From Branchiostoma floridae (Eukaryota > Chordata > Leptocardii > Amphioxiformes > Branchiostomatidae): DNA of 64,000 bases. The stretch is from assembly GCF_000003815.2 (NCBI RefSeq), contig NC_049991.1, positions 18,440,037-18,504,036 of the forward strand, read 5' to 3'. Below are positions 1 through 64,000 of this stretch, piece by piece; within the stretch, counting starts at the first letter, position 1; every line of letters begins with the position of its first letter. The position numbers were made by a program, and so were the translations under genes. The notes beneath the pieces are model-generated. The model saw nothing but the letters and a program-made list of their open reading frames with translations, was not told the origin of the DNA and ran no database searches.

Positions 1-1156
1 ATGCAGATCAAGCAAAAAAAGCGTAGTTTTATCGAATTACAAGTGCGGTGTTTGTCAGCTCCGTTGACATAAAGGCAATGACGCGTGTGCTCTATAAACA
101 CGTACGTCTAAAAAAGCCTGGGGCCAATGTCGACGTGCAAAAATCTAAGTAGACAGGCTGTGCTCCAAGGCACAGCTTGTATACGAAAGCTTTCACCTGA
201 CGAGAGCAAGATATGTGGAAAAAATCTAGAAATAACTCCTAAACTTCGTCATGGCCGTAAAAAAAAGACATCCCGCCCAAAGCCTTGGACCAGAAATGAC
301 ATTTTTATGAGATTAAACACTTCACTATCTTGTGTCTGCAGACGGACGGACTTTACGACTCAATTAATCATGACGCTCAAGAGGCAGGTTCTCCATGACC
401 ACAACAATCACTCAAACTGACAGAGTCTCCGATATAACGCTATAAAACATACCTCCAGTAAGCCCAGAAAAATGCTAGCGGCAGCAGGATGCGTCGTTAG
501 CAAAACCACCAACATGAGCGCTAGAACTGCCATGACGAGTCTCTGCTATGTTCTGTCGGGATGACTCCTGGCGGTGACAAGCTTATATGTGTTCGTGTAT
601 GAGCATACAATAGCCTGATTAAAGACCGCACGACGGTATCTAAGCTGTCTGTCGTCACTTGTGAACAATTACATTATGCTGCAATACAACACAGGATCAT
701 CAATTGGCGTCGGTTTTGCGTAGTATCAGGTGATGCCACTTTGAATCAAAGTTGAACTGTAATTTCCAACACTTACCCAAATTGTCAACAGTGACTTTAG
801 TCTTTGTTAAGGAATACATCTGTTTATAATAAGTTCCTTTCTTTGTGGGAAATCGCTGTTCAACAGAAATTAAAAATGACTGCTTACACCACACATGACG
901 TTGTGTTAAGGTAATTCCATTGCTGATTTGATCCTACTGACGTCACACGAGCATATCACCTCATCGTGAGATTGACTTTTCTTGATAAAATATGCTGATC
1001 AGTCATTGTTAAATCCCATTTGTTATACGTCATCATTACGTCAAGGTGCGAGTTATAAACATGTTTGTGCGGCAGTATTTTACAATCTCTGACTTTCACT
1101 GGGGCTTTTAAAAATATCAGATGCCTGTCCTGTCACAAACGTGGTAAGGCGTGAAC
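1..1156. other. intergenic, no gene recognised
   Basis: I see no convincing coding exon, RNA gene or repeat boundary here. A 97-codon open frame at 127-420 (+) has no recognisable domain and no splice or promoter context, so I do not call it. Confidence 0.5.
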
Positions 1157-1373
1157 TGACAGGTACAAAAGAAGTCCGATTCCGTACATGGTACAGCTAC
1201 TAAACAACACTTAAATGTTGTGGACTATGGACCATTTGGACATTCGAACAACTACACTACTATTGACAGGTACAAAAGAAGCCCGATTCCGTACCTGGTA
1301 CATCTACTAAAGAACACTTAAATGGTTATGGACTATGGACTATTTGGACATTCAAACAACTACACTACTATTG
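1157..1373. repeat. two-copy tandem duplication, period about 107 bp
   Basis: Unit 1 starts at TGACAGGTACAAAAGAAG near 1157 and unit 2 at the same motif near 1264. Both run through a shared GGACTATGGAC segment and end in ACTACACTACTATTG. Substitutions and a small indel separate the copies. No coding potential. Confidence 0.8.
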
Positions 1374-1651
1374 TGTGCCACTCTATCAGGCAATTTTATT
1401 CTGTTTAAAAGTTGAGCGTTAAACTAATTCTGTAATCAAGCCTTTAAATTATTATTTTATCTTGCAAATGTGATCATGTTATACATGCACAAGCATAATT
1501 CAGGTAACTGAGGTTGCCTGTGAGGCCTTGTACATAATGTATGTGTTTCCTGAATAAACCAATCATCATCATCATCGATATCATCAGGACACATTTGGAG
1601 CTCCTGATATTGAATTGAATTGTTGTCTATTCGATCTCCATTAATCCGCCT
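1374..1651 (+). mobile_element. possible non-LTR retrotransposon 3' end
   Basis: AT-rich 3'UTR-like sequence with AATAAA near 1553 is followed directly by a short ATC microsatellite tail (about 1560-1576), the usual look of a 5'-truncated LINE 3' end. No coding part remains. Weak call. Confidence 0.3.
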
Positions 1652-1857
1652 TACTGTAAATGCAGAAATGTTCGCGGTGGATTAATGTTCGCGGTTTTTG
1701 CCGCTTCACCGCGATATTAAATCCACCGCGAATATTTTTCTATTATGATATTAGACTGCAGTCTATGGTGTTACCGCGAAATTAAATCCACCGCGAAAAG
1801 TCCTTTTTCCCGCTACCGCGAAATTAAATCCCCACGAACTTAAATGCATTTACAGTA
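1652..1857. mobile_element. MITE with TACTGTAAATGCA terminal repeats
   Basis: The left end TACTGTAAATGCA (1652) and right end TGCATTTACAGTA (1845-1857) are perfect inverted repeats and TA dinucleotides flank them. The interior holds several copies of an ATTAAATCCACCGCGAA-type motif in both orientations. This is a non-autonomous TIR element, consistent with a TA-inserting Tc1/mariner-like family. Confidence 0.75.
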
Positions 1858-2837
1858 TTCGATTCGATGTCCATCTCTGAATATTACTAGACATCGTACA
1901 TTTGTTGACTACAACTTCTTTAGTCCTAAAGTAAAACATATATGTATACTCCCATACTTTATCTTAAATCTAATGTTTAACTCCTACTTTTAAGATTAGA
2001 TATTTTACATGTATCTGATTTTAAGAGACAAACCTACGGAGAAATAAAATAAAAAATCTTATATTGTGGCAAGAATCAACTTCTTTCTTCTTATTTGCAA
2101 CGAATACTGTGGTCTACGGGAGCGTACTACTTTAATTATAACTTTCCAGACATTCAACATACATACACAGTACACAATACACTCATTTGACAAAAGTGTA
2201 ATCGTGAGGAAAAATTACGCACGTACGTACGCGCGGGTACTCTTACATATGGCAAGGATATAGAGTAGCTAACGACTTAGGCAGACGATTACGTACGGCA
2301 TTAGTGAAGACTTAACTGTAAGTAAATACAACTTCAACGTTCAATTTCGCTGAGTGATTATCTGATGAAGCATATTGGGCATTTACGACACTGGCGCTTC
2401 ACAAGATACTTACCGCGGAAAAGACCGGTGAACGCTTTAAACAAGTTTTGTGGCAATTTTCAACAGTAATGTTCGCAAGCACACACACACCAAAAAACAC
2501 GCTTTCGTTAGAGCGGTAAATCTCAGCCCGAAGAGCTTATCAAAAGATGCACTTTCGGTGACACACTGACACCACTGAAGAATCCTTGCAGGCGGGAGAG
2601 CAAGTCATCCAAGAGTGGCGGACTCCAGACACATTTTCATACTCTATGTAACATCCTAAACGCGGGATTGCATAGTTTGGTAGCAAAAACTGCTAGCCCT
2701 AGTACTGGAATAATTCAAGCAATTTTCAAAAGATGGGAATTGTACAAAGTCTGCAACATTGTCCTAATTGAAGTATAAAAAATTTATCCTATCTGTTCAT
2801 CAAAAATGTCTTCAACCAACTTCTCTTGAAAAAAAAA
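1858..2837. other. intergenic; would be intron 1 of the minus-strand gene at 2844
   Basis: I searched for a second exon of the minus-strand signal-peptide gene starting at 2921 and found none I could support. No repeat boundary was recognised. Confidence 0.35.
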
Positions 2838-2843
2838 ACTCAC

Positions 2844-2921
2844 CCCGATCATGTTCAGGAACATCCCCTGCGTCAACGTTGTCATCATCATCAAGCCAAG
2901 CAGCAGTAAAGTTACACCCAT
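2844..2921 (-). CDS. first coding exon of a secreted protein (partial gene)
   Basis: On the minus strand an ATG at 2921-2919 opens 26 codons starting MGVTLLLLGL and ending NMIG, followed at once by a consensus donor GTGAGT (2843-2838) in phase 0. The peptide is a textbook signal sequence: a hydrophobic Leu/Met core, then Thr-Leu-Thr-Gln-Gly as a plausible cleavage region. A TATA box lies about 55 bp upstream. The layout (short signal-peptide exon, phase-0 GTGAGT donor) matches exon 1 of the prokineticin-like gene at 11890, but too little remains to claim homology. Later exons were not found and may lie beyond position 1. Start, signal peptide and donor are seen; the gene itself is inferred. 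Confidence 0.5.
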
Positions 2922-2975
2922 TGTCTCCTCTAGTCTTGCCGGACCTCAACACTCTTCCTATGAAGAATTCGTCCG

Positions 2976-2983
2976 TTTTTATA
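2976..2983 (-). promoter_or_regulatory. TATA box for the exon at 2921
   Basis: On the minus strand TATAAAAACGG reads out of 2983-2973. It would place transcription start near 2950 and leave a short 5' leader before the ATG at 2921. Confidence 0.45.
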
Positions 2984-2989
2984 GACAGA

Positions 2990-4234
2990 TTCACGCCTGC
3001 GCGAAGACTTTAATATGTTTATTGTGTCCGTGCACTCGTGGTGACCACCCGTAGCCCCCGGGGGAAAACGGAATCGTGTTTACCGGTATCGCTGCGGTGT
3101 GCGCTGAAGAAGACACGTCCCTTTGATTATAGGACACTGCGTTTGAATATCATAAGAAAGCCTTTCCAACGCTGCAGGAAATTGGTTTCTATAGGGGATC
3201 GTCTTCCATTAACCGTATGAACCACTAATGCTTGTTTAAATGGGTGCATTTCCCAGAAATAAGGCACTTAAGTTTTCCCAATGGATGTGTGAAACCGTTA
3301 TGTCATCACGGGAAGTCTTGAGTGAGATGTGCCTGGTTTATTCTAGATATAAAGTTCATTTCGGATGCATCAATGATGTCTATGATAGCCCACGATAACT
3401 AGGGTTACGACTTCTTCTTACTTAGTAAGTCCACATTATGATGACTGCGTATCATTTTCCACCACGCGACGGTCTTCAGCTATTTAGTCGTAGAGTGGAA
3501 AAGATCGCCTTTGCTAGAAAAAGGTATTAATGTGATGCTTTTAATGATACACTCGCCACCGTATGAGGCCAATTGCAACAGGCTTTTATTTGCTCGCCAA
3601 GATGTTTTGGCGTCACAAAAGCGCTTCTCAAAGAACTTGTCAGGAAGTTGCCTGAGGGTGATTGGAGGTGTGGTAAACGCGTATCTGAGACGACTATTAG
3701 TTTCTTTCTGAATTTAGTTATGCTTTATAGAGGGAACACTTTTCATCCACACAAACCAAAGAAACTCCACACATAACTGATCATGTCCTCCCAACTTACC
3801 AACCATCGTGATGGAGCTAGGTCGCCGGTTCATATTCGGCGCAGTAGGCTTTTTCTTCAACTTCGAGCATTTTGAAATTTACAAAACAATCGGTTGTGGA
3901 TGGTTTGTAGCTTTCACCAGGCCATCCTACGGGGGTACGGGGAGAGTAGAATTCGGTAAAAATTGAGAAATTGGCCAAGGCTGTCAGTCTTTCCCCTCCG
4001 GCTGACTAGCTCCTCTGATAGCAACACTGCCCTGGCAAAGTTATTCTCTAGATGAGACTAGATTTGGTTGGTGGTTGGGAGTAAGCCAAAAGTGGTCAGC
4101 AAGTTGCGTTTTTAGTCAAATTTGACTCTTAGTCTAAAACTGGTCAGACTGCTACAAACCTACCAACCATGGTTAGCTGTTTTGTTAGTTTTTGTTTGTT
4201 TGTTTGAACCTTTGTTTATTTACAAAAAGAAAAC
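2990..4234. other. intergenic, nothing assigned
   Basis: Open frames on both strands are 60-75 codons, overlap one another and show no domain, splice context or codon bias. I saw no terminal inverted repeats or tandem array. Confidence 0.45.
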
Positions 4235-4456
4235 TACTCTCCTTTTAACGTCGCAAAACCCGCACATTACAGAAAAAGTGGGATTTTTCGTCTTCCACTG
4301 TCTCAGAAAAAAGAAGTCACACCCAATAAGTTACATCTTTAAGTTAGACTAGAGTAGTCGCTGACTATACTGTTCTAGTGCTTACCATTATTTGTCTGTC
4401 TTTTTTCTTTTGTCAGCTGCAATTAGCCTTCGGGCAAGAATTTGCAATAAACAACT
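4235..4456 (+). mobile_element. LINE 3' end (copy 1 of 2)
   Basis: This segment matches 10805-11010: shared ACGTCGCAAAACCC, ATTACAGAAAAAGTGG, CCCAATAAGTTACATC, then the terminal TGCAATTAGCC..CGGGCAAGAA..TTGCAATAAA. The AATAAA-bearing terminus is the 3' UTR of a CR1/L2-type non-LTR element. It is 5'-truncated, and the coding part is degraded. Confidence 0.6.
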
Positions 4457-4575
4457 CTGAGCTTTTGGCGTTGTGGTTTGCACGTTAGATTTGTGATCAG
4501 GCTGCCCGGGTTCGGCTTGGGATCGAATCCCGGGAGTTGGGATGTTGTTTCTTTCTGTTCTATAATGTATACGCT
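4457..4575 (+). mobile_element. tRNA-derived SINE
   Basis: A tRNA-like head has an A-box region near TGGCGTTGTGGTTTG and a B box GGATCGAATCC (about 4520-4531), followed by GTTGTTTCTTTCTGTTCT. The same head and tail reappear in antisense at 37395-37540. Promoter boxes are seen; the SINE class is inferred. Confidence 0.6.
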
Positions 4576-5079
4576 ATAATACGCTTTAATAAGTTTTTTA
4601 TTGGTCTCAAAGGACCTGTGTGAAGGAGACACGTTAGTAGATTATTGATTGCTACGACTCTGCGCCACACATGACGCGTTTTCACAGTGTACACGATGCA
4701 ATTATCTCACAACTCCAGCACAGAGTCCTTAATGCGACAGCTTCTGTAAGGCCATGTTGATTTGATTATATGGATTACATCCTCTGGGAACCCCAAAACT
4801 GATGCGAGCATGCGAATAATAATAAAAAAGATTGGCTAAAAAACATTGCATTCATTATGAAATGTACAGGTAAGTGGTCTAGAAGGTTGAACAAATGAAC
4901 AAATACAGAGTATTGATGCCAGTATATATCCTAATAATATGTTACTTTTGTTTTCACATCTTCTTTGGCCTTGGACATTTGTATACGTTTTCGGATATCT
5001 ATATTTTTCATCACATCATATATTTGCTCCTTTTGTAGCTTCTCTTCTTCCGTTTCGAGGCTACCAACCTCAACTTGCT

Positions 5080-5255
5080 GAAGACCTTTGTAGCCTATAT
5101 AGTCATTTTTCACTTGAGTGAAGTGAGGAAAGTCGTGTAAAGTATCTTTCCCAAGGGCACAAGATCGGTGACACGGCGGAGTTCGAACTCAGGACCTTCT
5201 GGACCTGAGTCAAACGTGCTGCTGATTGCGCCACGCGGTCCCACAGCTGATTTAA
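5080..5255 (-). mobile_element. tRNA-derived SINE with conserved 3' domain
   Basis: On the minus strand the element starts near 5255 with GGGACCGCGTGGCGCAATCA (A box), has the B box GAGTTCGAACTCC, and continues into CTTGGGAAAGATACTTTACA and CTTTCCTCACTTCACT. That second block belongs to the same family as the SINE 3' half at 57235-57370. Confidence 0.65.
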
Positions 5256-5579
5256 AGCATGGTTCCAAAACTTTTTTTTTGTAAACGGCGAACATTGAAG
5301 CGCGCGCGTATGTCACCCATACAATCAACTCAACAAGGCCTAATTGAGGATCTATCTTCGTAGGTCCCTTTGCTTCAATCACACAGCCAGCTGTTACAAC
5401 AAACTTGAGATAATTCCCCCGCCCGCCTCACTGTCATGCTTTGAATAGACCGACTGACGCAACAGGAGGACCCGGCGCCCACATCTACAGGTGGTAATGA
5501 CAAGTGTGGATGTCTCCACCGGTGTAACATGCTGCTGTGAAGCAACTGACGGAGTGGGATCCGCTCATTCTGAAAGTAC

Positions 5580-5895
5580 CGAAGGCACAGACTACCTCCT
5601 TCAGAGGTAATCTACAGTTCCAGGGCCCGATGGTTTGGAATGAACTTTCTACTGAACAGCGACAAAGGACTACTGTAACAGCTTTTAAAAACGGACTGAG
5701 ACAGTACTATTAGCAGCCGGCAGGACATACAATTGTATATTGCTACCTTTTTTTCCATATTAATTTTAGTGTATTTCGAAATCATGTTGTATGTACTATG
5801 TGTATGTATGCATATGTGCCCAGTGGCACTTGACAAGCAGGCAGTAGCCTGAGAGTGTTTTTCCTGGTTAAATAGATAAATAAAAATGAAATGAA
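5580..5895 (+). pseudogene. LINE polymerase C-terminus and 3' UTR (truncated)
   Basis: The frame ending at TAG 5711-5713 reads FQGPMVWNELSTEQR followed by TAFKNGLRQYY. This is the typical C-terminal tail of CR1/Jockey-type reverse transcriptase proteins (a Phe-x-Gly-x-x-x-Trp-Asn block, then a Phe-Lys-x-x-Leu end). About 180 bp of 3' UTR follows, with an A/T-rich tail (AATAAAAATGAAATGAAAT) to about 5898. The catalytic domains are absent. Confidence 0.7.
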
Positions 5896-5899
5896 ATAA

Positions 5900-6933
5900 C
5901 AAGCGCTGCTTCAGAACAATGTAGTACGAGGGACACTGACATTGACGTGACTTGTATCATCAACAAGCTCCTAACTTTTGTGCTGTTTTGTGACTATGTG
6001 GTTGACAGTGACATGCTTTCTTTATGTCTGTTTTGTCCCATGTTCATTAAATCTCTTTTTACTCCTCTCATGATTTTCTGGTAACATATCTAGAAACCGT
6101 CCGGATGTGTGCCTGATCGCCCCGCGGCAACAAGAAACTAGTGGTCATCAGCGGATCCGGACGGAGGAAGAACTCCTTCCTGCAATTTCATTTTTCCTGT
6201 TAATTCGGAAATAGTGCCATTATGTATGATGATTCTGATATTTCCGGCTTATTGGATGACTCTTATTTTTGCCTTTTATCTTCTATCGGAAGGTACAGTA
6301 ACTTCGGACGTAAATTTGAGAGTTTGACATCGTTTCGGTGCGGTGTCTGTTGTTTAAAAAGTAACGTTTGCGTTTTGGCTAATGATAAATGAGAGTGGTG
6401 GCGTTTGGAAACTTTCCGTTCAGGAGCTAATTTTGCATCGTCTTTGCATTATTTACACCATGAATCTTAGCCGGTAAAAACAGAAAAGGCTTGTTATGAA
6501 TATAACGTTCCATATTGTTACATTCTAAGTAGGGTACCGTAACTTCGGCATACAAGTACCTCTGCCTCTCTTGGACTTGTTGTTGGAACGATTTTGAGAA
6601 AACAGATGGAATTTGTTGTCAACTTACTTCAGCTTCCCTCTGGTACACATAGAGGATAAAAAAACGGTTAAACAACCCATCAAACATCTCTTAGCGTGCA
6701 AAGCGGGTCAAAGGATCGTATTTTTTTCTTCTTCAAAGATTACGAAAATACGTCAAGTACGACATTTGGTCGTTCATTTTTCTGATATCACGAAGAAACT
6801 CGTATGAATCCGTCTTCTCCTGAGGCTAAATCTATGTATCTTCTTTCACAAAGCTCCATGACTCTCCGTGTTGAAAGAAGATACAAGCTATAGTGCTTGA
6901 AATAGAGTCTTTTTTCCGCCTGATGTTGATGAT
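5900..6933. other. intergenic, nothing assigned
   Basis: No supported gene. GGTACCGTAACTTCGG-like sequence occurs twice (near 6293 and 6534), which may mark an old dispersed repeat. Confidence 0.4.
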
Positions 6934-7518
6934 TAAGACTTTCCGGGTGATGACGAACATACGTACATCACACCCTCAGGCACAACATGCGGCACTTTAT
7001 CGAATCAGGAAGACATAACCACACTCCTCTAGAGCAAAGAATATGCCAATTTTGTAGTTTAGGTAAAGTGGAAGATGAAGCACATTTTACTATGGATTGT
7101 CTTTTGTATGATTGCGATAGGAGCTATTTATTTGACTATGTGTTAAGTAAATATCCCCACTTTAGATTCTTGAATAGTAAAGAGAAATTTATATTCCTGA
7201 CAGCTCTTGATAAACCAACTATGACCAACCATACAGCTAGCTACATTTATGCAATTACCTAAAAAGGGAGAGGAAGTCGAATGTCATAGAATAGAATTGA
7301 CGCATATCTGCATATATAGATGTGTATGTTTGTTTCCATTGTTACATATACTACTACTAGTACGTGGTTCTTAACATGTGACCTGTACTTAGCCCAGCAG
7401 GGCAAAAATGTGCAATAAAGGTATTCATTCATTCATTCACTAAGACTTTCCGGGCGATGACGAACACACGTACATCACGCCCCCCCCCCTCCCTTGCAGG
7501 CGCAACACGCAGCACTTT
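6934..7518 (+). mobile_element. 5'-truncated LINE bracketed by 65-78 bp direct repeats
   Basis: The LINE body runs 6999-7440. It begins in frame at Ile-Glu-Ser-Gly-Arg-His and encodes to TAA 7260-7262 the C-terminal zinc-finger tail typical of many invertebrate LINEs: RICQFC, then VEDEAHFTMDC (Cys-x2-Cys...His-x4-Cys), then the KEKFIFL segment. The 3' UTR ends in AATAAAG and an ATTC tail that stops at 7440. Immediately on either side are copies of the same sequence, 6934-6998 and 7441-7518, starting TAAGACTTTCCGGG and ending GCACTTT; the right copy has a C-run expansion. These look like an unusually long, aged target-site duplication. Confidence 0.75.
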
Positions 7519-7799
7519 GTGAAATCTGATGAAAGAACCTCTTAAAAAAGGCCCGTGTGAAGTACCTAGTGCGAATCAAATTGCGTGGACCGTATTCGAC
7601 TAATTAGAATGAGGCTTGTTTGCCTGCTCGACTTCATAATAAGGTTGTTAACGTCACCAAATAGTTATCATATTTCCCGATAGGGCGAGCCTAATGGTGA
7701 AGTATTGTGTGCGAATATAGCTTGACAAAGAGCAATTACTGGGAGGGAAACATCCCGCATTTTCTGGAAAATGTTGCCTTTCTAGCGTTTGCGAAGCCG

Positions 7800-8125
7800 G
7801 TGTGTAAAGGTGGGGTCACACATGCGTATATATATTCAAGTCCGTTTGAGGTGCGTATAACGCTCTTAGTCTCTACCAGGCTCCACAGGTCGCGGGAAAA
7901 TAGCACAAATTGGACAAATATAGATACATAACATGCCAGATGAGTTAGCTGACCGAGAAGTATAGTTAGCGACCCAGCTAACTCGTCTTTCATGTTACCT
8001 GTTTACGTTTGTCCAATTTCTATCATTTTTACAACGACCTGTGGAGCCTGGTGGAGGCAAATACTCCAATGCGCGCCTCATACGGACTTAAATATATACG
8101 CAGGTGTGACCCCACCTTTACGCCG
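7800..8125. mobile_element. foldback element, copy 1
   Basis: A large inverted repeat. The left arm (about 7803-7935: AAGGTGGGGTCACAC, TTCAAGTCCGT, CAGGCTCCACAGGTCG, AAATTGGACAAA) is matched in reverse complement by the right arm (about 7985-8122). A related element lies at 49015-49290. No coding potential; short frames inside are arm artefacts. Confidence 0.75.
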
Positions 8126-9221
8126 AAGGATTCATCAACGTTCTTGTATGTGTTGTCTATGTTTCTCCCTTTATGCGTTTCAGTACTATTAGTCTAAAAA
8201 AATGCACACAAATTTGTCATACATGTACATAAAAGAATGTGGGGGTGGGGTGGGGTGAAATATAGAAGATTGCTACCTAAGATGATTTAGTCTAACTAAA
8301 ACAACGTAAAAAAATATGTAGAGGTAAACCACGGTCATTTGTTTGATTTTATCATGAAAATCGTACGTATACCACCTTAAAAGGACACTTGTCAGAAAAA
8401 CGAAGAAGACTACCATGATGACGACTACTACGTTTTGGCCGCAGGTAGGACGGTTATGTTGGGGGTTTTGCCTGAAGCTTCCGCCACTTATATCACACAG
8501 AATGGGCCCCCACGTACATGTGTAGGAGGAAGAATAAGAACTCTAATGGAATTTAAAAACAAGACTTTTTATCCTTGAAATAAGCTAGTGACGACATGCA
8601 GCCAATAGAAAGAAACAACCTTGTCAAACTCAATCCATATTTCATTATATTTATAACAGATCCATAAGGTATGTATTATTATGATTATTATTATCATCGA
8701 ATGGAGAATTCTTTACTACGCCATTCCATTTGTTGCGGTCCTTCCTGGCATTGCCGCGTCCTCGTCCTTGACACTCTACACCAGTGTCCCACATTGAAGC
8801 TTCTGTAAAACTTTGTTTTCCGAGACACAATTTTCCTCATAGAATGAAAGTTTATTTGTGTTGGTAGACTACATTGTATAGAAACACTTTACATCTAACA
8901 CTGCAATTAATACTATTGGGACTTACCCTTCTAAGTTTTCCTCGTGTCTTCAATGGAAAGTAAGACGTTCCCGGTCAACTATGAGTGCACCTACTAAATA
9001 GTTAATTTAGGGAGATTATTAGTTTAGGGAGAACATAATATAAAATATACTACAATGCTAAACTTTCTTTCAACACAATTGAGTACACGGATCACATTTT
9101 CAACGACCACTGTCGCCTTCTTGAGGATCAAATACAAAATAATACAAAATGAAACATGCAACTGGGTGAATCTCTAACGAGTCATACGTGCCTGATAGCA
9201 CCCGCTGTCTTTCATCAGTAA
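8126..9221. other. intergenic, nothing assigned
   Basis: AT-rich DNA with no supported gene or element boundary; a G-rich run (GTGGGGGTGGGGTGGGG) lies near 8240. Confidence 0.4.
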
Positions 9222-10151
9222 AGGTGGGCTCCCACTGCACTCGCGTCACGCTTGCGTCGCTTCGGGGTTCGTTCATTGTGTCACTGTTGTGTTATTTTCG
9301 CCGATTTTCTGTTGCGCTCCCACTGACATGCGTCACTGTTGCGTTTCTAGACTAAATGGACAGGTTATCGGAAGTCGCAGCGTTGTCAATGTATGAAAAA
9401 TCACTGTAAAATGATGAAAATGCCTAAAAATGAGATTTGTAATGAAATTATTTCCCTTGTGATGATGCTTATGCTTATGAATGTTACTTATGTTATGTTA
9501 TGTAATAACCTTGAAAGACTTTTACAGTAAAAGAAGTAACCCAAATGAATGGACACGAACCATATACCACATTTTACTCCATCGCTTATGTGTTTTGCAA
9601 CAAGTATGTGTAATGGTGTGTGTTAATTTTCATATTTCACAAATGAAAAATCTTGATATTTCCTACGTTTTAATAGGAAATAGACAAAATATAACCGTGA
9701 TACTGTTTAAGGCATGTTGGCGTCACTGTTGTGTCACTGTTGTGTTACTCTTGGGTCACTGTTGTAACTAAAAAACTTCTGTAAAATGATATCCAAAATG
9801 TATCCAAAATAGCTTTTCAATAATAAAATGATGTTTACTTTTGATACTTGGTGCAAAATAGACAAAATATAATCTTGATACTGTTGAAGACATGTTGGCG
9901 TCACTATTGTGTCACTGTTGTGTTACTCTTGGGTCACTGTTGTGTCACTCTTGGGTCACTGTTGGGGCATCTTGCCACTTGCGTTATTTTTTAACTTCCA
10001 AAAAAACGTCGCGCTTGCTTGTGTCACCTGTAGGTTTGCTTGTGTCACCTCTAGGTTCGCTCGCGTCACCTCTAGGTGCCGCGGGGTTACGTCTGCGTTG
10101 TCGAACCCCGAAGCGACGCAAGCGTGACGCGAGTGCAGTGGGAGCCCACCT
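9222..10151. mobile_element. 930-bp Harbinger-like MITE
   Basis: The ends are about 50-bp inverted repeats (AGGTGGGCTCCCACTGCACT at left, its complement at right to 10151). TAA flanks both sides (9219-9221 and 10152-10154), the TWA-type duplication expected for PIF/Harbinger elements. The interior contains two blocks of a short tandem motif based on GTCACTGTTGTGT (9720-9770, 9897-9965). No transposase frame is visible. It shares terminal style with eight or more shorter elements in this window. Confidence 0.8.
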
Positions 10152-10205
10152 TAATCGAGATTGAGTCGAAAGGAAAATGTAACTGGTAAGTTTCTCGATG
10201 CTTGT

Positions 10206-10420
10206 CTTCTTTACCGGCCTCTCTGGTGGCATTGGCGTAATTTGTTGGGGGAGGGGGGGGGGGGGGTCTGAGGGTTGGTGATTCATGATTTTAAACCGGG
10301 AATACGCCGGGAAAGGAAACATACCGGGAAAGGAAAAATGCCGGGAAACGAATATATGCCGGGAAGATTGTACTCGCCCTACTGGGGGCGCCAATGCCAC
10401 CAGAGAGGCCGGTGAAAGAG
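10206..10420. repeat. inverted repeat around a GCCGGGAAAGGAA microrepeat
   Basis: ACCGGCCTCTCTGGTGGCAT and five further bases (10213-10237) are perfectly inverted at 10389-10413 (25 bp). Between them are a G-run (10250-10267) and imperfect repeats of GCCGGGAA (about 10300-10370). Possibly another foldback element. Confidence 0.55.
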
Positions 10421-10804
10421 GCTACAATGGAAGCTCCTACATACACGCAGCCACCGGTATAACGTCCCCAACCTCCAGTAGTTTTACCACATTACTGCAT
10501 TACTTAGGTGTGAGTATGAAGTACGTACTTATGAAGTACGGAAACATGGGTTCTTTCAGTCTGTAAAGTTTTTAATCTACACTCTACTTCTCAATACGTG
10601 AGACATAAATCTAATCAACGAAGCACTGCAATTCCATTCAGTCGCCTTGTCCAAGCTTCCATAGAGGTTATTATTGCCTCCCCCCCCCCCCCATTGTATT
10701 CTGGTAGCTCTCCAGCTGGGTACGTGCGCACATTTACATCGAATGACGCCAGTGACTTAGGTCGTAAGAAACAGATTATAGACGTTAGACGGACGTTCTC
10801 CCAT

Positions 10805-11010
10805 AAACCCACCCTCCTTTCAACGTCGCAAAACCCACATATTACAGAAAAAGTGGTATCTGTCGTCTTCCACTGTCTCAGTCAAACCCAATAAGTTACA
10901 TCTTTAACTTGTTTTAGTTAAACTAGAGTAGTCGATTACTATACTGTTTACCATTATTTGTATGTCTTTTTTGTCACTTGCAATTAGCCCTCGGGCAAGA
11001 AGTTGCAATA
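10805..11010 (+). mobile_element. LINE 3' end (copy 2 of 2)
   Basis: Homologous to 4235-4456 through to the terminal TTGCAATTAGCCCTCGGGCA and AATAAAA. Truncated at 5'. A C-run (10681-10692) precedes it. Confidence 0.6.
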
Positions 11011-11813
11011 AAACTCATGTATGATAACTGGCCGAATTCTACACGATGTAGTTGTCTGAGCGGGTTACATATGTTGCACTGGATCTCATATGACGTCGTA
11101 GTTTTGTTGACTACAGAGTGTCGTTGCCAGGACTGTTATACAAGTGGTTCCCTGACACAGTTCGTGTTTGCAGATGACAGATCATACCCTACTTTAAACG
11201 CTAATAAGAAATAAACATTGAAATCCGTAGTTTCAAGTAGGCAGTAGGTGATATACACCTAGACATCCCAGCATTGTATTCCAGAATAAAGTTTATGAAA
11301 GAGCTCATCAAGACAAAAAGAATGCTCTTAAAATGGAGCCGATGGTTTGTGCGGTTGCTAAGATAAGGCTCTGCAAGTATTACCAAATAAGCCGCGGCTT
11401 TCCTGCGACTTTCCTCAGCTCAATGGAAAGTCTTTTCCGTTGTTGTTTTGCAAAGTGTTCCCCTGAAATAGAGCGTTTACGCCGACATTCTGGCTTGTTT
11501 CGACTACTCAAGGGAGTTACTTTTCAGAAAAGTCAATCTTAAGGTTTCTTAACTTTTTTTCAAGGTATATTACTCAAGCGTAGGAGCCTAAGTGGTAGAA
11601 CTGATTGAGATGTCTATGATTAGAAACATCATTAGAAACGTACCACAGATCCAGCGGTTTGTCATTTCACTAAGCGCACATTACTCAGTGCGACGTCAAC
11701 GTTCATCCATTTTCTTACTTATGATAAAACGAGCAGCAATCGTCGTGTTTGACATCGTCATTAGCGGCCAGTGGGGGCGTAAGCTCACTCTGAAAAGGGC
11801 AATCAATCACGCA

Positions 11814-11845
11814 CAGACGTCTGACGACAAGCTGTGGTATATAAA
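11814..11845 (+). promoter_or_regulatory. core promoter of the prokineticin-like gene
   Basis: TATATAAA at 11838-11845 is a strong TATA box about 45-50 bp upstream of the ATG at 11890, so initiation is expected near 11870 with a very short leader. Just upstream lie a palindrome CAGACGTCTG (11814-11823) and a GGGGGCG box near 11773. The boxes are seen; their use is inferred. Confidence 0.6.
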
Positions 11846-11889
11846 GGTGCTTGTGTAAGGACCTGGACACGGCTGAAGTGGGACAAGCG

Positions 11890-14800
11890 ATGGCGAAGAT
11901 GCCTGTCCGCTGCTTCATCTGTCTGACGGTCCTGATGACAGTCGGTCTGTCCTCCGCCGTTGTGGTTGTCACAGGGGTGAGTTCTTCTTAACTTTTCTAC
12001 GACATATTTTCCTTCCTACCTACCTATTCCATTTAGCTCCCTTTCATGGAGAATAGGGCACTGACGAACTTCCTTCAGTCCTTCCTATCTTCGGATAATT
12101 CCATCTGATCTCATGCCAGGTCTTCATCTCCCCTTCTACAGTCCTCCTTCAGGTCTCTAGAGGCCTGCCTCCGTTGTACATTTTTTTCAGCTCTTATGTT
12201 TTGCTGTTTTCTGATTGTGCGTCATCAGTTATCGATTGTACACGGTTAGCCGTCTAATCTAGACTTATAGATAGTAATCTCCGAGCAGATTCTACGGTAG
12301 CATAAGATAGTATCAAAAGCTGTCAGAGGAGTGAAGCCGGCCTAGGAGCGTGTATGCGACCGTTTGACACCCTTTGGCCGGCTATGCTCCTTGGCCATCT
12401 TTGATACTATCTTATGGCTCCGTAGGATCTGCTTGGAGATTAGACCTATAGCTCATTTTTAACCTATTGTCTCTGGACAAGAGCATATGGACTGCTCGAA
12501 TCGCGGATTGCTGAGCACTGCTTATTCAACTCGACGATCACCAGAAAGAGGCATTCGGCTTATAGAGTTTACCCTTCCTTTTGCCTAAAAAAGTATTTTC
12601 ATCGACTTACCATACTTTTCAGACCAAAGACTGTAGATTTTACCCAAAAACGAGCAATTCTTTTTTCACAGCAAAAAAAAAATACTCATAAAACAGCAGA
12701 CAATAAGCAAAAATCGCAACTGACGCAAGTCTGGCGATTAGTTTTATTGTTCGTTTAACATAAGACCTTTGTCATTGACGAAATATTAACAGCCGAAAAT
12801 GCAAGGGCGATGATTTTTTCACGATTAAACAATATAAATATATTTTTATATATATATATATATATATACCATACGACAATAAACGTTTTGAGTTGGTGAA
12901 ATAACCACAAAACCGCTGCTTTATCATATCATTATTTTTTCACCATTTAGCACGGCTCCAGTCTATTTGATTACGTTTCTGCGCTGTACTTTTTTTTCGC
13001 CATGAAAGAAAATCATAGCTCATTGTTGTCCAAAGTCTACATGGTTCTGTCTAAGATGTATGGTTGATGAAGGAAAATATTTTCTATTCAGACAAGTGTA
13101 AGGGGAGAATAATAAACTCTTTAGGGCGAATGCGTCTTTATTGTCCAATGCTCAGAAATCTGGGTCATTGGTAATCACATAGTCTCTTGTCGAAGCAGAC
13201 AGTGGTTACACCCCCTTTCTGCTAGGACGGCGCTCTCGCCGCGCTCTCTCTGCGACCTAAAATTTGACATATTGCTCAACGAATTGCATAGAAGGGAAAC
13301 TAATCTTTGTACACTTTGTTTGTTTTGTTGTCTCCTCAGTTTCACTTTTATATGTTGTATGATATATCCAATGTGAAAGGAAAGGGAACACATATCCTAT
13401 ACCTATTTAGGTCGTAGTGAGAGCGCAGCGCGATCGCCGTCCAGTGGAAAGGGGGCCTTGGAAATAAGCTGTACCTGTACAATCTGTATTACCGACTTAA
13501 AGGTGGTATCTTACTGCACTTGGAGAACCGGTGTGGCACTGTGGGGTTTGTTCACTGTGGCACTGTTGTGTTATCTTCCCCGATTTTTAAAACAATTTAG
13601 ATATTGCATAATACGTAAAAGTATGACAACAAGAAGACAACAAAACACACAAAACTTGAAAAACAGGAAAAATCGTTCTTCATCTTTGAAATTTGTTGAG
13701 TAATGTTTCCAAACCCGCAGTGCCGCACCGGCACCCTAAGTGCAGTGAGATGCCACCTATAGAAATAAGCTATACCTGTACAATCTGTACTACCCACTTA
13801 GCACAGCAGGTATTAATGCTTTGCTGTCAGTGAGGGCGGTTTGATGGTTGGGGTAGTCACGAATGTCGACAATACTGTATAAACCCTTTTTGTCGACTAG
13901 AGGCTGTAACTACTGCGCTATCAAAACATTTCACAGATCGCTCAAAGACGTCAATAGACTTAAGGTGGTATCTCACTGCACTTGCGGTACCGGTGCGGCA
14001 CAGCGGGGTCAGAAAATAACGCAACGAATTTCAGACATTCAAAAAACGAATTTTGTTACGTCTTGTGTATTTTGCTGTCTTCTAAGTCACATGTTTACGT
14101 ATGACGCAATATTTGAATTATGAAATTGTGTGTTTTGTTGTATTCATATCATACTTTTGCACCGTGCATCATTTTTCAATTCTCTCTCGGGGCTCGCTGT
14201 CTACTGTAGAAGAGGGGTAAAAGTAGGGAAATATAAGATTTGTTACAGAATGACACAACTCTTGGGCGCTGCTGGGATTTCTTTGTTTGTTTGTTTGTTT
14301 GTTTGTATTGCGGTCCCGGTAAACAACCTCACCAGGCGTAACACAACAGATTTGTACTGTACCTGCTGCATATCCGGACAGATTAATGTAATCCTCTCAC
14401 ACCGGTAAGGACCCCTACTCTTTTCGATAAGTGCAATGGGTTCTTTAACGTGCTCGAGTTGTGGCCTTCCTCAATCATGGGACTTCCATTTAACGTTTTG
14501 TATGAAGGTGCACTCTCACTGCACTTGCGTCAAGCTTGCGTCACTACAGGGATCGTTTACTGCGTTATTGTTTTTACAATTTCTCCGATTTTTTAGATAT
14601 TCCTTAACACGTAAAAGTATGACTTAGAAGACGACAAAATACACAAAAAGTAAGAAAATTTGTTCTTCATCTCTGAAATTTGTTGAGTATCTTTCGAACT
14701 CCGCAGTGACGCAAGCTTGACACAAGTGCAGTGAGAGTGCACCTTGAGGGACATGTGATGATGAGCCAAGAAACAGAAACACACACGCGCGCGCGCAAAA

Positions 14801-16757
14801 CTATCAACCAAACGCAAACTCCAATACCCTCCCGTGTAATCATACAGATAGCTTTGATATATAACAGGATGTCAGCTGACACGTGTGGCAATGCTGTTAA
14901 GCTCCTAGTCCTCGCGTTTCAAAGCCCTGTGTGCGGGCGGTCCAATTTTGCAGACGTCAGAAAAATTGCGAGCACTGCTAAGATAGAAACTAGACACAGA
15001 GGACGGTTTATGCTGCTCATTAGATTCGTTTTGACCTTTCACAAATGAGCTTTTCAGATCTATCAGGAGCCTTGGAGTGCAATTTTCGAGATGCTCAGCT
15101 GTATGAGAAGAACAATCTTTTGTATAGCAGAAGCTATCTGATGTTAAAGAAAGTGGAATGACAGCATCTATATCCATACACGACGTCGTTTCATACGCAG
15201 CGATAACGTCCTTTTTCTCTACACTTCATAAGTGTCAGAAATGAAATCAAATCTCTCAACGAATATACTGCATATTCAGGCCACCGATGAACATTTTATA
15301 TTCATAATTCTCTCCTCTATAACATCTTACTCCACCCTGACAGCTGTATAAGAACAACTGACAAAAAGTTCAGAAAGGAAAATCACTGTATTGTCTAGAA
15401 ATAAATGTATAATGATTGTACATCAAGGCATATTCATCATTCAGCATATATATCAGAGAGTGAATAGGTTGCTTAGAGCCACAAGTGTCCTGTTGGAGTG
15501 TTGATTAGCTCTTTGAGGATTTCTTTGAACAGTTTGAGAATGACCGAGTTATGAAGCGGCACCGTGAATGGATGTAACTAACCAATAATAAGCAGGCAAT
15601 GAAAGCAGTTAATGGACCAAATTAAGTCACAAATCATCCGAATAGAATTATAAACAAATGATAATCAAACCTAGGCAGGCTTGCATGACGTCATAAGCGA
15701 AGAAGGTACACGTGTGCCAAAGCCCTTCACGTCAATGAATGTCGCTAATTGGCCCCTATTCACTGTCTAAGTTTCACTTGTGTGGTACCAACGCACGGGT
15801 AGGGAAACGCGAGTGGGTTGAATATGTTTTATAGGCAAATCCATAGGTACTTTGGTCAGCCTAGATGGAAAGAATTTCAAGTTTCATATCATAAAAATAT
15901 ATATAAGAGTTACTGGGAGTGTTTGGTGGCTTGGTATTCAATCATATTCTACAAAAAAAAACAGACAAACAAACGAACAAACAAGCAAAGAACCTGATTT
16001 CTAGGTATGCAAGAGTGACCCAAAGTGCTTACCTACAGCACAAGTACGAAGAGATCGTCTTAATGGCCCATAGAGTCACGAAGATGTATATTGGAAACTG
16101 ACGAAAACTAGTGGATGACGTCTGACCGTTTCCATTCCAAAATCATATCCAGTTGCTTGATTAATTTTTTGGCATATCTTAGAACCTGGATCTCTGACCT
16201 TCATCGACGTGAATAACCCGTCTGTTTTGCTCCAGGTCTGCAAGAGTGACTCGGAGTGCATGGCTGCCAAAGGAGACGGGTCTTGCTGCGCCGCCATGAG
16301 CCCCGACCCGCTGTTCCGCGGGGTGCCGGTGTGTAAGATGACAGGTTTGTTTGTTTGTTTGTTTATTTGTTTATTTTCAAACGCCTGGGTAGCCTATTCA
16401 GTTTAGAGAAACTGGTTTTCAATAGGGCCCAGTATTTACATACAAGGAAATAAAAGCATGTTACAAAGAAAATAAATAAACATTACACTTCGGAACATAT
16501 AAATACAAATGAAACATTGAAACGGCTGACAAATCAAAATCACATTCCTTAAATCCGATCCAGGTCAGGAGAAGGAGCCGTGTCACGTGGCCTCTAACGT
16601 GCTGCCCTACCCTCTGCCCAGTCCCCGGATCTTCTGGCGCTGTCCCTGCGGCCCGGGGCTGCGCTGCGTCGCGCCCAGAGGCGGGAAGGTCGGCCGCTGC
16701 AAGAGGGAGAGTCAGGCCTTCAGCGGGGGGCTGGACGGAGAGGATCTGGTGGTTTAA
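11890..16757 (+). CDS. prokineticin-like (AVIT family) secreted peptide, three exons
   Basis: Exon 1 is 11890-11976 (29 codons, signal peptide MAKMPVRCFICLTVLMTVGL, then SSAVVVVTG; donor GTGAGT, phase 0). Exon 2 is 16236-16344 (acceptor TTTTGCTCCAG, donor GTTTGT, phase 1). Exon 3 is 16564-16757, ending TAA. The product is about 129 aa with ten cysteines after the signal. Spacing is C-x5-C-x8-CC-x14-C-x9-C-x19-C-x-C-x5-C-x10-C. It includes FRGVPVC and CPCGPGLRC, which follow the colipase-fold pattern of prokineticins (a first gap of 5, a nine-residue gap between Cys5 and Cys6, Cys-Pro-Cys). In vertebrate prokineticins the mature N-terminus AVITG is needed to activate the G-protein-coupled receptors. 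Here the matching position, right after the likely signal cleavage, reads AVVVVTG, longer but with Ala-Val and Thr-Gly kept. Dickkopf and colipase share the fold but lack this N-terminus. The C-terminal tail after Cys10 is acidic (GLDGEDLVV). Exon structure and cysteines are seen, family assignment is knowledge-based, receptor activity is inferred. Confidence 0.82.
12275..12442. mobile_element. foldback element, TCTCCAAGCAGAT family, intact copy
   Basis: TAATCTCCGAGCAGATTCTA..GCATAAGATAGTATCAAA at left is mirrored by TTTGATACTATCTTATGG..GATCTGCTTGGAGATTA at right. Related copies lie at 31243-31349, 55202-55526 and 56795-57215. It lies in intron 1 of the prokineticin-like gene. Confidence 0.75.
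12443..13208. other. intron 1 DNA with a TA microsatellite
   Basis: AT-rich intron sequence; the only recognisable item is a TA dinucleotide run at about 12846-12868. Confidence 0.6.
13209..13457. mobile_element. MITE, CCCCCTTT..AAAGGGGG family
   Basis: Left end CCCCCTTTCTGCTAGGACGG..CGCTCTCTCTGCGACCT is inverted at right as AGGTCGTAGTGAGAGCGCAG..GTCCAGTGGAAAGGGGG. The interior carries the CTCAACGAATTG motif shared with the other MITEs here. Copies of the same family: 21641-21880, 27846-28083, 49347-49569. Confidence 0.75.
13461..13800. mobile_element. MITE (13501-13758) between 39-bp direct repeats
   Basis: TIRs AGGTGGTATCTTACTGCACT (13501) and AGTGCAGTGAGATGCCACCT (to 13758). The flanks are not just 3 bp: GAAATAAGCTGTACCTGTAC... 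(13461-13499) recurs after the element at 13762-13800 with about three mismatches. Either an old long target duplication or an insertion exactly at a tandem-repeat junction. Confidence 0.7.
13963..14125. mobile_element. MITE half (left end only)
   Basis: Starts AGGTGGTATCTCACTGCACT, continues into the family core (CAACGAATTTCAGA, GTATTACGCAATAT-like), then homology stops near 14125 without a right terminus. Confidence 0.6.
14506..14744. mobile_element. MITE with TGA target duplication
   Basis: AGGTGCACTCTCACTGCACT at left and its inverse AGTGCAGTGAGAGTGCACCT at right (to 14744), flanked by TGA (14503-14505, 14745-14747). Non-coding core as in its relatives. Confidence 0.75.
14745..16124. other. 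intron 1 DNA, no further element
   Basis: Continuation of the long intron of the prokineticin-like gene. Short frames here are unsupported. A CACACGCGCGCGCG tract lies near 14780. Confidence 0.5.
16125..16215. repeat. dispersed repeat abutting exon 2
   Basis: CAAAATCATATCCAGTTGCTTG..ATATCTTA..CCTGG..TTCATCGACGT recurs near 18630-18715, 46060-46150 (inverted) and 47650-47735. It ends about 20 bp before the exon 2 acceptor of the prokineticin-like gene. Confidence 0.6.
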
Positions 16758-16873
16758 ATAGAACAGGTTCATTGTAAATTCAAGCCTGCAGGCTAATTGC
16801 AAAAGAACATCAATTAACGATAGTTTACAAGCATTAACTTCAATGAAATATAGAACTGAAACAGACAATCAAG

Positions 16874-17356
16874 ATTAAACTATGTTCCTAGTCTAGTCAA
16901 TCATTCGAACGCTTTACCTAGAATAGACGACATTCGAACGCCGTTCGATGTGTTCGAATTGTGCACGTGAACACAGAATTGCGTTCTTAGATCTCGTTCG
17001 AATGATGGAGGAAATGATGTAATGCCCCTGTGACGTAATCAGTTTTTGTTGCCCTTGGAAGTGTAAACCCGTCAGTTTTTGCTTGTAGTCTTATCACGTG
17101 GTACAACTACGTCATCCTACGTCATCAAAATGTTGTGGGTAACCAACAATCGAGCAACGGAGCTCCATAATTTCCTCTTCTAGTGTTTTTCAGGGACACC
17201 GATGTGAAATTCAATCTAACGGAAGAGATTCTCCAATCTTAACGTTAATTTTATATCTTACAATCTACGCTCCCCATATAAGGAGCGCAGACTGTTATAT
17301 GGATACATGTAAACTGTGTTCCATACAATTCGACTAAATTGGGGACATGAAATAAA
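16874..17356 (+). terminator. candidate polyadenylation signals downstream of the prokineticin-like gene
   Basis: The nearest variant signal is ATTAAA at 16874-16879, about 120 bp after the stop; the first canonical AATAAA is at 17351-17356. Either could end the transcript. Confidence 0.3.
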
Positions 17357-18851
17357 TGTTTGGCTCCTGCAGATGATTCTGAGATACTTATAGGGGTTTT
17401 TTAATAGCTCATTGGGTTAGTTTAAACATGCATTTCCTGGATGTCGATAAAAGAGGAAATCGTGGCCCTTTGATGCTTACTAAACGACTATTACGCCATT
17501 ATGACGTGGGTTGTTGGGGAGGCCACGCCCACAGACAGTCTTCACAGCTAGCTTAGTATAGCCGTCTTCACTTGATATGCAAACTACTATTATTATATGG
17601 GAATATTACTGATACTACGACTACTTCTACAGCTAGTAACACTGACTACGACTAATATTCCTAGTCGGTATTGTAACACACTGTTGTTAATGGCCATGGA
17701 AATCTCGCTTTTGCTAGACTGTATTTGTCCAACTAGAGGAGCAGGTGCGTTAACATTTACATGTATTATAAACGATGAATGTGATGTGGCCGGTTTGAAT
17801 ATATTGTAGCGAAATGTCGAATCAAACAAATCAAACAACAACATATAAAAGTAATTTCTAACGGAAAAGCCAAGCACAACCACGCTCTCCAGTACGAAAT
17901 ATAAGTATCAAGTACCAGCTACTGTAGTAGATGCTTCAATAAAGATGGATTTCAATAAAATATTGGCTTTGTGTGACCTTTCATTTTCTGATTGGGATAT
18001 CTGTATAGCCAGTATAACTGCCCTTCGGCGGCGCGGCAGCAGCTGGCTATATTACACCGAACGACCTGTCACACCTAGCCTTTGCACATCTTTCTGCAAA
18101 GGCTTATTAAAACTATCCTGCGAAGATGGAATATATCAACCTAGATTTATATACCAAGTTTAACTCATGTTTTACTCAAGAAGATTTGTCTTAAGCTTAA
18201 TCATGTTGTTTCAATTGAAGTATACGTTAACCAGTTGAATTGATTATGTGTATTCTATGAGAACTGTAAATGTGCGTATGTGTTGGCACCCAGTGTCAGC
18301 TAAACTGCCTGGGTTTGCATTGGCCGCAATTTTGATAAGTCTAACATTAGATCCGTTTCTCGGAACCAACAAGTTTCACTGCAGTCCCCTCAGTTCATTT
18401 TCCAGAAATTAGGCTATAAAGAAACGGCGTTTTTTGTCGTGTTGATTCATTCATGATAATAACTTTATAGCGAATTCATTCATGCCCAAGGGCTAACTAC
18501 ACAAGACAGAGATCAACCAAATGTGAAATAAGTGATATTCTATGGGTTAAGCTATTTTTCTGTATGTAATGGGAAATGAATGTCCATCGTTTCGTTAGAT
18601 AAACGTTTCGAATGAATTCGCCGATCAAGATTGGACATCCAGGTAATAAGATATTCATATCCAGTTGCTTGCGCAACTGCTTTTTTGGCACGTTTTGGAT
18701 GAATCTTTATCAATGGCGATGACGGCATGTGGGCGTGAATTGTGCACGTTTTCATTTGCGTCACCACACTCTTCTCTTACCACAAAACTCCTACCGCTGA
18801 GTCATTAGGTTTTCCGCATAATAGGTGTAAATATGGCCACCTGTCGTGTAA
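17357..18851. other. intergenic, nothing assigned
   Basis: A 72-codon frame at 17945-18163 (+) has no recognisable domain. One copy of the dispersed ATATCCAGTTGCTTG repeat lies at about 18630-18715. Confidence 0.4.
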
Positions 18852-19045
18852 AGGTGCACTCTGACAGGACGTGCGGCACGCTTGCGGCATTGCTGCGTTC
18901 ATTCACTGCGTCACCGTTTTGTTATTTTCTGCGATTGTTTATAATTCAGATATTGCGTAATACGTAAAAGAATGACATAGAAGACGACAAAATACACAAC
19001 AAGTTTCGTTCTTTATCTCTGAAATTCGTTGAGTATGCTAATCCA
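18852..19045. mobile_element. MITE half (left end)
   Basis: Starts AGGTGCACTCTGACAGGACG after TAA and keeps the family core (GATATTGCGTAATACGTAAA, GAAATTCGTTGAGTAT), then loses homology; no right terminus. Confidence 0.6.
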
Positions 19046-19206
19046 CAGGACTAAACACTCAGACCCTTCTTTTCCCAGGCTTGATTTGTCTTATGCTTAC
19101 CTCTAGTAATACTATAAGAGACAATCTTCGCCATCTGTATTATGTTTATATTGCCATTCTTATTTAAGGATGGAACAAGGGCGCTTCGGCCCCATGTGCC
19201 CATTTA

Positions 19207-19440
19207 AGGTGCGCTCCCACCGCACTGCGAGATCGAAAGATACTCAACGAATTTCAGAGATAAAGAACGAAGTTTCTTACGTTTTGTGTATTTTGTTGTC
19301 TTCTAAGTCATACGTTTACTTATTACGCAATATCTAAATCATAAAAATCGGCGAAAATAAAACAACAGTGCCGCAATGAATGAACCCCGTAGTGCCGCAC
19401 TGGTGCCCCAAGTGCAGTGAGATACCACATTAATGGCATA
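19207..19440. mobile_element. MITE, Harbinger-like
   Basis: TTA precedes AGGTGCGCTCCCACCGCACT; the right end AGTGCAGTGAGATACCACAT is followed by TAA. The interior is in inverse orientation relative to 18852-19045 (GATACTCAACGAATTTCAGA first). Confidence 0.7.
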
Positions 19441-21108
19441 AAAATCTATGACAGAGAAAAAAACATTCTTGTTACACTGATCTCCAAAAGTGTTAGCATT
19501 GTAAACATCCTGATGGCTGTCCGGACACCGTGTTGAATTAAATTTCCATTTTTTATAGCCTAGTCACTATGTTGATACATCTCACTAGACTTCCACACGT
19601 TGGGGGTGTGGCTTCGTCGCAAAAAAAAAAAAAAACTCAAGGCGTACCCTGCTCAACGACGCCACCTGGTGCTTCAAAGTTGTACTACAGAACGGTGTCT
19701 TGTCCGTCTCTCGTAGTCGTTTATTTTTGTCTTGACAAAGATTTAGTTTGTTCAGTGGCGCACCTGGCGGGTCTGGAATAAAGTTCCATCAACATGTTTT
19801 ACTTTCAGATTTAGTATTAAGGCACACAGAACGCAGTATATATATTTGATACCCCATTGGTCAATAGTAGTTCGTGTATAAAGTAGTGCGTCACAGTACT
19901 TAAAATATTCTTTTGTTCACAATAGCAAGGTAGAACCTGTTCTGATTGGTAGTGGTTTTGAAACTGTTTAAGTTGGATTACGATGTACGTTCGGTTGATG
20001 CAAATTTGCGTAGGAATATTGTTAAACATAAACTGCAGTGACGTTGGCTGCAGTTAGCATAACCTCCGCTGGACGTCGTTTTTCAACTTTATTGCGGGCA
20101 CTTGCCCATATCACATGAACAATAAATATGTAACCTTGCAATTGAAACACATCTTCTGAATTTGTCTATCCATGCTTGTAGACTCCAATATCAGCAACGC
20201 TGCCCGAGAGGCTGTACTTGTCACATTTCCTAATACATAACGTTAAATGAACAAAAAAACACAAAAACACAACAATATAAATACAGTTTATATACAATAA
20301 AAAGTTGAGTGGGTTCAGCCGGGGTTTTGTATCTGAGATTGATGTAGTGTGTTGAGAATTTGCTGTGGATGAAGGCTTCTGGATGGAATAAGCGGGAGAT
20401 GATGTTGTTTTCAGATGTGGCGATGCGTTGTATGAAATGCATGCGTTAGTTTTCATCTCCTAGCCTCAAAAGTATCAACTTCATATGCGACAAACATTTG
20501 GCTAGCACTAGCACTCGTTCTATAGCTTATGACATTGGGTTTTACAAAGAAGCCGGCAGGGAGCTTAACTCATTATTTATGTTTTGTAGATTTTACTCTG
20601 AACTCAAACATTTTATTTGACGTCATCTGCGCCATGTAGGATTACAGCGTATGTCTGTAAACTACACGAAGATGCTACTGCTTAATTCAATTACCCGCCA
20701 ACATGGTCGTCAGGGAATTTAAACTGTAATGAGTACGACGTGAATGAAAAGCCTGTACTGAATCTTTGTACATTCCCTGTTCCTATATATTTCGAGTCGT
20801 CAAACCTTCTCATTTTGTTGGGTTCCTTAATCATGTTAATTCGAATATGTGAAAAAATATGCTCTGCTACCTTGAGGTAGTCATGAAAGATGATTGCACA
20901 TATATCCAATTTTACCCGACACAAGTTTATGGCAACGTTCCTTTTATCAATTCGAAATTACATGTGCAGGTACGTATACATATGACATATTTATCAGACA
21001 TTGAAATCATAGTGCGATTTGATTACTTTTAAATATCTTTATCATCTTGTAAATCGGGAGAAAAGATCTAATCACCATTTTTCGAGTTGTCCACAATTAC
21101 AGATACAG
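19441..21108. other. intergenic, nothing assigned
   Basis: Contains an A-run (19621-19634) and AT-rich DNA. Open frames up to 96 codons (20166-20456, minus) lack any domain. Confidence 0.4.
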
Positions 21109-21290
21109 AAACACACACAGACACACACACACTCACACACACACACACACACAAACACACACAAACACAAACACAAATACACACAGGCACACAAACACAC
21201 AACACACCACACAAACACACACACATACATACACATACCTGTATACACATCAATATATACATGTATACACATAATATGCACAGACGACAA
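21109..21290. repeat. CA microsatellite (imperfect)
   Basis: Interrupted (CA)n with CACAAA and CATACA variants; it creates spurious Thr/His or Cys/Val open frames on both strands. Confidence 0.9.
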
Positions 21291-21313
21291 TATACACATA
21301 ACCTTCTTTACAG

Positions 21314-21441
21314 TAACATTTACGGCGTCCTTTCCAAACCCAAAGGTCGCCCTTGTCTGGAGTTAATGCACCCTGACAGACTTCCCGCTCGCTATCGCGG
21401 AACGCACCTCATCTCCATTCCACCCACGTGCCGCCTGGCCG
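21314..21441 (+). CDS. isolated internal exon of unknown gene
   Basis: A 128-bp GC-richer segment lies between a good acceptor (CTTCTTTACAG, ending 21313) and a consensus donor GTAAGT (21442-21447). The frame is open across it, with entering phase 2 and leaving phase 1, and reads NIYGVLSKPKGRPCLELMHP and then DRLPARYRGTHLISIPPTCR. The composition is protein-like and differs from the CA repeat just upstream. I do not recognise the family and cannot find partner exons in the window. It could be chance, but intact splice sites plus an open frame make an exon plausible. Confidence 0.42.
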
Positions 21442-21578
21442 GTAAGTTCAGCGCTAACAGCGTCCCTGACGGCGCGACGTCAGCACATCAAGGAACGGTA
21501 CAGACGCTGATGGATGCTCCAGTCTCTCTTCTTAAGAGACGTCCTGACCTGTAGGTCAGTCCTCCCAGGATAAAACGT

Positions 21579-21944
21579 TATAAAGGAGATGCCGCCGTGT
21601 GTTATCAGGAGATCCACGAGTACGGTACCGACTGCACTTAGGCCCCCTTTCCCCTTTTTAGACGGCGATCGCGATGCGCTCGGACTGCGACCTGCATAAG
21701 ATATGTGTAACTTTCATACTAGGTGTATGATACAAAACGTAAAAGTGTGACGGACAAGACAACAAAACGCACAAAGTGTAAAAAGATTCGTTTCTTTTTT
21801 TATACAATTCGTTGAGTGATCTGTCAAATTTAAGGTCGCAGAGAGAGCGCGGCAAGAGCGCCGTCCCGGTGGGAAGGGGGTATAAAGGAGATGCCGCCGT
21901 GTATTAGGAGAACATCGAGCACGTTAGAGAACCAACTGCACTTA
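21579..21944. mobile_element. MITE (21641-21880) exactly between two copies of a 62-64 bp repeat
   Basis: The element has GGCCCCCTTTCC..AGACGGCGATCGCGATGCGC at left and the inverted form GCGCCGTCCCGGTGGGAAGG at right. The flanks TATAAAGGAGATGCCGCCGT..CTGCACTTA occur at 21579-21640 and again at 21881-21944, about 80% alike by eye. Confidence 0.7.
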
Positions 21945-23078
21945 ACGTTATCAGAAATAGAAGGGGTCTGCCTCGATGTACGATGGCAAAAAAACAGCTC
22001 TTCTGGCTTACTCTAAGGCTATCTCTAAGGCCCCCTTTAAAGTAGACCGTGATAGTTGAGCGACTGTACAGATAACAAAATTAGATTTGGGTGAACCTTG
22101 GTTTTATAATTCTGATATGATACACGATGCACGAAGAATGATTTCAAAGACTACAAAACACAGAAAACGTAACACGTATGAAATCAAGGGTCACTCAAGT
22201 CCACACAAATCCAATATTGATGACTTCTCGAGCACAGTAGCCCAATCATCGCCGTTTTGTGAAGAGAGGGCCTAAGGGACAGATTTCGAGGAAGCTACGG
22301 TTGTTGACTACGGTTATCTCATGCCTTGGAGTAAGACTTAGCTTATGAGTTTTCTGTTTTTGAATTCACCGTTACGTTTCGCTGTTGAAACTTCCGGCCC
22401 TCACCTTAAAGCATCTGGCTAAAACTGAATCATGCCTATATATGGAAACACCTGATAGGTAGTATGTTTTACAAGATGGAGACCAAACGTGCTATTTGTA
22501 TGTGCTCCAACTCTGTGAAAATGACAAATGGTGGTAATCATGGTGGTAGTGATTTTATCACTAGTGAAATTCCATCAAAATATATGTTTCTTCTTCCATG
22601 TATCGTTATGAACTGAACGAGAATTTTACGTCTATGAGGGGCTAGATACGGTTGTTTTATTGATGATGATAAATAGCTACTGCTAAATTTGATGCTACGG
22701 ATATTTCTTAGAATTCTCTTCTTGAATTCTCTGCTATGAACTGAAGCCCTGGAATTCTATGACCAACGTCTCATTGCGATCCTTCTACCATAGATCGTCA
22801 CCAACTGAAAGAGAAGAGCTGATATCTGTGAGAGGGCGGATTTGGTGGGTTTATTCAGAAGCTTCTGCTGACGTAGATTCTTCAGATATTCCTCAAAAGT
22901 CTGTCATTGAATTCGCGGCATTGATATAAACCTCCTGGAATTCCATCAACATCCCTTCGTCGAAATCATCCCCTACTAGATTGTCCTTAGATGGAAGAGA
23001 AGATCATGCTGACGTCACCTTGCCTGCTGATTTGGTGGGTTTATTTACTAGCTTCTTCTGACGCTGACGCTTCGGATA

Positions 23079-24136
23079 CGAGGGTGAGTCAGAAAGTAAT
23101 GCAAGTGGTTTCATAACAGACTCATTTTTTAATCAATTGAGTTGAAATTCGGCACAAAGGTAGAGGCATATGTCCTCTTGAGATTGTAATTTTTCAATTT
23201 GTTCTTTATTACTTAATGAGCAACTGAGTTGATTTCAAGTTGACCACACCCATAGAAGCTTGTCAGACAATCAGTTCTCCTAAATCAGACCAACTTAAAA
23301 TTACTGTAGGAGATTGAAATTACACATGTATTATAACAAATGTCTCTGTAGGTTGCACGCAAATTTTTATTTCTGAGCTCTCAATGGTTCCTCATTTACA
23401 ACTGCTAGAATGGTGTAAATTGAGATACAGAGCTGTTTTATTTATACACGAATTCGTGAGTTGTCGGTTAAAAGACTACTTTTCCATTAATCAAAAGAAA
23501 CGAAACTTTACACTGTTATTAACTGTTTCAAGGCCAAGAAGTGTGCCAAGTTTTATTTGTCTTAGTTAATGGAAAAGTAGGCTACAGAAACTTTTAATCA
23601 TAACACCAAAAATCTCATGACCCTGACGACTGCGTATACCTCACTCTACACCAGCAACGAAAAAAGAAAAACTGATCGGATTTCAGAGTTGAAAATAAGC
23701 GTATGGCTTATGGAGAAATGCAGCTTATTACATGTCCAGGTTCAGTCTCCTACAATAGCAAAAATTGGTTTAGGAAGATCCTTAATTGTACGTTAATTGG
23801 ACCTCACTTTTCTTCTGACGGGCTTCCTAGGGTATGGTCAACTTGAAATTAGCTCAGTCACTCATAAGATAATGAACAGCAAATTTAGATATTTTAATCT
23901 CATGAGGACATATTCCTCTACCTTTAAGCCAAATTTTAACTTATTCGATCAAAAAACTAGTCTGTTATGAAACCACTTGCATTACTTCCGTGAATAGTTC
24001 CGTGAAGTAGTTCCCGTCATTCCACCCTGATGATGGTGTCTGACAGACACCGAAACGTCGGAAGTAAGTTATTTTCTGGTTGTGCTAAAAGAACCTTACT
24101 ATATGAACACTTGCATTACTTTCTGACTCACCCTCG
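23079..24136. mobile_element. mariner-like non-autonomous element
   Basis: Left end CGAGGGTGAGTCAGAAAGTA follows TA (23077-23078); right end TACTTTCTGACTCACCCTCG precedes TA (24137-24138). Terminal repeats are long: GTTGATTTCAAGTTGACCAC at left is mirrored by the GGTCAACTTGAAATTAGCTC region at right. No DD34D transposase frame is present. The right arm is interrupted by a 120-bp retro-insertion. Confidence 0.75.
23988..24107 (+). mobile_element. 120-bp retro-insertion with a hammerhead-like core
   Basis: Flanked by a perfect 14-bp target duplication CACTTGCATTACTT (23974-23987 and 24108-24121). Inside, CTGATGA (24027-24033) is followed by a perfect 6-bp stem GGTGTC/GACACC around loop TGACA and then GAAAC (24052-24056). 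That is the order CUGAUGA - stem II - GAAA of hammerhead ribozymes known from Penelope-like elements. Stem I and stem III partners are not convincing in the 120 bp. A truncated Penelope-like tail is the likely origin. Confidence 0.6.
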
Positions 24137-26869
24137 TATTTCTCAAAAGTGTTTCTTGAATTCACTGCTAAACCCCAGGAATTCCATTAACAGCCTTTTA
24201 TCGAAATCTTTCCCTGATAACTCGTCCTCAACTGGAAGATAGGTGCTGACGTCACCAAGTGGGCGGGTTTGGCGGGTTTATTCAGGAACTTCTGATGACG
24301 CTGACGCCTCGGATATTTCTCAAACGTCTGTTCTTGAATTCGCTGCTAAACCCCTGGAATTCTATTGACAGCCCTTTATCGAAATCTTTCCCTGATAAGT
24401 CCTCTTCAACTGGAAGATAGGTGCTGACGTCACTAAGCGGCGAGCTGATTTTACTGGTTTTATCATCAGATATTGACGTTGCCAATGCTGAATATCCGGA
24501 GATTCCTTAGATTTCTGTCTTCAGCTTCAACTTCCCTGCTGAAAGCTGAACGACCTCAACGAATTCATAAAAACCTTTTATTGGGACCTTTGGTAGATCG
24601 TCATCAACAGAAAAATAAGTGTTGCTTCAATGAGCCAGTGGATTTTGCGTGGATATCCATTTGCTATACTGCTAACGTTGACACCCTTTTTAATTCTATC
24701 TCTTAATTCACTGTTATAACTGGATGACGTCCTTTCCTTGATCGTTCACGGACAGATTTTCATCAACTGAAAATCTCTGAGTGGGTGGATTTCGATAGTT
24801 TATTTATTAGCTATCGCCTATATTGAGGCTCCGGAAAGTCTTTGAGTTCGTTGCTATAAGCTGAACTTTCTGGGATTCCATCAGCAGTTGTCGGTTTCCT
24901 TACGCACGTGTGATCTCTCTTCAATAGATCGTCGTCAATAGATGAAAAGGGAGCGCTGGTTTCTCTGTGTGGGTGTATTTGGAAGAAGATTTATTCATTG
25001 CCAACAGCTAATATCGAGGCGCTAAGCTACGGATATTCCATAGAACAGGCTGAACCCAGTTGAACTCTGCTGACAACATTTCTTGGTTTCTCTCAAATAG
25101 TCCCAGAACCAAAGAGAGAAGTGTCAACCGTACGGTTTCTCGGAGATTGCAGTCTATACCAATGCTGGGGCTTTGGATTTTCTTTAGAATTCTGTCTTTG
25201 AATTCGCAGCTAATATATAAAAGCTGAGCCATTTAGAATTGAGTCTCTGAATTCCATAAACTACCTTTTATTGAGAGCATTCCCTATGATTATGGATCGT
25301 CCTTTAATATAGCTGAAAGAAAAAAAAAATATGTTTGGTTGATTTTTCTGCTTCTTTTGAATTGAAAGGGACGTCTCTGAGTGGGCGAATTTGGCTAGTT
25401 TATTCATTAGCTATCGCCAATTTTTTAATAGCTATCGCCAATTTTTAGGCTCCGGAAAGTCTTTAGAACCCTGTCTTTGAGTTTGTTGCTATAAGCTGAA
25501 CTTTCTGGAATTCCATCAGCCGCTGTCGGTTTCCTTACGCACGTGTGATCTCTCGTCAATAGATCGTCGTCAACAGATGAAAGGGAAGCGCTGATCTCTC
25601 AGTGTGGGTGGATTTGGAAGAAGATTTATTCATTGCCAACAGCTAATATCGAGGCACTAAGCTACGGATATTCCATAGAACAGGCTGAACCCAGTTGAAC
25701 TCCGCTGACAACATTTCTTGGTTGCTCTTAAATAGTCCGACGTCAGCACCAGAGAGAGAAGGGTTATCTGTGAGGTGTCTGTCGATCGCTGTCTACATCC
25801 AATGTTGATGCTTTGGATATTTCTGTCTTTGAATTCGCAACTGAAAGATCAGAATTACATAATGACCTTCTATTGAGAGCATTCCATAGGCGTATAGATC
25901 GTCCTCAACTGAAAGAAATGTGCTAACTCTCTATTTGGTGGACTTTGCTCAGTTTGCTGCTTTCTTCGATAGCTGCTGCCAATGACAATGTTTAGATTTT
26001 TGTTTTTGAACTCGCTGATGAAACTGAACCTCTTGGAATTGTATCCACAACCTTTACTTGCAGTCTTTCTACCATAGATCATCATGAATCGAGAGAGCAG
26101 TGCCGGCGTCTCTGAGTGGGCGGATTTGAATGATTTATTCCGGAGCTTCTGACGTCGACGCTTTGGACATTTCTCAAAATTCTGTTCAACCGAAATCCCT
26201 TTGACAGCCGTTCCTTAGTCGTTTCCGTATAGACCGTCATCTTTGAGCATCAAAGAGAGCTTTGGCGTTTTTGAATTGGCTGGTTTATTTAGTCTCTTCA
26301 ACTGACATTGACGCTTTCGATATACTTTTCAATACTTATCTATATTGTTCACCTGAAATCCCTTTAACAGCCGTTCCTTAGTCGTTTCACCATAGACAGT
26401 CATCAATTGCGGACGAATCGTTGGCGTTTTTGAATTGGTTGCTTTATTCAGACTCTTCTACTGACGCTGCCACTTTGGATATACTTCTCAAAATTCTGTT
26501 CACCCGAAATCCCATTGACAGCCGTTCCTCGACCGTTTCCTCATAGACTGTCGTCAACTGAAAGAGACGCGTAGGCGTTTTTTAGTTTACTAGTTTATTC
26601 AGACGCTTCCTCTGACGTTGGCACTTCGAATATTCTGTATAGAGTCGGTCTTAGCATCTGAAAGGGTCATGTGGGAAGGAATCTTAGACACTTGTCTGAA
26701 TGTACTAACAGTTTGACTGTCTGGGGTAGATTTTCTTTATCTTTCTTCATATCTTCATATAGACGATTTGCATTTGTTTCTGTAAGTATGTAATGGTATG
26801 TTATTAAAGTGGGGATTTTTGTCTTCCTCTGCTTACAAAAACGAAGCCAAACCCAACCCGTTTAGAAAT

Positions 26870-27015
26870 AGCCAACACTAGTAATCGAGTTGTCTCTTCT
26901 TACAATAATATACATCACCATCCATTTCACCTATATGTTCCCTATATTTCTACCATGTAAATGCAATTAGCCTCCGGGCATGAACTTACAGATAAACATT
27001 CATCATCATCAACAA
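26870..27015 (+). mobile_element. LINE 3' end with ATC tail
   Basis: ATGCAATTAGCCTCCGGGCA then AACTTACAGATAAACATTCATCATCATC is the 3' terminus seen in the copies at 4235 and 10805, with a trinucleotide tail. Confidence 0.55.
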
Positions 27016-27845
27016 TAATTGTCATAACCATACGTGTCACAGTTTGCAGGACGACTCGCGAAAAACCCACACAGACGTCAGGTTTCTGGTCAGCCTAGCA
27101 TGTTGTTTTTTTTCTCCTGTCACTATAGAATTTGTTTCTTGTTGCCATAGTTGATCTTTGAAGCAAGGTTGATGGGGATATATATACAGCCTGGAATATA
27201 CCCAAGACAAATTTCGTTTTAGATATTAAAATACATATTTCCCTGGCCGATCATAGATCGAATAACAACCAAAGGAGGCATGTTATACTTTCGAAACATT
27301 TACAGAAGTATATCCAGGATAATATAACTATGTTATGAAAGAAGCAGATTTGCTTATCTCATACATTTTACAAAGATTTCCCTAATGTTACTCAAGTAGC
27401 GAGTCAACATTATCTCTCATTTTATACTGATATACTTTTACGGTTTTTTTTCTTCACATTTGTACATTGATGTGACAAAATCCCAGATCAACGACATATG
27501 CATCGTACTACGTAGCTTTTATCAATATTCCGGGTGCGCCCTACCACCTAGTACGTACGACTTAAAATATCATTCCAAAACATATAAGAGAATCAGCCAA
27601 CTTTATTCCTCGTGTATTCAATGCTTGTACAAAATATCTGGTGCCGATTTGCATAACGGTGCTCTGGAGTATGCTTGTAGTGCGAAGATTGATAGCCTTC
27701 TCCCTTAATTAGCCCGTTCACACAGTTTTGCGATCGTCTTGGGAGGTAATCTCACCACAGGTGTGAATTTCAGCCCCTTAAGGTACGCCTGCAGCTATCT
27801 TTAGCTTCACTGATGACGAAGGCAGTTAACATGTAAATCTCTCAT
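27016..27845. other. intergenic, nothing assigned
   Basis: An 82-codon frame at 27460-27708 (+) has no recognised domain; no splice or promoter context supports it. Confidence 0.4.
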
Positions 27846-28083
27846 ACCCCCTTTGTACCAGGACGGCGCTCTCGCCGCGCGCTCTCTGCGACCTATAATT
27901 TGACATATCGCTCAACGAATTGTATCGAAAAGAAACGAATCTTTTTACACTTTCCGTGTTTTGTTGTCATCTCACACTTTTACATTATGTATGATATACC
28001 CGGTGTGAAAGCGAAGGATACGCATATCCTGTTCAGGTCGCAGTGAGAGCGCAGCGCGATCGCCGTCTAGTGGAAAGGGGGCC
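27846..28083. mobile_element. MITE, CCCCCTTT family
   Basis: Left ACCCCCTTTGTACCAGGACG, right GCGATCGCCGTCTAGTGGAA then AGGGGG; same interior as 13209-13457 (CGCTCAACGAATTGTATCG, ATGTATGATATAC). Confidence 0.75.
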
Positions 28084-29540
28084 TCAGTGCAGTCGAGCAG
28101 ATCTAGTCTGGCGTCTATCTTATTCCAGCCCCAGCTCGCTCCTCTGCCCACTTCCTTCAGAAAATATTCTGCGTTGATGCAATCTGAGGGCAAGCTGGGG
28201 CTAGAATAGGGTGGTTCTAGTAAAGTCTTGAAGTGGCTGACATTGTACAAATATCATGAATTGTGCCAAAAGGAATATAAAACCGGAAGGTTTGCTGCAG
28301 TGTCAAACAAAGCCGACACAGGCTAAGAATCCCATCGTTTCTTTGATAGATCAAGATCTAACATAACCATATACCATATTGCCAAACAGTCCAACCATAC
28401 CTCATTGTGCTGTGCTAATAAATTACAAACGGATGCCGTTACAAACACAGCGCTACAAAACATAGCCTTCATGCCAGTTAGCAGTTAGCTGCCCATAAAA
28501 AGATAAGCCTTCAACATGTACAACGACTAATCAACTGTTCTGTTCTGGCGAATTAGTTAGCCTTTTGACCGATCCCTACTACATTTTTTAGCCACTCAAA
28601 GAATATCCTAAGCACTAGTGTTGGTCGTGGACGAATCCGTCCATGTCAAGTGGCGTGATCTGCTCGAAAACTGCTTGGGATTTAAGATAGCCTGGGTGCC
28701 AGACTGACTTCAGGGCCCACACAGGCCCGTTTCCCGGCTCTTGGGCTAACATGCTTCCGAGGAAATGTTATTTCAATCAGCCCTCAGTTAAACACTAAGC
28801 AACAACTGGAGGTTAGCCTCAGCTAGTCGGGCGACATTGGCTATCTGCAATGTCAGCCGAACGAATAAATAAATGAATAAACAACTGGAGCTGTCTGTAG
28901 CTAAACGTTCTTGGGGCATGTTGGACCGAGGGGTTGCCCTGTGTGGGCCTTGGAAAAAGTCTGGTATCCAGGCTAAGCGTAAGACATCTCTGGTGTACAT
29001 ATGTGAAATATCCACACTTCCACATTATTTACTAGGCTGTATGCATTACGCCATGGGTAGCGTCCGTCAAAGAGACAGCGAATGGAAAACATCGCCCCAC
29101 CATATATATGTATAAAATTCACATCACCAGAAGGATATCTGATCGATAAACAATTGAATGGATACATTTCACACGCACTGCCACATTATCTCAAAGTCTG
29201 TATAACGCCGACCTGGCATGGGTTATGCGTATTGCCTTTTCTCTGAATAATATTATATCAACATATAATAGATAAACATTGTTTACATACAAAACATTCT
29301 AGGAATTTCCTTGTCGATAGTTGGGTTTGCAAAAGTCTTTTTTTTTCGAAGTGGTCTTCACGATTCCATCGTGGACATTAGCTTTCCTTAATCTTCGCCC
29401 GCGAAGACAAGTCAAGATGCAAAATTGTACAATATTGACACAACGTGCAAAACAATGATTGATTTCACTAGTCATTACTATAGAGAATAACCAATAATGT
29501 CCCCCGCACCAAACTTGACTAGAGGGACACACGGTCGAAG
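28084..29540. other. intergenic, nothing assigned
   Basis: No supported gene. An imperfect inverted repeat of about 110 bp lies around 28690-28980 (GCCTGGGTGCCAGACTGACT near 28690, CCACACAGGCCCG near 28717, mirrored by GTGTGGGCCTTGG and GGTATCCAGGCTAAG), probably another foldback element. Confidence 0.4.
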
Positions 29541-29570
29541 CGTTTACAAAACGCAGCAGTCATTCTGCAC

Positions 29571-29923
29571 TTCACAGCATCGGCTGTCACATTGTAGCAA
29601 CAGGTTTGCAAAAATATGTGGCAATAGTAAATACTCACACCAACTTTACTTGGATACGTACCTAAAAAGATTGGAGACAGATCGAATGTTGTTGTTGCCG
29701 ATGTGCTCTGTTTGTGAGTCTTATATACGGCTCGTCAGTCTCCTGAATGGTTTACAAAACGCAGCAAGCCATGGTCTGTCACATTGTAGCAACAGGTTAC
29801 AAAAATATGTGGCAATAGTAAATACTTACACCACCTTTACTTGGATACGTACCTAAAAGGATTGGATACAGAATGTTCGAGTTATGTTTGAGAGTCCTAC
29901 ATGTAGCTAGTCCGTCTCCTGAA
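29571..29923. repeat. tandem duplication overlapping the 3' end of the gene at 29907
   Basis: GTTTACAAAACGCAGCA, TCACATTGTAGCAACAGGTT, AAATATGTGGCAATAGTAAA, CTTTACTTGGATACGTACCT and GTCTCCTGAA occur twice in order, with a period of about 176-207 bp because of one indel. The unit nearer the gene includes its last codons and stop (minus strand). In the second unit the matching frame has no stop at that place. Confidence 0.75.
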
Positions 29924-30395
29924 CGAACAGCAACGGCGAGGAGCTGAATTCCTGCAGAGCAGGGCTATGGCAGTCCCGACCTACGGGGCTGAGGCGCCCC
30001 TGTGTCCGCGGAGGGGTTACTGTTTTACCGATACCGGTGGGTTTGCAGTTCTGTGGGGCTTGAGTCTTCCCGTTGGGGGGCAGCGGGCTGCTCCGGCAGT
30101 CCCTCGGGCCAGGCGTGCTGCAGTCCCGAGAGTTCTGGCTGATCTTCCGCCGGCGGTAGTGCCGCTCCATCTCCTCGTCTCCGGACACCTCTGCCACGGT
30201 GCGCATGGTGTACTCCAGCCGGGTCTCCCAGGCCGGGTCGTACGCTAGCCGCTTGCCGTCCTCCTTCAACAGAATGGCCGTCTGGACCACCAGGAAGTCC
30301 GAGAGGATGTTCTTGGCAACCTTTGGTTGGTCCTCCCTCCACGGTAGCATCTGCACGATCGGCTGGATGGAGATGCAGCTAGACGCGGTACCCAT
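29907..30395 (-). CDS. small protein with Met-Gly-...-Cys start, paralog of the gene at 51807
   Basis: ATG at 30395-30393 (good context: G at -3 and +4) gives 162 aa. The N-terminus MGTASSC has Gly2, Ser6 and Cys7, fitting N-myristoylation plus palmitoylation. Residues about 29-47 (NILSDFLVVQTAILLKEDG) and 59-72 (RLEYTMRTVAEVSG) are shared with the second gene (LLSELITVQTAIVFTDAG; LAYTLRSIAELSG), and only these blocks are conserved. The C-terminal half is Pro/Ser/Arg-rich with repeated Arg-Asp-Cys (RDCSTP, RDCRSSP, RDCHSP), probably disordered. No domain family is recognised. A TATA box, CRE and octamer lie upstream. The paralogy supports a real gene; membrane-anchored adaptor function is only a guess. 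The 3' end overlaps a tandem duplication, so the true C-terminus may be spliced. Confidence 0.62.
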   Translation of the reverse strand: MGTASSCISIQPIVQMLPWREDQPKVAKNILSDFLVVQTAILLKEDGKRLAYDPAWETRLEYTMRTVAEVSGDEEMERHYRRRKISQNSRDCSTPGPRDCRSSPLPPNGKTQAPQNCKPTGIGKTVTPPRTQGRLSPVGRDCHSPALQEFSSSPLLFVQETD

Positions 30396-30447
30396 CGCTC
30401 TGGCTTCCGACACTCTGCACTAACGCGTCTTACACCAAGTCCGTACT

Positions 30448-30636
30448 CCTTATAATCGTAGCCGCGTCTTAAAGTTGACAGTTTCACCTCCAAGACGGTT
30501 CTTCTTCTGACAACCACACGAACAACAAAATCGGAGCGAAGCTACCTCGAAGGAAACATGGCACTCTTCTGTATGTATATATGTACGTTGAGTTCGAACA
30601 CGCATACGTCATAAATGTGACGTCAGGAATTTGCAT
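30448..30636 (-). promoter_or_regulatory. promoter region of the gene at 30395
   Basis: On the minus strand TATAAGG (30454-30448) lies about 55 bp before the ATG. Further upstream are a perfect CRE palindrome TGACGTCA (30618-30625) and an octamer ATTTGCAT (30629-30636, + strand reading). Their use is inferred. Confidence 0.45.
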
Positions 30637-30639
30637 GAA

Positions 30640-31242
30640 TATTTTTCCTCACGTGTGACGAGCGCAGTCATGAAAGGGATTTTAAAAAGCCTCCACGAAA
30701 TTGGTTCGGACTCGCGGCGCCGAGTGATGTGGGATCAGCGACACACTTTTCCCTCGAGGCCTGGGGAAAAATTGTCATGTTTCCGGGTACCACGTTGACA
30801 GTATCCAGCAAAACCTAGAGATTCTAGTTCTTTTCTTTCTTAGGCGTAGGTCACATTATCAAGTAGAGGCCCGGCCGGGATGTTTTAAGAAACGAAAAAC
30901 TAAAATGTATAACGAGAAATATACACATATCATTCCCATGAATTGACATTTTGAGTATTTTTATGTCTTTTATATCATTCTTTTCGCTTCCGAATGCTGC
31001 CCGGCCGGGCCCCGGTTTCGAAATTTGACCTAGTAGTATAAGCAAGGGACATAAGATTTTGATTTGGCAAGTGAGTGATGGAATCTAAAAAAAAAAAAAA
31101 AAGAATCTAACGTATTTCAGACTTTGTTAACAGATTGTGTAGTAAACATTTTTGCTTCTTTTCTTTCTGTTTATTGATATTCTTGTTCTTGTTAAATGTA
31201 TATCTGCATAATTATGATATTATAATATGATGGTGAAATTTG
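30640..31242. other. intergenic, GC-rich then AT-rich
   Basis: Only the CpG-containing stretch 30700-30790 upstream of the minus-strand gene and an A-run (31089-31102) stand out. Confidence 0.4.
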
Positions 31243-31349
31243 ATATCCAAGCAGATCATACGGTAGCCATACACACTCCTAGGCCGGCTAAACTCCTTGG
31301 CCAGCTTTTGATACAATCTTATGCTACCGTAGGATTTGCTTGGAGATTA
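31243..31349. mobile_element. foldback element, TCTCCAAGCAGAT family, short copy
   Basis: GATATCCAAGCAGATCATAC at left is inverted as CCGTAGGATTTGCTTGGAGA at right, with the family centre CTAGGCCGGCTAAACTCCTT. Confidence 0.65.
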
Positions 31350-32179
31350 GGTGAAAATATTAGTGTCCTGATGCATTTCAGTTTGGAACTTTAAAACTGA
31401 ATTCTCTGGATCTCTTGGGCCGGAATCTAAAGATACAAAAAAAATCCTAGCAACCTTTTTTTTTCTAAGAACGTAACCTAAAACACAACATTGTTTCCTA
31501 GGCCCAAGTAAGTCCTTGCTATGTCTAATGCATCTTTCCCGATCGCGACTGCAAATGTCATTGCCCGACTTCACAAGAGAGGCGGCGCTCGTATCTTTGA
31601 GAAACAGTCAAGCCGACGGAACTCTCAGCTAATGAAAGTACCATATAAGGGTTGTTGTGACGTGATCACGATGTTATGGTACAGGGAAATGGCATTTCTT
31701 AAATCCTAGGATGAAATCCTGTTTCATCGTGTAGAGTAATGGTCACAGTGACCTACATACTACGTCACATTTCAACAAAGGGGCCCGTCCGGACAGCTTT
31801 GGGGAAACGGAAAGTATGACAAAAAGACAACAAGAACACAAAACGTACCAACGTAATAATTCAACAACGTGCCTTGTGCATAATCATTGGCATAAGAAGG
31901 CTAAATTTTTTATGTCATACCTGTGACGCGAAAACGTTCGATACGGGTGTTCCGGACCGGCTGGTAACTTTCCGTACGGCCCGGGGTTATCACACGGGCT
32001 CCATTCGAATAAATCGAACTGTTTCGAGTGGGCCGAGTCCGGCGCCATCGAAAGTTCGAATACCTGATTCGGACGTTGGAACATTACTGTTGCAACAATT
32101 TTTTTTTCGAGGGCAAAAAATTTGTTCAACTTCTGGCGCATTTCGCATCAAAACAGTGGTTTTCTCAGGTGGGTATGAC
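31350..32179. other. intergenic upstream of the long direct repeat
   Basis: A MITE-core-like stretch (AAGTATGACAAAAAGACAAC, 31815-31850) suggests an old element. Overlapping 85-codon minus frames near 31884-32247 are not supported. Confidence 0.35.
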
Positions 32180-33033
32180 ATAAATAAAATACAACACGGT
32201 GTATTCCGCATCACCCTCGGTCTCAGCCCTCCCGCGGGTCGGATCACCCTCCGGCCTTCGGCCGTCGGGCGATCCGACCCGCGGTCGGGCTGATACCTTG
32301 GGCGATACGGAATAAACCGTGTTGTATTCTATATGTACAACATACGTACGACTCCAATAATGTCCCCAGTCTGGGTTCGTACGATAATCGTACGACGTTT
32401 GAGATCGAGTACTTATTACCCTTATTCACACTTTATGTTTCACTCTGAGAGGCATGTATCTAGTGTAGCCTTACACAGTTTCAACAGACAGGAAGACATT
32501 TTTTTGTTCCATTGGACGGCGATCCTTGGGAGACTGTTCAGCGACTAAAATTGTATTTGTGTTACGCTTCATTTCATTGCTGGAATGGGGGGTAAGACGT
32601 AAATGAATGATTAAAAATAAAACAGAACACACAAAACGTAAAAAAAGTCGTTCTTTATCTACAAAATTCGTTGAGTGATCTATGAAGTCTTTTGTCCTTC
32701 AGCTGTCGCAGAGCCATTGCAGCCTCTGTTGTAAATGGGACGAAACAGAAATTACCGTATATGGCTTGCTGAAATGGCTTTCAGTGAAATTTAAGATCAG
32801 ACGTCATGTTTTGGAATATTCTGGAGGGCACAATAGTATGGCATAAATTGTGTGCTATTTGGTACAATGGAGGGATTGAAGCTGCTTTATAGTCACATTT
32901 TCTAGCTAGTCACTCAGGAGGTCTACAAGCTGGTGACTCACGTTGGCAATAATATTTCCACATATGGAATAGAGTCTTGCGAGATGTAAATGTCTGATCT
33001 TCATTTGCTTAGGCCATCTAGCATTATTTTATT
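32180..33033. repeat. long direct repeat, left copy (854 bp)
   Basis: Identical by eye to 41966-42820 except for one extra A in an A-run (CGT followed by seven A here, eight A in the right copy, near 42430). It starts ATAAATAAAATACAACACGG and ends GCATTATTTTATT. Sequence outside the repeat differs on both sides. It brackets the Tx1-type LINE precisely: left copy, LINE, poly(A), right copy. Confidence 0.9.
32188..32328. repeat. 141-bp near-perfect palindrome
   Basis: AATACAACACGG..TATTCCGCATC..CCGCGGGTCGGATC folds onto GATCCGACCCGCGG..GATACGGAATAAACCGTGTT around a GGCCTTCGGCC centre. A second identical copy lies at 41974-42114 because it sits in the long direct repeat. It would form a strong hairpin. 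No TATA or protein frame; probably a foldback element. Confidence 0.8.
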
Positions 33034-33693
33034 ATTATATTATTCTTTTTTTTGTCGGTGCGCGGATTTTGCACAGGTCGGACGTGTGTTCCTATGCTCT
33101 CGTTTTTGAATCATTTCTGCTAAAGTTTTTGCTATTTTTCTGCTTGTTACTCTTCCTAACATTTTGTGACTTGTTTTCAGGTCCATTTGTGTTTGTTTCT
33201 CACTATTGATTTTTTGTTTCTGTTCATTCTTGTCTCCGTGTGAACACACCGGCGAGCCAAGCCCATCCAGCGGCGGCGGTCTCGTGACGGAGCCCCGACC
33301 AGGCAGACTACTCAACGCCGAGGAAAGGAAGTAAGAAGGAAGGAAGGAAGGAAGGAAGGACGCGACATCGATCGAGGCCTGTCCCCTCACTCCACGGTTT
33401 CCTGACCAGCGTTTTTCCTGACCAGCGAGTTTCCTGTGGATCAGAGAGGACCCCAAACCCGGTGCAGACAACAAACGCCGGCGTCCCTGGGACTATAAAC
33501 AACACTACAGACAGGTCATACGCTCCTTTTTCTGACTTCAACAACTTGATCACTCAAATCTATCACCAACTGTTAAAGTTGGAGTGCTAAGGATTACTCT
33601 GTTTCCAAGAATAATCCGTCTGAACCCGTTGTCTGGCAATAATACTGCTGAAGACTCCGGCGTAACCCAGAAGGAGATCATAACAAAGGCAAC

Positions 33694-34896
33694 ATGGCGT
33701 CTAGAGAAGAAAGGGTGCGGCCCCTTACAACCAGCAACCATGTCCCTTTGCCTGGCGTCACACAACGGACGATCACACCAGTCTTCCTGAAGAACCGGGA
33801 AATCGTCGGGGAAGATGAACGACCATTCACTACCAGAGAGATCTGTGGCGCTATGGAGAAAGTAACAGGATATGGCACCATAGAAGGAGCGCAGAGAATA
33901 CGGGGGCTATGGCGGATCTACCCACAAACAGAAGAAGCCAGAATCGCCCTACTCCTCCATGGTATATCCCTGAGAAGCCGTCACTATCAACCTTACAGTG
34001 ACAACCCCTTCGTAGTACGTGGTACTGTGGATGTTCCAACAACAAGGGTGTACGTAAGTGACATTCCTCTATCGTACAGCAACGAAGAAATAAGAAGCTC
34101 CTTCGAAAACCTAGGGTGCACCTTGGTCAGCAAGATAATAGATGAAAGAGACAGAGATGAGAACAAGCGCCTTACAAGATGGAAGACAGGTCGCCGTTTC
34201 TTCCATATGAACATACCCAAAGACCCCCTACCACCAACTGTCAAGATGGGGCCATTCGTGGCAAAGATCTACCACAAGGAACAGCGAGACGCCCAAAGGA
34301 AACAAAACACGTTCTGTAAGAACTGCAAGCAGCCTGGACATACTCTCTCGAGCTGCCCAGAACCACAGCGGTGTTTTGATTGCGGCTTAGATGGGCACAA
34401 GAGAGGTGACCCCCGTTGTTTACACATCGACAGCGAGAGCGACGGTCAAGATCATGGACCGCAATCTGCAACTGACGATATCTTTACCACGCCTAAGGGC
34501 ACTGACACGACAGCTGAACGATCTCCGCTACCAACAGAAGTGATCGACGACTTCTATAATGAGTATGTCGAGCGCCAACAGCCCAGTGCCGAGCCGACGG
34601 TGGCAGACCAAAACACTTCCGCAAACGTTGCCATAGAAACTGAACCCGGAAGCAGTTGGTCCGAAGCATCCAGAACCCCCGAGCCGGGACTGCCCACTCA
34701 GCCGGGGGGACCGATTGACAGATTCCTGAAGAAAATGAAATCCACCTCTGGTGCTTCAAAAAAGACGAGTCAGAGAAAGAAAAACCGGTCAGCAGGTCAA
34801 AAACGACCTAGAAACAGCTCACCTGCTCACGACACGGAAGAGCCCCAGCGAAAACAACAGAAAGGTCCCCCACCTCCGCCCAGTGGTACGACCTGA
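33694..34896 (+). CDS. LINE ORF1 protein with zinc knuckles
   Basis: 400 aa, start AACATGG (strong context). Residues about 117-175 look like an RNA-recognition-like fold (TTRVYVSDIPLSYSNEEIRS, later GRRFFHMNIP). Two CCHC zinc knuckles follow: Cys208-x2-Cys-x4-His216-x4-Cys221 and Cys227-x2-Cys-x4-His235-x6-Cys242, the second with a stretched last gap. The C-terminal part is Ser/Pro/Lys-rich and basic, likely disordered. The family role is to bind the element RNA and form the retrotransposition particle. The frame has no disruption. ORF2 begins 273 bp later, so it is presumably translated by reinitiation or internal entry. Confidence 0.85.
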   Translation: MASREERVRPLTTSNHVPLPGVTQRTITPVFLKNREIVGEDERPFTTREICGAMEKVTGYGTIEGAQRIRGLWRIYPQTEEARIALLLHGISLRSRHYQPYSDNPFVVRGTVDVPTTRVYVSDIPLSYSNEEIRSSFENLGCTLVSKIIDERDRDENKRLTRWKTGRRFFHMNIPKDPLPPTVKMGPFVAKIYHKEQRDAQRKQNTFCKNCKQPGHTLSSCPEPQRCFDCGLDGHKRGDPRCLHIDSESDGQDHGPQSATDDIFTTPKGTDTTAERSPLPTEVIDDFYNEYVERQQPSAEPTVADQNTSANVAIETEPGSSWSEASRTPEPGLPTQPGGPIDRFLKKMKSTSGASKKTSQRKKNRSAGQKRPRNSSPAHDTEEPQRKQQKGPPPPPSGTT

Positions 34897-35169
34897 GACT
34901 TTAAAGAACTTCCGGATTGACACCGCATATACGAACTGGACCGGATCCCGGATACTCGACTCATAGGACTCTGGATTATGCCAAACAAATACGAACTGAT
35001 CATGAGTTCACTATGTTATTAATGCAAGTCAAAGGTGAGTGCTTTACGCCTCAATGCTCTTGTCATGCGGTGGAATGTGAGGAGCAAAATAGTAATACGC
35101 TGTTTGTTAACATCAACAAAAAAAACAGCATCAAAGTAATTGTGTACCATCTCTCTCAACCTCCTTGAT

Positions 35170-35532
35170 ATGAGCTTGTGTAATTTATCTCTTATATCTC
35201 TCAACGTCCGAGGACTCCTCGAGAAAAACAAAAGAAGTTCAATACTTTCATATATAAATAGGCAAAAGGCTGACGTAATATTTCTCCAGGAAACACATTT
35301 CACCAATGACACCAGATATGTTCTAACTAAAGAATGGCAAGGTCCATGCTTTCAGAGCTTCGGATCGAATTGTAGCAGAGGCCTCGCCATACTGATTAAA
35401 CCTACACTTAATTTTGTCCTACATGATTGTAATTCTGTTGATAGTGATGGCAGAACACTTGTCTTAAATTGTATTATTGAAGGTGTAGAGCTTTGTCTTG
35501 TGAACATATATGCCCCAAACAAAACCAAGTGA
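35170..35532 (+). pseudogene. LINE ORF2, 5' part (endonuclease N-terminal half)
   Basis: ATG at 35170 gives 120 codons before the nested insertion adds a TGA (35530-35532). Endonuclease landmarks of the exonuclease/endonuclease/phosphatase superfamily are visible: SLNVRG (Asn12), LQETHF (catalytic Glu41), RGLAILIKP, and NIYAPNKTK. The reading frame resumes in the same phase at 37574. Confidence 0.85.
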
Positions 35533-36038
35533 AAGAATAGGGTTGTTTGGTATCTAAGTCCTATATTAACTTATCAGGAACTCAGCCAAACCAGTCGATT
35601 ACTATTTGTGAGCCGTGTTTATTCAACCTATGCTAAACTCAAGTAACATATAATACAATGTGTTTCACTTAGGACTACAGCAAGTTGCAGTTACAGTTAC
35701 AGGTCTAGGATAATGATACAGAGAGCTAAGTATATTTACAGAGAGAGTTGGTCTAACTTACTAACTAGTACACAATCCAACAGAGGGACGAAGCCCTACT
35801 TAAACAACCTCACCTGAGTCCTTGGGGCACCGACTGACTAAATCTCTTCATACAATCTCTAAAGTTAACTTGCATGACAATAGGTTGCATAACTCCGCCC
35901 ATCACAGGTAAGCTGGTTGGATGCTGTTGGCATCCAGCCAATCAGGGTTTACCTAATATGCTAATGTAAGCTCCTCCTCATATGGTCTAGACAGTCATTA
36001 CCTAATTATCTCATATGTCAAAGGTCATGGCCGTTACA
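35530..36038 (-). mobile_element. candidate 3' LTR preceded by polypurine tract
   Basis: On the minus strand GGTGAGGGGGAGG (about 36041-36053) is followed by TGTAACGGCC (from 36038), and the segment ends CTTTCA at 35530: TG..CA, 509 bp. AACATTTGAGGACAAATGTT, a palindrome just upstream, resembles the sequence before polypurine tracts of Gypsy-type elements. Confidence 0.5.
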
Positions 36039-36156
36039 CTACCTCCCCCTCACCGAACATTTGTCCTCAAATGTTAAGATACCATAACATTACAAGGGAG
36101 GTATAACAAAAATACAACAGGTTGATATAAAACAACAAAAGTTGGAATCCTCAGTC

Positions 36157-36378
36157 ATATATCATTATCTAGCTCTCTGTGACCAATCGGACTGCTCTCA
36201 CCAGCCATTGGTCGCTCACATTCCGCATATGGTCCATACAATACAAAAATTTCAGCATAGTACAGATATTCAACATTATCTAAATCTCTGTGACCAATCA
36301 GACTGCTCTCACCAGCCATTGGCCACTCACATTCCGCACATGGTCAATACAATACAAAAGTTCAGCATAATACAGATA
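36157..36378. repeat. two-copy 111-bp tandem repeat inside the insertion
   Basis: CTCTGTGACCAATC, TGCTCTCACCAGCCATTGG, CTCACATTCCGCA and AATACAATACAAAA repeat with a period of 111 bp. Confidence 0.8.
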
Positions 36379-37051
36379 TACATATACATAAGCAATACAT
36401 AAGCAATAATCATGTGGAGCAACATTGTTTATCATACTGTGTCTGATACAGACAAAGATTTACATGTGTGCTTCGCAAGAGACAAAATTCCGACGTGTAC
36501 GGCGGTGACAGGTGCATAACAAATGACAAGGCGGCCAGACACACCAGAAGCAGAGAAGGCATGTAGAATTCCATGTATACTACCTGGTCAATCACTTAAA
36601 CTTGTCCGTCATTACCCGAAATAAACATCTAAGTAAACTTAACACATACTCACCGGCATGGGGAGAGATTTACTGCTAATCACCTTTGAGATTAGATACT
36701 CAAATCCCCATCCAATTCCTCGAGAGATGGACACGCAGCACGCAGACGACACCAACAGGAGACTTGAGCTCGCCTACATTGGCTGCGGCGTGAAAACAGA
36801 AAACGTGTATACCTACCCATCCTCTCAGCTCAGCTCCGGAGTTCCATCCGTACTTGATAACAAAAAAAAAAATCTTCATATAACCTTAACTTCCGGGGGA
36901 CCTAGCCACGGTGATTTACAGGTGAAACAGGAACCAACACACAATCTACAACAACCAATGCACCAGCACACCCAGCCGAATGATTTGCACCATCAGAACC
37001 GCGAGACACGAAGTGGTCTGTCTTTGCTCAGCACAACTTAACAATAACACA

Positions 37052-37315
37052 CTATGTTAAATCTATGTAATCCGAGTCAGAGTCCAACGCAAAGTCCTCC
37101 AGGTACGACGGTCTGCGGCGATGTCGTCGTGGTCTCGGGACGTCAGCAGCATGGCTCGTCGAAGTCCTCTCCTCTTCGCTGTCACTGGAGACGTCCGGAT
37201 TCACAGCTGGTCGTCTCTCCCTCGGCGGAACAAGTGTCTTCGGGACGGACGCCTCGTCCTGGTCATCTTCATCGCCAGACTGCTGGTCGGAACCTGAAAC
37301 GGAAGCAGAACAAGT
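37052..37315 (-). pseudogene. retroelement polymerase C-terminal tail (fragment)
   Basis: A minus-strand frame of about 86 codons ends at TAG (37054-37052) with RPSYLEDFALDSDSDYIDLT. A basic/acidic low-complexity stretch (SGDEDDQDEASVP, SDSEEERTS) precedes it. The Arg-Pro-x-Tyr-Leu-x-Asp-Phe end resembles C-termini of LTR-retrotransposon polyproteins. No catalytic domain remains. Confidence 0.42.
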
Positions 37316-37390
37316 GCCCTGGGAGTCTAGTGGTTAGGATTTGGCGCTCTCACCGCCAAGGCCCGGGTTCGATTCCCGGTGTGGGAACCA
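37316..37390 (+). tRNA. tRNA-Glu(CTC)-like sequence with encoded CCA
   Basis: GTCTAGTGGTTAGGATTTGG (D arm), GCGCTCTCACCGC (anticodon arm, CTC) and GGTTCGATTCCCGG (T arm) match eukaryotic tRNA-Glu. The acceptor stem is decayed: three central C-G pairs remain and several positions mismatch. CCA follows the discriminator base, which eukaryotic tRNA genes do not encode. It is therefore a copied tRNA, either a retrotransposon primer-binding region of abnormal length (minus-strand TGGTTCCCAC) or part of a SINE. Confidence 0.6.
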
Positions 37391-37394
37391 TTGT

Positions 37395-37540
37395 AGAAAT
37401 ACAGAGGGGCGAGTAAGAACAGAAAGAAACAACACCCCGACTCCCGGGATTCGAACCCGCGCCGAACCCGGGCAGCCGGATCACAAATCGAACGTGCAAA
37501 CCGTTCGGCCATAAAGGCTTAAGCCGTTAGGCGTCTTCGG
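37395..37540 (-). mobile_element. tRNA-derived SINE-like head
   Basis: On the minus strand TGGCCGAACGGTTTGCACGT (A box) and GGTTCGAATCCCGG (B box) are followed by GTTGTTTCTTTCTGTTCT. It is the same family as 4457-4575. Confidence 0.6.
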
Positions 37541-37573
37541 TTTAGCAGTCCTTGAACACCACTGTTACACAAG

Positions 37574-40500
37574 GAAAGAAATGATTTCTTTAAAAAGGTA
37601 TCCATCTGGTTAAATTGCCATGACCCAATTAATCTACTCTGCGGAGGAGATATGAATTGTGTACAAAATCCCCTCGTGGACAAAAAAGGTGGTAGAGCTG
37701 ACACAGCACTAAGATCAGTTACAGCTATGAAAAACCTATGTTCTAAGTTAGATATGTGTGATGCCTGGAGGTCAGTGAATCCTGACACCCGACAATATAC
37801 ATGGAGGAACTTGGCCCAAAATGTGGCATGTAGACTTGATTATTGGCTCATCCATAAAAGACTAGTAGAAAATATAGAAAAATGTGACATTAGACCTGCT
37901 ATTCTTACTGATCACCAGGCAGTCTTTCTAAAGCTCAGGTTCAATAGAAGCTCTAGAGGCCCTGGGCTCTTTAAACTAAATGTGACCCTTTTAGAAGATG
38001 AAGAGTATGTCTCAGAAGTTTTTGATATAATAGAAGAACAGAAAAACAGTAGCATCAAATCAAGTAGAGATAAACTAGACATGTGCCTTATAAAAATATC
38101 AGAGTTCTCCAGACAATACGGAGCAAAGAAAGCTAGACAAAACAGGGCACATATGGAAGACCTTGAGAGACAATTATGTCATCTCACAACTGTAATTGAT
38201 GGAAATCCAACAAATGAAGACATCCTGACCTATAAGCAAGTTAAATCTAATCTAGAAAATCTTTACAAAAAAAAGTCCCATGGTGACTATATTAGGTCTC
38301 GAGCCAAATGGAGAGAAGAAGGGGAAAAACCGTCTAAATATTTCCTGAATCTGGAGAAAAAACGAGGCATAGACAAGGAAGTTGATTGTTTATATATCGA
38401 GGGAAAGGAAGTGACAGAGACCACAGAAATCCTTAACGAATGTACCAATTATTATCGTAAACTTTACCAGGAAGACAATATAGACAATGCTAAAATCGAT
38501 GAATATCTACAGAACATACATCTCACCAATATGCTAGACCAATCTGATAAGGAATTTCTTGACAAAACTGTTACCAAAGAAGAATGCAAAGAAGCCCTCT
38601 TTGCCATGAATATAAACAAAAGCCCTGGACTAAATGGTATCCCACCTGAACTACTTAAAAAGTTTTGGCCTGCTATAGGTGATCTTATCTATGATTGCAT
38701 ACAAGAAACCTTAAGCAAAGGGAAGATGTCGGTACTACAAAGACGTGCAGTAATAAGACTCATACATAAAAAGAATGAGCGAAAGTATCTAGAGAACTGG
38801 AGGCCTATAAGCCTTCTGAATGCTGAGTATAAAATCTTTGCCCATATATATGCAAACAGACTGAAGAAAGTACTACACAAGTTGATTGACCATGACCAAA
38901 CTGCATATATTAAAGGAAGATTTATTGGACAAAATGTGCGCCTGATCAAAGACATTATTGACTACACAGAAACTCAAAACTTACCTGGAGCGGTCATCTT
39001 TTTGGACTTTGCGAAGGCTTTCGATTCTATTAACAGACAATTCATGTGGAAAGTACTGCAAAAATTTAATTTTGGCCCTAGCTTTATCCATGCCATGCAA
39101 TGCATGTACAATGACATCAGCAGTAATATTATCAATCAAGGCTGGATGTCTGAATCCTTCCCACTTAACAAAGGTATCCGCCAGGGATGTCCTGTATCTG
39201 CACTTCTTTTTATCTTAGCAGTAGAAGTTATGGCTGCGGATATTAGGAATGCACATGATATAGCTGGAATAAAAGTTAAAGACAATTCTAATGACTCTGT
39301 TGAAGTTAAAATATCTCAAGTAGCCGATGACACCACCTTATTTGTATCCGATATTGCATCCATGGAAAATGCCTTTAGACATATTCAAGATTTTTGTACT
39401 GTTTCAAGCCTAACTTTAAATGTTAAGAAATGTGAAGGTTTATGGATTGGAACTTATGTTGATAGACAAGACACTCCCCTAGGTATATCGTGGCCTAAAA
39501 CCCCAATAAAATCATTAGGAATATACTTCTACAACTCTTCCCTACACCATGAATGTGAACTGCTAAACTGGGAGAAGAAGATTGAAAGATTGAAAAATAC
39601 ACTACAAGTATGGAGATGCAGAAATCTAACCCTCTATGGAAAAATCACTATCATTAAGTCCCTAGCACTGTCTCAGATAACACATAGCATGGCAATGATT
39701 GTTACACCACCCTGGGTTATTACAGCTGTGAAAAAGGAAATCTTCAATTTTTTATGGAAAGGTAAAAAAGACAGAATCAAAAGAGATGTGATAAGCCAGC
39801 CCATTGAATTGGGAGGACTAAATATGTTAAACCTAGATTACCAGAAAAATGCACTTCTATCACGTTGGATCTATAGGCTAACATCAGAAGACAATTGTAG
39901 ATGGAAAGCATTACCCCTACTATACCTCAGTTCTTTTGGCCCTAATAACCTCATATTAGGCATGAACTTTAAAACTGAAAGTGATGGCCCAGACCTAAAC
40001 AATATTCCCACTTTTTATAAACAAGTCATACTATCCTATCACAAAGCTGACAAAGTAGATGACATGAAACCCCATAACCTTAGAGACCAGATAATATGGT
40101 GCAATGAAAATGTGAGATCCCAGGGTAAAACTCTCTTCTTCCCTCAATGGATTAAGGAAGGAATCATCTATGTGAAAGACTTATTCCCAAACGGACGATT
40201 CCTCTCGACAGATAACCACCCAACGCTTAGTCATAGACCCAGTACTTTAATTGAACGCATTACTTTATATCAAGCTATACCCAGCACCTGGAAAGATTCT
40301 ATTAAATGTGCTATAGACTCAGTTGACCGCCCAATACATCCTGTTATCCCAACCCCACATCTGCTTGAACCAAGAACAAAAATGAAAATCAAGACAAAAT
40401 CCTGCAAATCACTTTATACTGCTCTCGCTCAGAAACATGCAGTAGTTCCAAGCTGCCAACAGAAATGGCAGACACTTTTTGATATAGACTCTCTTAATTG

Positions 40501-40984
40501 GAAGAAGATTTGGAAAATGCTAGGTACAACTTCATGTAAAGAAACACAAATAGCAGAACTTAATTACAAACTACTTCATCAAATTTTACCATGTAGTGAG
40601 AAACTAAACAAATGGAAAATACAAGATGAAGCTGGTCTAGTAATTACTCCTATATGTATATTATGTGACAGTGGACATGTTGACAACTATAAGCATATGT
40701 TTCTGGAATGTAAAAGGCTAACTGACCTGTGGAACTTAGTACATACTTCTGTACCCTATAGCCCTAGTAACCCTTATATTGATTTTGAAGAGATTATACT
40801 AGGAAAGGTAAACCAGCCAATAAATGAAAATAATCTGAAGAGAAGAATACAAATAATATCTATAGCAAAGTGGGTTATCTTTAAAACATGGATCTTTTCT
40901 AGGAAGCTACCACAGCCCATTTCAGGTTATAACTTATCTTACATTTTCAACTGGGAAATCAAAAACAGACTGCATGATCTGTAA
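37574..40984 (+). pseudogene. LINE ORF2, 3' part (endonuclease C-half, reverse transcriptase, CCHC)
   Basis: In-frame continuation of the 35170 start; together 1256 codons. Order: endonuclease GGDMNC (Asp/Asn pair), RLDYWL and the LTDHQAVF active-site His; a linker with a charged, coiled segment; reverse transcriptase with NWRPISLLNAEYKI, FIGQNVR, FLDFAKAFDSI (first catalytic Asp), GIRQGCPVSALLF and QVADDTTLF (catalytic pair Asp705-Asp706, whole-ORF2 numbering); a thumb/C-terminal region; and Cys1148-x2-Cys1151-x9-His1161-x4-Cys1166. Val stands where most families have Tyr or Phe before x-Asp-Asp. No internal stop or frameshift is seen over 1110 codons downstream of 37652. It nicks target DNA and reverse-transcribes the element RNA; this copy cannot make the full protein because of the insertion. 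Confidence 0.88.
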
Positions 40985-41545
40985 TGTTTTACTTCTATCT
41001 ACTTAGGTACTAAAAATGTTTTTAGCTCTTAATATGCTCTTACTCTTAAAAACTGTTTAACCCATAGTAGATAAAAGATAGGTCAAGTCCAGTCTACTGT
41101 GTTATAACATACTGTGAACCATCCATTGTTAAAAAGATAAAGTCTTGATTGTAAATAATAACTTGTTGTTTTGTAACCATCTACATGTATCATAAATATT
41201 CCATGGCAACCATGGAAATCATATGGAGTATAGTAGTTGTACATAATAGTCTGTATATGTACGTGAGAAAAAGACTTGTATGTGCGAAGATTTTTTCCCT
41301 ATGCAATACCTATTGTACTTTTTATCACCACCTGTGCAATAGCTGTACTTGGTAGACATACTTGTTTCAACTTTCCTGTGCTGACCAAATGTACTCTTAC
41401 CCATGTGATAGAAGACACATGTACTTATTATCACAACCTAGTCGGTTGATCGGGTTTACTGATTGATGCTGTGCTACACTCAATTGTGTAACAGCAAATG
41501 TAAATGTAACAGTACTGTGGTGGACTATCCTGTACTCTCTGCATT

Positions 41546-41560
41546 AAAAAAAAAAAAAAA

Positions 41561-41599
<39 letters not shown>

Positions 41600-41931
41600 C
41601 TCACACACTTCGCTTGTTTACCTTGTGTACATGTCTGAAACTCTGAGGCAGTACATGTCTGAGACTCTGAGGCAGAAAATGCATGCTTCGCGTTTTATAT
41701 GTTGTTTCCTAACCTCATACATTTGCGGTGATCAACTATCGATGTGACCTCAGATGAATACCCTCGCAAAGCACCCTCCCTTCTTGTTGGACAGCATTCT
41801 TTCTGTGTAACGTTACGAGGTCGTGGGAGCCTTGGACCCGGAAGTGTAAAAAGGCAGTGTCAGACTTTTTGTGTTTGAATAATGTTTTATCTTTCACATC
41901 AAACTGGTAATAAAAGTGTATACAAAGCAGG

Positions 41932-41965
<34 letters not shown>
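41546..41965 (+). other. poly(A), 339-bp 3'-transduced segment, second poly(A)
   Basis: A first A-tract (41546-41596, interrupted by one GT) ends the LINE 3' UTR. Unique sequence 41597-41935 follows, with AATAAA at 41909-41914 placed 22 bp before a second A-tract (41936-41965). The second tract abuts the right 855-bp direct repeat. This is what a read-through transcript polyadenylated at a downstream host signal produces. Confidence 0.75.
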
Positions 41966-41968
<3 letters not shown>

Positions 41969-42820
41969 AATAAAATACAACACGGTGTATTCCGCATCAC
42001 CCTCGGTCTCAGCCCTCCCGCGGGTCGGATCACCCTCCGGCCTTCGGCCGTCGGGCGATCCGACCCGCGGTCGGGCTGATACCTTGGGCGATACGGAATA
42101 AACCGTGTTGTATTCTATATGTACAACATACGTACGACTCCAATAATGTCCCCAGTCTGGGTTCGTACGATAATCGTACGACGTTTGAGATCGAGTACTT
42201 ATTACCCTTATTCACACTTTATGTTTCACTCTGAGAGGCATGTATCTAGTGTAGCCTTACACAGTTTCAACAGACAGGAAGACATTTTTTTGTTCCATTG
42301 GACGGCGATCCTTGGGAGACTGTTCAGCGACTAAAATTGTATTTGTGTTACGCTTCATTTCATTGCTGGAATGGGGGGTAAGACGTAAATGAATGATTAA
42401 AAATAAAACAGAACACACAAAACGTAAAAAAAAGTCGTTCTTTATCTACAAAATTCGTTGAGTGATCTATGAAGTCTTTTGTCCTTCAGCTGTCGCAGAG
42501 CCATTGCAGCCTCTGTTGTAAATGGGACGAAACAGAAATTACCGTATATGGCTTGCTGAAATGGCTTTCAGTGAAATTTAAGATCAGACGTCATGTTTTG
42601 GAATATTCTGGAGGGCACAATAGTATGGCATAAATTGTGTGCTATTTGGTACAATGGAGGGATTGAAGCTGCTTTATAGTCACATTTTCTAGCTAGTCAC
42701 TCAGGAGGTCTACAAGCTGGTGACTCACGTTGGCAATAATATTTCCACATATGGAATAGAGTCTTGCGAGATGTAAATGTCTGATCTTCATTTGCTTAGG
42801 CCATCTAGCATTATTTTATT
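41966..42820. repeat. long direct repeat, right copy (855 bp)
   Basis: Matches 32180-33033; includes the second copy of the 141-bp palindrome (41974-42114) and an old MITE-core remnant (TTCGTTGAGTGATCTATGAA near 42450). Confidence 0.9.
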
Positions 42821-43214
42821 CAACCACCAAGTCCACAATTGGAAAATTTTCCACGGCTATTCCACGATGTGTAATAAACCCTAGTATTCTACATCAAATA
42901 AACGATCGAAACGCATCAACTGCCAGGCGCAAAATAAGACGAATACTAAGTACGATATGATGATGATTCAAATATGTAATTAATTTTACATTTGTTCATC
43001 CGATAATCGTATTTGGGTAACAATAATGTACACAAAAGATTGTCAAGCAGTGCAATTCAGTCCCGCAGGCTGCAAGCGTGCATTTGATTTGTCATTTTTG
43101 TTTTGAGCATGAAACCAGTTTACGAAATGTCAAAACCCGTACCAGCGCTAGCTTGTACCTGCCAGCCATACACGTACAGATACTGGATATGCAGTCTCTA
43201 TTTCGTTTCTGCTG
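42821..43214. other. intergenic, nothing assigned
   Basis: Right flank of the long repeat; no gene recognised. Confidence 0.4.
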
Positions 43215-44110
43215 TAAACATATCCATCACCCTGCTCGCAGGGCCGTAAAATCCATTTTTAGACTTCCTTCTGCTGAACTTGAGGACGACCTTGCGAAGG
43301 CTGGGGTCTCCTGTGTCTTTAAGAAATTTAAAACAAAGTAGTTTAAGGTGTGACTGTTGTGCGCCTTATATTTCTGCAGAGGGTTGCTAACTGATGTTGA
43401 TTAAGTCGTATTAGTTAAGGTGTGCACTGCGTGGTGCGGCACTGCGGAGTCGTTCACTGCGGCACTGTTTTGCTATTTTCGCCCATCATTCAATATTAAT
43501 GATAGTCAATATATTGCGTAATACGTAAATGTATGACTTAATACAAAATACAAAATAGAATGTAAGAATATTCGGTCTTTATCTCTGAAATTCAACGGTT
43601 GAGTCATCTACGTCCCCGCAGTGGTGCACCGGTGCCCCAAGTGCGGTGAGATACCACCATTAATGTGGACTCTCACTGCACTTGGGGCACCGGTGCACCA
43701 CTGCGGGGACGTAGATGACTCAACCGTTGAATTTGTCATTTTCGCGATTTTACAAATACCCAAAACATAAGAAAATTCGTTCTTAATCTTCATCTCTGAA
43801 ATTCGTTGAGTGATCTTTTGAACCCCGCAGTGCAGCACCGGTGCCCCAAGTGCAGTGAGATGCCATCTTACATGTATATGCAGTCTTGTCTCTATTCCGT
43901 TTCTTCAGTAAACATATCCATCACCCACCACCCGCCCGCGCAGGGCCGTAAAATCCATTTTTAGACTTCCTGCCGTGGAACCTTACACGACCTTGCGGAG
44001 GCCGGGGTCTCACGATGTTGCCCCGGCTTTTATGTCTTTAAGGACATTTAAAACAAAGTGCTTTAAGGCGTGACTGTTGTGTGTCTTATCTTCTTGCTGA
44101 GGAAAGCTAA
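43215..44110. repeat. direct duplication flanking a MITE pair
   Basis: AAACATATCCATCACCC, GCAGGGCCGTAAAATCCATTTTTAGACTTCCT, GACCTTGCG and TTTAAAACAAAG occur at about 43215-43400 and again at about 43912-44120 in the same orientation, with two MITE bodies in between. Confidence 0.7.
43418..43868. mobile_element. two adjacent MITEs sharing a 57-bp perfect inverted repeat
   Basis: The first element starts AGGTGTGCACTGCGTGGTGC (43418) and ends near 43660; the second runs to TGCAGTGAGATGCCATCT (43868). At their junction 43588-43644 and 43678-43734 are exact reverse complements (57 bp, 33-bp spacer), longer and more exact than normal terminal repeats of this family. Confidence 0.75.
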
Positions 44111-44130
44111 CTGATGTAACTGTGCGAGCG

Positions 44131-47015
44131 AGTGTGTGAACACGATAATAACTAGAGAATTCCTATGTGGATTACATTGTATCTACATACCTGGTTAAGT
44201 CTTCATGGGCTCGAAATGGTCAGATGCCGGGCCCACTAGCGTCATGTTATGGTACTGCAGCAAAACGTCAGGTTTCGAAATCTTGTGTTTTGAACATGCT
44301 ATGGTCACGACCTGCTTCATCTTTCATTTATCTCTTCACCTTTTCTTTGGTTCAACATTTTACGGATTCAATATTGAGCGTCATAATGTTTTTATCCGTT
44401 GTATATGTTTCCTGTATTAAGTTCCTTTTTGGGATCGCTTTGTTGTGCTTGATTTGTGTGTTCATGCAGAGCGCCTGGCTCTCCTGCATTTTCCACAGTT
44501 TCCCGCGGGTCGCATACATGTACATGTACATCTATCATGGGTATGCTATCGGTCCAACCTCGCTTTATCTCACTGTGCATCCATACATGATGTACTACAG
44601 GCCGGGAAGGAACATTGTCTGTTTTGTTTTCTATGGAAACAGAATTTTATGGCTTGAGGTATGGCGGAAACAGATAGTAAGAGGGAATGGCTGGACTCGC
44701 AAAGTTTCTTTGAAAATAGCATTATCATATCATACGGCCGCTGGCGGTCATTAGGAGGGACTTTGGGGTCACCTTTTCATTCATACAAATGTATGAATGA
44801 AAAGGCATACTAGCCTAGAATTCTTGCCCTACCCAAGTAACATATATCAACTCAATCCATTACAGCTTCTAAAGTTACCGAAATCATACGGAAGCACAAA
44901 CAGAGATGTAAGAACACCTCACGTGGAACCTCCTTTCACAAGGAGGTAATAGGCTCACGCACGTACGTGTACACATCAAATGTTTACACGGCCCCCCTCC
45001 TTATCTTTCCTTACAAGAAAGGCAAAACCGCTCCGTCAAATCCATTGATACAAGCAGAGGGATCACAGCGGGCTCTGAGGAGACTTAGACCGCTGGTGTT
45101 TCGTCATGATAAGAGAATTAGCAGAATGCGAAAGCTACTTGCAAGGTTCTCTGTAGGATAACAGCGCAGGCGTAGGTCCTGAATAATAAGTATGATTTAT
45201 GTTAAAAACGTGACATGCTGCAGTACCGTGGAAATCCGTTTTCGAGCTTGCCCTTTGAAGCAAGTAGGATACCCATCAACCTGTTCAAAGACATGCTTGA
45301 ATTGACTTGACTTTGACTTGCTGAAGCCTGATCATCCTCTTCATGATCTTGTATCACTCGAACGATCAACAGCCACGTGCACAGGCAGACAGCTTGAGAA
45401 CAACAGCTCGTGCCGAAAGCCTGGACTGAACGGCTGAGAAGGTCACTCTTTCACTGTGCTGTACAATTGTACAACTCACTTACTTACACATAAGTCTCTT
45501 GCTGGCCCTTCGGCTGCTTCTACTCGTCTAGCAAATACCACGATGATCTCATCGACAGCTTCTCGTGATATGCACACTTACGTCTACAGCCACGCCACCA
45601 TATAGCATAACCGAAAATATAAACTTCTTTGCGAAGGTAATTATCATTTATGTTGCAACAACAAGGCATCTTTTGCCAATAAGATCAATTCTTAAATTAC
45701 TAAGCTTATCTCATATCCACATTCAAATTATGCTGCATTTAGCTTAAAGTTGTTTCTATCCATCCCTCTTTCTTCCTTCGCTACCTATTCTTTTATCATT
45801 TTCAGCCTGTAGAACATCAAATTGGCAAATTTATGAGCTTCACCTTTTGAATATATCACTGCAAGATACAGTTATTATTCAGCAAAGGTCACATACATCT
45901 ATCACCATCCACCCCCCCCCCCTTCGATGTTACGCGTACAGTTTGGTGATATGCCGCAAGGGTGCGCTCGTGCTTACTCTGTGCGCGTGGAAACAGAAAT
46001 ATGATGTCCCATCTATTGGTGATCAACGGTCATCAACTCTGGATTAGGAAGACATCTAAACAAATGAGCCAAATAGAAGTCACTCAAGCAGCTGGATATG
46101 ATTTTGGAAACGGTCAGACGTTTCAGATAATATCCATTATATCTAAACAAATATCTTACACGTTATTCCCTTCCGAAATATATTCTAGTAGAGTTGGAGC
46201 CTAAGTCACGTGACACAAACGAAATTGTGACGTCATTAATGGGTCAAAGGTCCCCGGTAGTCTGTATCGGCCCCAGTCTCTGCTAAGGGACGGCCAATGA
46301 GCTCAAATGTAGATGGTATCTTCATCTTATACGCGTGAATTTGGCTCCTTCTCGTCTGTTTGTATTTAGCGTGAGGTGCGTTTGTTTAACCCTATCCAGA
46401 CTGGGTGTTAAAAAGTGCTCGCGGCAACTTTGACGTCGTATAGCTCCCGAACGGCTTGTGCTACAACAACAACACTTGGTGACTTTTCCTAGAATATTGT
46501 TGGCAACAATTTAAAAAAAAAATAGAGTAAGTTTATGATTTTTCGTGTTGCCATGGCAACGGGTTTCTGAAAGGCAATTTTTACAAAAATCACTCATTTT
46601 GGTTTAAATATTGGGATTTTAAGATTTTCTTACTAAACTTAACTTCTTTTCATATATCTTTAATGTATAATGGTATGGTCAATACTCATATAACGTTTTT
46701 GACGTTCATTTTTATGGGCTTTCGACTGGCAGTTTGTCGTCGATGCGTTTTTAATTGATTTTTACAGTGTAACTATCAAGAACGTACAATGAAGCTGTAC
46801 GATGTGTGTTGTCGGGTAATAGGGTCAAACTTGGCAAACAAGGAGATTATAGACTTTATCTATAATCCAGCTACGCTTGTCGTGAGACTGAAATAGTAGG
46901 AAAGTAAACGAACTGAGGCAAGCTCCTCTCAGCACTTCTTCAAATGGTCAGGCCCATAGAAGCTTGGCAGCCAACAATGCATATCACCACGGTGGTATCA
47001 CGGCCTACTGACTAA
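44131..47015. other. intergenic, no supported gene
   Basis: A 195-codon frame at 44167-44754 (+) begins at a non-ATG codon, is hydrophobic by AT-richness and shows no domain; I do not call it. Also present: a GAATGAAAAGG/CCTTTTCATTC hairpin near 44770-44810, a TTGACTTGAC-type tail near 45290 that may end an old LINE, an inverted copy of the ATATCCAGTTGCTTG repeat (46060-46150), and TTTAACCCTATCCAGACTGG near 46387 that may be the end of an unidentified transposon. Confidence 0.4.
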
Positions 47016-47256
47016 AGGTGCCCTCTTACTGCACTTGCGTCACGCTTGCGTCACTGCGGGGTTTGAAAGATAGTCATCGAATTTCCGAGATAAAGAACGA
47101 ACTTTCTGTGCATTTTGTCGTCTTAAAAGTCATACTTTTACGTATTACGCGATATCTAAATTGTAAAAAAAAATCGAAGAAAATAGCACAACAATGACGC
47201 AGTGAACGAACCCCGCAGTGACGCAATCGTGACGCAAGTGCAATGAGAGGGCACTC
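47016..47256. mobile_element. MITE with TAA duplication
   Basis: AGGTGCCCTCTTACTGCACT at left and AGTGCAATGAGAGGGCACTC at right, TAA on both sides (47013-47015, 47257-47259). Confidence 0.75.
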
Positions 47257-47350
47257 TAATTCGCAAAGCATACGATCAGACATGTTGCCAGTAGTGAAGT
47301 GGGTGATTGACATCGATTGCCTTATCAATATGTATGCTTTGCGAGTTAGG
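47257..47350. repeat. inverted repeat next to the MITE
   Basis: TAATTCGCAAAGCATAC (47257-47273) is mirrored by GTATGCTTTGCGAGTTA (about 47333-47349); a third copy of the motif lies near 47750. Confidence 0.55.
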
Positions 47351-47544
47351 AATTTTTAGGCCTTTTGGACCACCATGTTGGCATCCATCTGTCTTGGAAG
47401 ACAATGCTAGGCAGACAGGGTGGGTTAGGCGACCCGTCTTCCTGGCCTGTACTTGACTTTTAAAGGTGAAGGAGGGGTGTGCACTTCCTTCTCCACCCTC
47501 TCGTCTACTGGCGCACTAAGTCTCACATGGACAGAATATTTCGC

Positions 47545-47903
47545 TAGGATAATTGGGAACATCCTATGAGCGCAATTTTTGATGCTTGTAGTAAATGAGT
47601 AAGGTAGGAATGATATATCAAAGGAACGCGGATGCTATCTGAAACGTCTAACCGTTTCAAAAATCATATCCAGTTGCTTGAGGAACTGATTTTGTGCATA
47701 TCTTATTACCTGAATGTCTAATCTTCATCGACGTAGTAATATGGTATACTTTGCGAGTTAACCCTTTGGACCGCCGTAATACCACCAAGGTGGTATATAC
47801 GCTAAGGCAGGATAATTAATTGGGACCATCCTATGAGCGCAATTCTGTTGATGTTTGTAGTAAATGAATAGGATAGTATGATATATCAAAGCAACTCAAA
47901 TCA
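47545..47903. repeat. direct repeats of about 80-95 bp around a dispersed repeat
   Basis: GGATAATTGGGAACATCCTA..GAGCGCAATT..TGTAGTAAATGA..GATATATCAAA occurs at about 47547-47622 and 47809-47898. Between them lies a copy of the ATATCCAGTTGCTTG repeat. Confidence 0.65.
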
Positions 47904-49014
47904 AATCAGAAGCACGTTTATTTGATGTACGCATGAAAGGCCGTGCTGAGACGTTCAGCGGAAATGACGTCAATAAATTAAAGTCAACGTGCTATCGGGC
48001 AGTTTGAGCCCCACAGGGAAATTAAGGCCAGAAAATGCGTTACTTTCGGGCGTGCGTCACTTCCGGCAACGCAGTTCACGGCAACGGTGAAACTATTTTT
48101 TCATACACATGTATACATATACATTAATTCATTCTTTCATGGCAGGGTATTGTCACTTTCTCTGAAGAACCCCTCCCTTGAGCTATTCCAGACTCTTCTG
48201 CATCTTGCAGTCTGAGGCCAGGTCGGGTCGGGTCGGCCATTTTGTTTTGTATCTATTATTTCATTTGATCATTTGTAATACAACTTCTATTCCATTAGTA
48301 TATTTCACATAATGATTTCAACTTATGTTATGTGCATTTTTCGTTCACTTTAATTATGTATAATTATTATTTCTGCAACTTATTTCTGGGGGAGGCCAAA
48401 GAAAAGCCACATAGGCTTCTGCCCACCCCCCGCATGTTCTTCATCTCTTTATACACATTTGTTTTTAAGCCATGCTATTATGTGCGAATAAAGAAAGAAA
48501 GAAAGAAAGGGTCTGTGCTATACAAGATAAAGTCTTTTGGCTTAAGAAAGGCTCTGTGCCTCTCATCCTTTCTACGTAAATGTGCTTGTCAGATCTAAAG
48601 TAAGAAAAAGTTACAGTAACGATATTTCACCCCCAGTATCTGCTTGGAGATCAAGCTTATACAATCTGAAATGAAACACCATCACCCTTTTCTGTGTATA
48701 ACTGCTTTTATCTTTGAAATATGACTTGTACAAAATCGTATACGTACAATAAGCAAAGTTTGACAATGTGTAAACAATGGCTTGATGAAAACGCAGTTAA
48801 AGATTAACGATTTTCAAACCCCAAGTTATGAGGTACGCACAGCCAACAATAGGGTCTCTCCAGGTCAAAGTTCGAGGTGAAGCGGTTTCAAAAATAGCCT
48901 GGGTGATGTCACAGCTTGCGCGATAACACCACGATACGTTATTTCTGGCTTATGAAGAAAGTTGTATAAAAGACCATAAAACATTATTATGTAACAATGT
49001 TGAGCAGTTCCTGC
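47904..49014. other. intergenic, nothing assigned
   Basis: A GAAA run (48488-48508) after AATAAA may be the tail of a LINE 3' end covering about 48350-48508. No gene seen. Confidence 0.4.
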
Positions 49015-49290
49015 CATATGGTAATTCATATTCACACGTGCGTAAATATTCAAGTCCGTACGAGTTCCGTATGGAATTTTTAGCCTCTACCAAGCTCCAC
49101 AGGTCGCTGAAAAAAATAGTAGAAATTGGACAAATATAGACACATAACATGTCAGAGGAGCTAGCTGACCGAGGAGTATTGTTTGTGACCACCTAACTCC
49201 TATGGTATGTTATCTGGCTATGTTTGTATAAATTGTACTATTTTCCCAGCTACCTGTGGAGCCTAGTTGAGGCTGAGACTTCTATGCGAA
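49015..49290. mobile_element. foldback element, copy 2
   Basis: Related to 7800-8125: CGTAAATATTCAAGTCCGTA, AGCTCCACAGGTCGCTG, AAATTGGACAAATATAGACA and GAGCTAGCTGACCGAGGAGT at left, CTACCTGTGGAGCC at right. The arms are more diverged than in copy 1. Confidence 0.65.
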
Positions 49291-49346
49291 CCTAATACTC
49301 ACCTGTACAAATTGGCTCTCTTTTCCACTAGCTGAGCACAGTTGAG

Positions 49347-49569
49347 CACCCTTTCCATTAGATGGTAATCGCGCTGCGCTCTCACTGTGTGTAACCTTCA
49401 ATTTTATATTGGGTAACATACATAATTGGATAGTATGACTGAAAAGTCAACAAAACATACAAAGCGAAAGAGATGCTTTTTTTCTTGTCTATATAATTCG
49501 TGGAGCGATCTGTCAACTTCTAGGTCGCAGAGAAAGCGCAGCGAGAGCGCCGTCCTAGTGGAAAGGTGG
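49347..49569. mobile_element. MITE, CCCCCTTT family, diverged
   Basis: CACCCTTTCCATTAGATGGT..TCGCGCTGCGCTCTCACTG at left versus CAGAGAAAGCGCAGCGAGAG then CGCCGTCCTAGTGGAAAGGT at right. Confidence 0.65.
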
Positions 49570-50316
49570 CATGGGCAACCAAAATGGCATTTATGAATAG
49601 CTCTGCTGTCTTCCTCGGTGTAAAATAACATGTGTGCAAACACAACAGAGCGTACTGACGTGGAGTGTCCAGGTCAAGCACTGTTAGCGCTGTTATGTTA
49701 TTTTAAGTTCAGTTTACAGTGAGGAAAACAGAAGAAAAGGCTATCGAAACGTTTAACTTTTCATAGCAAAAACTCAAGGTTTGGAACATACAAAAGCTAT
49801 ATTCCTAAGTACAACAAGTTCCTGTTAAAGACTGGCCAGTATGAATGCAAAATAATCCGATTATCGCTTCATGCAAAGCGTTAGAACTCGTCTGCATACA
49901 GTATTAGCATTTTCCACGCCATTGTAAAAGAGCAACTGTCGCAAGTTGTCACACTACATGTGAAAAGACGTGAAGATATTATAAGTACACTTAAGTACAA
50001 ATTGTGAAAACCCGGGAATACATGTACATGACGTTTCAGGAGTATCATTCAAAAGTCCTCTCACCCTATACGTAGGTTCAGTCTGTGTAACACAAACTCA
50101 CATTGTCCAGGGCTTTAAGGAGACATCACCCTCAGAGTTTGTGGTCGTGGAGCTTTCTGATAGACCTAGAAGCGCGATCCTGTAAGACCTTGGTCATGTC
50201 ACTCAGGCGACGAGCTTCGGCGTGTCTGTTGCTCGTCGCCGAATCTGATGATCGCCCGGGTCACGAGCGTATTTTCACAAGAGATCTACCCCATCACTTT
50301 GTATGGGACTTGGAGC
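49570..50316. other. intergenic; candidate terminal exon at its end
   Basis: Mostly unassigned. The last bases on the minus strand (ATTATCAAG, then a short frame that could read Ser-Ser-Lys-Ser-His-Thr-Lys-stop from 50316) keep the acceptor of the array at 50316-51407. Confidence 0.3.
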
Positions 50317-51407
50317 CTTGATAATTATCTCTTAAGGTCGCACGATGGTCGAGAGGACACCGGCGTTTTTGTTTTTCTTTTGCTGCCGAAAATGTCATAT
50401 TTAGAGCGCGCAGACTTGTCGACCGATCGTTTAAGATCCTTCTGTTTGACATGGACATCAGGAGGGAATGTACTGTCTACTTCCTCCAGCAGTCAGAAGT
50501 GTTTTTGTTTTTTTTACCTACTCTGTGTGGAGACCACGGACACAGTCCCGAAGGGGTTGATGTTGTGCTTCTGGCTAACTTGATGATATATCTTGAAATC
50601 GCACGATGGTCGAAAGGACTTCGGCGTTTTATTTTACAGTCGAAAATGTCATATTAAGAGCACTCAGACTAGTCAGTCGACCAATTTAAATCCTTTTGTG
50701 CGACATTGAGATCAGGAAGGCGTGTTAACGTTGCCTACTTCAGAAATGTTTTACCTACTCTGTGAGGAGACCACGGATACAGTCCCGAAGGGGTTGATGT
50801 TCTGCTCCTGGCTAGCTTGATGATATCTCTTGAAATCGCACGATGGTCGAAAGGACATTGGCGTTTTATTTTACAGTCGAAATGTTATATGTAGAGCTCG
50901 CAGACTAGTCGATCGATTTAAATCCTGCTGTGTGACATAGAGAGATCGGAAGGGCGTGTTGTCTACTTCAGAAATGTTTTTACCTGCTCTGTATGGAGGG
51001 TCCCTGCTCTGTCCCGGAGGGGTTGATGCTGTGTTCTTGGCTAACTTGCACGATGGTCGAAAGGACATCGGCGTTTTGTTTTACAGTCGAAATGTCACAT
51101 TTAGTGCTCGCAGACTTGTCGTTCGACCGACTTTTTGTACTGTGTAACAGAGGCATCGATCAAGAAGGCGTACTGTCTTCTTCCTCTAGCCGTCAGAAGC
51201 GTTTCATTTTACCTACTCTGGATGGAGACCACGGACACAGTCCCAGAGGGGTTGATGTTGTGTTCGTGGCGAACTTAATAATATCTCTTGAAATCGCACA
51301 ATGGTCGAGACGACACCGGCGTTTGTTTTTGTTTTTACTGCCGAAAATGTCAATGTGCGACATGGACATCAGGAAGGCGTGCTGTCTGCTTCAGAAATGT
51401 TTTTACC
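50316..51407 (-). repeat. tandem array of exon-like units behind the gene at 51807
   Basis: The unit is about 229-236 bp. On the minus strand four copies each contain a 61-nt segment with AAG before it and GTAAAA after it: 51273-51213, 51044-50984, 50815-50755, 50579-50519. Each is open in one frame and encodes variants of the last residues of the gene's first exon (SQEHNINPSGTVSVVSIQSR-like: RHEHNINPSGT, SQEHSINPSGT, SQEQNINPFGT, SQKHNINPFGT). A second possible donor four bases earlier (CAGA|GTAGGT; GC in the 50984 copy) would make each segment 57 nt, phase 1-1, and keep the frame when joined. Acceptors lack a strong pyrimidine tract, and the spacers are also similar, so simple segmental duplication is an alternative. 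Confidence 0.6.
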
Positions 51408-51807
51408 TACTCTGTATGGAGACCACGGACACAGTCCCGGAGGGGTTGATGTTGTGTTCCTGCCGCACCTCGAACCGCTGCGACTGCCCGGAGCTATGAC
51501 TGAGCGTGCTCGGCGCCTCCGTGATGCCCGGCAGCGCTCCTTGGTCCTTCACGTTCATCTTCCCGCCGGGGTTGTTCCGTCCGATCCGCCCGCTCAGCTC
51601 GGCGATGCTCCGTAAGGTGTATGCGAGGGAGTCCTTTCCTTCCCCGCTCCCGTCTTGGGACCCGGCGTCCGTGAAGACGATGGCCGTCTGAACCGTGATC
51701 AGCTCGGAGAGAAGTCTCCTCGTGTCGTAGATGCCCTCATCGTTCTTCTTCTTCGGGAGGATCTGGTTGGAAGATCCGGCGGACAAGCAGCCTGAGACGG
51801 CACCCAT
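51407..51807 (-). CDS. small protein with Met-Gly-...-Cys start, paralog of the gene at 30395
   Basis: ATG at 51807-51805 (G at -3 and +4). Unspliced, the frame gives 134 aa and stops at 51405-51403; a donor AGTAG|GTAAAA sits exactly there, so splicing near 51407 (or CAGA|GTAGGT at 51411) is likely. The N-terminus MGAVSGC resembles MGTASSC of the paralog (Gly2, Cys7: possible myristoyl and palmitoyl sites). Residues about 32-49 (LLSELITVQTAIVFTDAG) and 61-73 (LAYTLRSIAELSG) are the conserved core; the rest is polar. The family is not recognised. Last residues (EHNINPSGTVSVVSIQ) recur in the array downstream. GC content is higher than the flanks, as expected for coding DNA. Confidence 0.62.
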
Positions 51808-51846
51808 CTCTTCGAGCAAAACAGTCTCACAGTCTCAAACGTAGAA

Positions 51847-52172
51847 TCTTATTTGGATGTGTAGGCTGCACGCAGCTTAACAATTTGTACACGAATGACC
51901 GGATACGGCATGACTAACCGTGTGTCAGTTCGGCGTGGATTTCCCCCCAAGAGAACGGCAGTATAATTGGTTTCCGTCAACATCTCCGACGAAGCGTCCT
52001 CCAGGGCCCTTCCCTCGCAGACTCGCTCCTCTCAGCGTTCCTGCGTAAAAGGTTAAAGATTGACAGGGTTATGAATTGTTTTCGGTCGGACTTTAATGGA
52101 ACTTTCCGCGTCATTTCCGCCGTTATATTTGACGTTGGGCGAACCACGGGCGTCGCCATCGACTATGAGTCA
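51847..52172 (-). promoter_or_regulatory. upstream region of the gene at 51807
   Basis: A weak TATA-like AAATAAGA lies at about 51854-51847. A kappa-B-like GGAACTTTCC is at 52098-52107 and a perfect AP-1 site TGAGTCA at 52166-52172. The motifs are seen; their function is inferred. Confidence 0.35.
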
Positions 52173-53237
52173 GCGGCGGTCGGAAGTGAAATTGAATTTG
52201 ACCTCAAATGAAGATACAGTCATTGTTTTCTTCACGTAACTGAAATGAAATCGTGACTGCAGTATATATATCGTCTAATAGCCTGATTTTATCGCGCTTC
52301 TTAGGCCCGTCCTACATTGCCGCGCCCAGGAGCCTACAAGCTCCGGATAGCGGAGTTTGCGTTACACAGACTATATCGTCTAAGTGCTGTGTGGTTATCA
52401 GCAGTTGTAGCAAAGCATAAAATTGACGTTGGGGCCGAGTGACACATAAGTGATTTCTCGTGATGGATGACGTAGCCACGTAGCATGACGCCGCGACTAC
52501 AGTAATGACTGTGTGGTGTGTGGTTAGGATTCGCTACAGCAAGAAACTATGTTATATATCGAAGATGAACGACACTATGTTATGGATTGTTCTCGATATA
52601 TTGATAAACGCACAGAGCTGTTCATATATTAATTTCCGCTTGCTATAAAGAATTTGCCACTCTCTGTTCGATAGATAAACTCAACTATGTTCTGGGAGGC
52701 GATGATCTTCACTGTGTACAAGTAGGCAAATATATCCACGAATGTTTATACCGTAGATCCAATAGTGTAAAAGACACGCTAGACCCTATATATTGATGTA
52801 TTCAAACCTATAGATATCCATATATTTGTGTTTAGCTGTACTGTAAGTAGTTGTTATACATGTAGACCTTACGAAAGTCGCTGTACTTTTGTCGTGTCAA
52901 TAAAGAATCTATGTTTTAGCTTTTGACTCGATCAGCCTTTGTACTCACTGCGAAGCGGAAGGAAACAGACAATTCCAAAAGGTCGCTACAATGTCATCGA
53001 TCTTTTACAATCTAGCACATCACCAAAAAGACTGCGTTTTTACCTTTACTTAAAAATCACAAAACCCACCAAAATTGTAGAATGTGGGACATCACTGCTT
53101 TCAAACGCGATAATACATGTACCTTACAGTCGGTTAGACATGATCATTTATAAGTATTCAGTTACGAAGTACACTTTGTCCAAGAGTGTTCACTGTAAAA
53201 AGATCTGCGAAATCCATTCGCTAATGCTACACATATA
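52173..53237. other. intergenic / degraded LINE body
   Basis: The part after 52920 is open on the plus strand up to 53238 (a 99-codon frame, SLRSGRKQTIPKGRYNVIDL) just before the LINE tail at 53238. It may be decayed LINE sequence, but I cannot show a domain. Confidence 0.35.
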
Positions 53238-53480
53238 GATAAAAAATATGCGCACCTAATGAAGGAAGATCTGTTCAAATACCTTATGCCATCATCTAAC
53301 TACGATACACTGGAAAAACTCTGTAAGCTCGTCTACGCATGTTTTAAGGAGAGATAAGAAGCATGTAAACTGTAGTATATGTATAGCTTTCCGATTACTC
53401 CCTATGTACCAAACTGACTGCATTTAGCCCCAATTGGGCATGAATATACAATAAACTTCATTGTCATTGTCATTGTCATT
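53238..53480 (+). pseudogene. LINE polymerase C-terminus and 3' UTR (truncated)
   Basis: The frame ending TAA 53355-53357 reads KEDLFKYLMPSSNYDTLEKL then CKLVYACFKER, the same C-terminal tail type as the LINE at 6999-7262. The 3' UTR ends GCATTTAGCCCCAATTGGGC, AATAAA-like ACAATAAACTT and a TTGTCA repeat tail (about 53460-53480). Confidence 0.65.
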
Positions 53481-53937
53481 TACCCTTCGCTTGAGAATGT
53501 TCAGCCTACAGGCATGATTTTGCAACTAAATATTGATATATTTTAGAGCGTATAATTGACGTTCGAATGAAGATGTTTTTATCGTGATCATGATAATAAA
53601 AAGAAGGGTAAAACTGAAAAAAGTGACTGAAACACTCTATGTGTTGTGTGGCGATAAGCAGCCATTTGTAAAGTGCGCCTATATCTATTTTTACAACAGT
53701 CGTATCACAGCTATGACGAGGTTTCGATGTACCTAGATACAACGCCTCACGAAGTGTTTTATGATGAGAGTAATGCTCGGAGTTACAAGCTCAATATTGC
53801 CGTGCCGCATGAATGAAATCAAATAAAGGCCAATATGCACTGATCGGCAAAGTAGACCACCATTCATTTCCAGACAGATCAGTTTTCACTGGGGAGAATA
53901 AAATACGAGCTTATTACGCCTGTGGGCAACAGTGCTA
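53481..53937. other. intergenic, nothing assigned
   Basis: No gene or element recognised. Confidence 0.4.
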
Positions 53938-54165
53938 CAGCGCACGCACACACAGACACACAGACACGCACACACACAGACACACCAGTGGGCTACAGCA
54001 CACGCACATACACACACACACACACGTACACACACACACACACACATACGCACACACACGCACACACATACACACACACACGCGCGCGCGCGCGCGCGCG
54101 TACACACGCACATACACGTGCACACACACACACACACACACAAACACAGACATTCACGAACACAC
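53938..54165. repeat. CA microsatellite with CG core
   Basis: Imperfect (CA)n with ACACGCAC variants and a (CG)n core near 54080-54100, potentially Z-DNA-forming. It explains the Thr/His and Cys/Val frames here. Confidence 0.9.
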
Positions 54166-54539
54166 ACTGTACCGAAAAGACAGCCATTTGGTAGAAACAT
54201 TTTATCTTGTCGTAAACTAATGTTCTCACTGGACAGCATAAAATACGAGCGCATTACGCCTGCGGGCTACGCTGATAACCAGACCTATTACAAATTACCG
54301 AAAGCTTTCTGTGCTGTGCTTGGGGAGAGTAAAATTCATATAGTCCATCGACGGCGGATCAGATTACATCGTACAGTTTGACGTCATCGAAAACGTGAAG
54401 GATCCCAGGGGAATGATACGCAGCGTGCACACGATTCGGCTGATATACAGAAGAGATATTGGAGTAGATATTTGGGAAAGACGCCAAAAATTTACCGTGG
54501 AACGTAGTTCAGGCACGATGTAAACGTAAGGTACCGGTA
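54166..54539. other. intergenic, nothing assigned
   Basis: AAAATACGAGC..TTACGCCTG occurs at 53900 and again near 54240, flanking the CA repeat; otherwise nothing. Confidence 0.4.
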
Positions 54540-54990
54540 CGGTGCCAGTACAAACCCGTTTGTTCTTGTTGGACCGGTCCGAAACATACGGACCTGAAAA
54601 AAAATCAATGAACCGGACTTTGGACCTATTAGAAAATGGGCAGATTATACCGGCACTACGGTGGCAGGCTTTCACGTGTTTTGAGGCTTGTTGGTCCAGG
54701 AAAATAACAAGAGCAAAGTAGAGGAGAGCTGACAGTCATTTTACCACGTTTCTACAGTTAAACTTGGTCTATGTAACGTTAGAGACATAACTGTTGTTTA
54801 CCTGAAGATAAAATTTCCAAACGCCAGTAGAAGTCTGGCACTCCATCTAATAGATTACTTTCTAGCGAAATTAAACCATTGCTTTGAGTTTTGCCAATCC
54901 ACAAATTTTCACAGACAATTAGGTCCAGGTTCAGGTCCGGACCTGTACCTGGTCCTCTGGACATGGACCGAACCTGTACCCGAATTTTCT
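54540..54990. mobile_element. dispersed repeat, GGACCTG-rich ends, copy 1
   Basis: Shares with 58085-58450: CGGACCTGAAAAA, GAACCGGA..TTGGACC, CAGATTATAC, GCGTTCACGTGTTTTGAG-like, ACAGTTAAACTTGGTCTA, TTAGGTCCAGGTTCAGGTCC and CCTGAATTTTCTGTA. No coding frame; non-autonomous element of unknown class. Confidence 0.6.
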
Positions 54991-55094
54991 GTACCCGTGC
55001 TACGTGCTGAAAGGCATGCCAAGCAGCAAGACCTCTTAGCAGGCGAGCTAATTCATTCTGTATTTCCACTGACCAGTAGCGTTTATGTCGAATT

Positions 55095-55190
55095 CAGAGC
55101 AACAGCAGTCTGGATTCGAACTCCAGACCTCTAGGTCCACGAGGCACTGGGTCATCTACCAGACTAGACTTCACGCACACGCTATGTGAA
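55095..55190 (-). mobile_element. possible tRNA-derived SINE head
   Basis: On the minus strand TCTGGTAGATGACCCAGTGC and GGAGTTCGAATCC look like A and B boxes. Short and decayed. Confidence 0.35.
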
Positions 55191-55201
55191 ATAAAATAAA
55201 A

Positions 55202-55526
55202 AATCCAAGCAGATCTTCCTGTGGCATAAGATAGTGAATGAGTTACCAATGAACTCCTCTGCCGGCTAAACTCCTTCCCAAGCTGATGATACATGTACTA
55301 TCTTATGCCACAGCAAGATCTGCTTGGAAATTACCAAGCAGGCTCCTTGACCAAACATTCCCCTTTCCGTGGATATAAGCTTAGGAATGAGTTACCAATG
55401 AAACTCTTCTGCCGGCTTAACTCCTTCCCAAGCTGATGTACTATCTTATGCCACAGCAAGATCTGCTTGGAGATTACCAAGCAGGCTCCTTGACTAAACA
55501 TTCCCTTTTCCGTGAATATAACAATG
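55202..55526. mobile_element. foldback element (TCTCCAAGCAGAT family) in a 149-bp tandem duplication
   Basis: ATCCAAGCAGATCTTCCTGT at left is inverted near 55334. The right arm plus GAATGAGTTACCAATGA, CCGGCT, CTTCCCAAGCTGATG and ACCAAGCAGGCTCCTTGAC repeats a second time with a period of about 149 bp. Confidence 0.65.
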
Positions 55527-56794
55527 AAAACGAAGTACATTGTACTAACCTTTGAGCTATCGCGACGATGAGGCAGTTGTGAGAGCAACTACGGCGTACT
55601 GAGACAACCAGTCCCGTGTCTGACATTTACACGTATGTACCCGTGGTAAATCATCAAGTCTTTAACATCTGCTCCTGTACCATCAGCATGTTCTGTTTGC
55701 CAATATCACAGAAGAGGTCTACAACACTTTGTACTGCTGCACGTCACTATCCTTCTATTTGTTTGCAGAAGAGACTGCCGTGGGAACAAGGAACAGCTGT
55801 ATAGATGCTCGTCTTCAACATCTGCCGACCAATTACGATCCTACGTTGTTTGCCACCATGCTACAGAAACATTGCTCATTGATGTGCTGGTGAACTTTGC
55901 TTTCATGTAATTCGTGCGGCGTGTGAAGTGTAAATTTGGCACGTCGGCGCTGAGATCACGAGTTATGTAAAGGGGACTCGAAAACAGCCGGTGAGTTTTT
56001 GAAGAGCTTATAACGATTCTCTTCATGAAACAGATGGCCAAATCGTTACTCCCACAACCACTGGACATTAGCTTTGTAAACCAATTGAAAACAGCTGGCT
56101 ATCTATACTCAGCGAACATCAATGGGCTAATCACAGTTTTAATTGGCAGTGCAAATTTGCCTGAGTGGAGGAGTAACAGACTTTTATTTTCAGGATACTT
56201 TGAAGTGACCATTAAATGAACATCGTGATTGAGCTAATATCATCAGCTTTATTTAAGAACACATGTAAGAACACATGCACGCATCGTGCGACGATGTTTC
56301 ATCAAAAATAAACTGTGATGTCCTTGACATTATTTTATAAAATCAGCCCAATTCCATATTTTGCTGCCTTTCTTAACAGACATTTGAGTTGACCACAAGT
56401 TGAAATCCTCCATCACCATTGTCAGCTACTACTCTTGAATAATAGCTATTTCAATTATTTCTCTGCAGTAATAGTTCATCCGTATTGTCTTACGGTGTTA
56501 ATGTTTAGTCGTATCACTATGCATGAAAAAATGTACATGTACATTATCCGGTACGTCCAATTTTCGATCCGAATGTTGCTGTTGCTGCATGCGCTAATAT
56601 CTGTGCATTTCTCTGAGGGCCAAATGAACCCAAACGAACATCGCAGAACCATTCTATCATCATTTTCAAATTAAAGGTCAATTGCCATAGAAAATGTAGA
56701 AGTTCACGATACGTGCCGATACCATAGGTCGAGTGTCTGTGCTAGCTGCCGCGAGATCGATCAAGAGGCCACGGCTTCGATTCAAGACGTTCCT
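55527..56794. other. intergenic, nothing assigned
   Basis: Short frames only; none supported. A tRNA-like B box (GCTTCGATTCAAG) near 56775 may be a decayed SINE. Confidence 0.4.
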
Positions 56795-57215
56795 AATCTC
56801 CTACGGCAGCATAATATAGTATCAAAAGCTGTCAGAGGGGTGAAGCTGGCCTAGGAGACTCAGTGTGTTTGGCTACATGGCAAATGTACACCTCTAAGCC
56901 AACTACACTTCTTGGCCAGTTTGGTACTATAGGCCCCCTCTCACTTGACGTGCGGCACGCTTGCGGCATTGCTGCGTTCGGAAGATGCTCAACGAATTTC
57001 AGAGATAAAGAACGAATTTTCTTACTTGTTGTGTATTTTGTGGTCTTCTATGTCACACTTTTACGTATTGCGCAATATCTGAATTATAACAAATCGGAGA
57101 AAATAACAAAACAGTACCGCAGTGAACGAACGCAGCAATGCCGCAAGCGTGCCGCACGTCAAGTGAGAGGGGGCCTTATGTCATACCATCGTAGGGTCTG
57201 CTTGGAGGTAAGTCG
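56795..57215. mobile_element. foldback element interrupted by a MITE
   Basis: AATCTCCTACGGCAGCATAA..TAGTATCAAAAGCTG is the left arm; TTGGTACTAT (to 56930) resumes after the MITE as GTCATACCATCGTAGGGTCT..GCTTGGAGGTAAG. Order of events: foldback element first, MITE second. Confidence 0.65.
56931..57176. mobile_element. MITE nested in a foldback element
   Basis: AGGCCCCCTCTCACTTGACG at left, CGTCAAGTGAGAGGGGGCCT at right, flanked by TAT (56928-56930, 57177-57179). These are the longest near-perfect terminal repeats of the group (about 50 bp), suggesting a younger copy. Confidence 0.8.
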
Positions 57216-57234
57216 TTGCCTCTTGAACTTGAGT

Positions 57235-57370
57235 CCTTGATAGAGGTACTTTACACAATTCTACCTCTGCTCGCTCTACCCAAGTGTAAAAATGGGTACT
57301 TGGCTTCGGCTGGGGAAGCAAAAAGAAGTGGAAGGAGAGGGAAGGGTTTCACCTTCCAATAGCGTATCAT
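57235..57370 (+). mobile_element. SINE 3' domain
   Basis: GGTACTTTACACAATTCTAC, CAAGTGTAAAAATGGGTACT and TGGCTTCGGCTGGGG form the conserved 3' part of the SINE whose head lies on the minus strand at 5080-5255. Confidence 0.55.
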
Positions 57371-57485
57371 GCACACAGTGGATAAGAACTTACTGCCGTC
57401 AAAAAGCAATGAGACTACATTGACCTCTATCTTTTAGCATGATGGTAGGAAATTATGTTGCTGAATTTTGAAGAAAAAAATGGTG

Positions 57486-57870
57486 TTAACTGCACGTGTA
57501 AACAGGACCCTGGGGACCTGCACGATCGTCGAGGGTTAACTGCCCGTGTAAATAGGGCCCTGGGGACTCGCACAGTCGCACGAGGGTTAACTGCACGTGT
57601 AAACACGACCCTGGGGACCACGTACGGCCGCTTGAGGGTTAACTCAACGTGTAAACAGGACTCTGGGGACCCGCACAGTCGCATGAGGGTTAAGTGCAAG
57701 TGCTAACAGGACCTTGAAGACCCGCACGGTTGCCCGAGGGTTAACTGCACGTGTAAACAGGACCCTTGGGATCACACACGGTCGCAGGAAGGTTAACTGT
57801 GCGTGTAAACAGGACCCTGGGGACCACGCACGGTCGCATGAGAGTTAACTGCACGTGTAAAAGATTCAAT
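57486..57870. repeat. minisatellite, about 8 units of 50-53 bp
   Basis: The unit is TTAACTGCACGTGTAAACAG then GACCCTGGGGACC and a GC-rich block ending in GAGGG. Starts lie near 57486, 57536, 57587, 57639, 57690, 57739, 57792 and 57845. About half the units keep a CACGTG E-box. The frames it creates are repeat artefacts. Confidence 0.85.
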
Positions 57871-57951
57871 GAGGACCTCAAAGAATGACGTAAGCAGGCA
57901 ATATTACACGCAAATCCGTACTTCCAGGAATACAGGCTTCAGTAGCAGGAA

Positions 57952-58667
57952 CAAAATTAGCAAACGATCGACCTCTTCGCTCGAAAACTACGGAGGCAAT
58001 TAGGCTGCATCAGTCGTCTCGGGGGCCCTAATTGTACGAACTGTGTCACACTAATGAGGTAATTACACGGCAGTAGAGAGAAACGGACCTGAAAAATTCA
58101 GTGGACCGGATGTTGGACCGATTACAAAATGAACAGATTATACTGGCGGCAGGCGTTCACGTGTTTTGAGAATATAGAAAGAAAATAGCAAGAGCTATTA
58201 AAGTAGGGGAGAATTGATAGTCATGATAGTCTCTACAGTCAAACTTGGTCTAATTTTTACAAAGGTATTTAGCGTTGTTTACGCAAAGGTAGGATACTCC
58301 ACCAAACAGATTCCTGTAGCGAAATAAACGATTATTTTGAGTAAAAAAAAAAGTATTTTCCATTTGCAAACAATTAGGTCCAGGTTCAGGTCCGGACCTG
58401 GACCTGATCCTCTGGACCTGGACCGTACCTGTACCTGAATTTTCTGTATCGGTACCCACCCCTATTGTTAGGGATTGAATTTGTCCTTTTGGGTGGTGGC
58501 GCAAAGCCAGTGGCCCCGTGTATGAGGTAAAATGAGCAAATGATCGACCTCTTCGCTCGAAGACTTCACGGAAAAGCACGCTGCAGCAGTCGTGTCGTCC
58601 CGGGGGCCCTAATTGCACGTACGGCGTCACACTAATGAGACAATTACACGGCAGTAGAGAGAAACTG
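57952..58667. repeat. element between 130-bp diverged direct repeats
   Basis: GATCGACCTCTTCGCTCGAA, GGGGGCCCTAATTG, TCACACTAATGAG and ATTACACGGCAGTAGAGAGA occur at 57952-58084 and 58530-58667. Between them (58085-58450) is copy 2 of the GGACCTG-rich dispersed repeat. Confidence 0.7.
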
Positions 58668-58779
58668 ATATCACCGGTACATCTGCCATCTGGCCTTCGG
58701 GGGAACGGCCTAGCGAGCGCCGACGAACACGATGGAATGACCGAGATTTAATTTCTAATGTCGCAAATTTGATCTTGCC

Positions 58780-59160
58780 CATTCAATTATTTTCTTATTT
58801 TCTAATCATTATTTCTGGTATTTAGCTGTTAGTATATTAGTTTGACATTTGGTTGTCTTTGTATTCCTGAAATTATTTATTGTTAAGCCATTGGGGTACC
58901 GGCCTTGTAGTTGAACTACCTTCTTTCTGTTGCCGGCTCCTCTCAGATTTGTTCTTTCATTAAACCAATAGAGCTAAGAAAATAAACATCAAAATAAACA
59001 AATAAATGCTCGATAGTCTCTCTTCCGTTACACAAACATGCTTTATCAATAATTCTTTGATATTTTTTGTGAGCCATAAATGTACGTGTCTCAATCATAC
59101 CACTTCGTTTTCTACGCAACCCATACCTCCAAAAGGCTAGCGCTGTGTCCATATGTTATC
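58780..59160 (-). pseudogene. LINE polymerase C-terminal fragment
   Basis: A minus-strand frame (59152-58943) contains GLRRKRSGMIETRTFMAH, then CLCNGRETIEHLFVYFDVYF. The Cys-x-Cys..Glu-Thr-Ile-Glu-His pattern is that of LINE C-terminal zinc-finger tails, with the last Cys lost. The adjacent plus-strand part (58860-58970: CATTGGGGTACCGGCCTTGT..TTCATTAAACC) looks like the 3' UTR of a different element. Confidence 0.5.
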
Positions 59161-60169
59161 GTGATAGTTGGCCTGGCCATACGGGCCACTCATTGACATA
59201 TCAAGAGAAAGTGGTACTTACCTTCAAGAAGCAGCTTACGGCATTTAAAACCTTCCAACATGTTGCCCTACATTTTCTGCAACCCGGTAGACATGCAAGC
59301 GTTTCCACACAAACTGTATTGCATTATGAACAGCACAATGTTTTGTGTTATACAACAAAAATCATTTACTTACCAATTAGCGTTCTGGCAGTCCTTTCGC
59401 TTCTTTACTCAACACAATAATTAATAATAACCTGCCTGACTCTAGGTGCAGCAAAATAGATGAATATCATTTCCGTACCAACCTGATTAGACTATTCAGT
59501 CACGGAGGTCCATGTATTCCGGCCATGTAACGGTGCTATTGGAGGCTACAGTGGACGGGTCGGTCCGTTTCTACTCAGCAATCGAGTACTACAAAGCATA
59601 CAGCGCCTGCAGTATTTGTCTGCACTGGCGGCGATTTGTTTGAACACGTTTCGCGACGCAGTGAAAATAATAAGGTTAATGACACGAGAGTAAATGTTTT
59701 GCAGCCAAGGATACTCGGCTGTGTGCAAGTATGACAAACGTTTGATTAAGGCACAATGACGGGCAAAGGTTAGGCATTAAGGGATTTACATTGTACAAAG
59801 TAAATACTAGAAACTAAATATTATGTGGGCAATTTTCCATTATTATGGTCACAATGAATATTCCCATGAACATATTCCAATCCACGACATTCGGCGTTTT
59901 GTGACGACATAACAAGTGACAAAAAGCATGCGTATGTTAGTTTGACTAATAGAGCCATTCACCTCTCATCTAATTTTGTACACCATTTCAGATGTAATGA
60001 ATATTTATTTTACGGCAATCAGAACACTCAATTATCAGACTGAAATGTTGAATGAAACATTTAAAATATTCTATCAATTCTTTTAATGGCAGGAGTGAAG
60101 CGTTCTTCTAAAGTGAAATCCACTACGGCACAGCTCACCAGAGAAAATGGCTTGTTTCAGAGTTAATTC
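59161..60169. other. intergenic, nothing assigned
   Basis: A minus-strand GTAAGT donor-like site near 59216 follows a short Cys-containing frame, but no acceptor or partner exon is convincing. Confidence 0.4.
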
Positions 60170-60880
60170 TTGCAGACAAAAACCAAATGCCAGGAATTCC
60201 ACAGCACGACGTTACAATTCCCCAAACTGCAATAAAATCTAATAAATTATACCCGTCCGCAAGCCAATTGCGTAACCAACGCGTGTACTGGCATGTGTTT
60301 TGCATGCAACCTTGTGTTATTAAGAAGTGGCAAAGACTGGTTTGCTCGCCCAAAAAACCTACATGATTACAGCCTTCCGCTAACTATGCGTAACCCAACC
60401 CATAAATTAGGTACGTACATGTATGTGTCTTGAAAGTAACTTTAAATGGGAGGGGGGACTGGGGGGTAAGAAGTGGCGAAAATTAGTTTGCTTGCCAAAA
60501 TCCTACTAATAAAAACAGCCTTCTGCTAACCATGCGTAACTCAACCCGTGTATTAGGTCCGTACATGCATGTGTCTTGCATCGGGAAGCAACGAGAAAGT
60601 AAGAAGTCAGTTGTTTCCAAAACTGGTTGGCTTGACACACAAAAAATACAATCTAGTAAATTAAAGCCTTCCGCTAACCATGCGTAGCCCAACCTGTGTG
60701 CTATGTACGTACATACATGTGTCTTGCATGCATGCATACAAGAAGGTAAGAAGTGGCAGAAACTGGTTTGCTCGCCAACAAAAACTTTAAAAACATACCC
60801 TTCTGCTAACCATGAGTAATCCAACCTGTATATTAGGTACTACGTACATGCATGCGTGTGTCTTGAATCTTACAAAAAAG
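60170..60880. repeat. tandem repeat, about 5 units of 120-150 bp
   Basis: Landmarks AGAAGTGGC(A/G)AA, CTGGTTTGCTCGCC, CCTTC(C/T)GCTAACCATGCGTA, CCCAACC..TA..TTAGGTACGTACATG and GTGTCTTG recur five times with indels. Confidence 0.75.
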
Positions 60881-62293
60881 AAGGTAAAAAAAATCAATAT
60901 CTGAGATGCAAATTTCGAGGTGTTTGCCGCGCACAGAACTGAAGTCAAAACAACCAAGGCTTGCATATGTATGGCTCCACTGTAGACTAATCACACTGGT
61001 GGAATAAACAGGAAACTATGAGGTTTTCAGAGGTTCTTTGCATGGTATAGCTACAGCAAACGCAAAATCGGCAGAAATGCAAGACATCATGTAGCGCAGG
61101 TAATTTTCAATTATCGCCCACATTCTTAAACGTTGCGCTTTATAGCTAGATCGTGTGGAGGTAGATTGTACCACGGGGAATGCCAGTCAGAAGTATTCAC
61201 TCACGGCCGAATGTAAAAACAAGCTTAGGAGGGTTCACACGAGGTAACAGCACTACCGATGCTAATCCCTGTAGACGGCTAATGGACACATTGCTCCACA
61301 GTAAAATTCTGATGTCCATTCTTCGTTTTCGAAATAACATATAGAAGGAATTATTGTCTCACGTGTATGTAGCCAAACGAAAATTGCAAGAGGCTCGGAG
61401 AGTCACCGCCTTTCTAATTGCCTTCTTGGAACAGATCCCGTGGTATTCTATGAGTACCGAAAGCCGACGGCTTCTTTGGAAACTTTCCAAAACGCAAGAG
61501 CTTTTAATGAATTCAACTACATAAGGCATATGCTGATATACACACAAACCCGTATATATATCCAGCACAGCACATAGAACCACAGCAAATAAAAATGATA
61601 CACATACACAGCATCTATCAACAGATTATATACGTTGACTTTCAATCTACATATCAAAAAAATTCAAATGAAATCTCACAAGAACATAAATTTACCTAAC
61701 AGTATACGAGGACACTTGCAGCACATGTTTAACTGAGACAATTCAATCTCTACAACTGGATAAAAATCAGAAATTTACTTCCGGAAGTAAATCTCCAGTT
61801 TCAGTCGTAGAGATCAAATTGCCTTTAAATACTGTCTACCTGGATGTCTAAACTTCATAAAATAAGGATCATAGCAAATTGGTCTTAATAGTCTAGGCGA
61901 TTGGTGCAAAATATAGCTAGAATTGTGCAAATATGGTAAAAGCATGAAACTTGGTATGATTAATCCTGACTATGTACTAAATATTTTAAAGGGTGGTGCT
62001 GTTTCTTAGCCACGGTTGCTCTGTAACCAATTTTCCCAGCGAATAGCTACACTATTGATAAGTAATAGAACACAATGCGACACAAACCTCCAACCGTACC
62101 TACCTCGAGGCGATATCGCTGCCGGCTGGCACTGGTATGACCGTGGCTGCCGTGTATCCAGCCCTGCGCTTTCACCAATGCAAATGTACCAGCTCCGGCA
62201 CGCACGCTGCGCAGGGCAGAGATGTATCAACAGCTCGCCCGATCATGTTTACATGCACGACGCGTCCCAGTCACGGTGAGACGCCGCTCTAGA
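60881..62293. other. intergenic; CpG-rich patch near 62090-62280
   Basis: No gene supported. The patch has CpGs and an octamer ATGCAAAT near 62179. It could be a promoter or an exon, but neither an ATG context nor a splice pair decides it. Confidence 0.35.
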
Positions 62294-62609
62294 GGCTGTG
62301 GCAGTGGCTATCTTTCTTCAGCCTAAAGGTGGTATCTCATTTAACTTGGGGAACCGGTATGGCACTGCGGTGTTCGAAAGATAACAAATTTCAGAGATGA
62401 AGAAAGAATTTTCTTATGATTTGTGTATTTTTTTTTGGTCTTCTAAAAGTCATACTTTTACGTATTACGCAATATCTGACATATCAAAATTCGGCGAACA
62501 TAAATAACAGTGCCTCAGTGAACGAAACCCACAGTACCGCAACGGTGCCCCAAGTGCGGTGAGATACCACCTTAACGGCTGCGGTAGTGGCTATCTTTCT
62601 TCAGGCTAA
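62294..62609. mobile_element. MITE (62327-62572) between 33-bp direct repeats
   Basis: AGGTGGTATCTCATTTAACT at left, AGTGCGGTGAGATACCACCT at right (with core decay), TAA on both sides. The flank GGCTGTGGCAGTGGCTATCT..CAGCCTAA (62294-62326) recurs as GGCTGCGGTAGTGGCTATCT..CAGGCTAA (62577-62609). Confidence 0.75.
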
Positions 62610-62682
62610 ATGAAGGGGTAGTCTCAATGATAGCTTATGATCTCATTCCTGACATCGTTTTTTTGAAAATGTGTCACAGATG

Positions 62683-62925
62683 TTTATGTGTGTGTGTGTG
62701 TCTGTGTATGTGAGTGCGCGCGCGTTTGTGTGTGTGTATGCGTGTATGTGAGTGCGCGCGCGTCTGTGTGTATGTATGTGTGAGTGTGTGTGTATGGGAG
62801 TGTGTGTGTGTGTATTTATGTGTGTATGTGAGTGCGCGCGCGTTTGTGTGTATGTATTTGTGTGTGTGTGTGTGTGTGTATGGGAGTGCGTATGTGTGTA
62901 TGTGTATGTGTTTGTGTGTGTCTTA
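62683..62925. repeat. GT microsatellite with repeated GTGCGCGCGCGT blocks
   Basis: (TG)n with GTATGTGAGTGCGCGCGCGT recurring three times about 40-90 bp apart, so it is partly a higher-order repeat. Confidence 0.9.
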
Positions 62926-63239
62926 TGGAAGAACTTTTGTTTGATTGTTTGGCTTAAGTAAATATGCACGAACCAAAGTGGTTACGATTTATGAATCACT
63001 CTATTTCTCAGACATCCCCAGCCCAGCGGGCCACCTGACGAATGTCACCGTTGGATGCTTCCTTAATGCCCTCCCAGCCTGCCGCTGATGCCTCCAGCGT
63101 CGTTTGATTTCAATTCCGAGGGCGCAATCTGCAGGAGACTGATAAGTGCGCCTGGGTAGGCAGAAGCTTTCCGGGCTTGCTGAACAAAGAACGTGCCGAC
63201 CGAAGCACCCCTTTGATAGGATGTACGGATCGACATAGA
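62926..63239. other. intergenic, nothing assigned
   Basis: No gene or element recognised. Confidence 0.4.
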
Positions 63240-63740
63240 TGAATGACGAAAGAAAGACTGTCCCCGGGGAATAAACTTAACCCCATTTTATGTCTTTTGG
63301 CGCGGAGTTTTCTGGTAAGAAATCTCTTTGATAGGATAGACGGAACGAGATGGAGAAATAACGAAACAAAGACTGTCCCTGGGTAATGAACTTGAGCCTG
63401 TTTTACGTTTTCGTCGTGGAGTTTTCTGGTATGGTCCGCTTGTAGCTGGCCATGGTCCAGGAGGGCAGCAGTTAAATGATATTAATCGACTAGGATTATT
63501 GTGCAAACGCTAAAGCTGGCCTGCGGGTCCCCTCTCTGATATAATGGACGGAATTCCGAATGACAAAGTAGAATGCCAAAACAAAGACTGTTCCTGGGTA
63601 ATAAACTTAACCCTGTTTTTTTCTTAGTCGTGGGGTTTTCTGGTATGGCCTACGCGTAGCTGGCCAGCGAGGGCAGCAGGTGAATGCTTTGAATCGACTT
63701 GGATTATTGTGTGGACGCTAAAGCTGGCCCCGGGTCCCCT
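63240..63740. repeat. tandem repeat, two to three diverged units of about 110-225 bp
   Basis: ACAAAGACTGT.CC..GGGTAAT, GGAGTTTTCTGGTATGG, TAGCTGGCCA, GAGGGCAGCAG, GAATCGACTTGGATTATTGTG and CGCTAAAGCTGGCC repeat in the same order; the first unit is partial. Confidence 0.75.
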
Positions 63741-63974
63741 CTGTCTCTGGTACACTTCACTGATCGTGTAGAATCAGTCATATTTCCTCTCAGCCAGGCT
63801 CTCCTGAAGCCTTTATGTGTCCCATTCCCTGTCAGGGTGACCCGGACTGATGGATGGTACGTGCGCCCTGCCGTGTCACTTTTCACTGCAGCTTCTGCAG
63901 AAGGAAGGAAGGAAGTCAAAGTACGACCATTAGCATCGCCTGGTCTTTGAGAACTAAATTCGGTCAGTTTAGCA

Positions 63975-64000
63975 TACAGTCAAACCTGTCTATAGCGGCC
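63975..64000 (+). mobile_element. possible transposon terminus at window edge
   Basis: TACAGTCAAACCTGTCTATA then GCGGCC resembles a terminal inverted repeat common in marine invertebrate DNA transposons; the rest is cut off by the window end. Confidence 0.3.

Follow-up and report, generated by a model that had tools for sequence, protein, structure and literature searches.

The window analysed here is the whole stretch of 64,000 nt of Branchiostoma floridae contig NC_049991.1 (18,440,037–18,504,036, forward strand), which is free of N. Within it, a full-length LINE of the L1/Tx1 type is bracketed by the two copies of a long direct repeat. The features of the locus are the following, in window coordinates.

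31909–32337 (approximate), + strand: dispersed repeat element of about 430 bp, uninterrupted beside copy 1 of the direct repeat (from matches to loci L003–L008)
32180–33033, + strand: direct repeat copy 1, 854 bp (alignment and assembly search), read as the 5' target-site duplication
32184–32332, no strand: inverted repeat (palindrome) of 149 nt with arms 84% complementary, forming the right end of the dispersed element
33034–33042, + strand: 9 additional bp, ATTATATTA, between copy 1 and the LINE at the 5' junction (LINE start inferred against L042 and L046)
33043–41545, + strand: body of a full-length L1/Tx1-type LINE with a nested insertion (99.4% and 99.3% to L051 on the two sides of the insert)
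33694–34896, + strand: ORF1, 400 aa, with CCHC-like motifs by eye (translation)
35140–35529, + strand: N-terminal part of ORF2 with an APE-type endonuclease domain (PF03372, 1.1e-8), cut by the nested insertion
35530–37573 (approximate), no strand: insertion of about 2.04 kb of dispersed repeat sequence in ORF2 (comparison with L051)
37574–40984, + strand: remainder of ORF2 with reverse transcriptase (PF00078, 5e-35); the open reading frame is listed from 37652
41546–41594, + strand: internal poly(A) interrupted once by GT, where the family 3'UTR ends early (sequence and relatives)
41595–41934, + strand: non-LINE tail of 340 nt with its own poly(A) signal, between the two poly(A) tracts
41935–41965, + strand: final poly(A) (sequence)
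41966–42820, + strand: direct repeat copy 2, 855 bp (alignment and assembly search), read as the 3' target-site duplication

The element belongs with the APE LINEs of the L1/Tx1 group, as APE endonuclease and reverse transcriptase are both encoded in ORF2, here in the two pieces of an interrupted reading frame. The best solved relatives of ORF2 are human L1 ORF2p (E 9e-65), and its remainder gives a weak zf-RVT match (PF13966, 23.6 bits, below the cut-off of 27.5). ORF1 has no Pfam family at E ≤ 0.01, and its CCHC-like motifs, read by eye, are only suggestive of membership of the narrow Tx1 clade. The insertion sites of resolved copies have no obvious common target by eye. The insertion in ORF2 is absent from the relative at L051, has CAAG at both edges and is tRNA-like in its end part.

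The two copies of the direct repeat differ by 0 substitutions over 854 bp in alignment. Their sole difference is the length of one A run (A7/A8), which bears out the near-identical 854/855-bp repeat described in an earlier, sequence-only reading of this DNA. At its left end, one A could belong either to the repeat or to the poly(A); the sequence of this edge, ATAAATAAAATA, is rich in A. A whole-genome DNA search with the repeat scored the best 40 of 2345 first-look candidates; among the matches listed in the 513-Mb assembly, copy 1 and copy 2 are the only ones of full length, and the remainder are parts of the first ~166 bp, that is, of the dispersed repeat. Copies without substitution and no other full copy among the listed matches are what a target-site duplication (TSD) should present. 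Internal sequence of the repeat, at about positions 413–502, is 72–80% similar to eight further sites in the window. The direct repeat itself is confirmed, in a structure known here from the sequence of one assembly. Copy 1 stops at the 5' junction of the LINE, and copy 2 begins directly after the final poly(A). The earlier placement of these ends at the LINE 5' end and at the poly(A) therefore holds for the junctions, but the LINE itself probably begins at 33043, judging by the 5' ends of L042 and L046, and the 9 bp of extra sequence precede it.

The identity of the copies bears on two other origins. Two haplotypes or overlapping contigs might have been misjoined in assembly, so that 855 bp were written twice. 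Another LINE copy in this assembly, L055, does look like a mosaic of two, and N gaps lie near other LINE copies. The window itself is free of such gaps, however, and both junctions on one haplotype require the repeat to be present twice. Heterozygosity in B. belcheri is about 2.04–2.18% (PMC7417228); at a value of 2.12% borrowed from that species, about 18 differences are expected between two haplotypes over the repeat, and the Poisson chance of one difference or fewer is ~3e-7. The lack of substitutions argues on this basis against the joining of two haplotypes, and an assembly artefact is improbable. In the other origin, the LINE inserted at 33033 with a short TSD, and unequal recombination later took place between its poly(A) and the A-rich beginning of the repeat in a chromosome lacking the LINE. 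Such an exchange would add the second 855-bp copy, remove the short TSD and leave the same final structure. The A-rich left edge suits it, and a related model of rearrangement, yielding a 'pseudo-TSD', has been put forward for HERV-K long repeats (PMC5488345). It needs an empty homologue, and hence about 18 differing sites at the same borrowed heterozygosity, against the 0 substitutions seen; later unequal recombination is unlikely.

The left edge of the duplication falls inside the dispersed ~430-bp element. This element matches L003–L008 at 92.7–97.7%, with matches spanning 31903–31942 to 32334–32343, and at least 38 other copies of it occur in the assembly among the matches listed. In 26 of 26 other copies examined, sequence continues upstream across the left edge as it does beside copy 1, with slight variation; two of the 26, L078 and L084, have the outer flank in common and could stem from the duplication of a single place. 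Because these other copies run on upstream as at copy 1, the junction between poly(A) and copy 2 is the new one. The palindrome noted earlier near the start of the repeat is present, but it measures 149 rather than 141 nt and begins 4 bp inside the left edge; its suggested effect on second-strand cleavage is speculative. The interval 32160–32350 folds at −66.6 kcal/mol (z −13.3), a strong hairpin.

A foreign tail lies at the 3' end. The family 3'UTR extends ~290 bp beyond the point at which it is truncated here, at the internal poly(A). In 3' transduction by human L1, an internal poly(A) is followed first by a non-LINE tail bearing a separate poly(A) signal and then by a second poly(A), and the same order of internal poly(A), signal-bearing non-LINE tail and terminal poly(A) is found at this locus. 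The tail has one relative, at C8:15293837–15294122 (88% over tail positions 62–339). The likeness to transduction ends there: a parent LINE was not found in the 3,286 bp examined at this only other match, and may be polymorphic or unassembled. Since no parent LINE adjoins the C8 match, the tail could instead have been gained by a template jump to host RNA. Two separate insertions, the tail first and the LINE later, are unlikely, as no TSD is seen by eye at the border between the internal poly(A) and the tail.

A survey of duplication lengths in other copies of this LINE, proposed in the sequence-only reading, has been run in part. The best 40 of 110 first-look candidates were scored and correspond to 30 loci, one of which is the present copy. 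Fourteen of the 29 other places yield 13 resolved insertions: 11 short, one long (L062) and one provisionally long (L054 with L055). L055 is used twice, its left part with L053 for a short TSD and its right part with L054 for the provisional long one; three places carry two labels each (L018 = L062, L020 = L061, L015 = L056). With the present copy included, a TSD of 9–16 bp follows the poly(A) in 11 of the 14 resolved insertions, one of these 11 being pieced together from L053 and L055, and long TSDs number two firm cases (the present copy and L062) and one provisional. A poly(A) 3' end and a usual TSD near 10–20 bp are found for the family, from which the present copy departs in length. The TSD is without resolution at 15 places (L015, L016, L023–L026, L029–L034 and L036–L038). 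At L029–L034 and L036–L038 the ORF2 match reaches the edge of the examined stretch; at L023, L024 and L025 it begins within that stretch, yet a flanking repeat was not found there. At L015 a TSD of 8 bp is possible by eye and is left out of the counts.

The long companions differ in quality. L062, an older truncated relative, has a TSD of 276/272 bp at 93%. One repeat copy ends at the truncated LINE and the other starts after the poly(A), the same geometry as at the present copy. This repeat is the only one to bracket a LINE among the direct repeats of at least 40 bp listed at 12 loci (at most 12 at each); members of the others lie close together. The provisional third case, of ~710 bp, is pieced from the two assembled places L054 and L055. 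The assembly there is mosaic, the repeat is partly dispersed sequence, and divergence between the repeat copies exceeds that of the LINE.

These relatives weigh further on the alternatives. L062 has the same structure with diverged copies, which counts against an assembly artefact, as does the third place, though that one rests on the mosaic L055. Unequal recombination would have had to recur exactly at the poly(A) end at L062, and provisionally at the third. Tandem duplication, also raised earlier as an origin, fares worst. The window does contain tandem repeats, and an 855-bp repeat already in tandem could have received the LINE at its junction. Insertion would then have struck that junction exactly, without the 9–16-bp TSD typical of resolved relatives, and the same coincidence would be needed at L062; the proposal is very improbable. 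An LTR-like or Penelope-like pseudo-LTR nature of the repeat was rejected, with no other full repeat copy among the listed genome matches; it is also contradicted beside the other LINE copies examined, where the repeat is unmatched except for a 71% local match in L061. A search for a nick-site motif was of no help either, as the bases adjoining the nicks, compared by eye, are too varied. Because 11 of the 14 resolved insertions have 9–16 bp, TSD length is not fixed within the family, a family-wide long stagger is ruled out and a long TSD is not the normal mode of resolved relatives.

The preferred reading, with a probability of roughly 0.7, is that one retrotransposition of the L1/Tx1-type LINE made the whole arrangement, leaving a very long TSD by target-primed insertion. 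The TSD geometry recognized earlier is upheld by repeat ends that match LINE and poly(A), and it recurs in L062 and provisionally in L054/L055. Target-primed reverse transcription from nicks about 850 bp apart gains from that geometry, from the 0 substitutions and from the same recurrences; the earlier interpretation is supported in part. A mechanism that accommodates the observed geometry, copy identity, new left-edge junction, tail structure, usual TSD of the relatives and one firm recurrence would run as follows. (i) The LINE endonuclease would nick the bottom strand at 32179/32180, in an AT-rich stretch at the base of the older repeat's hairpin. (ii) An RNA comprising the LINE and the 340-nt tail would anneal at the nick by its poly(A) and be copied by target-primed reverse transcription. 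(iii) The top strand would be broken 854 bp away at 33033/33034, compared with 9–16 bp in most resolved family copies. (iv) The 5' end of the cDNA would be joined at 33033/33034 with 9 bp of filler. (v) Both 854-nt 3' overhangs would be filled in to give the long duplication or, in a variant, two sister copies of the stretch would be joined. We infer the order of the nicks, the fill-in and a second break that arose by chance or as a nick made by repair. The variant, to which a small part of the probability of the preferred reading is assigned, would join sister chromatids at a replication fork during insertion: first-strand synthesis would start on one sister, and the 5' end of the cDNA would be attached to its partner 854 bp further on. 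It would give identical copies with the same ends and would avoid melting 854 bp of duplex; the sequence offers no means of telling it apart from a pair of distant nicks in a single duplex.

Long TSDs are known from several systems. According to PMC5223499, L1 TSDs can measure from hundreds of bp to several kb in cultured human cells deficient in nucleotide excision repair, and in complemented cells they reach 1.6 kb. Human L1 in culture (PMC5223499, PMC5717806) resembles the present element as a poly(A)-primed APE-type LINE of the same superfamily with very long TSDs. It differs in that those insertions are engineered, arise in cell lines and are frequent where nucleotide excision repair is defective, whereas the present one is inherited, full-length and in amphioxus. 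The rotifer element R9, a LINE specific for rDNA that is cited in PMC6895275 with a 126-bp TSD or stagger, also has a TSD far above the usual length. In the present group, by contrast, TSDs are of several lengths (9–16, ~276, provisionally ~710 and 854/855 bp), and those of most resolved copies are short. PMC5488345 describes HERV-K insertions with TSDs of 111 and 250 bp; these too are inherited retroelements whose TSDs are anomalously long, and whether they are pseudo-TSDs is similarly debated. HERV-K is an LTR element that inserts by integrase and not by target-primed reverse transcription. Reports of long TSDs come mainly from cultured cells, and PMC4805530 calls them non-canonical for inherited insertions.

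The completion of LINE insertion after first-strand synthesis is described in PMC6895275 as very poorly understood. The present locus suggests that second-strand cleavage during insertion may take place well away from the initial cut. An inherited, substitution-free case of 855 bp, joined by a firm second case and a provisional third, makes the question testable by counts of TSDs in long-read genomes. It is conceivable, though doubtful, that this LINE group in B. floridae has TSDs of two modes, a normal one of 9–16 bp and one of hundreds of bp that takes in a sizeable minority of insertions. If so, second-strand cleavage in the germ line would often depend on host nicks at a distance or on the sister chromatid, and the germ-line situation would parallel that of human cells lacking nucleotide excision repair. 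Were long TSDs common here, LINEs would directly and regularly make small segmental duplications of several hundred bp.

The direct repeat described in the sequence-only reading is real: copy 1 (854 bp) and copy 2 (855 bp) align with 0 substitutions and a single A7/A8 difference, the left end being uncertain by one A. They bracket a full-length L1/Tx1-type LINE (our copy). The window is C13:18440037-18504036 of an assembly of 513,431,437 bases in 431 contigs (C1, C8, C12 and C13 are named here); nineteen chromosomes are reported for B. floridae (PMC12373286). In a whole-assembly search with 40 of 2345 candidates scored, this pair alone matched the 855-bp repeat at full length among the matches listed, and the remaining listed matches fall within approximately its first 166 bp. 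Repeat positions ~413-502 show 72-80% similarity to eight other window places. Elsewhere in the window, at 57485-57861, lies a tandem array of 7.4 copies of a 52-bp unit. The features of the locus (window positions) are as follows.

~31909-32337, dispersed ~430-bp element; its right end is a 149-nt hairpin
32180-33033, copy 1 of the direct repeat
33694-34896, ORF1, with CCHC-like motifs seen by eye
35530-37573, interruption of ORF2 by ~2.04 kb of dispersed repeat sequence
41546-41594, internal poly(A)
41595-41934, 340-nt non-LINE tail between two poly(A)s
41966-42820, copy 2 of the direct repeat

The arrangement is probably an unusually long target-site duplication (TSD) of one LINE insertion. 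Duplication of the target site during insertion accounts for the exact ends, the lack of substitutions and the recurrence in relatives; the TSD geometry noted earlier fits on these points, although the duplication is long in a minority of relatives only. The distant second break could have arisen via a distal nick, or via joining to the sister chromatid. Less probably, the second repeat copy came from assembly of two haplotypes or from recombination with an empty homologue. For either route ~18 differences are expected in 855 bp between two haplotypes at 2.12% heterozygosity (Poisson P(<=1) ~3e-7), a figure that borrows from another species (B. belcheri, reported at ~2.04-2.18%; PMC7417228) and assumes ordinary divergence here, whereas one A-run difference is seen, which argues against both routes.

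The left edge of the repeat falls inside the dispersed element. Upstream of this edge, 26/26 other element copies examined (two of which, L078 and L084, have a common outer flank and may be one duplicated place) continue like the copy 1 flank with small variations, which argues, by sequence comparison, that the left junction of copy 1 is the original one and that the border between the poly(A) and copy 2 was newly formed. The palindrome reported near the edge is present as an inverted repeat, but it is 149 nt long rather than 141 bp, starts 4 bp rather than 8 bp from the edge, and has arms 84% complementary. The strand 32160-32350 folds at -66.6 kcal/mol (z -13.3). Copy 1 does end where the LINE had been said to begin, at 33034. 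Because L042 and L046, two related copies, start with TTCATTTTGATTCGG and TCTTTTTTGATTCG, however, we place the LINE start, on this comparison, at 33043 (TTCTTTTTTTTGTCGG), leaving nine extra bases, ATTATATTA, at the 5' junction.

At the other end, the second poly(A) directly adjoins copy 2, as had been observed. The usual family 3'UTR runs ~290 bp beyond CTCTGCAT, to AATAAAGCTT and then poly(A); that of our LINE terminates at CTCTGCATT, followed by the internal poly(A). The 340-nt tail was not seen in the other LINE copies compared. Its sole other match (C8:15293837-15294122) is 88% over tail positions 62-339, and extends to the tail's start in a gapped alignment. At this locus AATAAA lies just upstream of the point where our copy becomes poly(A), and no adjoining LINE match was found in the 3,286 bp examined. 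The LINE with its tail is a 3' transduction or template-jump chimera. By eye, the C8 match sits between two coding-looking stretches.

No Pfam family matches ORF1 at E<=0.01. ORF2 carries an APE-type endonuclease (PF03372) and a reverse transcriptase (PF00078), and its closest solved structure is human L1 ORF2p. The same contig carries L051 (C13:19347477-), a near-complete relative with 99.4/99.3% identity to our LINE; it is free of the ORF2 insertion, and its open frames span 414 and 1266 codons. Our ORF2 part 37652-40984 differs from L051 at 24/3333 sites. CAAG flanks the insert at both edges. With 35538-37580 as query, the first ~1.79 kb yields ten long matches outside this locus, and the final ~245 bp is repeated separately elsewhere. 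This end unit contains a tRNA-like stretch (Rfam); ARAGORN found no tRNA gene in 31000-44000.

The sequence-only reading had proposed surveying duplication lengths in other copies. Among the matches listed, 30 loci were taken, our copy included, and TSDs were resolved for 13 other insertions at 14/29 other places; in nine of the 15 remaining places the 5' end lies outside the stretch examined. No flanking repeat was found at L023, L024 or L025, although the ORF2 match begins within that stretch. TSDs are 9-16 bp long in eleven insertions (L051, L052, L053 with the left part of L055, L058, L059, L060, L061, L021, L027, L028 and L035), L062 has one of 276/272 bp, and one long case is provisional. 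L027, L028 and L035 are short copies with normal TSDs; their sequence begins no more than ~30 bp from the ORF2 stop and consists of 3'UTR only, and they may represent a SINE-like element derived from the LINE.

The LINE at L062 (C12:17708000-17717900, reverse strand) is truncated: its match to our ORF2 part (1110 aa) begins at residue ~509. Its flanking 276- and 272-bp repeats are 93% identical; the first stops where the LINE begins, and the other follows the poly(A) directly. This identity would fit an older insertion. No further copy of the repeat was found in the window or the other loci examined (L018, the same place, was left out).

The provisional long TSD involves L054 and L055. In L055 (C1:2058500-2068400), variable sites at 3718-8142 alternate several times between L053-like and L054-like, so that its LINE looks, from these sites, like a mosaic of two copies, through assembly error or gene conversion; the right end of L055 is that of the L054-like copy. 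X, a repeat sequence (L054 reverse strand 3129-4140), stops exactly at that LINE's start and recurs in L055 (8195-8905), directly after the A-rich tail. The X copies match at 571/611 and 91/102 positions, and L054 has an additional 311 bp; the LINE bodies are 99.8 and 99.4% identical. Three points weigh against this case. X diverges more than the LINE bodies, so that its two copies would have to stem from separate haplotypes. Dispersed sequence shared with L003, L052 and the window makes up part of X (~L055 8496-8600). On its 3' side, L054 itself gives way to a run of N.

Long TSDs number two firm and one provisional of 14 resolved insertions, our copy included, in a sample that is small and may be biased; for two long in 13, without the provisional third, the 95% interval is 2-45%. 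The long TSD is probably not unique in its genome.

Human L1 and Alu TSDs are usually ~15 bp, in a survey restricted to 5-30 bp (PMC2912911), so that long ones could have been missed. The R9 TSD measures 126 bp; APE LINEs in general have 10-20 bp (PMC6895275). For human L1, TSDs of up to several kb are described in cells deficient in nucleotide excision repair, and in HeLa those >100 bp made up at most 10% of events (PMC5223499). For CSA-deficient and complemented cells the longest TSDs reported are 29,902 bp and 3,450 bp, with medians of 12-13 bp (PMC5717806). Among the entries listed in searches of an open-access library, none reported long TSDs in amphioxus LINEs. Our copy is a natural member of the long-TSD kind, which is known mostly from cell culture.
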